From Rhodobacteraceae bacterium IMCC1909 (GTDB taxonomy: Bacteria; Pseudomonadota; Alphaproteobacteria; Rhodobacterales; Rhodobacteraceae), in assembly GCA_030704425.1 (NCBI GenBank), contig JAPDHM010000002.1, positions 434,001 through 498,000 of the forward strand: a stretch of DNA of 64,000 nt, read 5' to 3'. The notes under the pieces are model-generated. The model saw only the letters and a program-made list of their open reading frames with translations. It did no database searches and was not told the origin of the DNA. Positions 1 to 64,000 of the stretch are shown in pieces. The translations under genes and the position numbers were made by a program. Each line of letters opens with the position of its first letter. Position 1 is the stretch's first letter.

Positions 1-359
1 GTTCACTATATGTTCTATAGGCCAAAGCCTATCTCAGAGTCGAGTCCTGCCGAGAAGAGCCCGTGCAAAAACGGTCGGTTTCGACCCAGCGCAAATACGC
101 TTGAGTTTTGACCCAAAGACTGGCCGACGCAGACGTCGGTTTGCACCTGATAAAGGTCTGCTGTGCGGACAAACCTGCCGTTTGCCAGGGCTGACTTCGC
201 AAAATTTTGTGAAAGGTCTCTACGATCAATCGTAATGGCTTCACCTTACGACCGCTGACACTTCTAAAAGAGAACGCCAATAGCAGTCTTGATAAAGAGG
301 GCAAAGCAAAGTTTGAAACGCTCGATAAGTGATCGAGACGCGGCAAAGGTGATATTCAT
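1..359. other. Gene-free stretch at window start
   Basis: I find no supportable gene here. A 105-codon open frame on the minus strand (346 to 29) has no recognisable domain and a composition typical of chance frames. The stretch lies downstream of the broken ATPase and belongs to the same AT-richer accessory DNA. Confidence 0.5.
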
Positions 360-2007
360 CTAATTAAGAAGAGCTTCCAGCGCGGTCTTGAGCGAAGGTG
401 CTAACTCATTATGACCTTCAAGTGACAATACAGTCTGATCCGAAAAGCGATTTTGGCCAATTTTGTTCTTCAGTTGGTTGTAAACATACTTCCCATTCGC
501 TCCCTTAAAAGGCTTTGTTTGAAGCATCTCCCAAACCTGATCGTTGGTTGGGCTGCCACCTTCGGAATAAATCTCTTGATTATGTGATTTTCTCTGAGAC
601 GCAAACTTATCAGAAATTGGTGTAGCCTTGGAACTCAACACTTCTGACAACCATTGTTGACACTGCTCAACACTTTCGCCTGTCAGAGAGCTGATAAAGG
701 CAGGCGAACAGAAATCAGCCTCAAGATCAGATTGTTCCGTAAGCCATAGACCAACACCTTCAGAAGCATAGGAAGCAATAAGGTCCGCCACCTCACCGTC
801 GGTCAGTGAATCACGATCACGATGAACCAAGATCTTGAACTGGCCGCCTAATGCTTGACGTAATTCCTCTGCTTCTTCCTTTTTCGGGAGATGTTTGTAG
901 CCTCGCCCAGGCAACACTGATACCGCACGATCAATTTCCGGCAATTGTTTGATCAGTTTCTTGAGGAAATCATTCTTCACGTCCTCGGCGATAACTATAA
1001 TTTTTTTGCCAAAAGCACCCCACCCAAGGGCCATTTCTACAAGCGATTTGTCGCTACTGACTATGTCCCCATTATCGAGCCAGACCACGTTTGAAGCTAC
1101 GGGCGCACCTCGGACGATAAAGGGGGAGTGGGTCGACAATACGATCTTTAGGTTCTGGCTTTCCGCGATCCCTGAAAGCACTGAAGGCAGAGCTTCCTGC
1201 ACAGAAGGATGCAAATGGATATCTGGCTCATCAACCAGTAAGATTTTTTTTAAAAAGAAGTATATAACAGAATATCTGGATCAATTGGAGATAGCCAGTC
1301 CCAAGCAATTCTAGAGGCACAGTAGAGCCTTTCAACTCCGCTTCAGCACTAATATTGAAGTCTTTATCTTCATCGAATGAAACGTTGATTTTCACTTCAC
1401 CTAAGAGAGGTGCCAGCCAACCTTGAATTTGTTCAATCTGCTCAAGGGACAAAAGGTTCAGCACATTGCGCAGGTAGACGTTTGGGTCCCCAAATGAGCA
1501 GGCTTTTAATACTACTCTTCGAGCAGTTTTTGCTTCGACGTTTGGAATCCCTGATATTCCTGGGATAAATCCGCTAAAAAACGTGTTTTCTCCTCGGAAC
1601 TGACCGCGAGTTTCGTCGGGCAAAGTACCATGAACCGAAATAACAGCATTCCTAGCCAAACGCATCGTCAAAGACGCGCTTGTTGTTACACCTCCTGCAT
1701 CTTGAAAAGAAAAAACCACACTTGACGAGGGGCTGGTAGACACATTGCCCCAGTCAACTTTGTGGCACAATCGCCAATATTGGTCTGACGGGAGATAGTC
1801 CAAGTCTACAACTCGAACCATAGAAGTTGAAGTAGGTCTGATCCGATCAGCTTGGCGCATCAGGCAAGAAGCCAGGTTAAGCGCTTATAAAATAGACGAC
1901 TTCCCGCTTCCATTTGACCCAACAAGGATGTTTAGGTCGGCAACATCCATTTCGATACTGTCAATCTGCTTAAATTTTTTGACTTCAATTTTGTCGAGCT
2001 TAAACAT
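360..2007 (-). pseudogene. Broken AAA/OLD-like defence-type ATPase gene (nonsense codon plus frameshift)
   Basis: Three in-order pieces of one SMC/OLD-like ATPase. The N-terminus starts at ATG 2007 and has a Walker A (GSNGSGKSS, about residues 32-40), followed four codons after the GKS by an in-frame TAA (near 1885) where family members often have Gln (CAA), so one C-to-T change would explain it. The middle piece (1860 to about 1245) is in the same frame. At about 1247-1254 a run of eight A on the coding strand shifts the frame; seven A would fuse it to Walker B (ILLVDEPDIHLHPS) and the H-loop (LSTHSP). The C-terminal part (AEDVKND, then HRDRDS) resembles a TOPRIM or DUF4435-like nuclease module seen in OLD, PARIS and retron-type defence ATPases. 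Seen: motifs and both lesions. Inferred: anti-phage ancestry. No partner gene is in the window. Confidence 0.8.
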
Positions 2008-2288
2008 TTCTAATTCCTAAATTACTGGATTAAGTGTTTTTGAAGTACTGTTATCAGGATTGGTCAGAGTTGCAAAATGAATGACTGCCTCGGGCTGACA
2101 CCGACCTGTTGCAAAAGCAGAAAATTGAAATGAGCGCGAGGTAGGTTTAGGCTCAAACTCCGAATTCTCCGCACCATGAATGAGCGGCCGCTTTCGGTCA
2201 AAAACCCAGTACCAAAACCAGTAGCTCTAAAACGGTGGAATACCGCCAGCGATCAGGTAAACAGAGGCGCGTAGAAAAGGAGCTTGTC

Positions 2289-3806
2289 ATGACCAAACCC
2301 GTAGTACTTTGCATTTTGGATGGATGGGGTTTGAGCGACACCAAGGAAGGCAATGCCCCTGCCCTGGCGCATACGCCAAACTTTGATCGCCTCATGACGC
2401 GCTGCCCAAATGCGCGTTTAATCACCCATGGGCCTGACGCCGGTCTGCCCAGCGGACAGATGGGCAATTCCGAAGTTGGCCATACCAATATTGGAGCAGG
2501 TCGGGTGGTGGCTATGGATTTGGGGCAGATTGATCTGGCGATTGAGGACAAAACTTTCTTCCAAAACCCTGCCATTTTGGATTTTGCCGCCAAACTCAAG
2601 GCCAGCGGTGGCGCGGCGCATCTCATGGGGGTGATTTCCGACGGCGGGGTGCATGGGCATCTTGACCATCTTCTGGCCGCCAGCAGGTTACTTTGTGACA
2701 TGAGCATTCCCGTCCTCATCCATGCCATTGCCGACGGGCGCGATGTCGGCCCCAGCTCGGCTCCGGGCTATTTCGCCAGCCTGCAAGAGCAGCTGCCACA
2801 AGGCGCGCAGATTGGCACAGTCATTGGCCGCTACTATGCTTTGGACCGCGATAACCGTTGGGAGCGGGTGCAAACCGCCTATAGCGCCATCGCCCAGGGC
2901 ACAGGCGTCAAAGCTGCCACCGCCCAAGAGGTGATTGCCCGCGCCTATGCGGAGGGCCAGACCGATGAGTTCATCCCCGCCAGCGTAATTGGTGATTACG
3001 CAGGACTGCGGCCACAAGATGGCCTATTTTGCCTAAATTTCCGCACCGACCGTGCGCGTGAAATTCTAGCCGCCCTCTGCCACCCCAATTTTGACGCATT
3101 TGACACAGCGCCCCGGGTCACATTAAGCGCACAAATGGGGATGGTGTCTTATTCCGATGACCATGACACCTATCTAACAGCCGCCTTCCCAAAGCGCGAT
3201 ATCCCCAACACGCTGGGCGCCTGGGTGGCGCACCATGGCAAGCGCCAATTTCGCCTCGCGGAGACTGAAAAATATCCCCATGTGACATTTTTCATGAATG
3301 GCGGTCTGGAAGTGCCCGCCGCCGGCGAAGACCGTTTCATGCCCAGCTCACCCAAGGTCGCCACCTATGATATACAACCTGAAATGTCAGCTGCAGAGGT
3401 CACAGAGCGCTTTGTTGCCGCTATTGAGCAAGGCTATGATCTGATCATCACCAATTATGCCAATCCTGATATGGTTGGGCATACGGGCGACTTAGCGGCG
3501 GCAATCGCCGCTTGCGAAGCGGTGGATCACGGACTTGGCCAGGTGGCGGAGGCATTGGAGCGCTGCGGCGGCAAGATGATTGTCACCGCCGATCACGGCA
3601 ATTGCGAGATGATGATTGATCCCATCACCGGCGGGCCACATACAGCCCATACGACAAATCTGGTGCCGGTCATCGGGTTGGGCTTGCCGCAGGGTTGCCG
3701 ATTGCGGGTCGGCCGATTGGCCGATCTCGCGCCCACGGTTCTTGAGCTGATGGATCTGCCCAAACCTGACGAAATGACAGGCCACTCCTTGATCACCCAC
3801 CCCTAA
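2289..3806 (+). CDS. gpmI: 2,3-bisphosphoglycerate-independent phosphoglycerate mutase
   Basis: Interconverts 3- and 2-phosphoglycerate in glycolysis and gluconeogenesis in the cytoplasm, as a Mn-dependent alkaline-phosphatase-superfamily enzyme. The 505-residue product has the full family length. The N-terminal metal site ILDGWG (D11), the phosphoserine nucleophile in GNSEVGH (S61), and the C-terminal metal motifs PDMVGHTG and TADHGNCE are all present. The ATG at 2289 follows AAGGAG with normal spacing; an upstream in-frame start at 2235 would add 18 unrelated residues. It heads the gpmI-ctpA-rppH run. In related genomes an EnvC-like M23 peptidase gene commonly sits between gpmI and ctpA, and it is absent here. 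Confidence 0.96.
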   Translation: MTKPVVLCILDGWGLSDTKEGNAPALAHTPNFDRLMTRCPNARLITHGPDAGLPSGQMGNSEVGHTNIGAGRVVAMDLGQIDLAIEDKTFFQNPAILDFAAKLKASGGAAHLMGVISDGGVHGHLDHLLAASRLLCDMSIPVLIHAIADGRDVGPSSAPGYFASLQEQLPQGAQIGTVIGRYYALDRDNRWERVQTAYSAIAQGTGVKAATAQEVIARAYAEGQTDEFIPASVIGDYAGLRPQDGLFCLNFRTDRAREILAALCHPNFDAFDTAPRVTLSAQMGMVSYSDDHDTYLTAAFPKRDIPNTLGAWVAHHGKRQFRLAETEKYPHVTFFMNGGLEVPAAGEDRFMPSSPKVATYDIQPEMSAAEVTERFVAAIEQGYDLIITNYANPDMVGHTGDLAAAIAACEAVDHGLGQVAEALERCGGKMIVTADHGNCEMMIDPITGGPHTAHTTNLVPVIGLGLPQGCRLRVGRLADLAPTVLELMDLPKPDEMTGHSLITHP

Positions 3807-4003
3807 CGGCAAAATCCCGCCCATTCTCGCCTATATCTGCTCATAGATGCGCCGAGCTGCCATCTTTGGCAAAGAATAACAGGTTTCGACGCACAATCAG
3901 CACAGTAGGGGCTGGAAAGCCGGGGCAAGACAGGCTTTATATAGGCAAAGACGCAAGTCGGGTGGCGCAGGATGCAGTGCCCCGATGCAAAAAGGATTGT
4001 AAC

Positions 4004-5341
4004 ATGAAAAAGTTTTTGATTGCAGCGATGCTCGGCGGGCTCCTCGGGGTGGTGGTTGCCCCGCAATTGGCTGGACCGCTTTTGGCCAAGGAAACCGACC
4101 AAGCAGAAACCTATAAACAGCTTGAGCTTTTTGGTGATATTTTTGACCGCATCCGCGCGGAATATGTCGAAGAAGTGGATGACAAGAAGCTGATTGAAGC
4201 GGCAATAAATGGTATGCTCACCTCTTTGGATCCGCATTCAAGCTACCTCTCGCCCGATGATGCCAGCACTATGCGAATTCAAACCCGTGGCGCCTTTGGT
4301 GGGCTGGGGATTGAGGTGACCCAAGAGGACGGGTTTGTAAAAGTCATCACCCCAATTGATGACACCCCCGCGGCCGAAGCTGGGGTAGAACCTGGCGATT
4401 TCATCACCCATGTGGACGGGGAGAGTCTTTTGGGCCTGACATTGGATGAAGCGGTGAAATTGATGCGTGGTCCGGTTGGTTCGGAAATCGTGATCACCGT
4501 TGCGCGCGAAAGTGAATCTGAGCCATTTGACATCACAATCATCCGCGACATCATCAAATTGACCGCCGTGCGTGACAAGACAATTGGCCAGTCCATTGTG
4601 ATGCGGGTCAGCACATTTAATGACCAAACCTACCCAAATCTTGAAGACGGTATCGCCAAGCAAATTGAGGCGGCAGGCGGTATTGAGAATATCAACGGCT
4701 TTGTCATTGATCTGCGCAATAATCCCGGCGGATTGCTGAACCAAGCGATCAAAGTCTCGGATGCGTTTCTCGAAAAGGGTGAGATCGTTTCAACCCGTGG
4801 ACGCGTGCCCGAAGATGGCGACCGTTGGAACGCGCGGGCCGGCGATTTGGCCCAAGGAAAACCGATTGTGGTTTTGATCAATGGCGGCTCGGCCTCTGCC
4901 TCTGAAATTGTCGCAGGCGCATTGCAAGATCACCGCCGGGCGATTGTTGTGGGCACCAAGAGCTTTGGAAAGGGCTCTGTTCAGACCATCATGCCCGTGG
5001 CCGACAATGGGGCGATGCGCTTGACCACTGCGCGCTACTACACCCCATCAGGCCGGTCCATCCAAGCGCTTGGAGTCTCGCCCGACATCATTGTCCAGCA
5101 GCCCCGCAAAGACCCCAACAGCACCGAGGATGAAGCCGCTGAGGACGAAGGCACCACGCGCACTGAAGCTGATTTGCGCGGGTCACTCGACAACGACAGC
5201 CTGTCAGACGCCGACCGCGATCAAATTGAGCAAGAGCGCGCCCGCGCCGAGGAGGCTGCGAAGCTGCGCGATGAAGATTTCCAGCTGTCCTATGCGATTG
5301 ATCTGCTCAAAGGCCTATCGGCCATCCAACCGGCACAATAG
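4004..5341 (+). CDS. ctpA: Carboxy-terminal processing protease, S41 family
   Basis: Periplasmic serine protease that trims C-termini of envelope proteins. Of 445 residues, the first 28 form an export signal or membrane anchor (MKKFLIAAMLGGLLGVVV). A PDZ domain spans roughly residues 95-180 and the S41 core 190-380. The Ser-Lys dyad is S298 in GGSASASEI and K323 in KSFGKG. The tail after 390 is acidic and low-complexity. I chose the ATG at 4004 because it follows AAAGGA and opens directly into the signal; an upstream start at 3866 would put 46 charged residues before it. Three bases separate its stop from rppH, so the two are likely co-transcribed. Confidence 0.95.
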   Translation: MKKFLIAAMLGGLLGVVVAPQLAGPLLAKETDQAETYKQLELFGDIFDRIRAEYVEEVDDKKLIEAAINGMLTSLDPHSSYLSPDDASTMRIQTRGAFGGLGIEVTQEDGFVKVITPIDDTPAAEAGVEPGDFITHVDGESLLGLTLDEAVKLMRGPVGSEIVITVARESESEPFDITIIRDIIKLTAVRDKTIGQSIVMRVSTFNDQTYPNLEDGIAKQIEAAGGIENINGFVIDLRNNPGGLLNQAIKVSDAFLEKGEIVSTRGRVPEDGDRWNARAGDLAQGKPIVVLINGGSASASEIVAGALQDHRRAIVVGTKSFGKGSVQTIMPVADNGAMRLTTARYYTPSGRSIQALGVSPDIIVQQPRKDPNSTEDEAAEDEGTTRTEADLRGSLDNDSLSDADRDQIEQERARAEEAAKLRDEDFQLSYAIDLLKGLSAIQPAQ

Positions 5342-5344
5342 CAG

Positions 5345-5830
5345 ATGCGACACCCTGATATTGAACAGCTGCCCTATAGACCCAATGTCGGCGTCATGCT
5401 CATCAATCGGGCCGGCCTGGTCTTTGTCGCCCAAAGGCTCGAGCATTATTCTGAGGCTTGGCAAATGCCCCAGGGGGGCATTGATCCGGGCGAGGATGCC
5501 CGGGTGGCTGCCCTGCGTGAACTGGAAGAAGAAACCGGCGTTCCAGCGCAAAAAGTGCAAATCCTTGCGGAAACCCCGGGCTGGATTCCCTATGAGCTGC
5601 CCGCGGATTTGATCCCACAGCTTTGGGGCGGCAAATACCGCGGCCAGGAACAAAAATGGTTTTTGATGCGATTTCTAGGCGAAGATTCAGATGTGAATAT
5701 TGACACAGATGAGCCTGAATTTTCCGCCTGGAAATGGATCGCCCCCGCCGATCTGCCCGAGGCGATTGTATCTTTCAAGCGCGATGTCTACCGCTCCGTG
5801 CTCGCCGCATTTAAAGAGCATCTACCGTAA
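5345..5830 (+). CDS. rppH: RNA pyrophosphohydrolase (Nudix)
   Basis: Removes pyrophosphate from 5'-triphosphorylated mRNA to license RNase E decay. The 161-residue product has the length of alphaproteobacterial RppH. The Nudix box covers residues 44-66 with the expected G-x5-E-x7-RE-x2-EE-x-G pattern (RELEEETG), and the RppH-typical AWQMPQGG and GQEQKWFL segments are present. It starts three bases after ctpA and has only a weak ribosome-binding site, which suggests translational coupling. Confidence 0.95.
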
Positions 5831-5841
5831 AGGCGGCGGAT

Positions 5842-6573
5842 CTATGCAGCCATAGATATTTTGCGCCGGCCCTGCGGGGTCAAAATGCTGCACCTCAGCT
5901 CTTCAAAGACCGCAGCCGTAAGCGGATGGCCATAACCAGCGCCACTGTCGAGATTGACTCTGTTGCCATAATGGCAGGCCTGCTCGATCGGCGAATGGCC
6001 ATGCACGATAATCTTTGGATGCCGTCCGTCAAAATCCAGGAACTCTTCGCGGATCCACAAAAGATCTTCTTCATTCTGATCGCACAGTGCGACACCGGGG
6101 CGGATACCTGCGTGACAAAAGAACAAATCCTCTGTCTCAAAGGTCAAAGGGCACCCCTCAATAAAATCAAGGTGCGCCTTTGGCACCGCGCGCAACGCCT
6201 CATCATGCACCGCAGAGAACCGCCGGCGCGCGCTGAAATCCAGACCGTAAGAGCGCAGCGTGTCTTGCCCGCCCAACCGCTCATGCAGCCAACTCAAATC
6301 GGTAAACAGATGCGGATCTGCCCGGCTTGGAGTTTGCAAAAACCACTCAAACATCCGGTCATGGTTGCCCTTTAAAAATGTCCAATTACGCCCCACATCG
6401 CGGCCCTGGATCAAAAAATCCAAAACGCCACGACTGTCAGGCCCCCGATCGATATAATCACCAAGAAAGACGATGGGGGCCTCGGGCCCACCATCTTTTT
6501 CAATCCATTCAATCGCTTGGGTCAGCCCGGCCAATTGGCCGTGGATGTCACCAATTGCATAGAGCGAAGTCAT
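5842..6573 (-). CDS. Serine/threonine-type metallophosphatase
   Basis: A 243-residue PPP-family phosphoesterase (PrpE/ApaH type). The metal and catalytic motifs are GDIHG near residue 8, GDYIDRG near 38 and GNHD near 69, with later His ligands in FFCHAG and IIVHGHSP. The substrate may be phosphoprotein or dinucleoside polyphosphate; the sequence cannot decide. Its ATG overlaps the serA stop in an ATGA, so it is translationally coupled to serA as the distal gene of that unit. Confidence 0.88.
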   Translation of the reverse strand: MTSLYAIGDIHGQLAGLTQAIEWIEKDGGPEAPIVFLGDYIDRGPDSRGVLDFLIQGRDVGRNWTFLKGNHDRMFEWFLQTPSRADPHLFTDLSWLHERLGGQDTLRSYGLDFSARRRFSAVHDEALRAVPKAHLDFIEGCPLTFETEDLFFCHAGIRPGVALCDQNEEDLLWIREEFLDFDGRHPKIIVHGHSPIEQACHYGNRVNLDSGAGYGHPLTAAVFEELRCSILTPQGRRKISMAA

Positions 6574-8165
6574 GAGACATCAAACTCTAAACGACTGACT
6601 TGGTTGAATTTTCCAGTCGCCTGCAAGTCGGCCAGTACCAGATCAGAGACCGGCGCATCCACATAAAGCAAGGCAATCGCCTGCCCACCTTCCGCAGCGC
6701 GCCCCAATGTAAAATTCGCAATATTCACGTCATTTTTCCCCATGGTCGAGCCTAATACACCGATAATGCCCGGCACGTCATTATTGGTGGTATAGAGCAT
6801 GTGACGCCCAATTTCCGCATCTACATTGATGCCCTTGATCTGGATAAAACGCGGCTTGCCATCGCTGAACACTGTGCCCGCGACAGAGCGCTCCCGCGTT
6901 TGGGTAACCACTGTGACTTTAATGTAGGCATCAAAGACACCAGATTTATTTTGATTGGTCGTGCTGATCTTAATGCCGCGCTCTTCTGCGATCACTGGAG
7001 CGCTCACCATATTCACATCAGGATTACCCGCTTTCATGATCCCGGCCACGACGCCGCAGTTGAGCGCTGCGAGATTCATCGAAGCGACCGTGCCATCATA
7101 TAAAATATTAATCGCCTTAATGGGCTCGGAGGTCATTTGCCCGATAAAGGCGCCCAAATGCCCAGCCAAAGTCAACCATGGCCCCATGGTCTTAGCCTCT
7201 TCGGCTGTCACCGATGGCATATTCAGCGCATTGGTCACAGCGCCTGTCAGCAGATAGTCAGACATTTGTTCAGCCACTTGCACGGCCACGTTTTCCTGCG
7301 CTTCCGTTGTGGCGGCGCCCAAATGGGGGGTGCAAACCACATTGGGCAAGTTGAACAAAGGGCTGTCTGTTGCCGGCTCCACTTCGAACACATCGAAGGC
7401 TGCCCCAGCCACATGACCCAATTTCAGCGCCTCGGCCAAAGCGGCCTCATCGACCAAACCACCGCGAGCGCAGTTGATGACCCGCACACCGGGTTTCATC
7501 TTGGCAATCGCCTCAGCATTCAAAATATTGCTGGTCTGCTCAGTTTTCGGCACATGCAATGTGATGAAATCGGCCCGCGCCAAAAGCTCGTCCAGTTCCA
7601 CTTTTTGCACGCCCAATTTTTCGGCCCGTTCTTCCGAGAGGAAGGGATCATAGGCCATAACCTTCATCTTGAGGCCCAAGGCACGCTCACAGACGATGCC
7701 GCCAATATTACCCGCGCCAATCACGCCAAGGGTCTTGCCCGTAAGCTCTACCCCCATGAATTTGGATTTTTCCCATTTCCCCGCGTGGGTAGAGGCGCTG
7801 GCCTCAGGAATTTGCCGCGCCACAGCGAACATCATCGCGATGGCGTGTTCTGCAGTGGTGATCATATTGCCAAAGGGCGTGTTCATCACGATCACACCTT
7901 TTTTGGAGGCGGCGGCGCGATCGATATTATCCACACCGATGCCAGCCCGGCCAATCACCTTTAGATTGCTGGCCGCATTGATAATTTTCTCTGTTGCCTT
8001 GGTCGCAGAGCGAATGGCCAAGCCATCATATTGATCAATGACAGAGAGCAATTTGTCTTTGTCCTTGCCAATGCTTGGATCAAAATCCACCTCAATGCCA
8101 CGATCGCGGAAGATTTGGACAGCAGTTTCAGAGAGTTTGTCAGATACGAGTACTTTCGGGGCCAT
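6570..8165 (-). CDS. serA: D-3-phosphoglycerate dehydrogenase
   Basis: First committed step of serine synthesis: 3-phosphoglycerate plus NAD to 3-phosphohydroxypyruvate. The 531-residue product is the long form. It has a catalytic domain with the NAD fingerprint GAGNIGG at about 150-156, catalytic Arg in NCARGG and His in TPHLGAAT, then an intervening allosteric-substrate-binding domain and a C-terminal ACT domain (GIIGVLGSTMGKNDVNIANF region), so serine feedback is plausible. Downstream of serC on the same strand with a 54-base gap, so serC-serA-phosphatase may form one transcript. Confidence 0.96.
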   Translation of the reverse strand: MAPKVLVSDKLSETAVQIFRDRGIEVDFDPSIGKDKDKLLSVIDQYDGLAIRSATKATEKIINAASNLKVIGRAGIGVDNIDRAAASKKGVIVMNTPFGNMITTAEHAIAMMFAVARQIPEASASTHAGKWEKSKFMGVELTGKTLGVIGAGNIGGIVCERALGLKMKVMAYDPFLSEERAEKLGVQKVELDELLARADFITLHVPKTEQTSNILNAEAIAKMKPGVRVINCARGGLVDEAALAEALKLGHVAGAAFDVFEVEPATDSPLFNLPNVVCTPHLGAATTEAQENVAVQVAEQMSDYLLTGAVTNALNMPSVTAEEAKTMGPWLTLAGHLGAFIGQMTSEPIKAINILYDGTVASMNLAALNCGVVAGIMKAGNPDVNMVSAPVIAEERGIKISTTNQNKSGVFDAYIKVTVVTQTRERSVAGTVFSDGKPRFIQIKGINVDAEIGRHMLYTTNNDVPGIIGVLGSTMGKNDVNIANFTLGRAAEGGQAIALLYVDAPVSDLVLADLQATGKFNQVSRLEFDVS

Positions 8166-8219
8166 ATCGGCGCTCCTTATTTTATGAGGGAAGAGCGTGG
8201 GGCTGGCCCCACCTAAAAA

Positions 8220-9362
8220 TTATTGTGCGTCAAGCTCGCAGCGGTAAGCCCATTCGAGCCAGGGCAACATCGCCAGGACATCTGCCGTTTCAACCGTCGC
8301 CCCGCACCAAATGCGCAGGCCTGCTGGCGCGTCGCGATAGGCACCGATATCAAGGGCAGCGCCCTCCGCCTCTAGGCGTTTGGCGACCGCCTTGGCAAAA
8401 CCTGCCGGATCTTGAATGTGCGGATCGGTGAATTTCAAACACACTGAGGTGACCGAGCGCGTCGCCGGGTCAACAGCGAGATTGTCAATCCAATCACGGG
8501 TGTCGCAAAAATCCCAAACCGCTTTGGCATTGGCCTGCGCGCGGGCCATCAACCCTGCGAGACCACCAAGGCTTTCAGCCCAGTCCAACGCAAACAAATA
8601 ATCCTCAACGCAGAGCATCGACGGGGTGTTGATCGTCTCGCCTCGGAAAATGCCTTCGATCAGCTTGCCGCCCTTAGTGAGGCGAAAAACTTTCGGCATC
8701 GGCCAGGCCGGGGTGTAGCTTTCCAGCCGCTCTACCGCACGGGGTGAGAGAATAAGCACCCCATGCGCCGCTTCCCCGCCGAGCACTTTTTGCCAGCTGA
8801 AGGTTGTCACATCAAGCTTATCCCAAGGCAGGTCCACGGCAAAGGCCGCAGAGGTTGCGTCGCAAAGTGTCAAACCGGCGCGATCGGCCGCAATAGCAGA
8901 GCCATCAGGCATACACACGCCGGAGGTCGTGCCGTTCCAAGTGAAGCAAACGTCATTGTCATAATTCAGCGCCGCCATGTCGAAAATTTCGCCATAGGGC
9001 GCGATATGTTCGGAGGCCTCGATCTTCAACTGTTTCACAACATCGCTGACCCAGCCAGCGCCAAAGCTTTCCCAGGCCACCATCTGCGCCCGGCGCGCGC
9101 CCAGCAAAGACCACATGGCCATCTCAAAAGCGCCAGTATCGGAGGCCGGTACGATGCCGATTTTATACTCTGCCGGGATTTTTAGAACGCGGCGGGTTTG
9201 CTCAATGGCCTCAGCCAATTTTGCCTTGCCGCCTGCTGCGCGATGCGAACGGCCAAGCCAAGCATCACTCAAAGCGCTCTTGGTCCATGTGGGGGGTTTG
9301 GCGCAAGGGCCAGAAGAAAAACGCGGATTAGCCGCCCGCGATGCCGGATATTCAATAGCCAT
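8220..9362 (-). CDS. serC: Phosphoserine aminotransferase
   Basis: Transaminates 3-phosphohydroxypyruvate with glutamate to phosphoserine; PLP-dependent and cytoplasmic. The 380-residue product matches the alphaproteobacterial SerC form (starts [19 protein letters not shown]). The PLP lysine lies in [10 protein letters not shown], and a Gly/Ser-rich phosphate-binding region lies near ASDTGAFE. The ATG at 9362 follows GAGAGGATAG; an in-frame start at 9446 would add 28 unrelated residues. The 320-base upstream region contains two structured elements, listed separately. Confidence 0.95.
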
Positions 9363-9386
9363 CAATGCTATCCTCTCAGATATGCG

Positions 9387-9426
9387 CCCTTCGTTGGGGA
9401 AGGGTGTCCCACCGGCTGAGCTACCC
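9387..9426 (-). promoter_or_regulatory. tRNA-like segment in the serC leader
   Basis: On the minus strand this reads GTAGCTCAGCCGGTGGGACA, close to a tRNA D-arm, followed by a 6-bp hairpin (CCCTTC, loop CCCAAC, GAAGGG at 9387-9404) placed like an anticodon arm. No T-arm or acceptor stem follows and serC begins 24 bases later, so it is not a functional tRNA. It lies where alphaproteobacteria often carry a serC leader RNA motif; whether it matches that motif cannot be settled by eye. Confidence 0.4.
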
Positions 9427-9554
9427 AATTTGCCATTCAGCCACAAGAGCAGAAATGTCGGATTTTACACAAATTGCATCGCAGCCGGGCCACATTCTGA
9501 GCCGATCGGAAACTTTGCCATCCGGGCAACAGATCCCGCCCGCAGTTGCCTTTT

Positions 9555-9684
9555 AAAAGACCTCTGCATGACGCCGTTTCAACACGAAATGAGGGCAGCG
9601 CCGGCCTGGGCAGGCAGGCCCATCCCTGTGTTGCCACCGGGCAAAGTGTTGTGGCTTGGCGGTTGGGTTATGCAGAGGTCTTTT
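9555..9684. ncRNA. 130-nt multibranched structured element between serC and the 9684 gene
   Basis: A perfect 15-bp outer helix (9555-9569 with 9670-9684) encloses further pairings: 9572-9575 with 9658-9661; CAACAC 9580-9585 with GTGTTG 9646-9651; a GGCCTG/CAGGCC hairpin at 9603-9620; and TTGCC/GGCAA at 9631-9644. Either strand could fold this way. A T-run follows the right arm on the plus strand, and TTTT ends the left arm on the minus strand. It could be a serC leader RNA, a terminator-like structure for the gene ending at 9684, or a small repeat element. Confidence 0.5.
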
Positions 9685-10181
9685 TAAGGATAGGCAGCGC
9701 GCAGTTGAGCTATTTTTTCGTCGGTGACATCACCCTCGATGAGCACATGCACTTGGCCGTCCCGGCCCACCAAAGCGGTAAAAATTTCGTTGCGCCCATC
9801 GATGCCCAATACCTTATTGAACGCACGCTGGCTCGAATAAATCGTAATCGTCCGACCGCGCATGGCGGTTGAGGTGATGCCGGAGCGCATGCCATTATCG
9901 ACGAAGCTCCGAAACAGAGCCGCGCCGCGGCCCACCACGGGCAGCTCAGCCCAGGCCGGTCCCCCACGCTCTTGCAGCCCCAAACGCGCCACCCAGGCGT
10001 TGATGCTCGGCTGTTGGTTCCTTTTATAGGCAATGAAAACAATCGTGGGATCACCCGGAAAATCTTGCGGCAGGCTGACGGCGCGCCCGTTCAAATCATC
10101 GGCATCCAGCGAAGGAAACTGTAACTCGGCTATCGCCATATTCGCCCAAAATACCACGACTAGCGCTACGAGTATCCGCAT
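9684..10181 (-). CDS. Exported protein, possible thioredoxin-fold
   Basis: 165 residues with a cleavable signal (MRILVALVVVFWANMAIA). The mature part starts LQFPSLDADDLNGRAVSLP and continues GDPTIVFIAYKRNQQ, the layout of redoxin or peroxiredoxin-like strands, but without a CxxC. A redoxin-like periplasmic role is only an inference from fold pattern. It is divergent from serB with 116 bases between starts, and its stop abuts the folded element at 9555-9684. Confidence 0.6.
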   Translation of the reverse strand: MRILVALVVVFWANMAIAELQFPSLDADDLNGRAVSLPQDFPGDPTIVFIAYKRNQQPSINAWVARLGLQERGGPAWAELPVVGRGAALFRSFVDNGMRSGITSTAMRGRTITIYSSQRAFNKVLGIDGRNEIFTALVGRDGQVHVLIEGDVTDEKIAQLRAAYP

Positions 10182-10297
10182 TCTCCTATCCCTTTCCCCA
10201 AATGTCTTTCAAGGTTGTTTCGCCCGGCAGGCGGCTTTGGATCACTTGCAACTGTGCAAACTTCTTGGCACATGGCATGAAAGAAGGAATATCGCGG

Positions 10298-11176
10298 ATG
10301 TTTGTAACCACTTTATTGTGCCAGCCAGGCCAAACGGCCATCACCCCCAATCTGGCGCAATCGCTCTGCAATGCCTGGGGCGGTCGGGACCTCACTTGGT
10401 TGGCACCGCGCGAGGCCGTGGAATTTGAATGCCTGCAAAGCCCCGACACCCTCTGGCAGGTGTGGCAAGAGATGCAGGCGCAGAACATTGATCTGGTGGT
10501 GCAGCCCAACGCCGGACGACGCAAGAAAATGCTGCTGGCCGATATGGACAGCACCATGATTGAGCAAGAGTGCATCGACGAGCTGGCCGTGGAAGCCGGC
10601 GTTGGCGATGAGGTGTCACAGATCACCGCAAGAGCAATGAATGGCGAATTGGATTTTGAACAAGCCTTGCAAGAGCGCACCGGGCTGCTCAAGGGTCTGG
10701 CGGTTGAGATCATCGATAAAGTCTATCAAACACGCATCACCTATATGCCCGGTGGCGCGCAGCTTTTGGCAACGATGAAAGCGAATGGCGCCTATGCGGA
10801 TCTTGTCAGCGGCGGCTTCACGGACTTCACAGCCAAGGTTGCCAACACGCTTGGGTTTGATAGCCACAGGGCCAACCGGCTGTTGCAGGCGGATCACTCT
10901 TTGACCGGTGAGGTGGGACTGCCCATATTGGGCCGTGAAGCAAAGGTGACCGCGCTCAACGAGCTTACAGCCGCGCGCGGCCTCACGCCCCAAGATGTCC
11001 TGGCCGTTGGAGATGGCGCCAATGATTTGGGCATGTTGCAGCTGGCCGGGACCGGCGTGGCGCTTCATGCCAAACCCATCGTGCAAGAGCAGGTATCAGT
11101 GCGCATCAATCACGGAGATTTGACCGCGCTGCTCTACCTGCAAGGCTATTCATCTTCGCAATTTGTCACACCCTAG
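10298..11176 (+). CDS. serB: Phosphoserine phosphatase
   Basis: Last step of serine synthesis, phosphoserine to serine; HAD superfamily. 292 residues with an N-terminal ACT-like region (1-70), the HAD nucleophile motif DMDST (D82, D84), motif II around LVSGGFTDF, and motif III AVGDGANDLGML. The ATG at 10298 follows AAGGAA; an earlier in-frame ATG at 10202 would add 32 atypical residues. With serA and serC within 5 kb, the whole serine pathway is clustered, although serB is divergent. Confidence 0.95.
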   Translation: MFVTTLLCQPGQTAITPNLAQSLCNAWGGRDLTWLAPREAVEFECLQSPDTLWQVWQEMQAQNIDLVVQPNAGRRKKMLLADMDSTMIEQECIDELAVEAGVGDEVSQITARAMNGELDFEQALQERTGLLKGLAVEIIDKVYQTRITYMPGGAQLLATMKANGAYADLVSGGFTDFTAKVANTLGFDSHRANRLLQADHSLTGEVGLPILGREAKVTALNELTAARGLTPQDVLAVGDGANDLGMLQLAGTGVALHAKPIVQEQVSVRINHGDLTALLYLQGYSSSQFVTP

Positions 11177-11236
11177 CGCTTGATCGACCAAAGTGGACGC
11201 GGCTTTGGCCGTTTGAACATACCCTAATTCAATACC

Positions 11237-12211
11237 TTAGAGGAGCGCCGAAATCTGTCCAGTCTGCAGCCCATCCCAATTGTGGATCGGGCCCAAGCGT
11301 TTGAGAGCGGCGGGATGATCCGCCTCCAGCACCCCAAGACGGATCAGCAAAGCCGCGATCAGCGCCTCACTGGCGCGGGTCGCCCCATCTTCAATCTTCA
11401 CCGCGATCCCAATCCGCAGACCTGGGATAATCGCGATAAACACAGCCTCTGCCCCCGTCTTCAGTGCAACGCCAGGAGCCGCGCGCATCAATTCCGTACA
11501 GGCACGGGTCTCGCCCGCCACCAATTCTGGATGCGCCATCATGGCATCGCGCAACTGTGAAGCGGCCTTTCCAAGCTGATCGGCGCCGTCCGCGGCACAA
11601 CGCGCCATAGCCCGGGCCAAACCGGCTATACTGCAGGCCCAATTGGGCGCAGAGCAGCCATCAATGCCATAGCCAGGGCTGGTCTCGCCGGTCATCTCCT
11701 CGAAGGCCGCCCGCACGGCAATTTGAACCGGATGAGACACCTCATGATACTCGGGTCCGGCCCGAAAATGTTGCGCCAATGTCAAAAATCCGCAGTGTTT
11801 TCCTGAGCAATTATTGTGGTAACGGCAGGCGGATTGATCGGTTTTCACCAGGTGGTTACTGGCCGGGATATCCCGGGGCCACTGGGTCCCACAGCGAAAA
11901 TCCGCATCGGTCTTGCCGAGCTGCCCCAGCCAGTCCACCACAAGCTGCGAATGGATATCAGCCCCCTGATGTGAGGCGCAGGCCAATGCCAGATGCCGCG
12001 CCGTCAAGCCTTGGGCCGCAGCCGCGCCAGAGGTCACGAGGGGAAGGGCTTGCAATATTTTGCACGATGACCGGGGCAGGATTACATGCTCAGGATCACC
12101 CCAAGCCTCTAAAATTTCGCCTTCGAAATTGCAAACCACCGCATGACCGCGATGCTGACTTTCCAAAAATTCGCCTCGCCAAACTTCGATCAAGGGAGTT
12201 GCGTTTAACAT
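11237..12211 (-). CDS. Asparaginase, PF06089-type
   Basis: 324 residues resembling the rhizobial-type L-asparaginase family, which hydrolyses L-asparagine to aspartate and ammonia and is unrelated to E. coli AnsA/AnsB. Recognisable segments are LPRSSCKILQALPL, LACASHQG, NNCSGKHCGFL and YGIDGCSAPNWA. The ATG at 12211 follows GGAGACCG; an in-frame start at 12295 would add 28 residues not expected for the family. It converges on serB and is divergent from the IalB-like gene. Confidence 0.85.
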   Translation of the reverse strand: MLNATPLIEVWRGEFLESQHRGHAVVCNFEGEILEAWGDPEHVILPRSSCKILQALPLVTSGAAAAQGLTARHLALACASHQGADIHSQLVVDWLGQLGKTDADFRCGTQWPRDIPASNHLVKTDQSACRYHNNCSGKHCGFLTLAQHFRAGPEYHEVSHPVQIAVRAAFEEMTGETSPGYGIDGCSAPNWACSIAGLARAMARCAADGADQLGKAASQLRDAMMAHPELVAGETRACTELMRAAPGVALKTGAEAVFIAIIPGLRIGIAVKIEDGATRASEALIAALLIRLGVLEADHPAALKRLGPIHNWDGLQTGQISALL

Positions 12212-12373
12212 TTCGGTCTCCAAATAAGCATTTTTTTGCCAAGAGTACCCTTTGAGGGCTTCCCCCACAGGTCTCTGGTGAGTTAGGTTCCCCATACCAA
12301 AGGACGACCTCTACAGCCAGATGAAACCTCTGCGCCCATGGGGCGACCGGCGAAATTAATAAAGGCGTATCTA

Positions 12374-12898
12374 ATGTTAAAAACAGTGATTTCTTCTGTG
12401 GCATGTGTTTTGGCACTTCTTTGTTCGGCCGCTTCCGCGCAAGAAACCTCAAACCGGGTGGCTGCCAAAACCGATTGGTCGGTTTTCGTAGAAAGTGACC
12501 CAAAAGAATGCTGGGCCGTGACGGCTCCCAAAGAGACTGTCAACACCAAGGGCGGCAAGGTCGTTTCGGTGCGCCGTGGCCAGATCCTTCTGTTTGTATT
12601 TCACCGCCCCGGGAATGATGTGAAAGGCCAAGTGGCCTTCACCGGTGGTTATCCTTTCGCCAAGGATCGCCCGATCATTTTGAACATCGACGGCGCCGAT
12701 TTTGAGCTCTCAATCGATGGCGAATGGGCCTGGCCGCCCAGCCCAAGCGATGACGCTAAGATTGTTGCAGCCATGAAACGCGGCGCAAAGGCCGTGATTA
12801 CAGCGCAATCAGAGCGCGGCACGGTGACAAAAGACACATTCAGTCTGAAAGGCTTTACCGCCGCAGTCACCGATTCTGAAAAACGCTGCACCGGCTAA
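12374..12898 (+). CDS. Invasion-associated locus B (IalB) family exported protein
   Basis: 174 residues with a clear signal peptide (MLKTVISSVACVLALLCSAASA). The mature part fits IalB-family proteins: W-x-V in KTDWSVFV, a conserved Cys in ECWAV, and a final Cys in KRCTG, probably disulfide-bonded. The family is widespread in Rhodobacterales and its biochemical role is not established. I chose the ATG at 12374 because it opens the signal peptide. A rho-independent terminator follows within 30 bases. Confidence 0.87.
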   Translation: MLKTVISSVACVLALLCSAASAQETSNRVAAKTDWSVFVESDPKECWAVTAPKETVNTKGGKVVSVRRGQILLFVFHRPGNDVKGQVAFTGGYPFAKDRPIILNIDGADFELSIDGEWAWPPSPSDDAKIVAAMKRGAKAVITAQSERGTVTKDTFSLKGFTAAVTDSEKRCTG

Positions 12899-12926
12899 AA
12901 TGCTCCGTACGATTGGCAAACACCCC

Positions 12927-12950
12927 GGGCCCTGCTAAAGCAGGGCCTTC
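12927..12950 (+). terminator. Rho-independent terminator after the IalB-like gene
   Basis: Nine-bp stem GGCCCTGCT/AGCAGGGCC (12928-12936 and 12939-12947) with a two-base loop, then TTCTTC. It lies between the IalB-like stop and the rlmN start. Confidence 0.8.
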
Positions 12951-12968
12951 TTCATATGGATAACAGCC

Positions 12969-14159
12969 ATGACCTCTGCCTCCGCTCCCATCACCCAAGA
13001 TCTCGTGACCCTGCCACGCAAGTTGCCAGAAGGGCCCATCAATCTGGTTGGCCTGACGCGGGATGCGCTACAGGAGGCTTTGATCATAGCGGGCACCCCG
13101 ACGAAGCAGGTGAAAATGCGGCTGGGGCAGCTCTGGCAATGGATCTACGAAAAAGGCGTGCGCGATTTTGAGCAGATGACAAATCTGTCCAAAGACTACC
13201 GCGCGCTTTTGGCAGACCATTTTGTGATCGCAATTCCCGAAGTGGTCTCAAAGCAAGTGTCAACTGATGGCACACGCAAATATCTGGTGCGAATTGCGGG
13301 CGGGCATGAGGTGGAAACGGTCTATATTCCTGAATCTGATCGCGGCACGCTCTGCATCAGCAGCCAAGTCGGCTGTACCCTCACCTGTTCGTTTTGCCAC
13401 ACGGGGACGCAAAAATTGGTGCGCAACCTCACCGCAGGGGAAATTATTGGCCAGGTGATGCTGGCTCGAGATGATCTGGGCGAATGGCCCGCTCCGGGGC
13501 GCAATCCGGCCACCTCTGCGAGGCTTCTATCGAACATCGTCCTTATGGGCATGGGCGAGCCGCTTTACAATTTTGAAAATGTCCGCGATGCGATGAAAAT
13601 CGCCATGGACCCTGAAGGCATTCAACTGTCGCGGCGGCGCATCACCCTCTCGACATCCGGCGTCGTGCCAGAGATCACGCGAACAGCGACAGAAATTGGC
13701 TGCCTTTTGGCCGTCTCCTTTCATGCCACCACAGACGAGGTCCGCGACAAGCTTGTCCCCATCAACAAGCGCTGGAACATCGAGGCTCTTCTGGAGGCCC
13801 TGCGCGACTACCCAAAGGCGAGCAATTCAGAGCGGATCACCTTTGAATATGTGATGCTCAAGGGCATTAACGATAGCGACGCCGACGCGCATCGCTTGGT
13901 TGACCTGATCAAAGGGATACCCGCCAAAGTTAATCTCATCCCCTTCAACCCTTGGCCCGGCGCGCCCTATGAGCGCTCTTCTAACAATCGTATCAATGCG
14001 TTTTCAGAAATCGTCTATCAAGCCGGCTATGCCAGCCCCGTCCGCAAGCCGCGCGGTGAGGATATCTTTGCCGCCTGCGGACAGCTCAAATCAGCCACCG
14101 AACGCACCCGCAAGAGCCGCAAGGACATTGCAGCAGAGACCGGCATTCATTCAACCTAG
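12969..14159 (+). CDS. rlmN: Dual-specificity rRNA/tRNA adenine-C2 methyltransferase
   Basis: Radical-SAM enzyme that methylates A2503 of 23S rRNA and A37 of certain tRNAs. The 396-residue product has the Fe-S motif CTLTCSFC (C136, C140, C143), the GMGEPL glycine motif, RRITLSTSG, and a C-terminal catalytic Cys in IFAACGQL near 371. The N-terminal RNA-binding accessory domain ([14 protein letters not shown]) is intact. It follows a terminator, so it has its own promoter, and is 15 bases from the dehydratase gene. Confidence 0.96.
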
Positions 14160-14174
14160 CGAGGGAGACAAACT

Positions 14175-15104
14175 ATGGTGACAGCAAAGGATGTGTCCCA
14201 CGCCTGGACGCGGATCAAACCCCATGTACTGCGCACCCCCGTCCTCGAAACCGATGTCTTTGGTATGCCCCTCACCCTGAAACTCGAACAGATGCAGCAT
14301 ACGGGCAGCTTCAAAGCCCGCGGCGCAATGAATTCTTTGCTCTCTATGGACGTACCCAAAGCCGGCCTGGTCGCTGCCAGCGGCGGCAATCACGGTGCCG
14401 CAGTCGCTTGGGCCGCAGCACGCTTGGGTCACAGAGCCCGCATTTACGTGCCCGAACTGGCGGGTGAAGCAAAAATTAATCTGATCCAAAGCCTTGGCGC
14501 TGATTTGGTTGTTGTGCCCGGTGCCTATGCCAATGCATTGGAGCAGGCCTTGAGTTATGAAGAAGACAGCGGGGCGGCGCAGATCCATGCGTTCGATGCC
14601 CCCGGCACGGTGGTTGGGCAAGGCACGGTCATGGCAGAATGGGAAGAGCAAGGCCTCATGGCCGATACCGTTTTGATCGCCGTAGGCGGTGGCGGTTTGA
14701 TCGGCGGCGCCATGGCCTGGCTTGAAGGGCGGCGTAAATTGGTTGGGGTCGAGCCATTCAATGCCCCCACGCTGACCCAAGCATTAGAACACGGACCGCA
14801 CACCACAGTCGAAGTCTCCGGACTGGCCGCCAATGCCTTGGGCGCGAAACAGGCCGGGCGCATTTGTTATGATTTGGCGCGCACGACCGGCACAAGTTGT
14901 GTCAATGTGGAAGATGAGGCCATCGCGGACGCGCAAAAGCGGCTTTGGACCGCGCTGCGGCTTGTGGTTGAGCCAGCCGGGGCCGCGGCGCTCGCGGCCC
15001 TGCTCAGCGGAGCCTACCGCCCCCAAAAGGACGAGCGCCTGGCGGTGCTTCTCTGCGGGGCCAACCCGGCCACCTCGCCCTATGGACCCGCAAAGCTGCA
15101 ATAG
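14175..15104 (+). CDS. Threonine/serine dehydratase-like PLP enzyme
   Basis: 309-residue fold-type II PLP enzyme. Schiff-base lysine K47 in GSFKARGA, the substrate loop ASGGNHGAA, and the phosphate-binding GGGGLIGG near 174. There is no C-terminal ACT regulatory domain, so it fits catabolic serine/threonine dehydratases or serine racemase/3-hydroxyaspartate dehydratase-like enzymes; the exact substrate is unresolved. GAGGGAG precedes the start. Same strand as rlmN and dapD. Confidence 0.82.
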   Translation: MVTAKDVSHAWTRIKPHVLRTPVLETDVFGMPLTLKLEQMQHTGSFKARGAMNSLLSMDVPKAGLVAASGGNHGAAVAWAAARLGHRARIYVPELAGEAKINLIQSLGADLVVVPGAYANALEQALSYEEDSGAAQIHAFDAPGTVVGQGTVMAEWEEQGLMADTVLIAVGGGGLIGGAMAWLEGRRKLVGVEPFNAPTLTQALEHGPHTTVEVSGLAANALGAKQAGRICYDLARTTGTSCVNVEDEAIADAQKRLWTALRLVVEPAGAAALAALLSGAYRPQKDERLAVLLCGANPATSPYGPAKLQ

Positions 15105-15167
15105 GCCGTGGACCTGCGGCGCAAGTTTCAGTATGAGGCAGTAAATTTACATCAACCGGAGGCCTTT

Positions 15168-15995
15168 ATGTCCAACGCACAGCTAGAAATTGCCATTGAG
15201 GCCGCGTGGGATACACGCGACACCATCACCCCCGCCACCACCGGCGAAACCCGCGACGCGATTGAAACAACGCTCAATGCGCTCGACAGCGGCAAGCTGC
15301 GGGTTGCTGAAAAGCAAGAAACAGGCGATTGGCATGTCAATCAATGGGCCAAAAAAGCGGTTCTCTTGGGCTTTCGTCTGAAAGACATGGAATTACAAGC
15401 CGGCAGCGCCCAGGGTGGCAGCTGGTGGGATAAAGTCGACAGCAAATGGGCCGGTTGGGGCACGGACGATTGGACGGCCGCAGGCTTCCGCGCTGTACCC
15501 AACTGCGTTGTGCGTAAATCGGCCTATATTGCCCCCGGCGTTGTTTTAATGCCTTCTTTTGTAAACCTGGGCGCCTATGTGGACAGTGGCACTATGGTCG
15601 ACACTTGGGCCACTGTCGGCAGCTGTGCGCAGATTGGCAAGAATGTGCATCTCTCCGGCGGCGTGGGCATCGGCGGCGTGTTGGAACCTATGCAAGCGGG
15701 GCCGACCATCATTGAAGACAATTGCTTCATAGGCGCACGCTCGGAAGTCGTTGAAAGCTGCATCGTGCGCGAAGGCGCGGTCTTGGGCATGGGGGTCTTT
15801 ATCGGCAAATCCACCAAAATTGTAGACCGGGAAACCGGCGAAGTGATGTATGGGGAAGTGCCGCCTTACTCGGTTGTGGTGGCGGGCTCTATGCCCTCCA
15901 AAAACAACATCAATCTTTATTGCGCAGTGATCGTGAAACGGGTGGACGCCCAAACGCGCTCCAAGACAGCCATCAATGAGCTTTTGCGCGACTAA
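15168..15995 (+). CDS. dapD: 2,3,4,5-tetrahydropyridine-2,6-dicarboxylate N-succinyltransferase
   Basis: Succinyl-CoA-dependent step of the lysine/meso-diaminopimelate pathway. The 275-residue product has the family length and an N-terminal helical domain followed by left-handed beta-helix hexapeptide repeats (residues ~110-230; [20 protein letters not shown]). The ATG at 15168 follows CGGAGG. It works with dapE 420 bases downstream; dapC is not in the window. Confidence 0.96.
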
Positions 15996-16004
15996 ACCCT
16001 TTAT

Positions 16005-16037
16005 CTGCATGGCCGCGCGCGGCGCGCGGCCATGCAG
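16005..16037. repeat. 33-bp GC-rich palindrome between dapD and the 16071 gene
   Basis: CTGCATGGCCGCGC pairs with GCGCGGCCATGCAG around a short centre, giving at least 14 uninterrupted base pairs. It begins ten bases after the dapD stop. There is no T-run on either side, so it is more likely a mRNA-stabilising or attenuating hairpin or a REP-like element than an intrinsic terminator. Confidence 0.7.
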
Positions 16038-16070
16038 ACGGGTCACGGCAACCAACAAAGCAGCAGGTCC

Positions 16071-16418
16071 ATGACTGAAAAAATTAAGCGCACCCACCAT
16101 GTCTACACTTTGCTTGTAGAAGTCGGACGCAAGGAAGGCGACGGTCTGCCTGAGGCGGCCACAGGCGGCGCATTGATGATCTATGCCAGTGGCGTCGATG
16201 AGCCCGAAGCCGTGCGCGAAACGGTCGCCATTCTCAAACAAGCCGATCTCGCGCCCTTGGATGTGACTGGCTATGGGAGTTTGGAAGAACGGCTCGAAGA
16301 GGGCCATGATATCACAGAAGACGAGCGCGCCTTGATGCAACGAGCTTTGGATGAGAACAGCGTTGTTGTGGCACAGATGACGCCCTTCTTCGAAAATGCC
16401 CCAAAAGGAGCTCATTGA
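16071..16418 (+). CDS. Conserved small protein in the dap cluster
   Basis: 115 residues, predicted soluble, with no signal or membrane segment. An N-terminal strand ([13 protein letters not shown]) is followed by an alternating alpha/beta pattern and an acidic C-terminal half ([20 protein letters not shown]). I do not recognise a named family. Its TGA overlaps the dapE ATG (TGATG), so the two are probably translationally coupled and it may accompany DapE. The ATG at 16071 was preferred to an in-frame start at 16032 that lies inside the palindrome. Confidence 0.75.
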
Positions 16419-17548
16419 TGATTGATCCGGCCGCCCTTACCGCAGATCTCATTCGCTGCGCCAGCGTCACCCCGCAAGAGGGCGGCGCCTTGCAACTGTT
16501 AGAGCGGCTTTTGACCGCCCATGGGTTTCAGTGCACGCGGGTGGATCGCGGCAATGTGTCCAATCTCTTTGCCCGCTGGGGAAAAGGCAAAACCTTTGGC
16601 TTCAATGGTCACACCGATGTTGTACCGGTCGGCGATCTCAAGGCTTGGAGTGTTGATCCCTTTGGCGCAGAAATTCGTGATGGGTTTCTCTATGGCCGCG
16701 GGGCCACTGACATGAAATCTGGTGTTGCAGCTTTCGCCGCCGCCGCGATCGATTTTGTCACCGAAAGCCCGCCGGATGGCTCGGTTGTTCTGGCCATTAC
16801 CGGCGATGAAGAAGGCCCGGCCAAAGATGGCACCGTCGCACTTCTTGATTGGATGCAAGCGCAGGGCGAAAGGATGGATCATTGCTTGATCGGCGAGCCG
16901 ACCTGCCCTGAAGTCATGGGAGATATGATGAAAATTGGGCGTCGCGGCTCGATGAACGGCTATTTCACCATCACAGGTGTTCAGGGGCACGCGGCCTATC
17001 CGCATCAGGCCAATAATCCCCTGCCAGCTATGGCACGCCTCATGGACCAACTCAGCACGGCCACGTTGGACACGGGCACAGCGCATTTTGACGCCTCAAC
17101 CCTGGCGGTGGTCACCATTGATACGGGCAACCCGGCCACAAATGTCATTCCAGCGCAATGTCGCGCCACGGTTAACATTCGGTTCAATGACGCCCATTCC
17201 GGCGCCAGCCTGACCGATTGGCTGCAAGAGCATGCCAACGAAGTGTCGAAGGACTTCAATCTGCGCGTTGACCTCGACGTCAGTATTTCGGGCGAAAGTT
17301 TCATGACGCCACCTGGGGAATTGTCGGACATTGTCGCGCGCGCGGTACAGGTGGAAACAAACCGGACCCCGGTGCTCTCAACCAGCGGCGGCACGTCTGA
17401 TGCCCGCTTTGTGCAGCATCATTGCCCCGTGGTCGAATTTGGCCTGGTCGGCAAAACCATGCATCAAGTCGATGAGCGGGTGGAAATCGCGCAAATCCAT
17501 CAACTCAAATCGATCTATACTCGGATCTTGCGTGACTATTTCGCCTAA
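16418..17548 (+). CDS. dapE: Succinyl-diaminopimelate desuccinylase
   Basis: Hydrolyses N-succinyl-LL-diaminopimelate in lysine and peptidoglycan-precursor synthesis; an M20 di-zinc enzyme. 376 residues with NGHTDVVP (H65, D67), [10 protein letters not shown] (bridging D98) and the catalytic Glu in TGDEEGPA near 131; a lid/dimerisation domain lies around 180-290. ATG 16418 follows AAGGAG. The downstream GT-A-type gene starts inside its 3' end. Confidence 0.95.
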
Positions 17549-18140
17549 ATACCGACGACGTTTGGTGGTCATGGTCAAGGAACCACGGCCAGGGCGGGTC
17601 AAAACCCGGCTCGGGCGTGGTATTGGTATGACCGCCGCTGCATGGTGGTTTCGTCACCAAACGCGCCAGCTGCTGAGGCGCCTGCAAGATCCCCGCTGGG
17701 AGCTCATTTTGAGCGTCGCGCCCGATCATGAAGGTCTGCAAAGCCGCATTTGGCCGGCGCATTTGCCGCGCATTCCGCAAGGCTCGGGAGATCTTGGCCA
17801 GCGGATGAAACAGGTGTTCGACAGCCTGCCGCCCGGCCCGGTTTGCATTATTGGCGCCGATATCCCCAAGATTTCGCGTCGCCATATCTGGAAGGCCTTC
17901 GCCAGCCTCGGCACCCATGAGGCCACGCTCGGCCCCGCCCCAGATGGCGGTTATTGGCTGATCGGGCTGAAACGCTGCCGCCCCAGCCCCAAAGGCTTGT
18001 TTGAGCAGGTGCGCTGGTCAACAGCCCATGCATTGCAAGACACGCTGACCAGCTTGTCAGATTTCACGGTCGCCCGCGTCGACGTGCTGCGCGATATTGA
18101 CAGCGCGAAGGACCTCAAAGATCTGGGGTCTGTGCCCTAA
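17532..18140 (+). CDS. TIGR04282/DUF2064-type GT-A fold nucleotidyltransferase-like protein
   Basis: About 202 residues from a GTG at 17532 that overlaps the dapE end by 17 bases; the true start could be a few codons later (ATG 17571). The signature [20 protein letters not shown] region, CIIGADIP and [12 protein letters not shown] match the family of small GT-A-fold proteins. Their substrate is generally unknown. It converges on the thioredoxin gene with overlapping stop codons. Confidence 0.82.
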
Positions 18141-18547
18141 GCGGCCATGGCTGCGGATAAAGCCGTGTCCAAGAGCGCTTTGATTTGTTTGCTGGAGGTT
18201 CCGGCAACAATACGGCCAAGCTCTTGATCCCCATGCAGCACAACCAAAGTCGAGCGGCGTGGAATACCAAGCTCTTTGGCCAGTTCTGCGCGGCCAAATT
18301 GATCATAGTCAATGGTGACAAATTCGATCTTCTCACCATAGGCCGGGTTGTCCTTCAAAAGTCGGGCCAGCGTTCGTTTTTGAGCGGCGCAGGTGGTGCA
18401 CCATTCGGTGGTGTAATCCACAAATACGGTCTTACCTTCCGATAGCAATTGCTTAACCAGCCCCGGCTCATATGCTTGGGCGGCCAGCGCGACAGCCGGG
18501 GTCGCTAGAATACAGCAGGAAGCCATTAAAAATTCACGACGGTTCAT
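18137..18547 (-). CDS. Exported thioredoxin-family protein
   Basis: 136 residues with a twin-Arg-like N-terminus (MNRREFLMASCC) and a hydrophobic signal, then a thioredoxin fold with the redox motif EWCTTCAAQ. The conserved cis-Pro is in GIPRRSTLVVL. This fits a periplasmic reductant that takes electrons from the CcdA-like protein encoded 23 bases upstream on the same strand. The substrate (cytochrome c haem site, methionine sulfoxide or others) is not shown. Confidence 0.86.
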   Translation of the reverse strand: MNRREFLMASCCILATPAVALAAQAYEPGLVKQLLSEGKTVFVDYTTEWCTTCAAQKRTLARLLKDNPAYGEKIEFVTIDYDQFGRAELAKELGIPRRSTLVVLHGDQELGRIVAGTSSKQIKALLDTALSAAMAA

Positions 18548-18570
18548 GACACGATCTCCTCAAAAGGGTT

Positions 18571-19302
18571 TTAAAATCGAACAGACAAATCTTGCAGCCA
18601 ATAGGGTAGGTTTTGCACGGCCCAAACTTCAATCCGGTGGTGAACACCAAATAGAATGGCCCCTCCCACCAGAACGAAGACCACCCCCAAAATAGGACGG
18701 GCGCGATGGGACAAAGCCCGCATCCACTGTACCCGGCGTTGCAACAGGTTACGCGCCCCATAGGCCAATACACAGATGATAGAAGAAACGCCCAGAGCAA
18801 ACCCTGTCATGATTGCTCCGGCCCAAAGAAGTGAGCCACCCCCGCTGGCCAGAGCAATCGCCCCACCCAGGGTCGGGCCAATGCAGGGTGACCAGACCAT
18901 ACCCAATAACAAGCCACCGATGAATTGCCCAGACAGCCGGCCACGATCAACCTCGTCCAGCTGTGCGTCTGCTCTGGACGCAAGCCCATTGGTCAGCCGG
19001 GTGAAGACCGCATTCAAGCCAGGCGACATTAATACCAAGCCAAAGAGCACCATGACCCCAGCTGCAACCTGCGCCACAACCTGATCATTGATCCCCAACG
19101 CCGGACCGAAGGCTGAAATGCCGATTCCCAGCACGATAAACATCACGCTCATCCCCGCCGCCAAGGCCAGGGGGGCCCATTTGCTGGCCTGCAAGGCCGT
19201 CGCCAGAACGATAGGCAGGACCGGCAACACACAGGGGTTGATCAAGGTCAGCAGCCCCGCAAGATATGCAAAAACGATCTCCATGGAGTCATCATGCGTC
19301 AC
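18571..19302 (-). CDS. CcdA/DsbD-type membrane thiol transporter
   Basis: 243 residues, about six membrane segments, and the two signature Cys motifs NPCVLPVLPI and WSPCIGPTLGG. Such proteins move electrons from cytoplasmic thioredoxin to periplasmic partners. The GTG at 19302 follows AGGGG with seven-base spacing; the internal ATG at 19284 lacks a visible ribosome-binding site but would give a more usual N-terminus (MEIVFAYLAG). It forms an operon with the thioredoxin gene. Confidence 0.9.
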   Translation of the reverse strand: MTHDDSMEIVFAYLAGLLTLINPCVLPVLPIVLATALQASKWAPLALAAGMSVMFIVLGIGISAFGPALGINDQVVAQVAAGVMVLFGLVLMSPGLNAVFTRLTNGLASRADAQLDEVDRGRLSGQFIGGLLLGMVWSPCIGPTLGGAIALASGGGSLLWAGAIMTGFALGVSSIICVLAYGARNLLQRRVQWMRALSHRARPILGVVFVLVGGAILFGVHHRIEVWAVQNLPYWLQDLSVRF

Positions 19303-19357
19303 AGCAAAGCCCCTGTCACGCAGATACGCAGTCCGATGCGATCACATTATCGTGCCG

Positions 19358-20227
19358 TTATTGCAATGTTTGCCGGGCCATTTGCACCGCCAAAATGCCA
19401 AACATGATGATGACAACCCCAACAATATCCCAAATCCGCAGGGTCTCACCCAACAATACCGCTGCAATCATCACCCCAAAAAATGGATTCAAAAAGTGGA
19501 AAGTGGCCGCCTTCACCGCACCGATCCGCTGAACCAGCCAGAACCAGATAAAGGTGGCCACAAGACCGGGCATCAAGACCGTATAGGAAAAGGCGAGCAC
19601 CAATTTCATAGACCAATTGACCACAGGCTGATCAAAAATAAGGCCCGGAATGACCAGAAAAGCCGACCCCACCAGCATTTGCAACCCGACGATCATCAAC
19701 AAGTTCCCCCCCGATGAGGCGCCGCGCACCATCAAAGTCGCCACGGTCAGCGAAGCCACCGCGATGAAACACAGAGCAATGCCATAAAAATCTGCCCCCG
19801 CCTGCATCCGAGCCCCCATGATGAGCGCAACACCACCTGCACCAGCGCAAAGCCCCAGGACGCCCAGCGCAGAGAGGCGTTCTCGAAAGATCACCCAGCC
19901 AGCAAAGCCCACCGCCAAGGGCATCGTCGAGGCGATGATCGAGGCCAAAGAGGCTTCCACAGTCTGCATCGCCACGAAATTCAAACCTAAATACAAAGCA
20001 TTTTGGCAAAGTCCAAAAACAATCGTGGCGCGCCACTGCCCGGGTGTGAGGCGCCATGTTTGCCCCAAAAACTGCGCTAGGGCTATGCCAATCAATCCTG
20101 AAATCAGAAACCGAAGAGAAAGGGACAGAATCGGCGGCGCGTCTGCCACAATGATCCGCGCAGAGGTGAATGCAGAAGACCAGATCAACGCGAACGCCAA
20201 GCCAGCCAAAATAGCGCGTATGTCCAT
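19358..20227 (-). CDS. EamA-type drug/metabolite exporter
   Basis: 289 residues with ten hydrophobic segments in two EamA repeats; MDIRAILAGLAFALIWSSAF opens the first repeat. Inner-membrane transporter of the DMT superfamily; the substrate is unknown. It is a separate unit from the CcdA gene (55-base gap). An inverted repeat and AT-rich DNA lie in the adjoining spacer at 19303-19357. Confidence 0.87.
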   Translation of the reverse strand: MDIRAILAGLAFALIWSSAFTSARIIVADAPPILSLSLRFLISGLIGIALAQFLGQTWRLTPGQWRATIVFGLCQNALYLGLNFVAMQTVEASLASIIASTMPLAVGFAGWVIFRERLSALGVLGLCAGAGGVALIMGARMQAGADFYGIALCFIAVASLTVATLMVRGASSGGNLLMIVGLQMLVGSAFLVIPGLIFDQPVVNWSMKLVLAFSYTVLMPGLVATFIWFWLVQRIGAVKAATFHFLNPFFGVMIAAVLLGETLRIWDIVGVVIIMFGILAVQMARQTLQ

Positions 20228-20323
20228 GGGTATTTATCCTTAACCTACCGGCAGGTAACTTTGCGCAGTATTGCGCCCTGGGCAAGGCCATTTTGCGCAA
20301 CCCAGACCAATCGCAAATACAAA

Positions 20324-20351
20324 AGCCCGCGCCAGAGATTCGGCGCGGGCT
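20324..20351 (-). terminator. Rho-independent terminator of the HU gene
   Basis: Ten-bp stem AGCCCGCGCC (20324-20333) with GGCGCGGGCT (20342-20351). Read on the minus strand it is followed by TTTTG, 23 bases after the HU stop. It could also act against readthrough on the plus strand. Confidence 0.85.
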
Positions 20352-20373
20352 TTCATAAAAAATTTGTTTTTAT

Positions 20374-20661
20374 TTAACCGTTTACGCTGTCTTTGAGCGC
20401 TTTCGCAATGGTCATTTTGACAACTTTATCCGCATCTTTTTTGAAGCTTTCACCAGTGGCGGGGTTGCGCACCATCCGCTCTGGACGCTCACGGCAATAG
20501 ATTTTGCCAACACCGGGCAAAGTCACAGCGCCGCCGCCGGAAACTTCGCTGGTGATCAACTCACACATCGCATCCAACGAGGCCGCTGCGGACTTTTTAT
20601 CCGTGCCCATTTTTTCTGCCAATGTGGCAACCAATTGTGTTTTCGTCATAGGTTTCGACAT
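20374..20661 (-). CDS. HU-family DNA-binding protein
   Basis: 95 residues, typical HU/IHF length: helical dimerisation part (MTKTQLVATLAEKM), then the beta-arm region with RNPATGE. Here the arm is followed by SFKKDADKVVKMTIAKALKD, and the stretch before it (GVGKIYCRERPERMVRNPATG) is longer and Cys-containing compared with classic HU. The ATG at 20661 follows AGGAGA. Monocistronic, with its own terminator. Confidence 0.9.
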   Translation of the reverse strand: MSKPMTKTQLVATLAEKMGTDKKSAAASLDAMCELITSEVSGGGAVTLPGVGKIYCRERPERMVRNPATGESFKKDADKVVKMTIAKALKDSVNG

Positions 20662-20782
20662 ATTTTTTCTCCTAACAAGCCCAACACCTTGGGCACCAAT
20701 CTCCAACAGTTAACTGCATATTGTAGAAAGACACAACAAATTGTATCGTATAAATTGAAAAAAATGAGCAAAAGTCTCAATT

Positions 20783-22258
20783 TTATAGAAATGCTGTCTC
20801 CTCAAAACTTCTTAACTTACGCGAATGTATTCTCTCCAGCGGCATTTCGCGCAAAAGCTCCATTGCGCGAATACCTATTCGAAGATGACGAGAAACTTGG
20901 GTTTTGTAAAAGCTTGTCGCCATGCCGGGCAATTTCAACTCCCCATGCAGCGGTTTATCGCTGACGCACAGCAGGGTCCCATAGGGCACGCGGAATCGAT
21001 AGCCATTGGCAGCGATTGTGGCACTTTCCATGTCCAGGGCAATGGCACGCGATTGGCTGAGCCGGTGCACCGGGCCGGATTGATCTCGCAGCTCCCAGTT
21101 GCGATTGTCGATGGTTGCCACCGTTCCTGTACGCATAATTTGCTTCAAATCATATCCCTGCAGGGCTGTGATCTCAGCCACAGCCTGCTCCAGGCTGGTT
21201 TGGATTTCGGCCAAAGCTGGGATCGGCACCCAGACCGGCAAATCGTCATCCAAGACATGATCTTCCCGCAAATAGGCATGGGCCAGGACAAAATCACCCA
21301 GGCTTTGCGAATTGCGCAGACCGGCACAGTGCCCCACCATGATCCAAGCATGCGGGCGCAACACCGCGATATGATCGGTGGCGGTTTTGGCATTCGACGG
21401 GCCCACGCCAATATTCACCAATGTGATGCCATTGCCATCTGCGCGGGTCAGGTGATAGGTCGGCATCTGCGGCATTTTTTGCGGCGCTTGCAAAGGGGCA
21501 TCTGCGGTTGTGATGCAATGGTTGTCCGGTCCAACAAAGGCCAGATAGCCACTGTTTGGATCTGCTATTTGCTCACGGGCGAAGGCCTCAAATTCCTCCA
21601 CATAGAATTGGTAGTTGGTAAACAATACATGGTTCTGGAAAAATTTCGGATCTGTGGCGGTGTAATGGCGCAAACGGGCCAAGGCATAATCCACCCGCTG
21701 CGCATCAAATAGGGCCAAGGGTTGCGTGCCATCCGGCTGCACAACATCCGTTCCGTTCACAATATTATCGTTGGTCGTGGCTAAATCAGGCACATCGAAA
21801 ACATCACGCAGCACAAATCCAGCCGCATCCGCTGGAACCACGAGGCTTGGATCATGCGCCACGGCAAAATGGACCGGTATGGGCGTGTTCGAATAGCCAA
21901 CCTGCACAGTGCAGCCATGATTTACGATCAACAACTCCAACTGTTGTTCTAGATAGTTCTGGAACAGGACCGGTTGGGTGATGGTCGTGGCAAAGACGCC
22001 CGGCCCATAGACATGACCAAAAGACAGGCGGCTATCCACCGACGCATAGCTCGAGGTTGTGATCCGCACCTCCGGGTAAAAAGCCCGATAGCGGGTGCTG
22101 CTATCGCCTGTGTCCAGAACCGAGACGAATTTTTCGCATAAAAAATCAGAGGCCTTTTGGTACAGGGCAATCAAATGTGCAACAGCCTCTGGCGCTTGCG
22201 CAAAACTCTGCGGGGCTGCGTCATCAGGCAGGGTGAAAACAGGATCAAGCGTCCGCAT
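20783..22258 (-). CDS. amn: AMP nucleosidase
   Basis: Cleaves AMP to adenine and ribose 5-phosphate. 491 residues with an N-terminal AMN-specific domain (to about 170) and a C-terminal nucleoside-phosphorylase fold; the substrate loop is near NIGVGPSNAKTATDH, and ALDMESATIAANGY carries the ribose-binding ME motif. Its ATG at 22258 lies inside the last codons of ade (14-base overlap), so the two enzymes act consecutively from one transcript: AMP to adenine to hypoxanthine. Confidence 0.93.
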   Translation of the reverse strand: MRTLDPVFTLPDDAAPQSFAQAPEAVAHLIALYQKASDFLCEKFVSVLDTGDSSTRYRAFYPEVRITTSSYASVDSRLSFGHVYGPGVFATTITQPVLFQNYLEQQLELLIVNHGCTVQVGYSNTPIPVHFAVAHDPSLVVPADAAGFVLRDVFDVPDLATTNDNIVNGTDVVQPDGTQPLALFDAQRVDYALARLRHYTATDPKFFQNHVLFTNYQFYVEEFEAFAREQIADPNSGYLAFVGPDNHCITTADAPLQAPQKMPQMPTYHLTRADGNGITLVNIGVGPSNAKTATDHIAVLRPHAWIMVGHCAGLRNSQSLGDFVLAHAYLREDHVLDDDLPVWVPIPALAEIQTSLEQAVAEITALQGYDLKQIMRTGTVATIDNRNWELRDQSGPVHRLSQSRAIALDMESATIAANGYRFRVPYGTLLCVSDKPLHGELKLPGMATSFYKTQVSRHLRIGIRAMELLREMPLERIHSRKLRSFEETAFL

Positions 22259-24059
22259 CTTCTTGCCCCCACTCTTGCACCACGGGCACAAGTTCAAATT
22301 TACGCACATCCACCAGACCGAGATCCGAAATGCGCAGATCTGGAATCACCACAAGCGCCAAAAGGGAGTGCTGCATATATGCATTGTTCAAGTGACAGCC
22401 ACAGTCAGCCATGGCCTGCACCAAGGCCGCGGCCTTGGCCGCAACCTCTTCAGCTGGCGCATCAGACATGAGGCCGGCAATGGGCAGTTCCACCAAGGCC
22501 AATTCCCGCCCGTCTTTCCATACGCTCACACCGCCGCCCACCTCTGCCAAGCGATTGGCGGCCAGAGCCATATGCTCGGCGGAGGTGCCCACCACAATCA
22601 TATGATGGCTGTCATGGGCCACGGTAGAGGCGATGGCCATCTCACCGTGATAGCCAAAACCCGACACGAAGCCATTGGTCACACTGCCCAGCGCCCGGTG
22701 CCGTTCAACCAGGGCAATTTGGCAAATATCACCCTGCCCGCAAATGCGCCCGCCCCGCACCGGAAGCTCGGCCTCCAGCGCCTGCGTCGGCGCTTGGTTC
22801 TCCACAACGCCAATCACACGCACTATCGCCACATCAACATCACCATCAGGCGCGGGAATAGCAAACTCAGCGGCAAATTTTTTTGCTCCCATGTGAACCG
22901 TATTGCGCGCCTCGGCCGGCCAGGCGATATGCGGGCACTCTGTGGTGATCCTCCCCGCCAGGGCCACGGTTTTGCCCCTCGCAATCACCCGTTCAATCGG
23001 CAGCTCTCGCAAGTCAGAGGTGAAAATCACATCCGCCCGCCGGCCTGGTGCAATACTGCCCAATTCCCGCTCAAGACCGAAATGCGTTGCCGTGTTGATT
23101 GTGGCCATTTGCAGCGCGACCAAGGGATCACAGCCGCAAGCAATTGCATGACGCACCACACGGTTCATATGCCCGTCCTGCACCAGCGTTCCAGAATGGC
23201 AATCATCGGTGCATAAAATGAAGTTGCGCGGATCCAGCCCTTTCTCGGTGATCGCGGTGATTTGCGTTTCCACATCATACCACGCACTGCCCAGGCGCAT
23301 CATCGAGCGCATTCCTTGACGCACCCGCATGACAGCATCCGCCTCACAGGTGCCTTCGTGATCATCCGCCGGGCCGCCTGCGGCATAGGCATGAAACGCC
23401 GGCCCCAGATCGGGGCTGGCGTAATGGCCGCCAATTGTTTTGCCCGCGCGGGCTGTGGCCGCCATCTCGGCCAACATCTGTGCATCGCCGTTGACCACAC
23501 CGGGGAAGTTCATCATCTCCCCAAGCCCGATGATCTCGGGCCATTGCATCGCCTCTGCCACATCCTCGGCGCTGATCTCATAGCCGGTGGTCTCCAGACC
23601 GGGCGCCGATGGCGCGCAGCTTGGCATTTGGGTGAAGATGTTCACCGGCTGCATCAACCCCTCATCATGCATCAGCTTCACCCCGGCCAGGCCCATAACA
23701 TTGGCGATCTCATGAGGGTCGGTGAACATCGTAGTGGTGCCATGCGGGATCACCGCGCGGGCAAATTCAGCTGGGGTCAGCATACCACTTTCCACATGCA
23801 TATGCCCGTCACAAAGGCCGGGAATCACATAGCCACTCCAGCGCAACACCTCTGTCTTGGGCCCGATGCAATGGCTTGCGTCCGGGCCAACATAGGCAAA
23901 TCGCCCCGCCGCAATTGCCACATCCCATCGCAAAATTTCGCGTGTGTGCACATTGGCCAATTGGCCGCCTAAAATAACCAAATCTGCTGGCCTGCGCCCC
24001 GCAGCAACCGCAACCAGATCGGCCGCGCAGTCAGACCAAGCCCTAAATGAATTGTCCAT
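22245..24059 (-). CDS. ade: Adenine deaminase
   Basis: Hydrolyses adenine to hypoxanthine and ammonia; amidohydrolase superfamily, metal-dependent. 604 residues. The metal motif HMH is in IPGLCDGHMHVESGML, with HGTTTMFTDPHE, GGHYASPD and TDDCHSGTL following. The C-terminal adenine-deaminase domain is complete. It overlaps amn, which strengthens both calls. It is divergent from arsC with 86 bases between starts. Confidence 0.94.
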   Translation of the reverse strand: MDNSFRAWSDCAADLVAVAAGRRPADLVILGGQLANVHTREILRWDVAIAAGRFAYVGPDASHCIGPKTEVLRWSGYVIPGLCDGHMHVESGMLTPAEFARAVIPHGTTTMFTDPHEIANVMGLAGVKLMHDEGLMQPVNIFTQMPSCAPSAPGLETTGYEISAEDVAEAMQWPEIIGLGEMMNFPGVVNGDAQMLAEMAATARAGKTIGGHYASPDLGPAFHAYAAGGPADDHEGTCEADAVMRVRQGMRSMMRLGSAWYDVETQITAITEKGLDPRNFILCTDDCHSGTLVQDGHMNRVVRHAIACGCDPLVALQMATINTATHFGLERELGSIAPGRRADVIFTSDLRELPIERVIARGKTVALAGRITTECPHIAWPAEARNTVHMGAKKFAAEFAIPAPDGDVDVAIVRVIGVVENQAPTQALEAELPVRGGRICGQGDICQIALVERHRALGSVTNGFVSGFGYHGEMAIASTVAHDSHHMIVVGTSAEHMALAANRLAEVGGGVSVWKDGRELALVELPIAGLMSDAPAEEVAAKAAALVQAMADCGCHLNNAYMQHSLLALVVIPDLRISDLGLVDVRKFELVPVVQEWGQEDADA

Positions 24060-24145
24060 AAGGTAGATTTTCCGATCTAGACGGGCTGCGCAAGTCCCAT
24101 TACAGTTTTTTTCACAGTAAAATACCTTTGGGTAAAGGGTTTAGT

Positions 24146-24574
24146 ATGAATATTGTTATTTTCCACAATCCCAATTGCGGCACGTCGCGTAATGTGGTGC
24201 ACATTGTTAAAGATGCGGGATTCAGCCCTACCGTGGTTGAATATCTCGATACCGGCTGGACAAAGCCACAGCTGCAAACCCTATTTGCCACCGCAGGCCT
24301 TAGCGCCCGGGACGCCTTGCGCACGTCAAAATCACCAGCGCAGGAGCTGGGATTGATGGGCTCTGATGTGACCGAAGAGCAATTGCTCGACGCTATGGTT
24401 GCCCATCCCATCTTGGTGAACCGCCCCTTTGTCGCCTACAAAGGGCAGGTGCGCCTCTGCCGTCCCTCGGGGCAAGTGCTCGAAATGTTGCCACAATGGC
24501 CCGCCTCCCCCTATGCCAAAGAAGATGGCAGCCCGCTCATCACGGCCGATGGCGCTGTGGTGCCGGGCGCCTAG
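24146..24574 (+). CDS. arsC: Glutaredoxin-dependent arsenate reductase-family protein
   Basis: 142 residues with the ArsC nucleophile motif HNPNCGTSRN near the N-terminus and conserved Arg in VNRPFVAYKG and RLCRPS. It reduces arsenate to arsenite using glutathione and glutaredoxin. The ATG at 24146 follows AAAGGG. No arsR, arsB or acr3 is nearby, so it is an orphan, and a Spx/ArsC-like role other than arsenate reduction is possible. Confidence 0.87.
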   Translation: MNIVIFHNPNCGTSRNVVHIVKDAGFSPTVVEYLDTGWTKPQLQTLFATAGLSARDALRTSKSPAQELGLMGSDVTEEQLLDAMVAHPILVNRPFVAYKGQVRLCRPSGQVLEMLPQWPASPYAKEDGSPLITADGAVVPGA

Positions 24575-24636
24575 CCGGGAATAGCTTATCTCAACAACAC
24601 CAGGTTATCTGGCCACAACCGACAAAGGACACTTCC

Positions 24637-25392
24637 ATGACAGCCCCCGATCTGCGCCCCAATATGGACAATTGGCAAGAACGTGTCGATCTCGCCGCCG
24701 CCTTTCGCTGGACGGTCCGATTAAACATGCACGAGGCGGTGGCCAATCACTTTAGCTTGGCCATTAATCCCGAGGGGACCAAATTCTTGATGAACCCCAA
24801 TCAAATGCATTTCTCTCGTATTAAGGCTTCCGATCTCATCGTTGTGGATGCCAATGATCCGGCCAGTATGGAAGGCCCCGATGCGCCAGATCCCACCGCC
24901 TGGGGTCTACATGGCGGGCTCCATCGCTATTGCAAACACGCGCGCTGCGCCATGCATGTGCATTCCCCCTATGCCACAGCCTTGGCGTCTCTCGCGGACA
25001 GCACGCTGCCGCCCGTAGATCAAAATGCCTGCATGTTTTTCAACCGCTATGTCATCGACAACAATTACGGTGGCTTGGCCTTCGAGGAGGAAGGCGCGCG
25101 TTGCGCCAGCCTATTTGAAGATCCCAAAAAGAAGGTCATGATCATGGGCAACCATGGCATTTTGATCATCGGCGAAACCGTCGCTGAAACCTTTAATCGC
25201 ATGTTTTATTTTGAGCGGGCCTGCCAGACTTATCTCCTGGCTCTGCAAACCGGCCGGCCCCTGCGCATTCTTGATACCGAAATTGCGGAAAAAACCGCGC
25301 AGGAGCTGGAAACTTATCCCGAGCAAGACGCCAGACATTTGGCCGAACTCAAGGCCATCTTGGATGAAGAGGGCTGCAATTACGCAGCATAG
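24637..25392 (+). CDS. Class II aldolase/adducin-family protein
   Basis: 251 residues. The fold's metal-binding His residues are visible in MHVHSPYATALASL, and GNHGILIIGETVAETFNR gives the third metal His. Class II aldolases cleave sugar phosphates, but adducin-like members include enzymes of unknown substrate, and this one lacks a diagnostic phosphate-loop signature. The ATG at 24637 follows AAAGGAC. It stands between arsC and the GlxA-type regulator; a link to the neighbouring CoA-ester genes is possible but unproven. Confidence 0.82.
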   Translation: MTAPDLRPNMDNWQERVDLAAAFRWTVRLNMHEAVANHFSLAINPEGTKFLMNPNQMHFSRIKASDLIVVDANDPASMEGPDAPDPTAWGLHGGLHRYCKHARCAMHVHSPYATALASLADSTLPPVDQNACMFFNRYVIDNNYGGLAFEEEGARCASLFEDPKKKVMIMGNHGILIIGETVAETFNRMFYFERACQTYLLALQTGRPLRILDTEIAEKTAQELETYPEQDARHLAELKAILDEEGCNYAA

Positions 25393-25420
25393 ACCACCGG
25401 GCGGACAGGCCACATTGCGC

Positions 25421-26353
25421 CTAGCCCAACTCCCGGCGCAAAGCCTGTGGCGTGGTGCCATATTCTGAGCGAAACGCACGGGTCATCGCACTGGCGTCTT
25501 TATAGCCGCAACGCACAGCAATCTCCGCAACTGAGATGGAGGTTTCAAGCGCCAATCCCCGCGCCCGCTCGAGCCTGATCCGCCGGTAAATGACCTGCGG
25601 CGCGGCGCCAAGCCGGGCCAGGGTTTGCCGTTCCAAGTGCTTTTGGCTGCGCCCAAGCTGCTGCGCCAATTGGGCAATCGGCAAAGGCTCCTCAATATTG
25701 GTCCGCATCAGATCCACCGCCCGTGCAGAAATCCCGCCGCGCCGATCCGGCCGCTGCGCATAGGCGCCAGAAAACAGATTTTCAACCCGCAAGCGCAGGG
25801 CCGCCCCCTGTTGTTTTTCGATCAATTGCATCGCCAGAGTAAAGGCTGTGGACGCACCGCCGCAAGTGATCCGATTGCGATCATAGATAACGGCCTCTTT
25901 TTGCACATCGACCTCCGAAAACCGCTCAGAAAACCGATCAAGCTCGTCCCAATGTATTGTCGCCCGATGCCCGTCAAGCAGACCGGCTTGCGCCAACAGC
26001 CAACTGCCCGTGTCGAGCCCCGCAAGCGTGTCAAACCGCCGTGCCGCCGCGCGCAAAGCCCGGCTGCTCGTCACATTGGCATGGGTCAAAAAACCATAAG
26101 ACGGCATGACCATCAATATATCTCCACGCATATCGGCAAGCTGGGCATCCGCTTCCAGACGCAGACCCGAAGACGAGTGCACCCCCTGTCCGGCGAGGGC
26201 CACAATATTCCAGTCAAAGACCTGGTGCCCCGACAAATCATTGGCCGCGCGCAGCGGTTCGAGAACATTGGCCAAACAATGATTTGAAAAGCGATCAAAC
26301 AGCAGGATCGAAATCTGAAGGGTCGTGGCAGAAGGATTTTTCGAATGGGGCAT
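25421..26353 (-). CDS. GlxA-family AraC-type transcriptional regulator
   Basis: 310 residues: an N-terminal DJ-1/PfpI-like sensing domain (about 12-180, with LAGLDTGSWLLAQAGLLDGHRATIHW) and a C-terminal AraC/XylS double helix-turn-helix (about 215-308, with SVAEIAVRCGYKDASAMTRAF). Regulators of this group (for example CdhR and GbdR) control carnitine and glycine-betaine catabolism. It is divergent from the acyl-CoA dehydrogenase operon with a 76-base gap containing two near-identical GCATGAT(T/A)TAG copies, so it likely regulates that operon. Confidence 0.88.
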   Translation of the reverse strand: MPHSKNPSATTLQISILLFDRFSNHCLANVLEPLRAANDLSGHQVFDWNIVALAGQGVHSSSGLRLEADAQLADMRGDILMVMPSYGFLTHANVTSSRALRAAARRFDTLAGLDTGSWLLAQAGLLDGHRATIHWDELDRFSERFSEVDVQKEAVIYDRNRITCGGASTAFTLAMQLIEKQQGAALRLRVENLFSGAYAQRPDRRGGISARAVDLMRTNIEEPLPIAQLAQQLGRSQKHLERQTLARLGAAPQVIYRRIRLERARGLALETSISVAEIAVRCGYKDASAMTRAFRSEYGTTPQALRRELG

Positions 26354-26429
26354 GATTTAGTCTATTACCGCATGATATAGCCTGGCAATAGCCCTAGCCT
26401 CACATCAAACAGCCGTGAAGGAGGCCCCC

Positions 26430-27590
26430 ATGCTTTATGGATTATCTGCCGAACAAGATATGATCGCACAAACTGTACGCTCATTTGTTGAAAAAGAAAT
26501 TTACCCTCATGAAGAGCTGGTGGAACGCACGGGCGAAGTGCCCAATGAAATTGCCCAACACATCAAAGAGAAAACGCTGGAGCTAGGCTTTTATGCCTGC
26601 AATTTTCCTGAAAGCGTGGGATGCGCGGGCCTGTCGCATGTAGATTTTGCATTGGTCGAGCGTGAATTGGGGCGCGGATCTATGGCGCTCAATCATTTCT
26701 TTGGTCGACCACAAAATATTCTCATGGCCTGTGAAGGAGATCAAATTGACCGCTATCTCATGCCCGCCGTGCGCGGCGAGCGCATGGATGCTCTGGCGAT
26801 GACGGAACCGGGCGCCGGCTCTGACATCCGCGGCATGAAATGCAGCGCCCAGCGCGATGGTGGCGATTGGGTGGTCAATGGCAGCAAACATTTCATCAGC
26901 GGTGCAGATCATGCAGATTTCTTTATCGTCTTCATCGCCACAGGAGAAGACCAAACGGACAAAGGCCCCAAGAAACGGATCACGGCCTTTCTGGTCGATC
27001 GCGGCACACCGGGATTTTCTGTGCGCGATGGTTATAAATCCGTCAGCCACCGTGGATATAAGAATATGATCCTAGAATTCGATGACTGCCGCCTGCCACA
27101 GGCACAGGTGCTTGGCGAGGTAGATGGCGGCTTTGAGGTTATGAATACTTGGCTCTATGCCACACGGATCACGGTGGCCACCATGAGCGTCGGTCGCGCG
27201 CGACGGGTCTTTGACTATGCCCTGCACTATGCGGCAGAGCGCGAACAATTTGGTCAGAAAATCGGAAAATTCCAAGGCGTCAGCTTTCAATTGGCGGATA
27301 TGATTACCGAAATTGATGCGGCAGATCTTCTCACCCTAGCCGCCGCTGACCGCTTAGATAAGGCGCTGCCAGCCAACCGCGAGATTGCCTCCGCCAAGCT
27401 CTATGCCAGTGAGATGCTGGCGCGTGTGACCGATGCGGCCATTCAAATCCATGGCGGCATGGGCCTTATGAGCGACTACCCGCTTGAACGCTTCTGGCGG
27501 GATGCGCGGGTCGAGCGCATATGGGACGGAACATCCGAAATCCAGCGCCATATTATCAGCCGCGACCTGCTGCGGGCTTTGGGGGCATGA
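26430..27590 (+). CDS. Acyl-CoA dehydrogenase
   Basis: FAD-dependent alpha,beta-dehydrogenation of an acyl-CoA. 386 residues: N-terminal helical domain, beta-barrel with MTEPGAGSDIRGM, and a C-terminal helical domain with IHGGMGLMSDYPLERFWRD. The ATG at 26430 is preceded by GAAGGAGG. First gene of a three-gene operon with a CoA ligase and a hydratase. In that setting gamma-butyrobetainyl- or crotonobetainyl-CoA is a plausible substrate; the sequence alone does not show this. Confidence 0.9.
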   Translation: MLYGLSAEQDMIAQTVRSFVEKEIYPHEELVERTGEVPNEIAQHIKEKTLELGFYACNFPESVGCAGLSHVDFALVERELGRGSMALNHFFGRPQNILMACEGDQIDRYLMPAVRGERMDALAMTEPGAGSDIRGMKCSAQRDGGDWVVNGSKHFISGADHADFFIVFIATGEDQTDKGPKKRITAFLVDRGTPGFSVRDGYKSVSHRGYKNMILEFDDCRLPQAQVLGEVDGGFEVMNTWLYATRITVATMSVGRARRVFDYALHYAAEREQFGQKIGKFQGVSFQLADMITEIDAADLLTLAAADRLDKALPANREIASAKLYASEMLARVTDAAIQIHGGMGLMSDYPLERFWRDARVERIWDGTSEIQRHIISRDLLRALGA

Positions 27591-27641
27591 TGACCCAGTG
27601 CCCTGCCGCCTGCAAAGCGCAGCTTAGTGCATAGGTAAGAC

Positions 27642-29669
27642 ATGCGTGACCTAACAAGACTTCTTAAACCCAAGTCTATCGCTGTCATCGGCGGTGGCGC
27701 TTGGTGTGCCTCAATTATCTCAGCGGCCGAGCAGATTGGGTTTGACGGTGTTTTACATCCGGTGCACCCCAGCGGAAAACAGATCGCAGGCCGTAAATCA
27801 TTGCCCAGCCTAGAGGCGTTTCCCGGCCCCATTGACGCCGCCTTCATCGGCGTGAACCGCCATGCCACCCTAGAGGTCGTGGCACAGCTGCGCAGTTTAA
27901 AGGCCGGGGGAGCCACCTGTTTTGCCTCGGGTTTTTCCGAAGCGGCTGCCGAAGATGCCGCAGCGCAAGATCTTCAAGCGCAGCTGATTAAGGCCGCTGG
28001 GGATATGCCAATATTGGGGCCCAATTGCTATGGTTTTGTGAATGCTTTTGATGGCTGCGCTATTTGGCCTGATCAACATGGGTGCCGCAGAGTGGACAAG
28101 GGCGTCGCGATTTTGACCCAAAGCTCGAACATCGCCATCAACCTAACGATGCAGAACCGCGGTCTTCCAATTGGCTATATGCTCACCTGCGGTAACCAGG
28201 CTCAAACCTCCCAAACCGATATCGCGTTGCAGCTGTTGGACGATGCACGTGTCACAGCGATTGGCCTGCACATCGAAGGATTTGGAGATCTGCGCGGGTG
28301 GGAGACCCTCGCCCAGAAAGCCCGCACCAAAGGCATCGCCTTGATTGCCTTGAAATCTGGAGTATCGCAGCAAGCCCAAGCGGCAGCTGTGTCCCATACC
28401 GCCTCCTTGACCGGCAGTGATACCGGGGCTGACGCCTTTCTCGAACGTTTGGGCATTCGCCGGGCGCGGAGCCTGCCGGTATTTCTAGAGGCCCTTAAAC
28501 TTGCCCATCAATTTGGGCATTTATCCAACAACCGCATTGCTTCAATTTCCTGTTCAGGTGGAGAGGCCGCCTTAGCTGCCGATACTGCGCAGGGCACTGG
28601 GCTTGTTTTTCCACCGCTCAACCCGCGGCAAGTCCAGGATCTCGGAGCGGCCTTGGGGCCGATGGTGGCCCTGGCCAACCCGCTGGATTATCACACGTAT
28701 ATTTGGCGCAACCCTGCGGCCATGACACAGGCTTGGGCGGCGATGGCAGATGATGATATTGCCATGACCTTGCTGATCAGCGACTACCCACGGGCGGATC
28801 TCTGCGATGCCAGCGATTGGGAGTGTGTCACGCAGGCCGCGATAGAGGCCACGCGGCGCACCGGGCGGCCCTATGCGGTGGTGGCGAGCCTGGCGGAACT
28901 TTTGCCAGAACACATTGCCAAAACCCTGATGGACCATGGCGTTGGCGCTATTCACGGGCTGGATCATGGGCTGGACGCTTTGGATCTTTTGTCCCGCCCC
29001 ATGGCGCCACCGGCCGACCCTGTGCTTTTGCCGGGCAGCGACCGCGACGCGGGGCTCCTCGATGAGCAAAGCGCCAAACTGGCACTGGCGGCCTGTGGTC
29101 TGGAGATCCCGAAATCCGTCGCCGTCACCGATCGCAGCACGGCCGGGCTGGCTGCAGCTGAGGTCAGCTTTCCTGTCGCGCTGAAAACTCTGGGGCTTGC
29201 GCATAAGACCGGAGCAAATGGGTTGGCTTTGGGCTTGACCACTCCGGCGGAGGTCGAAGCCGCAGCACCAAGCTTGGCCGATGGGCCGCTCTTGGTCGAG
29301 CGCATGGTGGCCGGGTCTTTGGTTGAAGTTTTGGTAGGCGTCACGCGCGATCCGGCGCATGGGTTTGTCTTGACCCTTGGCGCAGGCGGTACGATGACCG
29401 AAGTGTTGCTCGATCGTGCAAGCCTGCTCGTTCCTGCAAGCCGCATGGAGGTGACAGCGCGGCTCATGGAGTTGAAAATAGCGCCGCTCCTAAAGGGGTT
29501 TCGCGGCAAGCCGCCCGTTAATCTAGACGCACTCCTCGACTCCATTGACGCGGTGCAGGCCTATGTGCTTGCCAATGCAGAGCAGGTGGAGGAAGTTGAG
29601 ATCAACCCGCTGATCTGTACACAGGAGGCGGCGATTGCCGCCGATGCCTTGATAAGGAAAGCCCAATGA
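27642..29669 (+). CDS. ADP-forming acyl-CoA synthetase, acetate-CoA ligase family
   Basis: 675 residues, a fused subunit arrangement: CoA-binding domain (IAVIGGGAWCASII, 1-130), succinyl-CoA-ligase-like domain with the phospho-His region near 250 (AVSHTASLTGSD), then an ATP-grasp domain from about 470 (VALKTLGLAHKTGANGL). It activates an acid to its CoA ester with ATP. The stop overlaps the next ATG (ATGA). In context it would activate the substrate for the dehydrogenase and hydratase. Confidence 0.9.
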   Translation: MRDLTRLLKPKSIAVIGGGAWCASIISAAEQIGFDGVLHPVHPSGKQIAGRKSLPSLEAFPGPIDAAFIGVNRHATLEVVAQLRSLKAGGATCFASGFSEAAAEDAAAQDLQAQLIKAAGDMPILGPNCYGFVNAFDGCAIWPDQHGCRRVDKGVAILTQSSNIAINLTMQNRGLPIGYMLTCGNQAQTSQTDIALQLLDDARVTAIGLHIEGFGDLRGWETLAQKARTKGIALIALKSGVSQQAQAAAVSHTASLTGSDTGADAFLERLGIRRARSLPVFLEALKLAHQFGHLSNNRIASISCSGGEAALAADTAQGTGLVFPPLNPRQVQDLGAALGPMVALANPLDYHTYIWRNPAAMTQAWAAMADDDIAMTLLISDYPRADLCDASDWECVTQAAIEATRRTGRPYAVVASLAELLPEHIAKTLMDHGVGAIHGLDHGLDALDLLSRPMAPPADPVLLPGSDRDAGLLDEQSAKLALAACGLEIPKSVAVTDRSTAGLAAAEVSFPVALKTLGLAHKTGANGLALGLTTPAEVEAAAPSLADGPLLVERMVAGSLVEVLVGVTRDPAHGFVLTLGAGGTMTEVLLDRASLLVPASRMEVTARLMELKIAPLLKGFRGKPPVNLDALLDSIDAVQAYVLANAEQVEEVEINPLICTQEAAIAADALIRKAQ

Positions 29670-30445
29670 GCCCGATCAAAACCTATGTTGAAGATGGAAT
29701 CTTGCACGTCACGTTGGACCGTCCAAAAGCCAATGCGATTGATTTGGCCACCAGCAAGATCATGGGCGAGACATTTGCCGCCTTCCGCGATGATCCAAGC
29801 CTCCGGGTGGCGATCATCACGGGCGCGGGGGACAAATTTTTCTGTCCCGGTTGGGATCTCAAGGCTGCCGCCGACGGGGATGCGGTGGATGGCGATTACG
29901 GGATCGGCGGTTTTGGCGGTTTGCAGGAGCTGCGTGACCTCAACAAGCCGGTCATTGCTGCGGTGAATGGTATCTGCTGCGGCGGCGGTTTAGAATGGGC
30001 GCTCTCAGCAGATATTATCCTCGCCGCAGATCACGCCAGCTTTGCCCTGCCTGAAATTCGCTCTGGGACAGTGGCCGATGCGGCCTCCATCAAAGTGCCC
30101 AAGCGCATTCCCTACCATATCGCGATGGAATTGCTCCTCACCGGGCGGTGGTTTGACGTGCAGGAAGCAAAATCATGGGGTCTCGTCAACCATTCCTACC
30201 CCGCGGAAGATTTGATGGCAAAGGCTTGGGACATGGCGCGATTGCTGGCAAGCGGTCCCCCTCTCGTCTATGCGGCGATCAAAGAGATCGTGCGCGACGC
30301 CGAGGACAGTAAATTTCAAGACAGCATGAATCGCATCACCCAAAGGCAATTGGCCTCTGTCGATATTCTCTATGCCTCGGAAGATCAGCTAGAGGGCGCC
30401 AAAGCCTTTGCGGAGAAACGCGACCCGATCTGGAAGGGCAAGTAA
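29666..30445 (+). CDS. Crotonase-family enoyl-CoA hydratase, CaiD-like
   Basis: 259 residues of the crotonase fold. Oxyanion-hole segments are FFCPGWDLKAAADGD and NGICCGGGLEWALSADI; the catalytic Glu is in LPEIRSGTVADA. The closest recognisable type is carnitinyl-CoA dehydratase (crotonobetainyl-CoA hydration). With the ligase, the dehydrogenase and a GlxA-type regulator this reads as a carnitine or crotonobetaine degradation module; no carnitine transporter is in the window. Confidence 0.87.
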   Translation: MSPIKTYVEDGILHVTLDRPKANAIDLATSKIMGETFAAFRDDPSLRVAIITGAGDKFFCPGWDLKAAADGDAVDGDYGIGGFGGLQELRDLNKPVIAAVNGICCGGGLEWALSADIILAADHASFALPEIRSGTVADAASIKVPKRIPYHIAMELLLTGRWFDVQEAKSWGLVNHSYPAEDLMAKAWDMARLLASGPPLVYAAIKEIVRDAEDSKFQDSMNRITQRQLASVDILYASEDQLEGAKAFAEKRDPIWKGK

Positions 30446-30533
30446 CGAAATCGATCTCCCAAGCCAGCTGGGTAAATCACGCAATGCAAACTCAAATCAC
30501 ATACTGCAGCCAATAATTGGCTCAATTTTATGA

Positions 30534-30953
30534 TTAGGCCCAGCCCAACTCACGCAGCGCCCAGCTGGAATTCCAAATTTTGGTCACATGCGCCACCTTC
30601 CCTGCATCATTCATTTTAATGACATAGACATAATGAGAATTGGTCTCTTTTCCGGTTGGCGCAACCGGGCCGCAGTCGCCTGTATGCGCGGCAATAAAGG
30701 TGCTAAAAAACAATGCACAGTTACTTTCCGCATCCCAAGCGGAGCTGTCCAATCTGTAGCGTGCGCCTGCCAAGGCCGTCGTGCCCAAACCGGCCAACCA
30801 TCCGGCGTAGTCTTGTACCGTTTCTATCCCAGTAAGTGCCTGAGCCTGACACTCAAAGCCGGCACCTTCGGCAACATAGTGCGCCGTACCGCTGGGACCC
30901 TCGAGCCCTTCGCAGGCATGAAAAAATTTGGTCGCGTTGTTAAATGCAGACAT
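30534..30953 (-). CDS. NTF2/SnoaL-like protein
   Basis: 139 residues, no signal or membrane segment. Composition and strand pattern (HYVAEGAGFECQAQALTGIETVQDYAGWLAGL; later SHYVYVIKMNDAGKVAHVTKIWN) fit the cone-shaped NTF2/SnoaL-like fold used by ketosteroid-isomerase-like proteins. No ligand can be assigned. Monocistronic, with about 270 gene-free bases before the epimerase gene. Confidence 0.72.
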   Translation of the reverse strand: MSAFNNATKFFHACEGLEGPSGTAHYVAEGAGFECQAQALTGIETVQDYAGWLAGLGTTALAGARYRLDSSAWDAESNCALFFSTFIAAHTGDCGPVAPTGKETNSHYVYVIKMNDAGKVAHVTKIWNSSWALRELGWA

Positions 30954-31221
30954 TGATATCTCCCCAAATCACTTTGGCCGGAAACTGCGCCACCCAAACG
31001 AAAATTTGAAAACCAAAACACCCCTCAAGAATTGGGTTTTGCGGTCACCAATTAAAATAAACATTTGAAACTAATTTTGTAAATCATCTACTTATCAGAG
31101 GTCCTGTCAAGGTGGAATCCCGTGAGACGGTCCGAATCGAGGCGTGACCTTATCTGTAAACCGGCGGGGCTTGACAAAATCACCCCTTCTCGCAGCCGCA
31201 TTTTGCCCCTATGACCCCCCT

Positions 31222-32073
31222 ATGACCAAGACACTTCTTTGCATCGGCTATGGGTTTTCCGCCCGCGCCTTGACCCCTCTGCTTCACCCCCTGGGTTGGA
31301 CCATCACCGGCACCACGCGCAGCGCCGAAAGGGCGGAGGCTATGCGCGCCGAAGGGGTCATCCCGATCATCTGGCCGGGCACTGATCTCAATGACGCGCT
31401 CAAGGCGGCGTCGCATCTTTTGATCTCTGCCGCACCAAGCCCAGATGCTGGTGATCCTCTGCTGGCCAGCATGGACCTCAGCGCCTATAGGTTTGACTGG
31501 GTGGGCTATCTGTCAACCACAGGTGTCTATGGCAATCACGATGGTGCCTGGGTCGATGAAGCCACCCCTCTCACCCCCAGCACCCGGCGCGGCAGATTGC
31601 GGGTTGCAGCTGAATCCGCTTGGCACGCCACTGGCCTGCCGCTGCATATCTTCCGCTTGGCCGGCATTTACGGGCCAGGCCGTGGTCCATTTTCCAAAGT
31701 CCGCAATGGCACCGCACGCAGGATTATCAAGGCAGGGCAGATGTTCAGCCGCATTCATGCCGATGACATCGCCCAAGTCGTCGCCGCGTCAATCGCGCAA
31801 CCACGCCCAGGAGCGGTCTATAATCTCTGCGATGATGATCCAGCCCCGCCGCAAGACGTGCTGGCCTATGCAGCCGAGCTCTTGGGCCTGCCGCTGCCGC
31901 CCGAGGTGAATTTTGACTCCGCTGATATGACCCCCATGGCCCGAAGTTTTTATGCGGAGAACAAGCGCGTGCGCAATGATTTGATCAAATCAGAGCTTGG
32001 GGTGCGCTTAAAATATCCAAGCTACAAAGAAGGGCTGCAAAGCCTCCTGAAATTGGAAATCCCTCAATCCTAG
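31222..32073 (+). CDS. NAD-dependent epimerase-like protein, YeeZ/SDR type
   Basis: 283 residues of an extended SDR. It starts MTKTLLCIGYGFSARALT, where GYGFSA is a modified Rossmann glycine motif, continues through VGYLSTTGVYG, and ends with a substrate-binding region. The canonical YxxxK is not clear, as in many YeeZ-like members, so activity is uncertain. The ATG at 31222 was preferred to an in-frame start at 31144 because it directly precedes the dinucleotide-binding strand. Confidence 0.8.
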   Translation: MTKTLLCIGYGFSARALTPLLHPLGWTITGTTRSAERAEAMRAEGVIPIIWPGTDLNDALKAASHLLISAAPSPDAGDPLLASMDLSAYRFDWVGYLSTTGVYGNHDGAWVDEATPLTPSTRRGRLRVAAESAWHATGLPLHIFRLAGIYGPGRGPFSKVRNGTARRIIKAGQMFSRIHADDIAQVVAASIAQPRPGAVYNLCDDDPAPPQDVLAYAAELLGLPLPPEVNFDSADMTPMARSFYAENKRVRNDLIKSELGVRLKYPSYKEGLQSLLKLEIPQS

Positions 32074-32076
32074 GCT

Positions 32077-34005
32077 TTAGGCTCGGACTTTGAGAGAGGC
32101 GATGCCGAGCGTTTGCAAAACTTTGTCGTGAATATCCTGCGCCGACAGTTTGGCTTCGCGGTACATATCCGCCGGGCTGGCGTGATCGATGAAACTGTCC
32201 GGCAGAACCATGGAGCGATATTTCAGCCCGCGATCAAACACCGCCTCCTCTGCCAAAAGCTGGGCCACATGGCTGCCAAAACCACCGATGGCGCCCTCTT
32301 CAATGGTGATTAAAACCTCATGATCGGCGGCCAATTTAAGGATCATCTCCCGATCCAAGGGTTTGGCGAAACGGGCATCGGCGATGGTGGGGACAATCCC
32401 TTGGGCCGCCAGAGTTTCCGCCGCAATACGCACCTCACCCAAGCGGGTGCCAAATGACAAGATCGCAACCTGACTGCCCTTTTGCACGATGCGGCCCTTG
32501 CCGATTTGCAGCGGTGCTGGATTTTGTGGCAGGTCACAGCCAATGCCCTCACCACGCGGGAACCGGAAGGCGATCGGCCCATCGTCATAGGCCGCTGCTG
32601 TTGCCACCATATGACACAGCTCCGCCTCATCAGCCGCAGCCATGACGACAAAACCCGGCAGATTGGCCAGAAACGCAATGTCAAACGATCCCGCATGGGT
32701 CGCCCCATCGGCGCCCACCAAACCCGCCCGATCAATCGCAAAACGCACGGGCAAGCGTTGAATCGCCACGTCATGCACAACCTGATCATAGCCGCGCTGC
32801 AAAAAGGTGGAATACATGGCGCAAAATGGCTTCATGCCACCCGCGGCCAGGGCAGCTGCAAAAGTCACCCCGTGCTGCTCGGCAATCCCCACGTCAAAAC
32901 ATCGGCTGAGATAGCGTTCGGCAAAAAGATTAAGCCCCGTACCATCAGGCATGGCGGCAGTCACCGCGCAGATTTTTGGATCTTGTTGCGCCTGCTCAAG
33001 CAAAGACTTCGCAAAAACAGATGTATAGGAAGGTGCATTGGGGATGGATTTGGCCTGTGTGCCGGTCACCACGTCAAATTTTCCAACCCCATGACCTTTA
33101 TCACGCGCAGCTTCCGCCGGGCCGTACCCCTTACCCTTTTGGGTGATGACATGGATCAACATCGGACCGGTTGCGCGGTCGCGCACCATGCGCAGCACCG
33201 GCAGCAATTGCTCAAGATCATGCCCATCAATGGGGCCGAGATAGCTAAAGCCCAGCTGCTCAAACATCGTGCCGCCAACGGTCATATGTTTCAGCATCTC
33301 CCGCGCACGCTTTGCCCCTTCCTGAAATGGACCAGGCAAAAGCGACACCGCCCCTTTGGCTGCCGCCTTAAACTCTTGGAAGGGCGCGCCGGTGTAGAGC
33401 TGGCTGAGATAAGACGACAAGGCGCCAACAGGCGGAGCAATCGACATTTCATTGTCATTGAGAATGACAATCATGCGTTTTTTCAAATGGCCCGCATTGT
33501 TCATCGCCTCAAAGGCCATGCCGGCACTCATGGACCCGTCACCAATCACGGCAATGGCATCACCAATCCCATGTTCGGGCGCACCACCCAAATCACGCGC
33601 CACAGCAAAGCCGAGTGCCGCCGAAATGGAGGTTGAGGAATGTGCGGCCCCGAAAGGATCATAGGGGCTTTCACTGCGTTTGGTGAAGCCGCTGAGCCCG
33701 CCTTTTTGCCGCAAAGTTCGAATGCGATCGCGCCGCCCTGTCAAAATTTTATGCGGATAGGTTTGGTGCGACACATCCCAAATCAAATGATCTTTTGGCG
33801 TATCAAAAACCGCATGCAGCGCAACAGTCAGCTCAACCACCCCGAGACCCGCCCCAAGATGCCCGCCAGTTTCAGAGACCACAGACACCGTCTCCGCCCG
33901 CAGCTCATCTGCCAAGAGCCGCAACTCTTTGTCGCTCATGATCTTCAAATCCGCAGGCGTGGAGACCCGATCAAGCAAGGGAGTGTGGGGAGGTGTTTGT
34001 GTCAC
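32077..34005 (-). CDS. dxs: 1-deoxy-D-xylulose-5-phosphate synthase
   Basis: Thiamine-diphosphate enzyme, first step of the MEP isoprenoid route (pyruvate plus glyceraldehyde 3-phosphate). 642 residues from a GTG at 34005 that follows AAGGCAG and gives the usual [12 protein letters not shown] opening; an upstream ATG at 34041 overlaps ispA. Visible are [13 protein letters not shown], the ThDP motif [16 protein letters not shown] and the transketolase C-domain. Immediately downstream of ispA, so co-transcribed. Confidence 0.95.
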
Positions 34006-34018
34006 GCGCGCTGCCTTT

Positions 34019-34897
34019 TCATAGATCTCGCGACACAACAAATCGCGCCGCTGCTTTTAAGATATGGGCGCGATCACCAAAATCGTCCAATGCCACACAG
34101 GCTTCATCCACCAAGTCTTGCGCCCGCAGCTTGGCCCCCTCAAGCCCCAATAAGGAGACAAAAGTGGCTTTTCCAGAAGCGCTGTCTTTCCCGGTGGCTT
34201 TGCCCACCACATCAATCGTGCCTTCCACATCTAATATGTCATCAGCAATTTGAAAGGCCAGACCCAGAGATTGCGCATAGCGGCGCAGCAGCGCTGGGTC
34301 AGCGCCCATCATGACAGCGCCCGCTGTGGCGGACCATTCAATCAGCGCGCCAGTCTTATTGTTTTGCAAATGTGCAATTTCGGTCAAGCTCAAAGGCAGG
34401 GCGGAGGTCTCGGCCGCCATATCCTGCGCTTGCCCCAGAACCATGCCCTCTGCCCCGCTGGCTTTTGCTAAACCTGTGATCAGATCCAATTGTCGCTGTG
34501 CACCCAAGCACGAACCAGGTCGGGCCAGCAGCTCAAAGGCCAGGGTTTGCAACGCATCGCCGACCAATACCGCAGTGGCCTCATCCCATTTCTTGTGCAC
34601 GGTCGGCTGACCGCGCCGAAGATCATCATCATCCATACAGGGCAGATCGTCATGCACCAAAGAATAGGCATGCAAAGCTTCCACCGCCGCGCCAGCATAG
34701 ACTGCTTCTTGCTCTGGTGCGCCCATGAGCCGGGCGCTCTCAATCACCAAAAATCCGCGCAGGCCTTTGCCACCCGTCACCGCATGGCGCATGCCTTGAG
34801 CGATCGGCAAATCACCAAAGGGGCGCATGGCCGTTGCAAGACAGGACAGCGTTGCATCAGCCGCAGCCTTGAGATGGGTGGAAAAATCAGACAGCAT
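34019..34897 (-). CDS. ispA: Farnesyl/geranyl diphosphate synthase
   Basis: 292-residue short-chain trans-prenyltransferase. First Asp-rich motif [20 protein letters not shown] near the start, and second Asp-rich motif FQIADDILD. Supplies precursors for quinones and, via longer prenyls, undecaprenol. The ATG at 34897 was chosen because an in-frame start at 34963 adds 22 unrelated residues. Sits between xseB and dxs. Confidence 0.94.
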
Positions 34898-34922
34898 AAG
34901 TGGCCTTGGCGCGCCCAAAGGC

Positions 34923-35165
34923 TCAACCCGCGTCCAAAGGAGCAACGCCCGCAGGCTGCCCATCGCCGTTCAAGGTTATAGCTGCGACCTTCTCCTCGGC
35001 AGATTTCAACTTGGCTTCGCAATGCGCTTTGAGAGCCGCGCCCCGTTCATAAAGGGTAATGGAGTCATCTAAAGCCACATCACCCCGTTCCAATTGCGTC
35101 ACAACCTGCTCCAACTCGGCCATTGCGGTTTCAAAGCTCATTTGCGCAATCTGTGCATCAGCCAT
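34923..35165 (-). CDS. xseB: Exodeoxyribonuclease VII small subunit
   Basis: 80 residues, the expected XseB size: two helices with MSFETAMAELEQVVTQLERG and LDDSITLYERGAALKAHCE. It forms exonuclease VII with XseA (not in the window). It overlaps the deacetylase gene by eight bases and leads into ispA and dxs, the usual alphaproteobacterial order. Confidence 0.94.
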   Translation of the reverse strand: MADAQIAQMSFETAMAELEQVVTQLERGDVALDDSITLYERGAALKAHCEAKLKSAEEKVAAITLNGDGQPAGVAPLDAG

Positions 35166-36087
35166 GGGTTTGCTCCTTCAAAATACTCACATGCGCCACA
35201 GCACTCGCGGCCAGTGCCTCAAGATCGTACCCGCCTTCGAGGCAGGATACCACCCGACCTTTGCAATGTTTGGCCGCCAAGTCGCACAAACGCTGGGTGA
35301 TCCACGAAAAATCATCTTCCGTCAAATTCATCCCCGCCAGCGGATCATCAACATGGGCATCGAACCCGGCTGAAATGAACACAAATTCAGGGGCAAACCG
35401 CTCCACCGCTGGCAGAACCTCTGCCTCCATCACTGCGCGAAACGCCGCACTGCCCACCCCATCCGGAAAGGGACAATTCAACACATTGCCATAGCCGCCC
35501 GTCTCATGGGCATGGCCTGTTCCGGGATAGAGCGGCATCTGATGGGTGCTGGCGAAAAAAATACGGCCATCCCCTTCCACCAAGTCCTGCGTGCCATTGC
35601 CATGGTGCACGTCAAAATCCACAATCGCCACACGCGACAGCCCATGGTGCTCCAGCGCATGTTTGGCCGCCAAGGCCACATTGCCAAAAAAACAAAAACC
35701 CATCGGTGTTTCGCGCTCGCAGTGATGGCCCGGAGGCCGGGTTGCAACGAAGACATTGCCCGCTTCACCGCTCATCACCATATCCACCGCCCGAATCGCA
35801 CCACCCGCCGCGCGCAGAGCCGCTGTAAGCGTACCTGGCGACATATGGGTATCCGCATCCAAACGGCTCCACCCCTCTTGCGGCGCCGCGGCGCGCAGAG
35901 CGTTAATATGACTTTGTGAATGACACCGAAGCAGATCATCATCAGGAGCCAGGGGCGCAGACACCGTCTCCAACCCCAAAGGCGCGAGTGCCTTCAAAAC
36001 ATACTCCAGACGCGCCACTTGTTCGGGATGACTGTGCGGGTTCACATGGTCCAAGCAGTCATCATGGGTGATTATTTTTGTGCTCAC
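35158..36087 (-). CDS. Histone-deacetylase-family zinc amidohydrolase
   Basis: 309 residues of the class II HDAC/acetoin-utilisation/acetylpolyamine amidohydrolase fold. Zinc and charge-relay motifs are RPPGHHCE, DFDVHHGNGTQ and AGFDAHVDDPL. The bacterial substrate is often an acetylpolyamine or acyl-lysine; not determined here. Overlaps petR by four bases (ATGA) upstream and xseB downstream, so it is part of a long transcript. Confidence 0.92.
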   Translation of the reverse strand: MSTKIITHDDCLDHVNPHSHPEQVARLEYVLKALAPLGLETVSAPLAPDDDLLRCHSQSHINALRAAAPQEGWSRLDADTHMSPGTLTAALRAAGGAIRAVDMVMSGEAGNVFVATRPPGHHCERETPMGFCFFGNVALAAKHALEHHGLSRVAIVDFDVHHGNGTQDLVEGDGRIFFASTHQMPLYPGTGHAHETGGYGNVLNCPFPDGVGSAAFRAVMEAEVLPAVERFAPEFVFISAGFDAHVDDPLAGMNLTEDDFSWITQRLCDLAAKHCKGRVVSCLEGGYDLEALAASAVAHVSILKEQTHG

Positions 36088-36797
36088 AACGCATACCTCT
36101 GTTCCAGAACCAACATATATCCCGCACCGCGCACTGTCTGTAAATAGCGCGGCTGCTTCGGATCCATTTCGATTTTCCGCCGCAACCTTGTGATTTGTAC
36201 ATCCACAGCGCGCTCCTGCGCCTGGCCGCCATCACGCCCAAGCTGTTCCACAAGTTTACTGCGACTGAGCGGCACGCCTGGCGTGCTGGAAAAAATTCGC
36301 ATCAACTGGCTCTCGGTTGCGGTCAAGCGTACCCGCGCCTCACCTTGCCACATCTCGCCACGGTCGACATCATAATGCACCTGACCCAGATGCATGACCT
36401 TCGGCAAGGGGGCGACCTCTTCTTGCACGGGAACTCTGCGCAAAATCGCATTGAGACGCAGCAACAGCTCCTTGGGCTCAAAGGGTTTGGCCAGATAGTC
36501 ATCCGCCCCAGCCTCAAGCCCCAAGATCCGATCTTCGGTCTCACCCTTGGCGGTCAACAGCAAAATGGGCGTGTCGCTGTTCCGCCGCACCTCTTTGGTC
36601 AAAGAAATGCCATCTTCGCCGGGCATCATAACATCCAAAACGATCAAATCGAAATCGAGACCCGATAATATGCGCCGTGCATGAACGGCATCACGGGCGG
36701 CGGATACCAAAAAACCATTCCTAATAAGAAATTTTTGCAACAAAGTCCGAATACGCTCATCATCGTCGACGATAAGCAAATGGGCATCTGGAGTCAT
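36084..36797 (-). CDS. petR: OmpR-type response regulator PetR
   Basis: 237 residues: receiver domain with VDDDE, phospho-acceptor in LIVLDVMMPGEDG and conserved Lys in YLAKPFEP, then a winged-helix output domain (RSKLVEQLGRDGGQAQERAVDVQITRLRRK region). Strong resemblance to Rhodobacter PetR, required for cytochrome bc1 expression. It follows petP with an ATGA overlap, the same petPR order known in Rhodobacter. No sensor kinase is adjacent. Confidence 0.88.
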   Translation of the reverse strand: MTPDAHLLIVDDDERIRTLLQKFLIRNGFLVSAARDAVHARRILSGLDFDLIVLDVMMPGEDGISLTKEVRRNSDTPILLLTAKGETEDRILGLEAGADDYLAKPFEPKELLLRLNAILRRVPVQEEVAPLPKVMHLGQVHYDVDRGEMWQGEARVRLTATESQLMRIFSSTPGVPLSRSKLVEQLGRDGGQAQERAVDVQITRLRRKIEMDPKQPRYLQTVRGAGYMLVLEQRYAL

Positions 36798-37306
36798 ACT
36801 ATATCTCCGCCAGTAAGCTGATCATAATGTTTTTTCAATTCTGGATCCATCATAGCCTCAAGCACGGTGCAAAAGCCATAGACAGCTTCCGCCCCCGCTT
36901 GGCGATAGGCCGTGCGCATACGATCACGTTGAGCGTTGGACAGCGCTTGCTCCAATTCTCTGCCCGCATCGGTCAAAGACAAATGCCGCTGGCGCTTGTC
37001 TTTGGTGCCGACTTCGTTGAGCACCAAACCATCGCAAATCAAGGTCCGCAGCACGCGGTTGAGGCTTTGTTTGGTCACGCCGAGCGTGGACAGTAAGTTA
37101 TTGACGGTTGTGCCAGGGCTGCGCTGAATGAAATGCAGCGCCCGGTGATGCGCTCGGCCGTAGGATTTTTCAGCCAATATGCGGTCTGGATCCGCCGTAA
37201 ACCCACGATAGGCAAAAAACATAGCCTCAATGCCTTTGCGCAGCTGTTCATCCGTTAAAAACAGCAAACCATGGGTATGTTCTGATCTATTTTGCCCCTG
37301 CGCCAT
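36794..37306 (-). CDS. petP: MarR-family regulator PetP
   Basis: 170 residues with a MarR winged helix (TTVNNLLSTLGVTKQSLNRVLRTL recognition region; wing around DKRQRHLSLTDAG). The MarR-plus-OmpR pair encoded in overlap matches petP-petR of Rhodobacter. Its own promoter region, 35 bases upstream of the start, carries a 19-bp palindrome that is a good candidate autoregulatory site. Confidence 0.88.
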   Translation of the reverse strand: MAQGQNRSEHTHGLLFLTDEQLRKGIEAMFFAYRGFTADPDRILAEKSYGRAHHRALHFIQRSPGTTVNNLLSTLGVTKQSLNRVLRTLICDGLVLNEVGTKDKRQRHLSLTDAGRELEQALSNAQRDRMRTAYRQAGAEAVYGFCTVLEAMMDPELKKHYDQLTGGDIV

Positions 37307-37340
37307 GATATGCCTTTCTGTTTAAATCAATTTCAATAAT

Positions 37341-37359
37341 ATGTCAGTGTTGTTGACAT
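37341..37359. promoter_or_regulatory. Candidate PetP operator (19-bp palindrome)
   Basis: ATGTCA-N7-TGACAT, perfect six-base arms, 35 bases upstream of the petP start on the petP-ilvE intergenic region. Size and symmetry fit a MarR-dimer site. Binding is an inference. Confidence 0.55.
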
Positions 37360-37400
37360 TCCAAGAATCAATTGTTAGCGATCATCACATTTTGCGCAAT

Positions 37401-37423
37401 ATTATGTCCGAAACGGACGTAAT
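37401..37423. promoter_or_regulatory. 23-bp inverted repeat in the ilvE leader
   Basis: ATTATGTCCG-AAA-CGGACGTAAT, nine of ten pairs matched, centred about 57 bases before the ilvE ATG and flanked on both sides by TTGCG. It could be an operator or a leader hairpin. Confidence 0.5.
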
Positions 37424-37468
37424 TTGCGACACAATTGGAAACTTGGCCGACCAAAGGGAGAACTACAC

Positions 37469-38338
37469 ATGGCTGGCGCATATGACGACCGTGACGGTGT
37501 CATCTGGATGGATGGCGAATTGGTGAACTGGCGCGACGCTAAGGTTCACATTCTGACCCATGGCTTGCATTACGGCAGCTCTGTGTTTGAAGGTGAACGC
37601 GCCTATAACGGGAAGATTTTCAAGTCTCGTGAACATTCCGAGCGGCTTTTGAAATCTGGCGAATATATGGACATTCCAATTCCATATTCCGTGGACGAAA
37701 TTGAGGCCGCGAAAGAGGAGGTCTTGACCGCCTCTGGTCTGCAGGATGCCTATGTGCGGGCGGTTTGCTGGCGCGGTTCAGGTGACGATATGGGGGTCGC
37801 CTCCGAGCGCAACCCAGTGCGCATGGCCGTGGCGGCTTGGGAATGGGGCGCCTACTATGGGGACGCCAAATTCAAAGGCGCAAAGCTCGATATCGCCAAA
37901 TGGAAACGCCCAAGCCCAGAAACAATCCCATGCTTTGCCAAGGCCGCCGGGCTTTATATGATCTGCACCATGTCCAAACATGCAGCCGAAGCCAAAGGCT
38001 GTTCAGATGCGATGATGCTTGATTATCGCGGCTATGTGGCTGAGGCCACTGGCGCCAACCTGTTCTTTGTCAAAGACGGTGAAGTGCACACGCCAAAACC
38101 CGATTGCTTCCTCAATGGCATCACGCGCCAGACCGTGGTGGGCATGTTGCAAGAGCGCGGCGTCACTGTGATCGAACGGCACATCATGCCCGAGGAGCTG
38201 GAAGGCTTTGAACAATGTTGGTTGACCGGCACCGCGGCGGAAGTCACACCTGTGGGTCAAATCGGCGATTACACATTTGAAGTGGGCGCTCTGGCGCGCG
38301 ACATCGCCGAAAGCTACGAAAAACTCGTCCGCGCATAA
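37469..38338 (+). CDS. ilvE: Branched-chain amino acid aminotransferase
   Basis: PLP-dependent final transamination of leucine, isoleucine and valine synthesis. 289 residues of fold type IV: HGLHYGSSVFEGERAYNG, the Lys region MICTMSKHAAEAKGCSDAMM and EATGANLFFV. The ATG at 37469 follows AAGGGAG; an in-frame start at 37424 overlaps the inverted-repeat region. Followed by a strong terminator, so it is monocistronic. Confidence 0.94.
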   Translation: MAGAYDDRDGVIWMDGELVNWRDAKVHILTHGLHYGSSVFEGERAYNGKIFKSREHSERLLKSGEYMDIPIPYSVDEIEAAKEEVLTASGLQDAYVRAVCWRGSGDDMGVASERNPVRMAVAAWEWGAYYGDAKFKGAKLDIAKWKRPSPETIPCFAKAAGLYMICTMSKHAAEAKGCSDAMMLDYRGYVAEATGANLFFVKDGEVHTPKPDCFLNGITRQTVVGMLQERGVTVIERHIMPEELEGFEQCWLTGTAAEVTPVGQIGDYTFEVGALARDIAESYEKLVRA

Positions 38339-38365
38339 GCACGCGACGCCACCGCAGAAACAGCG

Positions 38366-38394
38366 GCCTCAACCCTTTGGGTTGAGGCTTTTTT
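38366..38394 (+). terminator. Rho-independent terminator of ilvE
   Basis: Ten-bp stem GCCTCAACCC/GGGTTGAGGC with a TTT loop (38366-38388), then six T residues. Confidence 0.93.
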
Positions 38395-38436
38395 ATTATC
38401 AACAGTGCAGGCCGCAGCCAGAGTAGCGATTGGGCT

Positions 38437-39594
38437 TTACATAAAACTGCGCTCAAATGCCCACCACAGGCCCACGAAAGCAATGGCCACAGATCCAGGG
38501 ATCACCACCACACGGCGATACATAGCGCTGCGCCCCAAAGGCAGAGCAAAGAGAACAAAGGCTGCTGCAATCACCGCCAATTGGCCAAGTTCGACACCGA
38601 TGTTGAAGGCAATAAGAGAAAGAATGAATTGCCCCTGCGCCAGGCCAAGATCTCCCAATACGGAGGCAAACCCCAGCCCATGTAAAAGGCCAAACCCGAA
38701 GACCACAAGGATCCGCCACCACCCCAGTTTCGGGCGCAGAATATTCTCAATCGCCACATAGGCAATTGAGATGGCAATCAAAGCCTCTACCAGCCACATC
38801 TGCGCCGGTGGAATGGTGATAATGCTCAAAGTTGCAAGCCCAAGCGTGACCGTATGGGCCAGTGTAAAAGCCGTGACCTGCGCCAAGAGGGGGCGCCAAG
38901 CGAGAGAGAAGAGAAACAAACCTAAGACAAAGAGAATGTGATCCAGACCCTTTGGAATAATGTGCTCGAAGCCTTCGACAACAAACCGCAAGAACACAGC
39001 GCCCGTGCTTTCCTCAACAACACCAGACCGAGGCAGCGGTGCGCTGACCTCGCCGCCCTGCAAAAAGGCCGCATAGGCGTTTGGACCCTCCCCATGGCGC
39101 ACCACCAGCCCGCCATTGCGCGCGGCCCATCCCAAAGAGACCGGAGCCGTCCCGGGCGGCAGCTCCGCAGACATTGAAACCACCGTATCGCGGGGCAGTT
39201 CGAGATCCGACTCAGCGATCACATCCACCGATGCCAAGCTCAAGGGTCCAGCCCCCTCAAGCAAAATCCCTGCGGAAATATCGGAAAATCGCGTTTCAAC
39301 CATTTGCGCCAATGCGCGATCCGGCAGGCCGCGCAACCGGTCATAGACCTCTGCTTCGGGCGCCTCATCGGTATCTGCGACTTGAGACTGATCTATACCT
39401 GCCAAAAGAGTTTCTACGGCGAGGCGCAGGGAGATTTCAATTCTGTCCTCGTTAACAGAAACTTCCGCCACTGCCGGCCGCAATTCATGGGCGCGGGCCT
39501 GTCCTGGCAAACTGAGAAACCCCAGAAGTGCACTTGACATCAATAGGAAACACCACACCATCAGTAGATGATGGCTCGCGAAAGGTCTCAACAT
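38437..39594 (-). CDS. HupE/UreJ-family membrane protein
   Basis: 385 residues: signal-like N-terminus, a long periplasmic domain (36-205), then a six-to-seven-helix HupE/UreJ domain beginning VVEGFEHIIPKGLDHILFVLG and continuing AFTLAHTVTLGLA and GLLHGLGFASVLG. Members are candidate nickel/metal permeases, but this long-domain form is uncharacterised. ATG 39594 follows AAGGAG and overlaps the start of the divergent DUF4198-like gene, which suggests a shared function. Confidence 0.86.
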   Translation of the reverse strand: MLRPFASHHLLMVWCFLLMSSALLGFLSLPGQARAHELRPAVAEVSVNEDRIEISLRLAVETLLAGIDQSQVADTDEAPEAEVYDRLRGLPDRALAQMVETRFSDISAGILLEGAGPLSLASVDVIAESDLELPRDTVVSMSAELPPGTAPVSLGWAARNGGLVVRHGEGPNAYAAFLQGGEVSAPLPRSGVVEESTGAVFLRFVVEGFEHIIPKGLDHILFVLGLFLFSLAWRPLLAQVTAFTLAHTVTLGLATLSIITIPPAQMWLVEALIAISIAYVAIENILRPKLGWWRILVVFGFGLLHGLGFASVLGDLGLAQGQFILSLIAFNIGVELGQLAVIAAAFVLFALPLGRSAMYRRVVVIPGSVAIAFVGLWWAFERSFM

Positions 39595-40405
39595 GTTTCA
39601 GCGCTCCTTAAACTTACTTTTCGCTCTTGTTTTTACTGGGCCTATCTATGCACATGAATTTTGGATTTCGCCAGTGGGTTTTGAGGTTGACGTCCAAAGC
39701 CCTATAGCAGCGCATTTCCGGGTTGGGCAGGATTTCAAAGGGGGCAGCCATTCCTACCTCAGCCGCTATACAACCCGTCATGAGCTGCATCAGGGCGGCG
39801 CAATCCTTGAGATGAGCCCGCGGGAGGGTGACCGGCCCGCCATGCAGCATCCCGGGCTCGAAGACGGGTTGGCTGTTTTGGTGCATGAAACCACCGACAG
39901 CACCCTCACCTATCGGGAATTTGAAAAATTTGTTGCCTTTGTCGAACATAAAGATTTTGCCGGACTGCCCGAGGCGCATCTGGCGCGTGGCCTGCCAGAT
40001 ATCGGTTTTGTTGAGAGTTATCGACGCTTTGCAAAATCCCTCATTGCTGTAGGCAGCGGGGCGGGGCAAGATCGGCCAGTCGGGCTGGAGATTGAGATCG
40101 TCGCGCTCTCCAACCCCTATACCGACGATCTCTCAGAGGGCATGGCGGTCCAAGTGTTATTGAATGACGCGCCCCGCGCTGATGTTCAGGTCGAAGTCTT
40201 CTCACGCCCTGCGGGCACGAAAGAGCCGGCCGGGATCCAACTGTATCACACGGACGCCGATGGAATTGCGCGGTTCCCGGTGCGCACCGGTCACGACTAT
40301 ATGATCGACAATGTTGCGCTGCGCCCTGTGGAGCCCGCCAATACAGATGACCCAGTCTGGCACAGCCTTTGGGCCAATCTCACCTTTGCCGTTCCAGAAG
40401 ATTAG
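39593..40405 (+). CDS. DUF4198-like exported protein
   Basis: 270 residues with a signal peptide ([20 protein letters not shown]) and a beta-rich mature domain starting [12 protein letters not shown], typical of DUF4198 proteins that are often linked to metal uptake. The C-terminal region [17 protein letters not shown]-like is an Ig/carboxypeptidase-regulatory-type fold. AAAGG precedes the ATG. Its start overlaps the HupE/UreJ start head to head, and its stop overlaps queG. Confidence 0.8.
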
Positions 40406-41445
40406 TGCGTAATGCGCGCCAAGGCCCAGCCAGCAGCCTCTGCCACCGCCGGATCTGCATCCGTAACCAAAGGGTGTAGTAGCGGCCCGTAGGACGGATT
40501 GCCCGAATTTCCAATGGCATAGAGCACGTTGCGGATAAAACGATCGCGGCCAATACGTTTGATGGGAGAGCCTGCGAATTTCTCACGAAACCCGGCATCA
40601 TCCAAGACCACGAGATCACGCAGCGGCGGCGCTGCCAAATCCCCGTGAGCGGCGTAGCGCATATCAGAGGCCACAACGGCGAATTTATTCCACGGACAAA
40701 CGGCCAAGCAATCGTCACAGCCATAGATATGATTGCCGAGGCCCGGCCGCAGCGCCAGATCAATCGGGCCCTTGTGCTCAATGGTCAGATAGGAAATGCA
40801 GCGCCGCGCATCCATTTTGTAAGGCGCAACAAAAGCCTCGGTCGGGCAAATGTCCAAACATTTCTGACATGACCCGCAGTGATCCACCTCCGGCGCATCC
40901 GGCTCCAGCTCCAGCGTGGTAAATATCGCGCCCAAAAACATCCAATTTCCAGTCGTGCGGCTCACCAGATTGGTATGCTTGCCTTGCCAGCCCAAACCAG
41001 CGGCCTGCCCCAAGGGCTTTTCCGCAACCGGGGCCGTATCAACAAAGACTTTCACCTCACCGCCCCCTTCGGCAATCAACCAGCGGGCCAAGCGTTTCAG
41101 CCGTTTTTTGACAATGTCGTGATAGTCTTTGCCCTGGGCATAGACGCTGATATTGCCAATATCAGGCCTGTCGAGATTGGCCAGAGGATCGCTTTGTGGG
41201 CCATAGCTTTCGGCCAGCATCACCACGGATCGCGCCTCAGGCCACAAAACCTGCGGCGCGGCGCGCCAGTCTTTGCGTGCCTCCATCCATGTCATTTGTC
41301 CGTGATAGCCGGCCTGCAAAAATGCCTCCAACTGCGCCGGCACCTGCGGCACGGCATCGGGCGTGGTGATCTTGACATTGCTAAAGCCCTCGGCCAAGGC
41401 CTGCTCCAGGAGCCTGGATTTCAGATCAGAAGTCAAGATTGGCAT
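40402..41445 (-). CDS. queG: Epoxyqueuosine reductase
   Basis: Last step of queuosine synthesis in tRNA; cobalamin and Fe-S dependent. 347 residues: N-terminal cobalamin-binding domain, catalytic Asp in [14 protein letters not shown], and two 4Fe-4S clusters from [13 protein letters not shown] and [10 protein letters not shown], followed by HEAT-like repeats ([10 protein letters not shown]). The ATG at 41445 lies inside the end of the GST gene (20-base overlap); an in-frame start at 41475 lies further inside it. Confidence 0.94.
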
Positions 41446-42091
41446 AATGGTGCGGAGGCGGGAAGCCCGGCACATTATCGGAAAGTATCGACCGGAACGC
41501 CGGGCGCGACTTCATCGTGGCATACCAATCTTTTACCGCCGTGGATCGATTCCAATCCACATCACAAATGTAGTCCAGCGCCGACAGCTGTGCCGCGGCG
41601 GCGAAATCGGCAAGGCTCATCTCATCCCCCGCAAGCCAGCGGCGATTGTCCAAGAGCCAATTCATATAATCGAGATGAAATTTAATGGCCTTTGCTCCAG
41701 CCTTCACATTGGCAGCAACCGGATATCCCGATGCATGGATTTTTCGATTAACCCGCTCATACAAAAGATTTGCCGTCACCTCATGGTGGAACTTATCATC
41801 AAACCAAGAGACCAAACGGCGCACCTCATAGCGGGCCTGTACATCTTGGGGCAATAACCGTGGCTCGGGGAAACGCTCTTCGAGATATTCGCAGATCGCG
41901 GACGATTCCGCATAGATCTCCCCACCCATCTTGAGTACCGGGACTTTTCCTGCGGGATTGCGGCGCAAAAAATCCGCATCCCCTTCCCAATAGCGCTCTT
42001 CCACCAGTTGCACTTCGATTTTTTTTTCTGCCAGGCTCAGACGCACTTTACGGCAAAAAGGAGACAGTGGGACGTGATACAGGATATTCAT
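41426..42091 (-). CDS. Glutathione S-transferase-family protein
   Basis: 221 residues. N-terminal thioredoxin-like domain starts [30 protein letters not shown], where SPFCRK carries a Cys as in GSTs of the beta/omega type. The GSH contacts lie in GKVPVL and [11 protein letters not shown]; an all-alpha C-terminal domain follows. Translationally coupled to queG, so it is a conserved neighbour rather than a known queuosine enzyme. Confidence 0.87.
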
Positions 42092-42144
42092 TGGGTTTCA
42101 CTTTACTCAGTTCATCTTGTCATAACCGCCCTTTGTCGGTGCAA

Positions 42145-42888
42145 TCAATCCTCAAAACACCCCGCACGACCATCCTTTCGGATCAAGTCGGCTCCAGCAA
42201 TCACAGATGCCGCGCGTTTCTTTGTCTCTTTGCTCGGACGAATTGCGCTGCGGCCTTTGGGATCGGGCAAGACAACCGCAAGGCGACCGGCCTGAACGCG
42301 GCTCAAATCTTTGGCCGCAACCCCAAAGTGATGCCAGGCTGCCGCCTCAATACCAAACACCCCGGTGTCAAATTCGGCGATGTTAAGATAAATTTCCAAC
42401 AGGCGCCGTTTGCTCCACACCATTTCAATGTAGGGGGTCAACAGTGCTTCAACAGCTTTGCGCAACCAATTGCGCCCAGGCCAGAGAAAGGCGTTTTTGA
42501 CCGTTTGCTGGCTGATGGTTGAACCACCGCGCATAGCCCCTTCGCGCAGCGCTTGACGCACTGCCGCACTGTCAATCCCCCAATGGGTGCAGAAATTGGC
42601 ATCTTCCGCCGCCACCACCGCACGGCGCACCATCGGGGCAACCTCTTCAATATCGACCCATTGATATTGGATTTCACCAAGCCGGGCGCGCTCTTGCATC
42701 ATGTAAAACGTGATCGGCGGGTTAACCCATCGGTAGATCAATCCCCAAGCCAGAAAGGCCAACGCCACCGCGAGCAGGCTCCAAAGCAGAACCCGCTGCG
42801 CGCCGCGCAGCAAAGGCCCCAATCGCCCAGGCCATCGCCGGCGGGGGCCATCAGGGCTATCAAGATGATCCTCAATTGGCTCAATCAT
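42145..42888 (-). CDS. mtgA: Monofunctional peptidoglycan glycosyltransferase
   Basis: 247 residues, type II membrane protein: one helix at ~33-52, then a GT51 domain with catalytic Glu in AVVAAEDANFCTHWG (E95) and GGSTISQQTVKNAFLWPGRN. Polymerises lipid II glycan strands without a transpeptidase domain. It lies downstream of gltB on the same strand with a 103-base gap. Confidence 0.93.
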   Translation of the reverse strand: MIEPIEDHLDSPDGPRRRWPGRLGPLLRGAQRVLLWSLLAVALAFLAWGLIYRWVNPPITFYMMQERARLGEIQYQWVDIEEVAPMVRRAVVAAEDANFCTHWGIDSAAVRQALREGAMRGGSTISQQTVKNAFLWPGRNWLRKAVEALLTPYIEMVWSKRRLLEIYLNIAEFDTGVFGIEAAAWHHFGVAAKDLSRVQAGRLAVVLPDPKGRSAIRPSKETKKRAASVIAGADLIRKDGRAGCFED

Positions 42889-42991
42889 CGGTATGCCACA
42901 CCATATCAGAGGCGCTTCGTCAACTTATCGGAGGCCAGACCTGAGCACTCCTTAGCAATTGGCCCTGCGAAATCGCCAATCCCATGCGGCA

Positions 42992-45900
42992 CTATTCTGC
43001 CGGCATGGATTGGGATTGACCATCTTGTAAAGGCGCTGGCAAATGCACCAGCATTTCTTTGGGGCAGACTTGCACAAAATTGTGCATTTCTTCTTCCCAA
43101 TGCTGCAAAATATCCGCAGCTTTGACTGAATTGGTCTCCGCGACATGGCGGGAGATCAGAGCCTTCAGCTCCTCCTGCCAATGGGCAACCGAAACAGGGC
43201 AGGTCACCAGAGTCTCCATATTCATCATCGGAGCCGTTTTTCCGGCGGGATCATAAAGATAGGCCATGCCGCCCGTCATCCCGGCGCCGAAGTTGGCCCC
43301 AATGGAGCCCAGAACCACGGCAACACCGCCCGTCATATATTCACAGCCATTCGAACCGCAGCCTTCGATCACGGTTTTTGCGCCTGAGTTGCGCACCGCA
43401 AAACGCTCACCGGCGCGGCCGGAAGCGAAGAGGAACCCATCGGTCGCGCCATAAAGCACGGTATTGCCAATAATTGTGTTCTCTGAAGCCACCAAAGGGC
43501 TGATCTGCGCTGGGCGCACAACGATCACGCCACCCGAGAGACCTTTGCCGACATAGTCATTGGCCTCACCGGCCACTTCCAGCTTCAACCCGGGTGCTGC
43601 AAAAGCGCCAAGCGCCTGACCGGCCGAACCTTGCAGCTTAATGGTCAAGTGATCCGATTGCAGGCTATTACGCATGCCAAATTTGGTCACAATATGGCTC
43701 GACACCCTTGTGCCAATGGAGCGCGATGTGTTTTGCACCGCATATTGCAGCTGCATCTTCTCACCATCTTGTAAGAAGCGCGCGGCGTCTGTGACGATCT
43801 GCGCATCCAATGTATCAGGCACCGCGTTGCGCGGCCTATTGCGATCATAGGTTATCTCATCGGCACCATCGACCGTAATCAAAAGCGGGTTGAGATCCAA
43901 ATCATCCAAATGCGCAGACCCGCGCGACACCTGGCTAAGCAAATCCGCACGGCCAATCACCTCATCCATGGAGCGCGCGCCAATACTGGCCAAAATCTCA
44001 CGGACTTCTTGCGCATAGAAGGTGATCAAATTGACGACCTTATCTGCCGACCCGGTGAACTTGTCTCGCAGCGCTTCATCTTGCGTGCAAACACCCACAG
44101 GGCAGGTGTTAGATTGGCACTGCCGCACCATGATGCAGCCCATCGCGATCAGAGCGGCGGTGCCGATGCCATATTCTTCCGCACCCATCATGGCCGCCAT
44201 TACAATATCGCGGCCCGTGCGCAACCCGCCATCAGTGCGCAATGTCACCCGTTCACGCAGATTGTTCATCGCCAGAACCTGATGCGCCTCGGTCAGACCC
44301 ATTTCCCAGGGCAGGCCGGCAAATTTAATCGACGTCGCTGGCGAAGCGCCCGTGCCGCCATTATGGCCGGAGATCAAAATCACATCGGCCTCAGCCTTCG
44401 CCACGCCGGCAGCAATAGTGCCCACCCCAGAGGCCGCCACCAATTTCACCGTCACCTTACAGCGCGGGTTGATCTGCTTGAGATCGTAAATCAACTGCGC
44501 CAAATCTTCGATGGAATAGATATCATGATGTGGCGGTGGGCTGATCAAGGTCACACCTTTGGTCGAATGACGCAGGCGGGCAATGAGGTCCGTAACCTTC
44601 ATACCGGGCAGTTGTCCGCCCTCGCCGGGCTTGGCCCCCTGCGCCACTTTGATTTCCAATTCCTCACAGTGATTGAGATATTCCGCCGTGACCCCAAAGC
44701 GGCCTGAAGCCACCTGTTTGATCTTCGCAGAGGGATTGTCTCCATTGGGTTCGGGCACGAAATGCGCCGGATCTTCTCCGCCCTCACCACTGTCAGACTT
44801 GGCTCCAATCCGGTTCATCGCCACGTTGAGCGTCTTATGGGCCTCCGGGCTCAGAGCGCCAAGGGACATGCCGGGGGTGACAAACCGCTTGCGGATTGAG
44901 GTGATGCTTTCCACCTCATCGACAGAAATTGCCGCGCCCAAAGGTTTAATCGCCAGTAGATCGCGCAGGTGGATCGGCGGGTTGGCTTGCAATTTCGCCG
45001 AATAGTTTTTCCACATCTCAAAACTGCCGCGGTCACAAGCCGATTGCAGCAAATGCATGGTTTGCGCTTCCCACGCGTGTTTTTCACCAGAGCGGCGCGC
45101 TTTATAAAAACCGCCAATCGGCAGAACATCCGAGGCCGCAGTATAAGCCGAGGCGTGAATGGATTCGGCCTTGCGTTGAATGCCTACCACACCAATACCA
45201 GAAATCCGCGATGTCATGCCGGGAAAATACTCAGCGCACATGGCGCGTGACAGGCCAACAGCCTCAAAGTTCAAGCCGCCGCGATAGGACGAGATGACCG
45301 AAATCCCCATCTTCGCCATGATTTTCAACAGCCCCTGATCAATCGCGGAGCGATACCGCGCCACAGCTTCCGTCAATAAGCAATCGAGCAGGCCGCGATC
45401 AATGCGATCGGCCAGGCTGTCTTCGGCCAAATAGGCATTCACGACCGTTGCGCCGCAGCCGATCAACACAGCAAAATAATGCGGATCAATACACTCCGCA
45501 GATCGTACATTGAGCGAGGTGAATGTGCGCAATCCCTTACGGGTCAGCCAAGAATGCACCGCGCTTGTGGCCAAAATCATCGGCATGGCGACGGAGGTCT
45601 CGGAGGCATGTTGATCCGTCAAAACCAAATGCCCTGCACCCGAGCGCACCGCATCTTCGGCTTCCGAGCGAATACGATTGAGCGCCTTTTGCAATTCCCC
45701 CGGTGCACCACCGGTTGGGAATGTACAATCGATCTCCACCATCGGCGCGTTGAAATTCTCCAACAACCGCTCAAATTGCACATTGCCGACAAAGGGCGAA
45801 TCCAGAACCAAAATTTCGGTCTGGGCACTGCTCTCATCCAGCACATTTTTCAGATTACCAAAGCGGGTCTTCAAACTCATGACCCTAAATTCGCGCAGGC

Positions 45901-47539
45901 TGTCAATCGGGGGATTGGTCACCTGACTAAAGTTTTGCCTAAAGAAATGTGACAACGGGCGATATTTTTCGCTCAAGACCGCAGAGGGCGTGTCATCGCC
46001 CATCGAGGCCAAGGTCTCTTTACCATCCTCGGCCATCGGCGCCAAGATTTGCTCGAGCTCCTCAATCGTGTAGCCCGCCGCAATCTGACGTTGGCGCAAA
46101 TCGGCCCCCTTAAACATCGGTTTTTCAACCGCTTTGGCCAGATCGTCGTCAAGCTCATTGATCTTACCAACCCAGGCGCTGAAGTCTTGGCTTGCGGCCA
46201 GCATATCTTTCATTTCAGTGTCGTGATACAAGCGGCCCTCGGCGATATCGACCGCCAAAAGTTGCCCAGGGCCCAGCGCGCCTTTTTCTTTTACATTGGC
46301 CTCATCAACTGTGACCATGCCGGCTTCCGACCCCGCGATTAGCAAGCCGTCACCTGTCACCACATAGCGCATGGGCCTTAGACCATTGCGATCCAAGCCC
46401 GCACAGACCCAGCGCCCATCGGTCATGGCCAAGGCTGCCGGACCATCCCATGGCTCCATCACGGAGTTGCAGTAAGAATACATATCCCGCCAAGATTTCG
46501 GCAAATCCACTGCCTGCTTTGACCAGCTTTCCGGCACCAGCATGGTCTTGGCCATCGGCGCATTGCGCCCGGCACGCACCAACATTTCAAACACCGCATC
46601 CAGCGCAGCCGAATCTGACGACCCACCTGGGATCACTGGCTTGATGTCTTCGGCCATATCTCCAAAAGCATCCGATGACATGCGAATTTCATGACTCTTC
46701 ATCCAATTGGTATTGCCTTTCAGCGTATTTATTTCGCCATTGTGGGCCAACATACGGAAGGGCTGCGCCAGCCACCACTGTGGGAAGGTATTGGTCGAAT
46801 AGCGTTGGTGATACAAAGCAAAGGCAGACTCGAAGCGTTCATCTTTCAAATCTGGATAGAATTCTGACATATCCTCTGCCAGGAACATGCCTTTATAGAT
46901 AATCGACCGACAGGACAGGCTGGCCAAGTAAAGATCGTGAATTCCGGCAGATTGCGCGGCTTTTTCGATCCGGCGACGAATGACGTAAAGCTCGCGCTCA
47001 AATGTCTCCTCGTCTACGCCTTTGGAATTGGACACCAAGAGCTGCTCAATTTCAGGTCGTGTGGCATTGGCCTTTTCCCCCAAACAGTAGACATTCACCG
47101 GAACATGGCGCCAGCCGTAGATATAGTAGCCCATGCGCAGAACTTCGGTTTCCACAATCGTCCGGCAGGTTTCTTGGGCTCCGAAATCCGTGCGCGGCAG
47201 GAACACCTGCCCCACTGCCATCAGTTCGTTCATACGCGGCGTATGGCCGGTGCGTTCGATTTGATCATAGAAGAATGGCACAGGAATTTGCACATGGATG
47301 CCAGCCCCGTCACCTGTTTTGCCATCTGCATCGACCGCGCCGCGGTGCCAAACCGCTTTGAGCGCATCAATACCGGCCTGAACCACCTTGCGGCTTGGCG
47401 ACCCATCGATAGACACCACAAGCCCTACACCACAGCTGGCGTGCTCTTCCGCCTCAGAGTAAAGGCCATTTTCAGCCATATACTTGCGCTTGGCTTCTTC
47501 CACTTTCACCCAGTTCGCATCAAATTTTGTCATGCTCAT
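42992..47539 (-). CDS. gltB: Glutamate synthase large subunit
   Basis: NADPH-dependent GOGAT, assimilating ammonia via glutamine. 1515 residues: the N-terminal Ntn-amidase Cys (C36 in ASCGVG) implies a 35-residue propeptide, followed by a central domain, the FMN synthase domain, the 3Fe-4S ligand region CIMVRQCQSNTCPVGVC, and the C-terminal beta-helix (GXGXGX repeats). gltD is 60 bases upstream on the same strand. Confidence 0.96.
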   Translation of the reverse strand: MSMTKFDANWVKVEEAKRKYMAENGLYSEAEEHASCGVGLVVSIDGSPSRKVVQAGIDALKAVWHRGAVDADGKTGDGAGIHVQIPVPFFYDQIERTGHTPRMNELMAVGQVFLPRTDFGAQETCRTIVETEVLRMGYYIYGWRHVPVNVYCLGEKANATRPEIEQLLVSNSKGVDEETFERELYVIRRRIEKAAQSAGIHDLYLASLSCRSIIYKGMFLAEDMSEFYPDLKDERFESAFALYHQRYSTNTFPQWWLAQPFRMLAHNGEINTLKGNTNWMKSHEIRMSSDAFGDMAEDIKPVIPGGSSDSAALDAVFEMLVRAGRNAPMAKTMLVPESWSKQAVDLPKSWRDMYSYCNSVMEPWDGPAALAMTDGRWVCAGLDRNGLRPMRYVVTGDGLLIAGSEAGMVTVDEANVKEKGALGPGQLLAVDIAEGRLYHDTEMKDMLAASQDFSAWVGKINELDDDLAKAVEKPMFKGADLRQRQIAAGYTIEELEQILAPMAEDGKETLASMGDDTPSAVLSEKYRPLSHFFRQNFSQVTNPPIDSLREFRVMSLKTRFGNLKNVLDESSAQTEILVLDSPFVGNVQFERLLENFNAPMVEIDCTFPTGGAPGELQKALNRIRSEAEDAVRSGAGHLVLTDQHASETSVAMPMILATSAVHSWLTRKGLRTFTSLNVRSAECIDPHYFAVLIGCGATVVNAYLAEDSLADRIDRGLLDCLLTEAVARYRSAIDQGLLKIMAKMGISVISSYRGGLNFEAVGLSRAMCAEYFPGMTSRISGIGVVGIQRKAESIHASAYTAASDVLPIGGFYKARRSGEKHAWEAQTMHLLQSACDRGSFEMWKNYSAKLQANPPIHLRDLLAIKPLGAAISVDEVESITSIRKRFVTPGMSLGALSPEAHKTLNVAMNRIGAKSDSGEGGEDPAHFVPEPNGDNPSAKIKQVASGRFGVTAEYLNHCEELEIKVAQGAKPGEGGQLPGMKVTDLIARLRHSTKGVTLISPPPHHDIYSIEDLAQLIYDLKQINPRCKVTVKLVAASGVGTIAAGVAKAEADVILISGHNGGTGASPATSIKFAGLPWEMGLTEAHQVLAMNNLRERVTLRTDGGLRTGRDIVMAAMMGAEEYGIGTAALIAMGCIMVRQCQSNTCPVGVCTQDEALRDKFTGSADKVVNLITFYAQEVREILASIGARSMDEVIGRADLLSQVSRGSAHLDDLDLNPLLITVDGADEITYDRNRPRNAVPDTLDAQIVTDAARFLQDGEKMQLQYAVQNTSRSIGTRVSSHIVTKFGMRNSLQSDHLTIKLQGSAGQALGAFAAPGLKLEVAGEANDYVGKGLSGGVIVVRPAQISPLVASENTIIGNTVLYGATDGFLFASGRAGERFAVRNSGAKTVIEGCGSNGCEYMTGGVAVVLGSIGANFGAGMTGGMAYLYDPAGKTAPMMNMETLVTCPVSVAHWQEELKALISRHVAETNSVKAADILQHWEEEMHNFVQVCPKEMLVHLPAPLQDGQSQSMPAE

Positions 47540-47599
47540 CTCCTAAAATGCCCACGCGGGACATTGTTATGTCGCAAAGGTCCAGATCCACGCAGGCGC

Positions 47600-49033
47600 T
47601 TATTCAGCGGCGATGGATCGGGCCTCGTCAAACTGTGCTAAAATTGCGGCGGCGCAGTCGCGACCGTCGCGAATGGCCCAAACCACGAGCGAGGCACCGC
47701 GTACAATATCACCCACGGCATAAACGCCCGGCAGCCCGGTTTGGCCGGTTTCAAAATCCACCCGGATCGTTCCCCAGCGCGTCACCTCGAGACCTTCAGC
47801 ACCCCAAAGCTGCGGCAAATCTTCGGGTTCAAACCCCAAAGCCTTGATCACCAAATCCGCAGGTTCCACATAATCTGCCCCGTCAATCAACTCTGGGCTT
47901 TGGCGTCCAGTCGCATCCGGCAGCCCCAAACGCATTTTCTGGACGTTAACCCCGGTGACAGGATTGCCAACAAACCCATTGGGCGCGGTCAGCCAGACGA
48001 ACTCAACACCTTCTTCCTCAGCATTTTGGGTCTCACGCAAAGATCCAGGCATATTTGCTTTGTCGCGGCGGTAAAGGCATTTGACGGAGGTGGCGCCTTG
48101 CCGGATCGCTGTGCGCACGCAATCCATTGCCGTGTCGCCGCCGCCAATGACCACAACCCGCTTGCTGGCCGCATTCAAGCTGCCATCTTCGAATTCAGGC
48201 ACAGTGTCGCCAAAACCATGGCGATTGCTGGCGGTCAAATAGTCAATGGCTTTTACAATGCCATCCGCTCCTGATCCCGGCCCCGCCAGATCACGGGATT
48301 TATAAACGCCCGTGGCGACAATCACTGCATCATGTTTACTGCGGATCTCATCAAAGCTTATGTCCACGCCCACATTGCAGTTGGTGACAATTTCTATGCC
48401 GCCCTCCTCAAGCTGGGTCACACGCTGCATCACCACATCTTTTTCAAGCTTAAATCCGGGAATTCCGTAGGTCAAAAGCCCTCCCGCGCGATCATAACGA
48501 TCATAGACCGTGACCTGCACACCAGCCCGGCGCAGCATATCGGCCGCAGCCAATCCCCCTGGGCCCGCGCCGATGATGCCGACAGATTCCCCGCGGGTCG
48601 CGGCGGGCTTAATGGGTTGCACCCATCCCTCAGCCCAGGCGGTATCGGTGATATATTTCTCAACTGACCCAATGGTCACCGTTTCATGGCCCGACTGTTC
48701 GATGACGCAATTGCCTTCGCACAAGCGATCCTGCGGACAAATACGACCGCAAATTTCTGGGAATGTATTGGTGGCCTGGCTGATGTCATAGGCCTCTCGT
48801 AGCCGCCCCTCTGCCGTCAGGCGCAGCCAATCGGGGATATTATTGTGCAGCGGGCAGTGGGTTTGGCAATAAGGCACGCCGCATTGGCTACACCGGCTGG
48901 CTTGCTCTGCGGCCTTTTCCTCCAAAAATTCTGCATAGATCTCGCCAAAATCATGCGCGCGATCTGACGCTGCACGCTTTTGAGGCATGAGCCGTGGAAT
49001 TTTCACAAACTTCAGCATCAGATTTTCAGCCAT
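47600..49033 (-). CDS. gltD: Glutamate synthase small subunit
   Basis: Supplies NADPH electrons to GltB. 477 residues: two 4Fe-4S clusters (CSQCGVPYCQTHC and CGRICPQDRLCEGNC), the FAD motif GIIGAGPGGLAAA near 150 and an NADPH domain with VVIGGGDTAMDC. ATG 49033 follows GAGGATG; an in-frame start at 49081 adds 16 residues not usual in the family. Confidence 0.95.
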   Translation of the reverse strand: MAENLMLKFVKIPRLMPQKRAASDRAHDFGEIYAEFLEEKAAEQASRCSQCGVPYCQTHCPLHNNIPDWLRLTAEGRLREAYDISQATNTFPEICGRICPQDRLCEGNCVIEQSGHETVTIGSVEKYITDTAWAEGWVQPIKPAATRGESVGIIGAGPGGLAAADMLRRAGVQVTVYDRYDRAGGLLTYGIPGFKLEKDVVMQRVTQLEEGGIEIVTNCNVGVDISFDEIRSKHDAVIVATGVYKSRDLAGPGSGADGIVKAIDYLTASNRHGFGDTVPEFEDGSLNAASKRVVVIGGGDTAMDCVRTAIRQGATSVKCLYRRDKANMPGSLRETQNAEEEGVEFVWLTAPNGFVGNPVTGVNVQKMRLGLPDATGRQSPELIDGADYVEPADLVIKALGFEPEDLPQLWGAEGLEVTRWGTIRVDFETGQTGLPGVYAVGDIVRGASLVVWAIRDGRDCAAAILAQFDEARSIAAE

Positions 49034-49241
49034 AACATCCTCGATTCGCAACATCGCTATATTTTTCAGTACTTCTGCCAAATTAATGGCAGCACCAATG
49101 ACCTATATAATAGGGAATTCGATATGGCGACACTTTTCTGAAATTTTCAAGCTCTTTTTAAATCCGGTTCGGACCTATATTTTTGCTGGCGCTCATACGC
49201 CATGGGTATATGGTCCCCTGGATTGCAGAGGATCACAACAC

Positions 49242-50054
49242 ATGCCGCTTTATCATCTGGTAATAATTGCGCTTATTCAGGGCATAACAGAATTTCTGCC
49301 GGTCTCCTCATCGGGGCATTTGATCCTCTTGCCCGGGCTGACCGGCCTCACCGATCAAGGCCCCGTGATTGATGTTGCCGCCCATGTCGGAACTTTATTG
49401 GCGGTCATCGTCTACTTCTGGTCAAATGTGCGCCACATATTGCAAGGTGTTCCACAGGTCGTGCGCGGCCAGTTTGATACCCCCTCCGCGCGGCTGCTCA
49501 TCGCCATGAGCTTGGCCACGCTGCCGGTCATGGTGCTGGGCTTAATCTTGAAACTCACTGGCCTGTCAGACGCCCTGCGCTCCATCACCGTGATCGGCTG
49601 GAGCATGCTGGTATTCAGCATTTTGCTCTATTGGATGGATCAACGCGCCCAAACCACGCGCCAAATCCAAGACCTGACGTTGCGAGACGCTTGGATCCTT
49701 GGGCTGTGGCAAGCTCTAGCGCTTATCCCAGGCACCTCGCGTTCCGGCATCACCATCACCGGCGCCCTCAATGCGGGCTTCACGCGCAAAGAGGCCGCCC
49801 GCATTGCCATGCTGATGTCGATCCCGACCATTATCGCCTCTGGCGCGCTCACGTCTTTAGATTTGATCGGCGGCACCGTGCCCCTGCGCGATACATCTAT
49901 CGTCGTTGCCCTCAGCTTCGCGGCAGCGCTCTTGGCCCTCAGTCTGATGATGCGCTTGCTAAACAGCCTGACCTATACGCCCTATGTGGTTTACCGCATA
50001 GGGCTCGGCCTCACGTTGCTCACCATAGGCTACAGCGGCGGCCTGGGGTCGTGA
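49242..50054 (+). CDS. uppP: Undecaprenyl-diphosphate phosphatase
   Basis: 270 residues, eight or so membrane helices, BacA/UppP type: GITEFLPVSSSGHLIL and the RSG(I/V)T motif in PGTSRSGITITGAL hold catalytic residues. Recycles the lipid carrier for peptidoglycan. ATG 49242 follows AGAGGA. Upstream, 49078-49093 carries TGCCA-N6-TGGCA, a possible operator. Confidence 0.95.
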   Translation: MPLYHLVIIALIQGITEFLPVSSSGHLILLPGLTGLTDQGPVIDVAAHVGTLLAVIVYFWSNVRHILQGVPQVVRGQFDTPSARLLIAMSLATLPVMVLGLILKLTGLSDALRSITVIGWSMLVFSILLYWMDQRAQTTRQIQDLTLRDAWILGLWQALALIPGTSRSGITITGALNAGFTRKEAARIAMLMSIPTIIASGALTSLDLIGGTVPLRDTSIVVALSFAAALLALSLMMRLLNSLTYTPYVVYRIGLGLTLLTIGYSGGLGS

Positions 50055-50058
50055 CGCC

Positions 50059-51039
50059 CTAGGCTTTTAGATTTTTTGCAGAGGCTTTGATATCGGCATA
50101 TTGGCCTGACACACGGAAGGGCCATAGATAATCTGGCAATACGCTTTCCAATGCCGTTGGCTCTATCTGTAGATCCGCCAAGCCCATACAGTCGCCGCTC
50201 GGCACATTATCCACGCTCAGACTGTGGATCTGGTCACGGGTGATCGGCATCGGCGCCAAGCCAAAACTCAGTTTATTGGCAAGCGCAAAGCCCGTGGCCA
50301 TCAGACGCGCAACAAACATCGGCAAGCCGATGATCAACCGCCGACGCTGGATGACATCCAACATGCGCTGCATCAGACCGCGGAAGCTGTCCCGCTCGGG
50401 TCCAGCCAACTCATAAATGCCGCCGGCTGCAACACCTGTCGCACCCAGCACTACGGCCCGTGCGACGTCATCTACAAAAACCGGCTGAAATTGCGTCTCA
50501 GCCCCGACGATCGGCAAAATAGGACCAAAGCGCGCCATACTCGCAAATCTGTTGAAAAATTGATCCTCTGCCCCAAAGACGATGGACGGCCGCACAATCA
50601 TTGCGCCCGGCATATGCGCCAAGACCTCCGCCTCACCCGCCGCCTTTGAGCGGGAATAGGCGCTGTCGCTCGTCAGATCCGCGCCCATGGCCGAGATATG
50701 CACCATTTCCGCGATACCACCTTCAGCTGCCAAGCGCGCAATACGTCCAGCGCCCTGAGTTTGCACGGCATCGAAACGATTGCGCCCTGATTCTTGTAAT
50801 ATGCCAACGCAATTGATCACAGCATCGGCGCCGCGCAAAGCCAGCTTTACCGATGCGTCATCGCGAATATTGCAAAACACCGGCTCAACCTGACCTACAA
50901 CCCCATAAGGCTTGACAAATATCGCCTCATTGGGCCGCCGAACAGCCACCCGAACCCGCCAACCAGCCTTTGCCATGCGCCGCGCGGCATAGCGCCCAAT
51001 GAAACCTGACCCACCGAATATAGTTACAAGCTTAGACAT
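50059..51039 (-). CDS. NAD(P)-binding protein, complex I NDUFA9-like
   Basis: 326 residues of an atypical SDR: FGGSGFIGRYAARRMAKAGW near the start, VINCVGIL and MVHISAMGAD. Resembles the NDUFA9-type assembly or accessory subunit of respiratory complex I found in alphaproteobacteria. No nuo genes are in the window, so the role is inferred from family only. Four bases separate its stop from that of uppP. Confidence 0.83.
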   Translation of the reverse strand: MSKLVTIFGGSGFIGRYAARRMAKAGWRVRVAVRRPNEAIFVKPYGVVGQVEPVFCNIRDDASVKLALRGADAVINCVGILQESGRNRFDAVQTQGAGRIARLAAEGGIAEMVHISAMGADLTSDSAYSRSKAAGEAEVLAHMPGAMIVRPSIVFGAEDQFFNRFASMARFGPILPIVGAETQFQPVFVDDVARAVVLGATGVAAGGIYELAGPERDSFRGLMQRMLDVIQRRRLIIGLPMFVARLMATGFALANKLSFGLAPMPITRDQIHSLSVDNVPSGDCMGLADLQIEPTALESVLPDYLWPFRVSGQYADIKASAKNLKA

Positions 51040-51233
51040 GATGACATCCCAAGTATTTCTCTGTGGAAGGGGGGTACTCCGTGCACCGCCTCATGACAAG
51101 TCCATTCCCCATTTGACAGCCGCCGCACCCCGATATGCCGCGCGCAAAACCTTGCCACTAAGGGGGCCGCCCAAAGGCATTTACCCTCTTGACCCGCCCC
51201 GCCCAGAAGCTTAAACGCCCCTCTACGACATCA

Positions 51234-51319
51234 GCCCAGATGGCGGAATGGTAGACGCGCTAGCTTCAGGTGCTAGTGTCCGTATGGACGTGGAGGTTCG
51301 AGTCCTCTTCTGGGCACCA
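51234..51319 (+). tRNA. tRNA-Leu(CAG)
   Basis: An 86-base class II tRNA with CCA encoded. Acceptor arm GCCCAGA pairs with TCTGGGC. The anticodon loop is TTCAGGT between CTAGC and GCTAG, giving anticodon CAG. It has a long variable arm and the T-loop GGTTCGAGTCC. Its 3' 13 bases lie inside the island's direct repeat. Confidence 0.97.
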
Positions 51320-51321
51320 AT
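51307..51321 (+). repeat. Left attachment repeat of the tRNA-Leu island
   Basis: CTTCTGGGCACCAAT, the 3' end of tRNA-Leu(CAG) plus two bases. The identical 15 bases recur at 62545-62559. A GTTCGA 11-12 bases upstream is also shared, apart from one inserted base. Confidence 0.9.
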
Positions 51322-51383
51322 TACTTATATAAAATATTTATATAACAATGACTTACCTATATATTAGATACACATATCCACTT

Positions 51384-51417
51384 TTTACTACACAAAATAC
51401 TCAGTATTTGCTACACA
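51384..51417 (+). repeat. Two near-identical boxes before the island integrase
   Basis: TTTACTACACA (51384-51394) and TTTGCTACACA (51407-51417), 10 of 11 alike, 23 bases apart. They may be arm-type integrase sites or elements of its promoter. Confidence 0.4.
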
Positions 51418-51423
51418 TCTTAG

Positions 51424-52989
51424 ATGACCCGTGGTGTTCTACAGAACTATATAAAAGCCAGCCCAAAAACGGGGCGCCTGAGCTATCGTAGACGTATACC
51501 CGCCAAACTAAGGAAGCATTTCACTAAACCTGATGGCTCAACACGTGGGCTGGAATGGAATGAAAAACTAGACACAAAGTCCATAAGTATTGCACTCAAA
51601 AAAGCCACGGTAATCAATGAACGGTTTGAGCGCACGAAGGCAATGGCCCAACAACTAGTCATCGCATCTGAGGCGAAAAATCAGCCGACTCAAACACAAC
51701 AGCATGAAGATGTAGTGCGCTACTTCCGCAAGATGGGCATCCATCCAGATCAGGCTCCTGACATCTTGGCTCCTGCTCCCAAAGCAAATGCCTTCCTAGC
51801 AAAAACTGCGAAAGCTCAACGAGAGCTAATGGACTTTCAGGAAGAGGTAGGGATCGAAGTAAGTGGCGATCCTTATGATGAATCCTATTCCACCAACAAA
51901 CAATACGATGACATACAGGCTCAGATAGACTTTCTCAGCGGGGATCGTTCACGGATAAAAGATCTGCTGAAACCCACTTGGGAAGTGGCTGTAGACGAAT
52001 ACATCAACAATAAGTCCAGACTGGAGAACAACCCACCAAACTTTAGAGACCGTAAGGATATGAAGCGTGTGCTCCGTATAGCCAGTACCTTTGCGGCCTC
52101 ATTGGGCGGAAGTTCCATTAACTTGGGTAATAACTATTTGCTGTCTGAGATTAGCAGAGAAGATGCACGAAGATGGATTGAAGAACAATTACAAGCTGGA
52201 CGCACACTACCTACCGTTGGCAGAGACTCCGCTGCCCTGTCCGCAATCTACAAAACTGCTCAGTGGGAATACCAACAAAAGGATCCCGAACTAGGAGCAC
52301 GTGGTAACCCTTTCTCAGGCTTACGAGACGAGCTCAAAGAGAGAGATGATTTAGCGGTTCGTAAAGGACAGCGGATAAAAGTTTCAGCACGTCCTTGGTC
52401 TCCCGATGAGCTAGACCAACTAAAAGCCCTACTGCCAGCTATGAACGAAGAAGCAAGATTATGTGTGAAACTAGCCATGTTTACGGGAGCAAGACTCAAA
52501 GACGTGTGTGGCTTAATGATTGATGAACTTGAGTTGAATGGCGAACTAGACAGCGCAATTAGGATTGAAGGCAACTGGTGGCGAGAAGTCTCAAAGGACA
52601 GTATTGAGAGGCGAATACCGCTGTACGGTGAGATGCTGCAGGACTTAAAGGACTACGTGTCAACTAAAGACTTCTCGTCTGACCAAAAGCTGACACCACG
52701 CTACGCTAAAACTGTCGACAGCGCTGGCTCGCTCAGTAACCTCCTAAACCAGCGATACATTGACTCGTTCAGCAAAGATCCGACACTCAAGCTTCACGGC
52801 TTCCGCAACACACTACAGGCTAAGTTTGATGCCGCTGATACACCCAACAAAACATCTGGCTACCTCATTGGCTGGAAGAACCAAGACACCGTTGGAATGC
52901 AGAAAGAGTACAATAAACAGGGTTATCCGCATCTACAGTTATTACAGGTTCTAAAAGCATGTCATGCCGTGGAAGAATGGGCATCGTAG
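51424..52989 (+). CDS. Tyrosine-type site-specific integrase
   Basis: 521 residues. An N-terminal arm-binding-like region (YRRRIPAKLRKHF, DUF6538 type), a core-binding SAM-like domain (~185-285), and a catalytic domain with Arg in TGARLKDVCGL (R357), HGFR (H458, R461), Trp in place of the second His (W484 in LIGWKN) and nucleophile Tyr in MQKEYNKQG (Y496; Y501 is the alternative). It starts 103 bases after the tRNA-derived att core and drives island integration and excision. Alone on its strand. Confidence 0.92.
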   Translation: MTRGVLQNYIKASPKTGRLSYRRRIPAKLRKHFTKPDGSTRGLEWNEKLDTKSISIALKKATVINERFERTKAMAQQLVIASEAKNQPTQTQQHEDVVRYFRKMGIHPDQAPDILAPAPKANAFLAKTAKAQRELMDFQEEVGIEVSGDPYDESYSTNKQYDDIQAQIDFLSGDRSRIKDLLKPTWEVAVDEYINNKSRLENNPPNFRDRKDMKRVLRIASTFAASLGGSSINLGNNYLLSEISREDARRWIEEQLQAGRTLPTVGRDSAALSAIYKTAQWEYQQKDPELGARGNPFSGLRDELKERDDLAVRKGQRIKVSARPWSPDELDQLKALLPAMNEEARLCVKLAMFTGARLKDVCGLMIDELELNGELDSAIRIEGNWWREVSKDSIERRIPLYGEMLQDLKDYVSTKDFSSDQKLTPRYAKTVDSAGSLSNLLNQRYIDSFSKDPTLKLHGFRNTLQAKFDAADTPNKTSGYLIGWKNQDTVGMQKEYNKQGYPHLQLLQVLKACHAVEEWAS

Positions 52990-53089
52990 ACACCTCACTC
53001 CTTACCGTTACTAGTATAGGGGAACTGGAGAGCGGTTGCTCTAATAGCTTAACTCTATCCAACTCTAAGATAGGTAAGAACCATAGAAT

Positions 53090-54466
53090 ATGTCACTAAT
53101 GCTAGATGAACTCACCCAAGAGGTGATTAAACGTATTGAAGCCTCAGAGGGTAGGTCTCGCTCTCGTAAAGCTGAGGATCAGCCACGCTTCGAACATGCA
53201 GTCTATGTCTTGCTTACTGATCTGTGGAAGGCTGTAAAGAGTACACCAGTACGAGAGTGTAGCATCAACAAGCGTAGTGGCTGGTACTCAGAGAACCCAA
53301 GATACCGTGACTCTCTTCTGACATACAAACAGACGATTGCTGTGTTCGATGGACTGCTTAGGATTGGCTTTATAGAGGTGACCAGAGAAGGCCACTTTGA
53401 CCGTACTACCTATCAAGGCAAGACCACACGCTTTGTTGCCAGAGATGAACTCCTAGAGAGACTGCAGGAGTTGGATGGACACCCTGCTATCTCCATCAAG
53501 CCTGACTTGGATGCTGAAACTATCATTCTACGCAACAAAGTTGACGGTAAGAAAGTACTTCAAGAATATGAAGACACACCAGCTACTGAGCGCTACAGAG
53601 AAAACCTCAAGATAATCAACTCGTGTTTCCTCAAGCACTGGTTTGACCTTGAGGTGCAAGACACGGAACTGGCTAAGCTTGAATCACGAATAGCTAACCA
53701 TGCCACAAAAGAGCCAATAGACTTCTCACAGCGTACACTTGTGAGGATATTCTCTAATGGGTCATTTAAGCAGGGTGGACGCTACTATCGTGCTTGGTGG
53801 CAGAACGTCCCTAGCGAGTACCGTAAGTATATTACGATAGATGAGAAGCGCACAGCTGAGTTCGACTTCTCTCAGCTCAACCCACATCTCCTGTATCACA
53901 GCAACTACAAGGAGCTTGGCTCTGAGGATGCCTATGACAGGGTGCTGGATGGTGAGCATCGGAAAGTCGTTAAGCAAGCCTTCAATGCTATGGTTCAGGC
54001 GTCTACTCCACTTAAGAACTGTCCTAGCGAGATAGATATGTCTGGCTTGGAGATGAGTTGGGCTGCACTGCGTGACGCTATTATCAAAGCTCATAAGCCC
54101 ATAGCTGATCTATTCTTTAAGGGCGTTGGTAATCACTTACAGTTTCAGGATAGCAACATCGCTGAGCGCGTAATGCTGCACTTCGCTGGTATGGATGCAC
54201 CTGCCCTTCCAGTACATGACAGCTTCATCCTGCATCACGCCTACGGTGAGAGTGGAGAAGTTGAGGAAGCAATGCGTAGGGCTTTCTACCAGGAGGTAGG
54301 CGAACATATCTCAAAGATAGATAAAGAAATACTAACTTGGACATACCGCAAAGATGAGGACGATACTGACGAACCTAAAACGTTAGAGCTTGATGCAATT
54401 CTCAGTGGGGATGATGACGTATCCCAATGGAGAGAGAGGCATCAACTTTGGTATGCCCAGCGCTAA
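53090..54466 (+). CDS. Compact family-A polymerase-like palm protein
   Basis: 458 residues. A palm-like core carries motif A AEFDFSQLNPHLLYH (D259; compare DYSQIELR of DNA polymerase I), motif B RKVVKQAFNAMV (R291, K295; R-x3-K spacing kept, Gly/Tyr lost) and motif C LPVHDSF (H376, D377; compare VHDE of PolA and VHDSF of T7-type RNA polymerase). Motifs A-B and B-C are 32 and 82 residues apart, about two thirds of the E. coli PolI distances. A pre-motif segment (FSNGSFKQGG, WWQNVPSEYR) parallels PolA's conserved QNIP region. I see no exonuclease motifs; residues 1-210 are unassigned, with a winged-helix look. It could be a replicative, repair or template-independent polymerase, or inactive. 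Related unnamed proteins occur, as far as I recall, in other proteobacterial islands. Confidence 0.8.
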   Translation: MSLMLDELTQEVIKRIEASEGRSRSRKAEDQPRFEHAVYVLLTDLWKAVKSTPVRECSINKRSGWYSENPRYRDSLLTYKQTIAVFDGLLRIGFIEVTREGHFDRTTYQGKTTRFVARDELLERLQELDGHPAISIKPDLDAETIILRNKVDGKKVLQEYEDTPATERYRENLKIINSCFLKHWFDLEVQDTELAKLESRIANHATKEPIDFSQRTLVRIFSNGSFKQGGRYYRAWWQNVPSEYRKYITIDEKRTAEFDFSQLNPHLLYHSNYKELGSEDAYDRVLDGEHRKVVKQAFNAMVQASTPLKNCPSEIDMSGLEMSWAALRDAIIKAHKPIADLFFKGVGNHLQFQDSNIAERVMLHFAGMDAPALPVHDSFILHHAYGESGEVEEAMRRAFYQEVGEHISKIDKEILTWTYRKDEDDTDEPKTLELDAILSGDDDVSQWRERHQLWYAQR

Positions 54467-55203
54467 CTGCTTGACCTAACCCCAGCACCATCCATCGCAA
54501 TATCAGAGTTACCCGTGTAAACGATCTGATACGTGTTGTTACCCTTCACGCCGCAGTTATGGCATCTGGCTCTCTGGGAAAGGACATCCTTAGTCAAATC
54601 AAATGTTAAGACCGCTCTAAGTTTTAAACTGGAATATCCGATAAAGGAATATATATCGGCGCCCAAAGACCTGGAGGCAACGTTAATGACTACCACTAAA
54701 ATCGTATGCACAGTGATTTATATTATATTTATTGCAGTTACTTTAAATGCAGTCGGAAATATCAAACAGTATATCGATTTAAACTCAGCAATAGTGGTCG
54801 TTGTGCTGGGTATATTATTTGCAGTTGCCGCAAAGGGCGATGAAAGCACTATTCAAAAGCTTGGCAATGGAGCTGTAAGAGCAGGTTGGTTAGGATCCAT
54901 AATCGGAATAGTTAATATATTTGGCAGCGAAGGCTTTGCAGCAGGTGATTTATCGATACTTGGGGCAGCGCTGGCCGTTTGTTCTTTGACCGTCCTTTAT
55001 GGCTACCTGTTAAAACTTGGCACAATGATGTTAGATTAACCCAGAGTATTTTACACCCGCTATAACGGTGTTCCAAATGGATTTAGAGTGGTGTCACCTC
55101 CGACGACAGCTATAAGGTTTGTTACCTCTAGCATCGTATGGTGCTTGCAGAGGCCACAGGTGATGCTGAGTTGCTGCTGTCGGATGGTTGAGAGTTTGGT
55201 CAT
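54463..55203 (-). pseudogene. Zinc-ribbon gene split by a membrane-protein module
   Basis: The N-terminal half runs from ATG 55203 to about 55080: MTKLSTIRQQ, then a CxxC (CGLC) and LIAVVGGDTTLN. The C-terminal half runs from about 54600 to the stop at 54463: TKDVLSQRARCHNCG with a second CxxC and YQIVYTGNSD. Both halves align with the intact 82-residue paralogue at 57739-57987. Between them lie about 470 bases containing the TolQ-like gene. CAAATG occurs at both junctions (54600-54605 and 55074-55079); joining at it keeps the frame (TTLNPFDLTKDVL). Confidence 0.8.
54686..55039 (+). CDS. Small MotA/TolQ-like membrane protein
   Basis: 117 residues, four hydrophobic segments: KIVCTVIYIIFIAVTLNAV, SAIVVVVLGILFAVAA, GWLGSIIGIVNIFG and a final SILGAALAVCSLTVLYGYLLK. 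The last two resemble the conserved core of MotA/TolQ/ExbB proteins (GLLGT-type turn, then A-L-T-YG), without the long cytoplasmic loop. ATG 54686 follows GGAGG; open frame extends upstream to 54533 but that part overlaps the zinc-ribbon half. CCGATA-N10-TATCGG at 54638-54659 may be its operator. It sits inside the split gene on the opposite strand. Confidence 0.72.
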   Translation: MTTTKIVCTVIYIIFIAVTLNAVGNIKQYIDLNSAIVVVVLGILFAVAAKGDESTIQKLGNGAVRAGWLGSIIGIVNIFGSEGFAAGDLSILGAALAVCSLTVLYGYLLKLGTMMLD

Positions 55204-55252
55204 TGGTGAGAGTTAATACCCGTACATTGTGTAACCCAGAGTTTTGTAATCC

Positions 55253-55945
55253 GTGGTTAACATAGATTTACGTAGAGACATCTACATTGATGGTGAAGCT
55301 ACAGATGAAATGGACTTTAGTGGGCCACACCCAACGCTTTTGGCCTTAGAACACGGTAAGCTTCTTAAGGGTGACAAGTATGACATTGGTAGACCTGTGC
55401 TTGATGGCATTAAGATGTCAGAACAACGCAGTATCGTTAAGGAACTTGTACTCATAGCTATCAATGCAAAGTCAAAGCAAGCAGCATACCGTGCGTATAA
55501 TAACCAAAATAAAGACCAGAAACTTACACATACTCAGCTAGACCACCTCCTAGCAGCATTCATAGATAAGTACCCGTTCCTGAAGGGCGACTTGTGTTCA
55601 GATAAAGGTATAGACCTGATGTATAAGGATAGTCAGATTACAGAAGCAGTAATACAAAGGTTTGTGGAAGCTGATAAACCAATACTACCTGTTCACGACT
55701 CCTACATAGTTAAAAACACAGACAGGCGGTTCTTAAAGTTAGTTATGAATGATGCTTGTAACGATGTACTCAACCATACACTTCCATTTGAGTCAGAGTT
55801 TGATGAAGTAACAGCAGATATTGGACACGCAACACACTACAAACACACAGAATACGGCTACTTTGAAAGAGTATTAAGTAAACATAAGACTAAAGTGTCG
55901 AAGCTCTATCAGAAACGATACACACAGTGGTTAGAAGAGAGTTAA
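55253..55945 (+). CDS. Palm-only polymerase-like paralogue
   Basis: 230 residues starting at GTG 55253, six bases after an in-frame stop. It aligns with the 458-residue protein from its residue ~246 on: DEMDFSGPHPTLL (D21), RSIVKELVLIAINAK (R59, K63) and LPVHDSYIV (H148, D149). The A-B and B-C spacings (38, 86) match its paralogue. The ~250-residue N-terminal region is missing. No good ribosome-binding site precedes the GTG. Either a 5'-truncated remnant or a free-standing palm subunit; the retained metal Asp residues and long open frame leave the second open. Confidence 0.7.
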   Translation: MVNIDLRRDIYIDGEATDEMDFSGPHPTLLALEHGKLLKGDKYDIGRPVLDGIKMSEQRSIVKELVLIAINAKSKQAAYRAYNNQNKDQKLTHTQLDHLLAAFIDKYPFLKGDLCSDKGIDLMYKDSQITEAVIQRFVEADKPILPVHDSYIVKNTDRRFLKLVMNDACNDVLNHTLPFESEFDEVTADIGHATHYKHTEYGYFERVLSKHKTKVSKLYQKRYTQWLEES

Positions 55946-55995
55946 TAAAGCAAGGCCCAAAGTGTTTCACTACGGGAACAAGTAGAAAACGCTAT

Positions 55996-56019
55996 GCGCT
56001 AGCTCTTTGACCTAACCCC
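55996..56019 (+). repeat. Copy of the 3' flank of the first palm gene
   Basis: GCGCTAGCTCTTTGACCTAA plus CCCC matches 54460-54483 (GCGCTAACTGCTTGACCTAA plus CCCC) at 20 of 24 positions. Both lie directly behind the two palm genes, so the duplication included DNA after the genes. Confidence 0.6.
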
Positions 56020-56153
56020 CTAAATGAGAGCACCTTAATGTGTCTCAGGGTGAGCTTAATTATTGCTTCCAGCCGTACTGAGCCAGGCAAGAGTTAAGGG
56101 CAAGATTGAAGGTCTCTTGCGCTGCGCTTTCTGCTTTTGATCGTGGATCAGTC

Positions 56154-57551
56154 TCAAGCAATAATGGTTACTGTGTCTGACGCTAAGGTTTCTAAAGATC
56201 CTCCACCATCTGTAAACGATACCTGTGCATAAATCTCGTCACCAATATCTGCTTGGTATACTTCAAATTGACTTTCAGTTGCTGTAGAAACTCCCCAGAT
56301 ACTTTGTAAAGCAGCGATGTCTATGTCCATAAACCACCCTTCTTCGCCCGTATTACTATATCCCATTAGAGTGTGAGTGTGAGGATCATCTGAAGTGGCG
56401 ACGGCTTGGTCAGTATCTGAGTAAAGTTCATCCCATGGGTGCTCTAACCCCAGCATATGTCCGACTTCGTGTATAAAGATTTCTTCCCAATCTTTTTTAC
56501 CCTCAGGGTGCTCTTGCCAATAAGTCGTCAGCAGATCCATGTCAGTTTCCAGATGTTTGGGGGAGGGTAGACCTGTCTGATAACTCATCATGAGAGCAGA
56601 ACCATATGGGCCTCCAAAACCAGAACTGCCTACTCCATCACCAAAACCAGAAAGAGCGTCCTTACCTGGCAAGGGAGAGATTATAACAAAAATATCAGCA
56701 TCGCTGATTTCAGTTACATATTCTATTTTTAAATCTATGAAGTTCTGTATTTTAGCGAATGTATTATTAATAATTTCTAAATGCCATGCCTCTGGTTCTA
56801 CGCTATACGATGTTGCTTCGCCTGGTTCTTTGTTAAAAGGGATCTCTTGTCCCCCAGAGGCTATCATTATTTTGAAAACTTTTTCGGGTCCAGCGACATC
56901 CATTCTATCTTGAATTTCACTATCACTCATTATCAAATGTTTTAATTCAACATTATTAACGGGATCATTTTTCCATGTTTGTAAATCGGTAATTTCCTCA
57001 CCATTGCGAAACCAAGTAAAATCAAAATTTCCCATGCCATCTATATCTGTAATTGTTGAGGCGTTAACAGATAGCTTTGCCCCAGCGCTGCTTCCCCCAC
57101 TTAGCACAAGACTGCCAGAAGCAGGATCATTGATGTTTTGCACAGCAGTAGAATCGAAGGATTTGAAAGTCTGGCTCTGTGTAGTGAATGTCCCATCTAA
57201 ATTGTCGTTAGTCGAAGTAAGGTTTACTACTACGTGAACTTGGCTTCCAACATCCTCTTGCAGTAGCTCGTATGTCTCAGGTTCAGTATCCACACGGTCA
57301 GCAACCAACACGTCATCACGATACCATTCGTAAGCTGCATTAACTGTATCAGAATTTTCTACTAAGTTACTCAAATCGAGAGATAATGAATTCCCTTGTG
57401 AGGATGTACCTATCAATGAGAAACTGGGGGTAATAACAGCAGAGGAGGTTGTTTCTCCACCGCCACCACAAGCCGCTAAGGCAAAACCGAATGGTGACAT
57501 CAACAAAGGTGTTTTCTTATTAAGTTTATTCTTGAGCTGCTTTGCCGTCAT
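56154..57551 (-). CDS. M10/serralysin-like lipoprotein metalloprotease
   Basis: 465 residues. Lipoprotein signal with lipobox ALAAC (C28). Two Ig/cadherin-like segments (~40-135 and ~145-190, TDIDGMGNFDFTWFRNG), a protease domain with zinc motif HEVGHMLGLEH (H361, E362, H365, H371) and Met-turn LMGYS (M396), and the serralysin-type DIAALQSIWG helix. The C-terminal tail (GDEIYAQVSFTDGGG) is a repeat type seen in large surface adhesins. Likely surface- or periplasm-anchored. ATG 57551 follows GGAG. Lone gene with an elaborate promoter, below. Confidence 0.88.
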   Translation of the reverse strand: MTAKQLKNKLNKKTPLLMSPFGFALAACGGGGETTSSAVITPSFSLIGTSSQGNSLSLDLSNLVENSDTVNAAYEWYRDDVLVADRVDTEPETYELLQEDVGSQVHVVVNLTSTNDNLDGTFTTQSQTFKSFDSTAVQNINDPASGSLVLSGGSSAGAKLSVNASTITDIDGMGNFDFTWFRNGEEITDLQTWKNDPVNNVELKHLIMSDSEIQDRMDVAGPEKVFKIMIASGGQEIPFNKEPGEATSYSVEPEAWHLEIINNTFAKIQNFIDLKIEYVTEISDADIFVIISPLPGKDALSGFGDGVGSSGFGGPYGSALMMSYQTGLPSPKHLETDMDLLTTYWQEHPEGKKDWEEIFIHEVGHMLGLEHPWDELYSDTDQAVATSDDPHTHTLMGYSNTGEEGWFMDIDIAALQSIWGVSTATESQFEVYQADIGDEIYAQVSFTDGGGSLETLASDTVTIIA

Positions 57552-57631
57552 GTCGATTCTCCATAAGAATAACGCTTAATTTGACATTTCATGCAGTGGT
57601 TCGCAAATAGTTTTTACCTACATAGGTTAAA

Positions 57632-57691
57632 ATTATAGGCTAACATTACAAACGTGATCACATTTTATGTTGCGGTTATTTGTGATCACAT
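57632..57691 (-). promoter_or_regulatory. Promoter and duplicated palindromic operator of the metalloprotease gene
   Basis: On the minus strand a TATAAT (57632-57637) lies 81 bases before the start codon. Two copies of the palindrome GTGATCAC sit at 57654-57661 and 57682-57689, 28 bases apart and extended to GTGATCACAT in both. The proximal copy overlaps the predicted -35 region, so a bound regulator should affect initiation. Confidence 0.6.
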
Positions 57692-57738
57692 AAAGAGTTC
57701 AAGCATAAATGGAATGACTTATCGAACCTTACATAGCG

Positions 57739-57987
57739 CTAATCTTCAACGTCCATCTTTGTATTAGCAGCACCCATTAGGGCATCGTAACTGCCGCCAC
57801 GATAAACTATGCGAAACTCAAATGTCTTCTGACCACAGGATGAACATCGTGCTTTGGCCCTTACGTGATCCACGGTAGTTTCACCACCGTAAAGCCCAAT
57901 CATATCTTGCACAGGTATCAGTGGAGAATGACCACAGGGACACTCAAACGATAAGTGGTTCATTGTGATATGCTGTAGCTGTGTCAT
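57739..57987 (-). CDS. Zinc-ribbon protein (intact paralogue)
   Basis: 82 residues with two Cys pairs: CPC near 16 and CSSC near 48 in AKARCSSCGQK. The first pair has one spacer residue instead of two. Between them is IGLYGGETTVDH, shared with the split copy at 54463-55203; the tail RIVYRGGSYDALMG also aligns. Probably binds nucleic acid or protein; the partner is unknown. Last gene of a resolvase operon (38 bases after the coiled-coil gene). Confidence 0.75.
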   Translation of the reverse strand: MTQLQHITMNHLSFECPCGHSPLIPVQDMIGLYGGETTVDHVRAKARCSSCGQKTFEFRIVYRGGSYDALMGAANTKMDVED

Positions 57988-58025
57988 TTGTTTCGTTGGC
58001 TCATCTCACAGCCTATTCGCTGCGT

Positions 58026-58247
58026 TCAACGCTCTAAGAACCTCTTCTTAAACGCTATAGCTAAGTATTCTTTCGATGCCCTGATGTAATCCTTATGGGC
58101 TTGCTCAGCTTTTTGGATTTGCTCTTGAGTAGCCTCATCAGCAGCAGACATCTCCACAGTTAACATCTGCCAGGCATCACGACTGCGCAGGTAACGGCGT
58201 TCCACTTCATCCGTGAGAACAGCGCATACTTCATCAATGTACTTCAT
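58026..58247 (-). CDS. Small helical/coiled-coil protein
   Basis: 73 residues, almost entirely helical and charged (VERRYLRSRDAWQMLTVEM; EATQEQIQKAEQAHKDYIRA). No recognised family. It starts seven bases after the resolvase stop and precedes the zinc-ribbon gene, so it is an accessory member of that operon. Confidence 0.65.
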   Translation of the reverse strand: MKYIDEVCAVLTDEVERRYLRSRDAWQMLTVEMSAADEATQEQIQKAEQAHKDYIRASKEYLAIAFKKRFLER

Positions 58248-58254
58248 GTTTTTC

Positions 58255-58818
58255 TTAAGCCCTCAACTCCCGAATAATGCGGTATAAACTTGTCTTACTT
58301 ATCTCCAAGTCTCGACAGATCTGCGCCTTACTGACACCTTTCTCCAAGGCAAGCTTCACCATATCAGTCTTCGCACGTGCTGTTGGCTTGCGCCCTTTGT
58401 ATTTACCCTCAGCCTTCGCTTTAGCAATACCCTCACGTTGACGCTCAAGCATCATCTCCCTCTCAAACTGTGCGACTGAGGACATCACATTTAGTATGAG
58501 CTTTCCTGTTGGGTTGGACGTATCAACCGCTGTGCCACCCATGTCTAAGATTACGAGTGATGCACCCGCTGAGTTAATGCGCTCAATAATCTGACCAAGG
58601 TGTTGAACGGAACGAGCAAGTCTGTCCAGTTTTGTCACAACCAGCTTATCATCAGAACGTAACATGACCAGCGCAGCTTCCAGTTGCTCACGCTCTGCCA
58701 CAGATGAGACCTGCTCTTTAAAGACACGTTCACAACCATACTCTTCTAAGTCACGTATTTGCGCCTCAAGGCCAGCAATCTGCTCAAGTGTTGATGTTCT
58801 AGCTAACCCAATAAGCAT
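58255..58818 (-). CDS. Serine recombinase (resolvase/invertase)
   Basis: 187 residues. Catalytic domain: R7 and S9 in LARTSTLEQ, RLARS near 71 and the long E-helix with QFEREMMLERQREGIAKAK; C-terminal helix-turn-helix GVSKAQICRDLEISKTSLYRI. Size and HTH fit Tn3-type resolvases or invertases. Repeats upstream (58829-58933) may be its sites. It heads an operon with two small genes. No transposase is nearby. Confidence 0.92.
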   Translation of the reverse strand: MLIGLARTSTLEQIAGLEAQIRDLEEYGCERVFKEQVSSVAEREQLEAALVMLRSDDKLVVTKLDRLARSVQHLGQIIERINSAGASLVILDMGGTAVDTSNPTGKLILNVMSSVAQFEREMMLERQREGIAKAKAEGKYKGRKPTARAKTDMVKLALEKGVSKAQICRDLEISKTSLYRIIRELRA

Positions 58819-58828
58819 AGGTATTCTC

Positions 58829-58933
58829 CCAATAGAGTTATAGACTATGTGGTAAATAGTACCATAAATACCTAATGTAAACCCTATTGGTACTATTTCA
58901 CTTTAGACCGCTAGAGCAAGGTCTATTGGTACT
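58829..58933. promoter_or_regulatory. Repeated boxes upstream of the resolvase gene
   Basis: CTATTGGTACT occurs twice in direct orientation (58884-58894 and 58923-58933, 39 bases apart). AAATAGTACC (58854-58863) and GGTACTATTT (58889-58898) form a perfect 10-bp inverted repeat, and CCAATAG at 58829-58835 is a further inverted partial copy. The set looks like a res/crossover or autoregulatory site. Confidence 0.55.
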
Positions 58934-58989
58934 GGCATTCGCTTTGAGCGACACCTAACAAAGCAATCCACTCAGTCGTTGACTAAGGT

Positions 58990-59196
58990 ATGACAGATGA
59001 AGAACGCAAAAACCTGATAGCAACGTGGGGCGATAGGGCTCTACGTGATAAGTTTGAGGTCAACCCCTATAGCCTGACGCAAGAAGAGCTTGAGGCATTG
59101 CAGAGCTATGACGAGTTGGAGGTCAAGATTGAACGCTTGGTTAAAGATGTTCTCGTCCAGAAGGCTTTGAACAACAGCTTCCGATACAAGCTATAA
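58990..59196 (+). CDS. Small charged hypothetical protein
   Basis: 68 residues, helical, starting MTDEERKNLIATWGDRALRD and ending in a Lys-rich helix. Not recognised. Divergent from the resolvase operon, with the repeat boxes between them, so the same boxes may affect both. Confidence 0.55.
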   Translation: MTDEERKNLIATWGDRALRDKFEVNPYSLTQEELEALQSYDELEVKIERLVKDVLVQKALNNSFRYKL

Positions 59197-59309
59197 CTCA
59201 TGCATACCCCCATGCAGGCTGCTATGGCGGGTGGGGGGTATATGTATATCTGCTCTTACACAGATGCTGTCTCTACTAGGGAGAGCTTGAAAGTAACCAC
59301 ACAGCAAAA

Positions 59310-59332
59310 AGGCCCCAACAAAAGTGGGGCCT
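59310..59332 (-). terminator. Rho-independent terminator of the 59355 gene
   Basis: AGGCCCCA and TGGGGCCT (59310-59332) form an eight-bp stem; on the minus strand it is followed by five T residues. It lies 22 bases after the exported-peptide gene. Confidence 0.85.
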
Positions 59333-59354
59333 CATTAGTTAGGCATAGATAAGC

Positions 59355-59516
59355 TTATGCGCTTGTGTCTACACACTGCTTTGCTTCTGCGTCCCAAGCT
59401 TGGCCTGTTGTGCAAGACATTGAGGCTTCTTGTTCACCGTGCATCCCGCATCCATCGGCAAGAGCAAATGGAGCAGAGAGAACCAAAGCGAACAGTGATG
59501 CTGTAATCGTTTTCAT
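59355..59516 (-). CDS. Small exported Cys-containing protein
   Basis: 53 residues. Signal MKTITASLFALVLSAPFALA, mature part DGCGMHGEQEASMSCTTGQAWDAEAKQCV split by three Cys. The C-terminal CTTGQAWDAEAKQC resembles the chitin-binding-type pattern often seen in Roseobacter small proteins. ATG 59516 follows AAGGAGA; an in-frame start at 59612 would add 32 residues before the signal. Confidence 0.75.
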   Translation of the reverse strand: MKTITASLFALVLSAPFALADGCGMHGEQEASMSCTTGQAWDAEAKQCVDTSA

Positions 59517-59752
59517 AGTTGTCTCCTTCTGGTTGTGACGAGTATGTATTGCTGACAGCATTGCAAACAAGAAACATATTGTCACAGCTACAAACAAAAG
59601 AGGCTGAGCCACTACAGCCCAGCCTTAAGGTTTTTACAGTAAGTCAGGAGAAGAACTGTTACTCTCTTTACGCTGCAGCTGAGCAGGTGGATCACTTTCA
59701 TCTGTCACATTAATACTTCACATCAAGAACAAGCTTTGCTTAACTCAAAAAC

Positions 59753-60280
59753 ATGTGGAGAATAACCGCTCTAATTTTGTGTTTAGCTCTTAACAGTCAA
59801 GTAAGTGCTGAGATAATAGAAATCCATTCTCTAGATGAGATGGATGACCAAAGAGGTTTCTGTATAGACGTGCGAGGTCACAAATCTAAAGCAAAAATTA
59901 ATTCAGGACTTCAAGCACATACCTGTTACTCTTACCAAGGCAGTATTGCCGTTGATCAGGGTTTTGACTCTCTAGAGCTGAATGAAAACAAATTTTATTT
60001 GCCCTCCTTTGATGTTTGTATGGAAGCAGCTTCAAATACTCCGTCAGCAACTTTGCTATTAAGCAGATGCGAGGATGAGATCCTTCAAGAATTTAATTGG
60101 GGCAGCAACGGTAGAATTTATCCTCTTAGTAATAAGGAATTATGCCTCACTATTGCACAAGGAAAATCTAGGAAAGGTGGAGGTGGATCGCCAGTACATC
60201 TTATAAGGAACCTCTCACTGGAATTTTGCAGTGATACCCTTCAATCATTTCAAATGTGGGGTGCAAGAAGTGAACTCTAG
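59753..60280 (+). CDS. Exported ricin-B-lectin-like protein
   Basis: 175 residues, signal peptide MWRITALILCLALNSQVSA, six Cys. The repeated pattern CIDVRG...NKFYLPSFDVC and ILQEFNWGSNGRIYPLSNKELCL follows the Q-x-F/W motif of beta-trefoil (ricin B) lectins. It may bind carbohydrate outside the cell. No ribosome-binding site is obvious. Isolated gene on the plus strand. Confidence 0.68.
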   Translation: MWRITALILCLALNSQVSAEIIEIHSLDEMDDQRGFCIDVRGHKSKAKINSGLQAHTCYSYQGSIAVDQGFDSLELNENKFYLPSFDVCMEAASNTPSATLLLSRCEDEILQEFNWGSNGRIYPLSNKELCLTIAQGKSRKGGGGSPVHLIRNLSLEFCSDTLQSFQMWGARSEL

Positions 60281-60651
60281 GGTGGTCATCTTAGTTTGAT
60301 GCTAAAAACTTCATAGCCAATTACAGTCAAATTTGCATTTATTGGCGCTAGTAAATTTGCTTCACTATGGTGTGAACCGCAATAGTTTTGGTGTGGTCTG
60401 TAGCCACATTTGAGCCAAACCCTCATCAGAGCGCTTAGAAGAGTGATACCCCTCTACAGACAAACCTAAAATTGCTACCCTGCTATACTGGGCGCAACAA
60501 TCACATAAAATTTAGCCAACAACGCAGCAGCTATAATGATCAGGCACACTTGTGTTGTTCGGTTGTGCATGGGCGAAGTTTCACACATGCAAACGCTCAG
60601 CCAAAAGAGCAGAAAGTTTCTGGGTCATAAAGCTTTTGCTAGATTGCCAGT
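60281..60651. other. Gene-free island spacer
   Basis: AT-rich stretch in which I see no gene, RNA or clear repeat. Confidence 0.5.
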
Positions 60652-60879
60652 CTATGCGTTAAGATAGCCGACTAGCAGCGAAACAAACGCCCCAATGTGG
60701 ACTACCATTATCGCTTTGTCTTTCCACATAAATCCAACAGCAAACCAGAGAAAGATGCCGATAAAGAAGAAAAAGATATTGTACGGGACAAGGTTCATAC
60801 CAGTCATTCCGTAACCAATAAGTTGGATCACGGTAGCCAACCATTTTACTGCATCGACAGTCAGCATTGTGTTTGTCAT
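60652..60879 (-). CDS. Small three-helix membrane protein
   Basis: 75 residues, three hydrophobic segments (VKWLATVIQLIGYGMTG, PYNIFFFFIGIFLWFAVGFMW, IMVVHIGAFVSLLVGYL). Similar small proteins occur in marine phages and Rhodobacteraceae; the role is unknown and a holin-like function is only a guess from the lysis remnants upstream. Confidence 0.62.
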   Translation of the reverse strand: MTNTMLTVDAVKWLATVIQLIGYGMTGMNLVPYNIFFFFIGIFLWFAVGFMWKDKAIMVVHIGAFVSLLVGYLNA

Positions 60880-60928
60880 CGCCTCAACCCTTGCATGAAC
60901 TCATGTTCAGGCCGCCTAACTGTAAACC

Positions 60929-61132
60929 TTAAACAATACTACCCCAGCGCCTAACCAAACTATCATACTCAGTGTGATAACTCAGATGCCGCCACTTGGG
61001 TGAGCGCCACCGTTGGTAGATGTACTGAATATCGTCACAGCAGCGGATGATGCGATATCTGCCGCACTCTGATAGCCACAGATACGGGTAATGCTCGTGA
61101 TGCTCTGGGAGGGTTATGACTTGATGCTTCAC
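60929..61132 (-). CDS. Small phage-type hypothetical protein
   Basis: 67 residues beginning at GTG 61132, whose codon overlaps the TGA of the glucosaminidase fragment (GTGA), a coupled arrangement typical of phage lysis or tail modules. Aromatic and His-rich (HHEHYPYLWLSECGRYRI). No recognised domain. Confidence 0.55.
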   Translation of the reverse strand: MKHQVITLPEHHEHYPYLWLSECGRYRIIRCCDDIQYIYQRWRSPKWRHLSYHTEYDSLVRRWGSIV

Positions 61133-61284
61133 CCTTGGCCCTCCTCGTCTGGCAAGCCCTTCATAATGTTCTTGAGCTTCTGCGAGTACATGGGGTCAGT
61201 CGCATATCCTGAGCTTTGCAAGGCTGACAGTTGTGCGTCCTCGTTCTCAGCACCTGCACGGAGGAAATGTACCACCACCTGCTT
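61129..61284 (-). pseudogene. C-terminal fragment of a FlgJ/glucosaminidase-type endolysin
   Basis: A frame running into the stop at 61129 reads QVVVHFLRAGAENEDAQLSA, then LQSSGYATDPMYSQKLKNIM. The latter is the typical C-terminal motif of mannosyl-glycoprotein endo-beta-N-acetylglucosaminidases (GYATDP-x-Y-x-x-KL). Everything upstream is replaced by the EamA gene near 61284-61300, so only the end of a prophage endolysin survives. Confidence 0.65.
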
Positions 61285-62222
61285 TAGGTAGAGGTCCTTC
61301 GAAAGACGAAGGAAAATAATCGTCCATCTGTCACAGCAAAGCCCAATCCGATGATGGCAAAACCAATCGACGCTTCAAGTTTCATTCCTTCGCCAAGGAA
61401 CAAAACACCAAGTCCAACTGCGAATGGTGGAATGAGCAAGGTGACCAGTAAAAGGTTGGCAGCTCCAGTTCGTGCTAAAATTGCAAAGTAGAGCACATAG
61501 GCAAGTGCGGTCGACAAAGAAGCCATACCGATCAGAGCGCCCCAGACGCCTTTAGAGAGTTCAAGATTTGGCGGGCCGTCAAACATAAAGACAATTGGGA
61601 TCATCAACACTGTGCTACCGATCAACATACCAAAGGCGTTCATGAATGGTGGCTGACCAGTAAGCGCCGTTTTCCCCCACACACCGGCAAATGCATAAGA
61701 GAGAGTTGCACCAAGTATGGCAAGTTGAGCAAGATTGCTCAGGTTAAAGTCGGTCAACGCGCGAGGCCCCATGATGAAGGCCACCCCAGCAAGGCCTAAA
61801 GCAGCACCAATTAGTTTCTTGGCCGTTAAAGCCTCATCGCGAAGCAGCAAACCAGCAACAGCCGCTGCAAACATAGCAGTCGTCCCGTTCAGAATGGACG
61901 CCAGCCCACTCTCAATCTGTGTCTGTCCCCAGAATATTAGCGAGAACGGAATGGCGTTGTTAAGCGCACCCATCACTAGGTAGGCTCCCCAAATTTTCGG
62001 CGAACGAGGAATATAAATTCCTTTGAGGAGGACAATCAACGCCAATATTGGCAAAGCCCACAATACCCGGTGTAGAGTTATGGTGAGCGGCGGAATTTCA
62101 CGCAAAGCAATTTCCCCGAAGAAAAACGAACCACCCCAAACGGCTGCGAGCATCAACAGCATGATCATCGAGTTTAAATCCAAGGTCAGCGCGGCGGATT
62201 TGGTCATGTCGAATGGATCCAA
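61284..62222 (-). CDS. EamA-type drug/metabolite transporter
   Basis: 312 residues, ten hydrophobic segments in two EamA repeats (MLLMLAAVWGGSFFFGEIAL; PIVLM-like second half with GFAIIGLGFAVTDGR). Exporter of unknown substrate. Start 62222 or 62207. Its last codons (FRRTST) overlap DNA that also reads in frame with the endolysin fragment, so its C-terminus may have been altered at the junction. Composition is less AT-rich than its neighbours. Confidence 0.86.
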   Translation of the reverse strand: MDPFDMTKSAALTLDLNSMIMLLMLAAVWGGSFFFGEIALREIPPLTITLHRVLWALPILALIVLLKGIYIPRSPKIWGAYLVMGALNNAIPFSLIFWGQTQIESGLASILNGTTAMFAAAVAGLLLRDEALTAKKLIGAALGLAGVAFIMGPRALTDFNLSNLAQLAILGATLSYAFAGVWGKTALTGQPPFMNAFGMLIGSTVLMIPIVFMFDGPPNLELSKGVWGALIGMASLSTALAYVLYFAILARTGAANLLLVTLLIPPFAVGLGVLFLGEGMKLEASIGFAIIGLGFAVTDGRLFSFVFRRTST

Positions 62223-62544
62223 TTATTCTAATTGTTGTTTTTCGTACCCTAGCAGGACTACGTAAGTCGACCCAATTCATTAGGATATGGTCAAACCAAA
62301 CTTTATTCACGTACAAGAGATAGGGCCTTTAAGCCAGACCTTGGCGCAATCGCAACTAATTGGTGTTTTGGCCGCATAGAAAACCTAGGACACTGACTCC
62401 GTGAACGTCCAGTTTTGGGAGCGAGCCACAAATTATCACTCGGATCTGGTACATAAATCGGGACCGCTTTCGGGACCGCTTTTTAATTTAAAATAAAAAT
62501 TAAGTAACTGTAATTAAATCAAATTATGGAAAGTTCGACGTCCC
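62223..62544. other. Gene-free right end of the island with a tandem repeat
   Basis: No gene is seen. At 62459-62482 the 12-base unit CGGGACCGCTTT is repeated exactly, 63 bases inside the right att repeat. A short tandem repeat at this place could be arm-type integrase or excisionase sites. Confidence 0.45.
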
Positions 62545-62559
62545 CTTCTGGGCACCAAT
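62545..62559 (+). repeat. Right attachment repeat of the island
   Basis: CTTCTGGGCACCAAT, identical to 51307-51321. Upstream GTTCGA (62533-62538) also mirrors the tRNA T-arm, with one extra base between, so more than the core was duplicated. Confidence 0.9.
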
Positions 62560-62618
62560 AAATAATTCAAAGCATTGTAATACCTCACTAATTAGACTCA
62601 GTAAGTGAGCCGTAGACC

Positions 62619-62819
62619 ATGCTGGCAACCAAATCTAATAGCTACACGTTCCAAAAGGATGGAATCTGGTATTTCTCCCGTAGAGTTCCTGCTGATTTAC
62701 GTCGGCATTATTGGACGGGCAGGATTGCTTATTCTTTGAGGACTAAGTCCATTAGGGATGCTCGTGTTAGGGCAATGAGTGATGCTGCTAAGTTAGACAG
62801 GCATATCGCTGGGATCTAA
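62619..62819 (+). pseudogene. N-terminal stub of a second tyrosine integrase
   Basis: 66 residues that start 60 bases behind the right att repeat: YFSRRVPADLRRHYWTGRI is the DUF6538-type N-terminus of phage integrases. The core-binding and catalytic domains are missing; the frame ends where the HxlR gene's 3' end overlaps by 27 bases. It marks a second element that used the same tRNA target. Confidence 0.82.
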
Positions 62820-63275
62820 GTGCAAAGATCGCAAACGATCGGTTAACTCTTTTGAATACTGAGATTGGGGGCGTTCCATACCCGATGGAAGTGCGATTGG
62901 CTCCTTAGATGGCGAAGTATGTGTCAGCGCCCAAGCTGACATGTCCACTAAAATCGGTACAAGATCTATTGCAGCGAGGCTTAAACAATAGATCTTTCGT
63001 TGTGAATGCGCAGAATCATCCTTGAAGTATAACAATCCAATGTCAGTCAACCGTTTTAAACGGCCAGCTAACACACCACTAGAAATCCTTTCGTTATTAT
63101 TTGCTAAAATTGATCGAAAGGTTCTTTGATTGCATATGGCAATATCACGCAGCACAATTATCGACCAATGGTCAGCAATCACTGCGGCGCATGTTGAAAT
63201 TGGACAATAGTTTTGCGCTTTTGAAGTAATATTGGATCTATTTGAAGTAATATTGGATCTAATAGTTTGGTTCAT
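62793..63275 (-). CDS. HxlR-family transcriptional regulator
   Basis: 160 residues. HxlR winged helix with the conserved Cys (CPISTCAAVIADHWSIIVLRD), the recognition region ISSGVLAGRLKRLTDIGLL, and a C-terminal extension. Residues ~5-18 contain a duplicated SNITS(N/K)R unit from a 21-bp tandem repeat. The last nine codons overlap the integrase stub, so the C-terminus may be recent. Divergent from the exported protein at 63446, its likely target. Confidence 0.83.
   Translation of the reverse strand: MNQTIRSNITSNRSNITSKAQNYCPISTCAAVIADHWSIIVLRDIAICNQRTFRSILANNNERISSGVLAGRLKRLTDIGLLYFKDDSAHSQRKIYCLSLAAIDLVPILVDMSAWALTHTSPSKEPIALPSGMERPQSQYSKELTDRLRSLHLDPSDMPV
63220..63261. repeat. Perfect 21-bp tandem repeat inside the HxlR gene
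   Basis: TTTGAAGTAATATTGGATCT plus A occurs twice back to back (63220-63240, 63241-63261), inside the first codons of the regulator. It adds seven residues without shifting the frame. Confidence 0.9.
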
Positions 63276-63445
63276 TTTTTGCCTTCCAAATAATCATTAT
63301 TGTCAAAGTTGATGTAATATCCTCCTAAACCATACGAAATTCAAGAGCGGTTTAAGGCTTATTGTAGTTATTATTTTTGATGTGTTTCTTATTTTACTAG
63401 CCAGATGAATGTCTGGCTGAACAATCTAACTTAAGGAACAACTTC

Positions 63446-63913
63446 ATGAAAAACATCATTTTGGCAGCAGCCATTTCACTACTTCCAGTTACAGCTTTCG
63501 CTGGTGGTCACTTAAAAGTTTGGAACATGGCAGGCTTAGCGAACGCACCGTCGTCTTCTAAGATGATGGAAGGCACAACTGGATCGATTATGATCAACAG
63601 TACAACCGATTTATGGGATTGGTCAGAAGCGCCTGAAGGCTTTCCAACACTCGTAACTGCAGAATGTAATCAATCAATTGCACTGACGGCTGAAGGCGCT
63701 CCGTTCGGAGGCGTGGGCGTTTGTAGTATGATGGACCCCGATGGCGATTTGGCCATTTATTTTGGCGAGATCACTCCACAACTTGAGTACGTGGGTTCAC
63801 TAACCGCTGGCAGTGGTAAGTATGAGGCATATGTCGGCCAGAAATTTGTTGGGACTGTAACAGGCATGCTGAGTACAGGTCAGCAAATGTACCACGTAGT
63901 CGCTGCAGATTGA
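63446..63913 (+). CDS. Exported protein of unknown function
   Basis: 155 residues: signal MKNIILAAAISLLPVTAFA, then a beta-rich mature domain (GHLKVWNMAGLANA; GYFGEI-like strands; GKFVGTVTGM end) with two Cys. AAGGA precedes the ATG. Not recognised, though the barrel-like strand pattern could suit a small secreted binding protein. Divergent from the HxlR gene and 56 bases before the next start. Confidence 0.7.
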   Translation: MKNIILAAAISLLPVTAFAGGHLKVWNMAGLANAPSSSKMMEGTTGSIMINSTTDLWDWSEAPEGFPTLVTAECNQSIALTAEGAPFGGVGVCSMMDPDGDLAIYFGEITPQLEYVGSLTAGSGKYEAYVGQKFVGTVTGMLSTGQQMYHVVAAD

Positions 63914-63969
63914 GATCAAACAAAAACTTGTGGACTGTATTACATCCCAAAAAATAAAGGAAATCCATC

Positions 63970-64000
63970 ATGATGGTAAAACTTACGCAAGACCTGGCTC
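63970..64000 (+). CDS. Start of a gene cut by the window end
   Basis: ATG 63970 follows AAAGGAAA and opens the codons MMVKLTQDLA before the window ends. Probably in one operon with the exported protein. Product unknown. Confidence 0.55.
   Translation, partial: MMVKLTQDLA

Follow-up and report, generated by a model that had tools for sequence, protein, structure and literature searches.

A polymerase-like gene in a tRNA-Leu island

The 64,000-nucleotide window, which is the whole stretch of DNA analysed here, contains an island (51320-62539) that starts at the 3′ end of a tRNA-Leu(CAG) gene (51234-51319, + strand; ARAGORN). This tRNA is the integration target, and its 3′ end forms attL. A repeat search delimits the attL copy of the direct repeat (51302-51338, + strand) and an attR copy (62540-62576, + strand; 78% over 37 nt), and this repetition of the tRNA end bears out the tRNA island proposed in the first-pass annotation. 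The 5′ remnant of another integrase follows attR (62619-62819). The island is absent from three of six relative stretches examined, where the left flank is joined straight to the right flank.

A tyrosine integrase of 521 aa (51424-52989, + strand) is recognized by phrog_1 (integrase, E 6.5e-20) and by PF00589 (E 1.2e-7, above the cut-off). The two open reading frames (ORFs) that had attracted attention are both present on the + strand, one encoding 458 aa from an ATG start (53090-54466) and the other 230 aa from a GTG start (55253-55945). The island also carries a split zinc-ribbon gene (54460-55204, − strand), identified by blastn to an intact copy at the homologous locus L030, with an insert (roughly 54577-55087) in which a + strand ORF encodes a small membrane protein. 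The remaining features are a 465-aa metallopeptidase-like cargo protein (56154-57551, − strand; PF13583, E 9.2e-6) and a 187-aa serine resolvase (58255-58818, − strand; PF00239, E 4e-37).

Predicted fold and conserved active site

Both ORFs match the profile phrog_4756 (E 2.6e-37 for the 458-aa protein and 5.8e-33 for the 230-aa ORF), a name mentioned in no paper found by a full-text literature search. Pfam matches no domain in either protein, so the 458-aa protein carries no nuclease domain by this measure. NCBIfam gave a single unrelated sub-threshold match for the two proteins, and PDB sequences searched with phmmer and with profiles yielded weak matches only, probably reflecting chance or the winged helix.

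The AlphaFold2 model of the 458-aa protein (pLDDT 93.4, pTM 0.91) predicts a winged-helix-like domain (approximately residues 22–142) N-terminal to the polymerase part, which comprises thumb-like helices, GGR231, D259, D280, R291-x3-K295 and H376-D377. Helices 164–182 and 191–203 precede the hairpin, where the two-helix thumb of the TV-Pol family described below is expected, a correspondence of position only. R231 resides on strand 229–233, and helix 291–303 holds both R291 and K295. D259 is the last residue of strand 253–259 and D377 is located at the hairpin turn between strands 373–375 and 378–382. An Asp at a strand end together with an Asp at a hairpin turn is characteristic of the palm arrangement.

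In Foldseek searches with this model, each of the 12 best PDB matches is either a family A DNA polymerase or a T7-like or mitochondrial RNA polymerase. The best E value is 4e-4, only one PDB match has E ≤ 0.001, and the TM-scores of the first 12 are low (0.20–0.34, query-normalised). Viral matches include a Rheinheimera phage ‘DNA polymerase’ (E 3e-18). A confident match to a non-palm family had been set beforehand as the outcome that would count against a palm fold, and none was observed. Reverse transcriptase and family B palms were rejected on the basis of the same fold ranking.

An alignment of the 458-aa protein with 66 others (A3, 67 sequences), from which near-duplicate, truncated or unchosen loci were left out, establishes that the proposed motifs are real and correctly numbered. 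Residues G230, R231, R245, D259, K295, H376, D377 and M395 are invariant, R291 and D280 are each kept in 66 of the 67 sequences, and motif C reads HDS in 65. The pair G230-R231 preceding motif A is thus an additional hallmark, absent from the list first drawn up. The polymerase gene is under purifying selection, with dN/dS values of 0.072–0.082 against three relatives and saturation in a fourth comparison (L073).

Relationship to TV-Pols, PolA and T7-like RNA polymerases

The TV-Pol family was described by Iyer, Abhiman and Aravind in 2008 and proposed to represent both a minimal family A polymerase and prim-pols (PMC2579912). Its members are nuclease-less proteins of 400–600 aa that carry a hairpin Arg, two palm Asp residues, and a fingers Asp with an RxxxK motif; they occur as stand-alone proteins, fused or adjacent to a D5-like helicase, or with a TV-Pol N-terminal domain, and the genes of a subset with the N-terminal domain adjoin an integrase, a gamma-delta resolvase or a transposase (PMC2579912). 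TV-Pol genes lie in integration hot spots rich in restriction-modification genes, and Rhodobacterales are listed as a source (PMC2579912).

The 458-aa protein fits the catalytic part of this description. The hairpin Arg before motif A corresponds to R231 (67/67), and the two palm Asp residues of the RRM-like fold correspond to D259 and D377 (67/67), as judged by their strand and hairpin positions and the Foldseek matches to family A. The fingers Asp and RxxxK after the first palm strand correspond to D280, R291 and K295, and a nuclease-free protein resides in a mobile setting with an integrase or resolvase. Judged from these sequence features, it would be another member of a family known since 2008.

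The family was also compared with gp030 of phage Ma-LMM01, presumably that phage's TV-Pol given the adjacent transposases. This protein is the phage's best ORF for the A3 profile, although the match is weak (E 0.033), and hhalign scores it at 36.5 against a maximum of 23.1 for 50 shuffles in an alignment that extends from the hairpin to motif B only. It reads G-L-R in place of G-G-R, and a filtered search found no link to a published TV-Pol.

Profile-profile comparison gave a score of 38.8 against housekeeping PolA (maximum of 30 column shuffles, 25.8) and 47.9 against T7-like RNA polymerases (36 columns, motif C only; shuffle maximum 24.0). Scores above the shuffled controls indicate a likeness to both groups beyond chance, and together with the Foldseek ranking they uphold the original description of a compact, exonuclease-less, family A-like palm. 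Furthermore, in another genome the phrog_4756 profile matches the housekeeping PolA (E 3.7e-4), inside the region that PF00476 recognizes. PF00476 itself finds one PolA in the host genome, at another place, and leaves the 458-aa protein unmatched.

The Glu at motif A+5, the O-helix Tyr and the HDE of DNA polymerase I are replaced in all or nearly all of the A3 sequences. All 67 sequences carry H, N or Q at D259+5, a position occupied by Glu in the PolA alignment. At K295+8, 66 of 67 carry N or Q, against Tyr in PolA. Because both positions are unlike those of PolA, substrate choice may differ.

These differences bear on a reading in which the protein is not a DNA polymerase but a T7-type enzyme that makes RNA, either as an RNA primase or as a small transcriptase serving the island's genes. 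Motif C reads HDSF where PolA has HDE, and D280-x-Y282 matches the D569/Y571 pair that is invariant in a nine-sequence T7-like alignment, where PolA has D-I-H. Of the two profile-profile comparisons, the one with T7-like RNA polymerases also scores higher, and the top Foldseek matches include POLRMT and the mitochondrial RNA polymerase of yeast. A weak match to RNA_pol (PF00940) is present in 5 of the 67 A3 sequences (best E 0.011), the 458-aa protein itself being unmatched, and this model ranks below the best-scoring Pfam model, the unrelated DUF1307 (5 members, best E 6e-4). However, the O-helix Tyr that is invariant in T7-like enzymes (Y639) is absent, its position being the one occupied by N or Q in nearly all A3 sequences, the N-terminal part is far shorter than that of T7 RNA polymerase, and Foldseek ranks 1–3 are DNA polymerases. 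CCPol, a related enzyme that has been tested, is reported to make DNA (Bebel et al. 2020, PMC7581432). We consider RNA synthesis an unlikely principal activity, albeit the most serious alternative.

Co-occurrence with an integrase

Of 395 genomes sampled from the host's taxonomic family, 55 carry a member of the polymerase group, and homologues occur at six loci of the host genome, including the 230-aa fragment. A tRNA search covered the window, 13 loci and 104 of 112 related loci; 49 have a tRNA or tmRNA, of which 45 were used (L040, L166, L168 and L174 were left out), with one tRNA taken where a locus has two and tRNA-end repeats counted as exact matches. The polymerase is located on the 3′ side of the tRNA or tmRNA in 42 of these 45 loci, and in 36 of those 42 an integrase start lies no more than 3 kb away.

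An integrase is present in all 26 attR-bounded elements (5.9–18.1 kb), which were selected for holding the polymerase and are partly non-independent, in that L032, L034 and L035 are related, L086, L093, L097 and L102 share a tRNA-Gly type, and several share tRNA-Cys. A resolvase cluster is found in 5 of the 26. No third gene cluster common to ten listed elements was found, and no D5-like helicase model is among the matches listed (47 of 57 for Pfam) for the 99 non-core proteins of the 26 elements. In viral contigs, a single-protein query found no relative and an alignment query found 32; three phage neighbourhoods consist mostly of hypothetical genes and give no functional clue. Among plasmids, two queries returned 3 records each.

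Restriction-modification genes are frequent in the cargo, which would suit a defence enzyme that performs template-free DNA synthesis or triggers abortive infection as a cargo gene of a defence island. AbiK is a reverse-transcriptase-like enzyme, and it does appear low in the Foldseek PDB list (rank 33, E 0.26), but it scores far worse than family A. Moreover, it is the polymerase that recurs next to the integrase while the cargo varies, and the family A motifs are retained in nearly all members. A defence role is improbable.

A probable gene remnant: the 230-aa ORF

The 230-aa ORF had been described as a palm-only paralogue that keeps all three motifs and makes up a pair with the larger protein. 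The motifs are indeed present (motif A Asp, R-x3-K and HD), whereas a natural palm-only protein and a functional pair are not supported. Homology to L030, detected by blastn, begins at 55262, and the stretch is 98.4% identical over 758 bp of DNA to L030 9954-9197 in the same genome. That region encodes residues 269–496 of a 496-aa homologue, the first 268 residues of which are missing from the ORF.

Comparison with the homologue reveals 8 nonsynonymous changes and 1 synonymous change, close to the roughly 7 of 9 nonsynonymous changes expected without constraint, although nine is a small number. The ORF has Pro in place of Leu beside motif A. When ORFs close to locus ends are set aside, 117 homologues are available for comparison, of which 110 have at least 300 aa and 7, including this one, are shorter. 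To judge from these sequence comparisons, the ORF most probably represents the dead 3′ end of a 5′-truncated, decaying second TV-Pol gene and would have no role of its own. A functional stand-alone palm enzyme, whether working by itself or as a subunit of the larger protein, is highly improbable despite 219 of 227 aligned residues being the same as in the full-length homologue. It was rejected on two grounds, namely the existence of that full-length copy at 98.4% identity and the preponderance of nonsynonymous differences among the few observed.

A putative replication protein for an excised island

On the basis of the predicted fold, the conserved active site, the purifying selection and the co-occurrence with an integrase in tRNA-bounded elements, we infer, with a probability of roughly 60%, that the 458-aa protein is a TV-Pol that serves a small integrative element as its replication protein. 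Island replication, one of the roles first suggested, is likely, and the protein would most probably act by priming and copying the island after its excision. No specific support was found for the other suggestions, terminal transfer and a non-polymerase palm function.

If this model is correct, the integrase cuts out the island at the 3′ end of tRNA-Leu, and a stripped-down family A polymerase, with thumb, palm and fingers but no exonuclease behind its winged-helix-like domain, would then bind the circle, probably by using the winged helix to contact a sequence of the element. The enzyme would make primers, extend DNA or both at a two-metal palm site formed by D259 and D377, with R231, R291 and K295 presumably placed around the primer-template and the nucleotide. 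The circle could thus be kept or multiplied before reintegration or transfer.

A bolder and rather doubtful proposal is that such islands form a class of integrative elements that replicate themselves with a minimal core of two genes. In it a tyrosine integrase would be joined by a TV-Pol, one polypeptide that recognizes the origin through its winged helix, primes and copies DNA without helicase, partner or helper genes. Because the group is common and the islands are compact with mappable ends, two ideas become directly testable: that one protein acts as both primase and polymerase, and that an island replicates in the absence of conjugation or phage genes.

Comparison with known systems

The 458-aa protein shares with bacterial DNA polymerase I, as with T7 RNA polymerase, the predicted palm arrangement, motifs A, B and C, and the G-R before motif A, but differs in its shorter spacings, its lack of an exonuclease, and its altered motif A+5 and O-helix residues. 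Relative to the TV-Pol description, the elements here are delimited by tRNA boundaries. The N-terminal domain of TV-Pols is predicted to be all-helical, whereas that of the 458-aa protein models as winged-helix-like.

Among the literature found, CCPol of SCCmec is the sole TV-Pol reported as tested, and it is reported to have polymerase activity and, together with its partner MP, to carry out de novo priming; the N-terminal domain found in many TV-Pols is missing from it (PMC7581432, PMC10061031). The CCPol-MP system, the PolA-SSB pairs of Bacillota (Rice 2023, PMC10061031) and the 458-aa protein have in common a family A palm encoded by an island that carries a recombinase, and CCPol likewise lacks a complete exonuclease. 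In contrast, CCPol is described as using an OB-fold partner and a helicase, whereas no constant partner gene was found in the ten elements listed here.

PICMI phage satellites resemble the island in being small, integrase-borne and equipped with one replication gene; their primase is defined by other domains and accompanied by AlpA, and they adjoin fis (PMC10803314). Self-synthesizing pipolins, like the island here, are integrative bacterial elements with a DNA polymerase of their own, which is reported to belong to family B (PMC7385651).

A polymerase-bearing island at tRNA-Leu

The tRNA-Leu(CAG) gene has its 3′ end at position 51319, and a repeat of that end (37 nt, 78% identical) is found at 62540. 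In three of six stretches compared from relatives (genomes G011, G002 and G017), the left flank runs straight into the sequence that follows 62540, sharing the tRNA end. The intervening segment, 51320–62539, is thus an insertion, in agreement with the first-pass annotation, which had called this region a tRNA island. Two others are short, extending 1.4 and 0.5 kb beyond the tRNA, and match neither the island nor the right flank; the sixth has a related integrase element at this tRNA. The island appears to have landed ahead of an older insertion, whose integrase remnant lies at 62619.

This remnant stands immediately beyond the right repeat (attR), within 62540–64000, and an inverted 387-aa integrase ORF lies about 4 kb further on (L033 4415–5578), a stacking of islands at a single tRNA-Leu. 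Metallopeptidase-like cargo near the polymerase also recurs, at 56154–57551 here and at 7365–9140 of locus L035, and Peptidase_M10 is present in 3 of 50 proteins of another set.

The 458-aa protein has a predicted family-A-like palm

Two ORFs of the island, one of 458 aa (53090–54466) and one of 230 aa (55253–55945), both positioned as originally annotated, match the phage family phrog_4756 (E = 2.6e-37 and 5.8e-33, respectively), which is annotated as of unknown function. Neither matches Pfam, and the sole NCBIfam match of the 458-aa protein is unrelated and sub-threshold. We aligned this protein with 66 relatives drawn from a scan of the species genome collection and from IMG/VR. Residues G230, R231, R245, D259, K295, H376, D377 and M395 are invariant among the 67 sequences, and R291, D280 and Y282 are kept in 66. 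The polymerase motifs A (D259), B (R291/K295) and C (H376-D377) read earlier from the sequence are therefore all kept in at least 66 of 67. Values of dN/dS for the gene are 0.072, 0.082 and 0.073 against three relatives, with a fourth comparison saturated.

An AlphaFold2 model of the protein (pLDDT 93.4, pTM 0.91) places motif A at the end of strand 253–259, motif B on helix 291–303 and motif C at the turn of a hairpin (strands 373–375 and 378–382). When the model was compared with the PDB using Foldseek, ranks 1–12 were all family A or T7-like/mitochondrial polymerases, led by an apicoplast DNA polymerase (E = 4e-4) and followed by Mycobacterium smegmatis Pol1, POLRMT and Bst polymerase; rank 13 is the family B polymerase alpha. 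Because query-normalised TM-scores for the top 12 are 0.20–0.34 and only rank 1 has E below 0.001, this result is a ranking rather than a close match. Among viral models, the first eleven matches are phage proteins of 400–450 aa (E = 9e-21 to 4e-14), one already annotated ‘DNA polymerase’, and the next is a ‘Putative DNA polymerase I’ (2.7e-7).

Profile comparison using hhalign scored the family at 38.8 against PolA and 47.9 against T7-like RNA polymerases, with maxima over 30 column shuffles each of 25.8 and 24.0, respectively, and both scores also exceeded those of the reversed profiles. With PolA, the residues of G-R and of motifs A and C are paired and motif B is left unaligned; the T7-like alignment spans motif C only. 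The phrog_4756 profile also matches the housekeeping PolA of another genome (E = 3.7e-4), at the same place as its PF00476 match; the ordinary PolA of IMCC1909 is located elsewhere in the genome. Across the 67 members, the top Pfam model is the unrelated DUF1307 (five members, best E = 6e-4), and RNA_pol is found in five (best E = 0.011). The Foldseek ranking and the hhalign scores above shuffles argue for the family-A-like palm suggested by the first-pass annotation.

The N-terminal domain (residues 22–142), modelled on its own with 49 sequences (pLDDT 88.0), can be read as a winged helix by topology, without a significant single match. Its Foldseek matches (best E = 0.017, none below 0.001) include MarR, PadR, CodY and PaaX winged-helix regulators, replication termination protein and ribosomal chains that we take to be eS10.

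The 230-aa ORF is a truncated copy

The 230-aa ORF had been viewed as a palm-only paralogue, a reading we reject. Positions 55262–56019 are 98.4% identical to a stretch on a different IMCC1909 contig (L030), which encodes residues 269–496 of a full-length, 496-aa homologue. The nine changes in 227 codons include a Leu to Pro substitution adjoining motif A, and eight of the nine are nonsynonymous (about seven are expected without constraint), which fits decay of the ORF, although the changes are few. Short ORFs are also scarce: the loci contain 133 homologous ORFs, and once the 16 close to a locus end are set aside, 110 of the remaining 117 are at least 300 aa long and seven are shorter. Together, the near-identical homologue, the mostly nonsynonymous changes and this scarcity indicate a truncated copy.

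Downstream of each polymerase gene comes the 3′ end of a convergent zinc-ribbon gene (54460–54483 and 55996–56019), and recombination between copies of that gene may have produced the truncated polymerase. This gene of about 81 aa is itself split in five copies (window 54460–55204; L031 11735–12469 and 13367–13776; L040 7091–7783 and 8363–9079) by inserts of 236–546 bp at nearly one spot (about nucleotides 113–165 of the aligned query), versus one intact copy (L030), one partial uninterrupted copy (L037) and one short, weak match (L030). An oppositely oriented ORF is present in four of the five inserts (a membrane protein, MAPEG-like by eye, and others). The inserts represent cassette-like capture at a single spot.

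Distribution and genomic context of the family

IMCC1909 carries six phrog_4756-family loci, of which two are in the window; among the four outside it, one was found as two segments. Counting this genome, the family is present in 15 of 61 sampled relatives and 55 of 395 Rhodobacteraceae genomes; a profile of the 67 aligned sequences matches 43 of 296 Rhodobacteraceae genomes and 25 of 397 genomes of the phylum. Pattern scanning yielded 287 relatives in the species genome collection, of which 80 were retained, and 32 in IMG/VR. Judged by their titles, most of the former come from alphaproteobacteria (Rhodobacteraceae genera, SAR116), and a few from other groups, for example Litoricola. Searches by tblastn found 16 phage records with the 458-aa protein and 119 when a more central member served as query; Vibrio or Aeromonas phages account for 109 of the 119. 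Large phages of these two groups (for example, Vibrio phage 277E43-1, L183 4392–6551) have copies, at as many as three places in one record among the matches listed, and in one phage the gene adjoins a putative homing endonuclease.

Among 125 polymerase loci, many cut by contig ends, 56 have an integrase cluster within 7 kb and 17 a resolvase-type cluster. Of 49 loci with a tRNA or tmRNA gene, 45 were used; the polymerase lies 3′ of that gene in 42, and in 36 of these 42 the integrase starts less than 3 kb from the tRNA end. An exact repeat of the tRNA gene end (at least 14 nt) past the polymerase bounds putative elements of 5,889 to 18,081 bp in 26 loci, which are partly non-independent. Each of the 26 contains an integrase and a single polymerase, the latter by selection and the former not; five have a resolvase-type gene. 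The smallest, L132, encodes three proteins of 100 aa or more: an integrase, an Mrr-nSTAND3 protein and the polymerase.

These elements together encode 197 proteins of 100 aa or more, and family scans (E up to 1e-5) covered the 99 non-core ones that reach 170 aa. The highest counts are for restriction-modification families, Sel1 repeats, peptidases and resolvases; helicase-type families (ResIII, DEAD, SWI2_SNF2 and AAA_11/AAA_12) occur, as does an exonuclease domain in one protein. The best 47 of 57 families include none of D5-like, DnaB-type, primase, relaxase or capsid type. PADLOC matched 49 of the 99, with methyltransferases, specificity subunits and mad2/mad5 leading among the best 25 of 266 families. 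In some islands, small paralogous genes recur around the polymerase (L074, cluster c11; L103, cluster c5, for example DUF6974).

Proposed role and relation to TV-Pol

The 458-aa protein most likely replicates the excised island. Its winged helix would bind the excised DNA, on which the palm would carry out priming and DNA synthesis. Island replication was among the roles first suggested. The integrase and tRNA context, predicted fold, active-site conservation and selection come directly from the analysis; from these we infer the activity, its substrate, excision and recognition of the island. The protein may instead have a T7-type RNA activity, which we keep in play because its motif C (HDSF) and D-x-Y resemble the T7-like branch, and because nearly all 67 members depart from Pol I at its Glu and Tyr positions.

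TV-Pol is a family of minimal family A polymerases whose sources include Rhodobacterales (PMC2579912). The 458-aa protein agrees with this family in those catalytic features that were tested, namely a hairpin Arg, two Asp, an Asp and RxxxK in the fingers, and the lack of a nuclease, and in setting (integrase or resolvase neighbours, surroundings rich in restriction-modification genes). Its N-terminal domain, modelled as winged-helix-like here, may or may not correspond to that of published TV-Pols, which was predicted as all-helical (PMC2579912). In cyanophage Ma-LMM01, a named TV-Pol host, gp030 adjoins transposases as described (PMC2579912); its match to our family is weak, and was missed by a filtered search, yet is the best in that phage, with an alignment running from the hairpin to motif B and motif C outside it. 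CCPol of SCCmec, counted as a TV-Pol, is described as polymerising alone and priming together with its partner MP (PMC7581432; see also PMC10061031); as of 2020, the authors of PMC7581432 knew of no other characterised TV-Pol.
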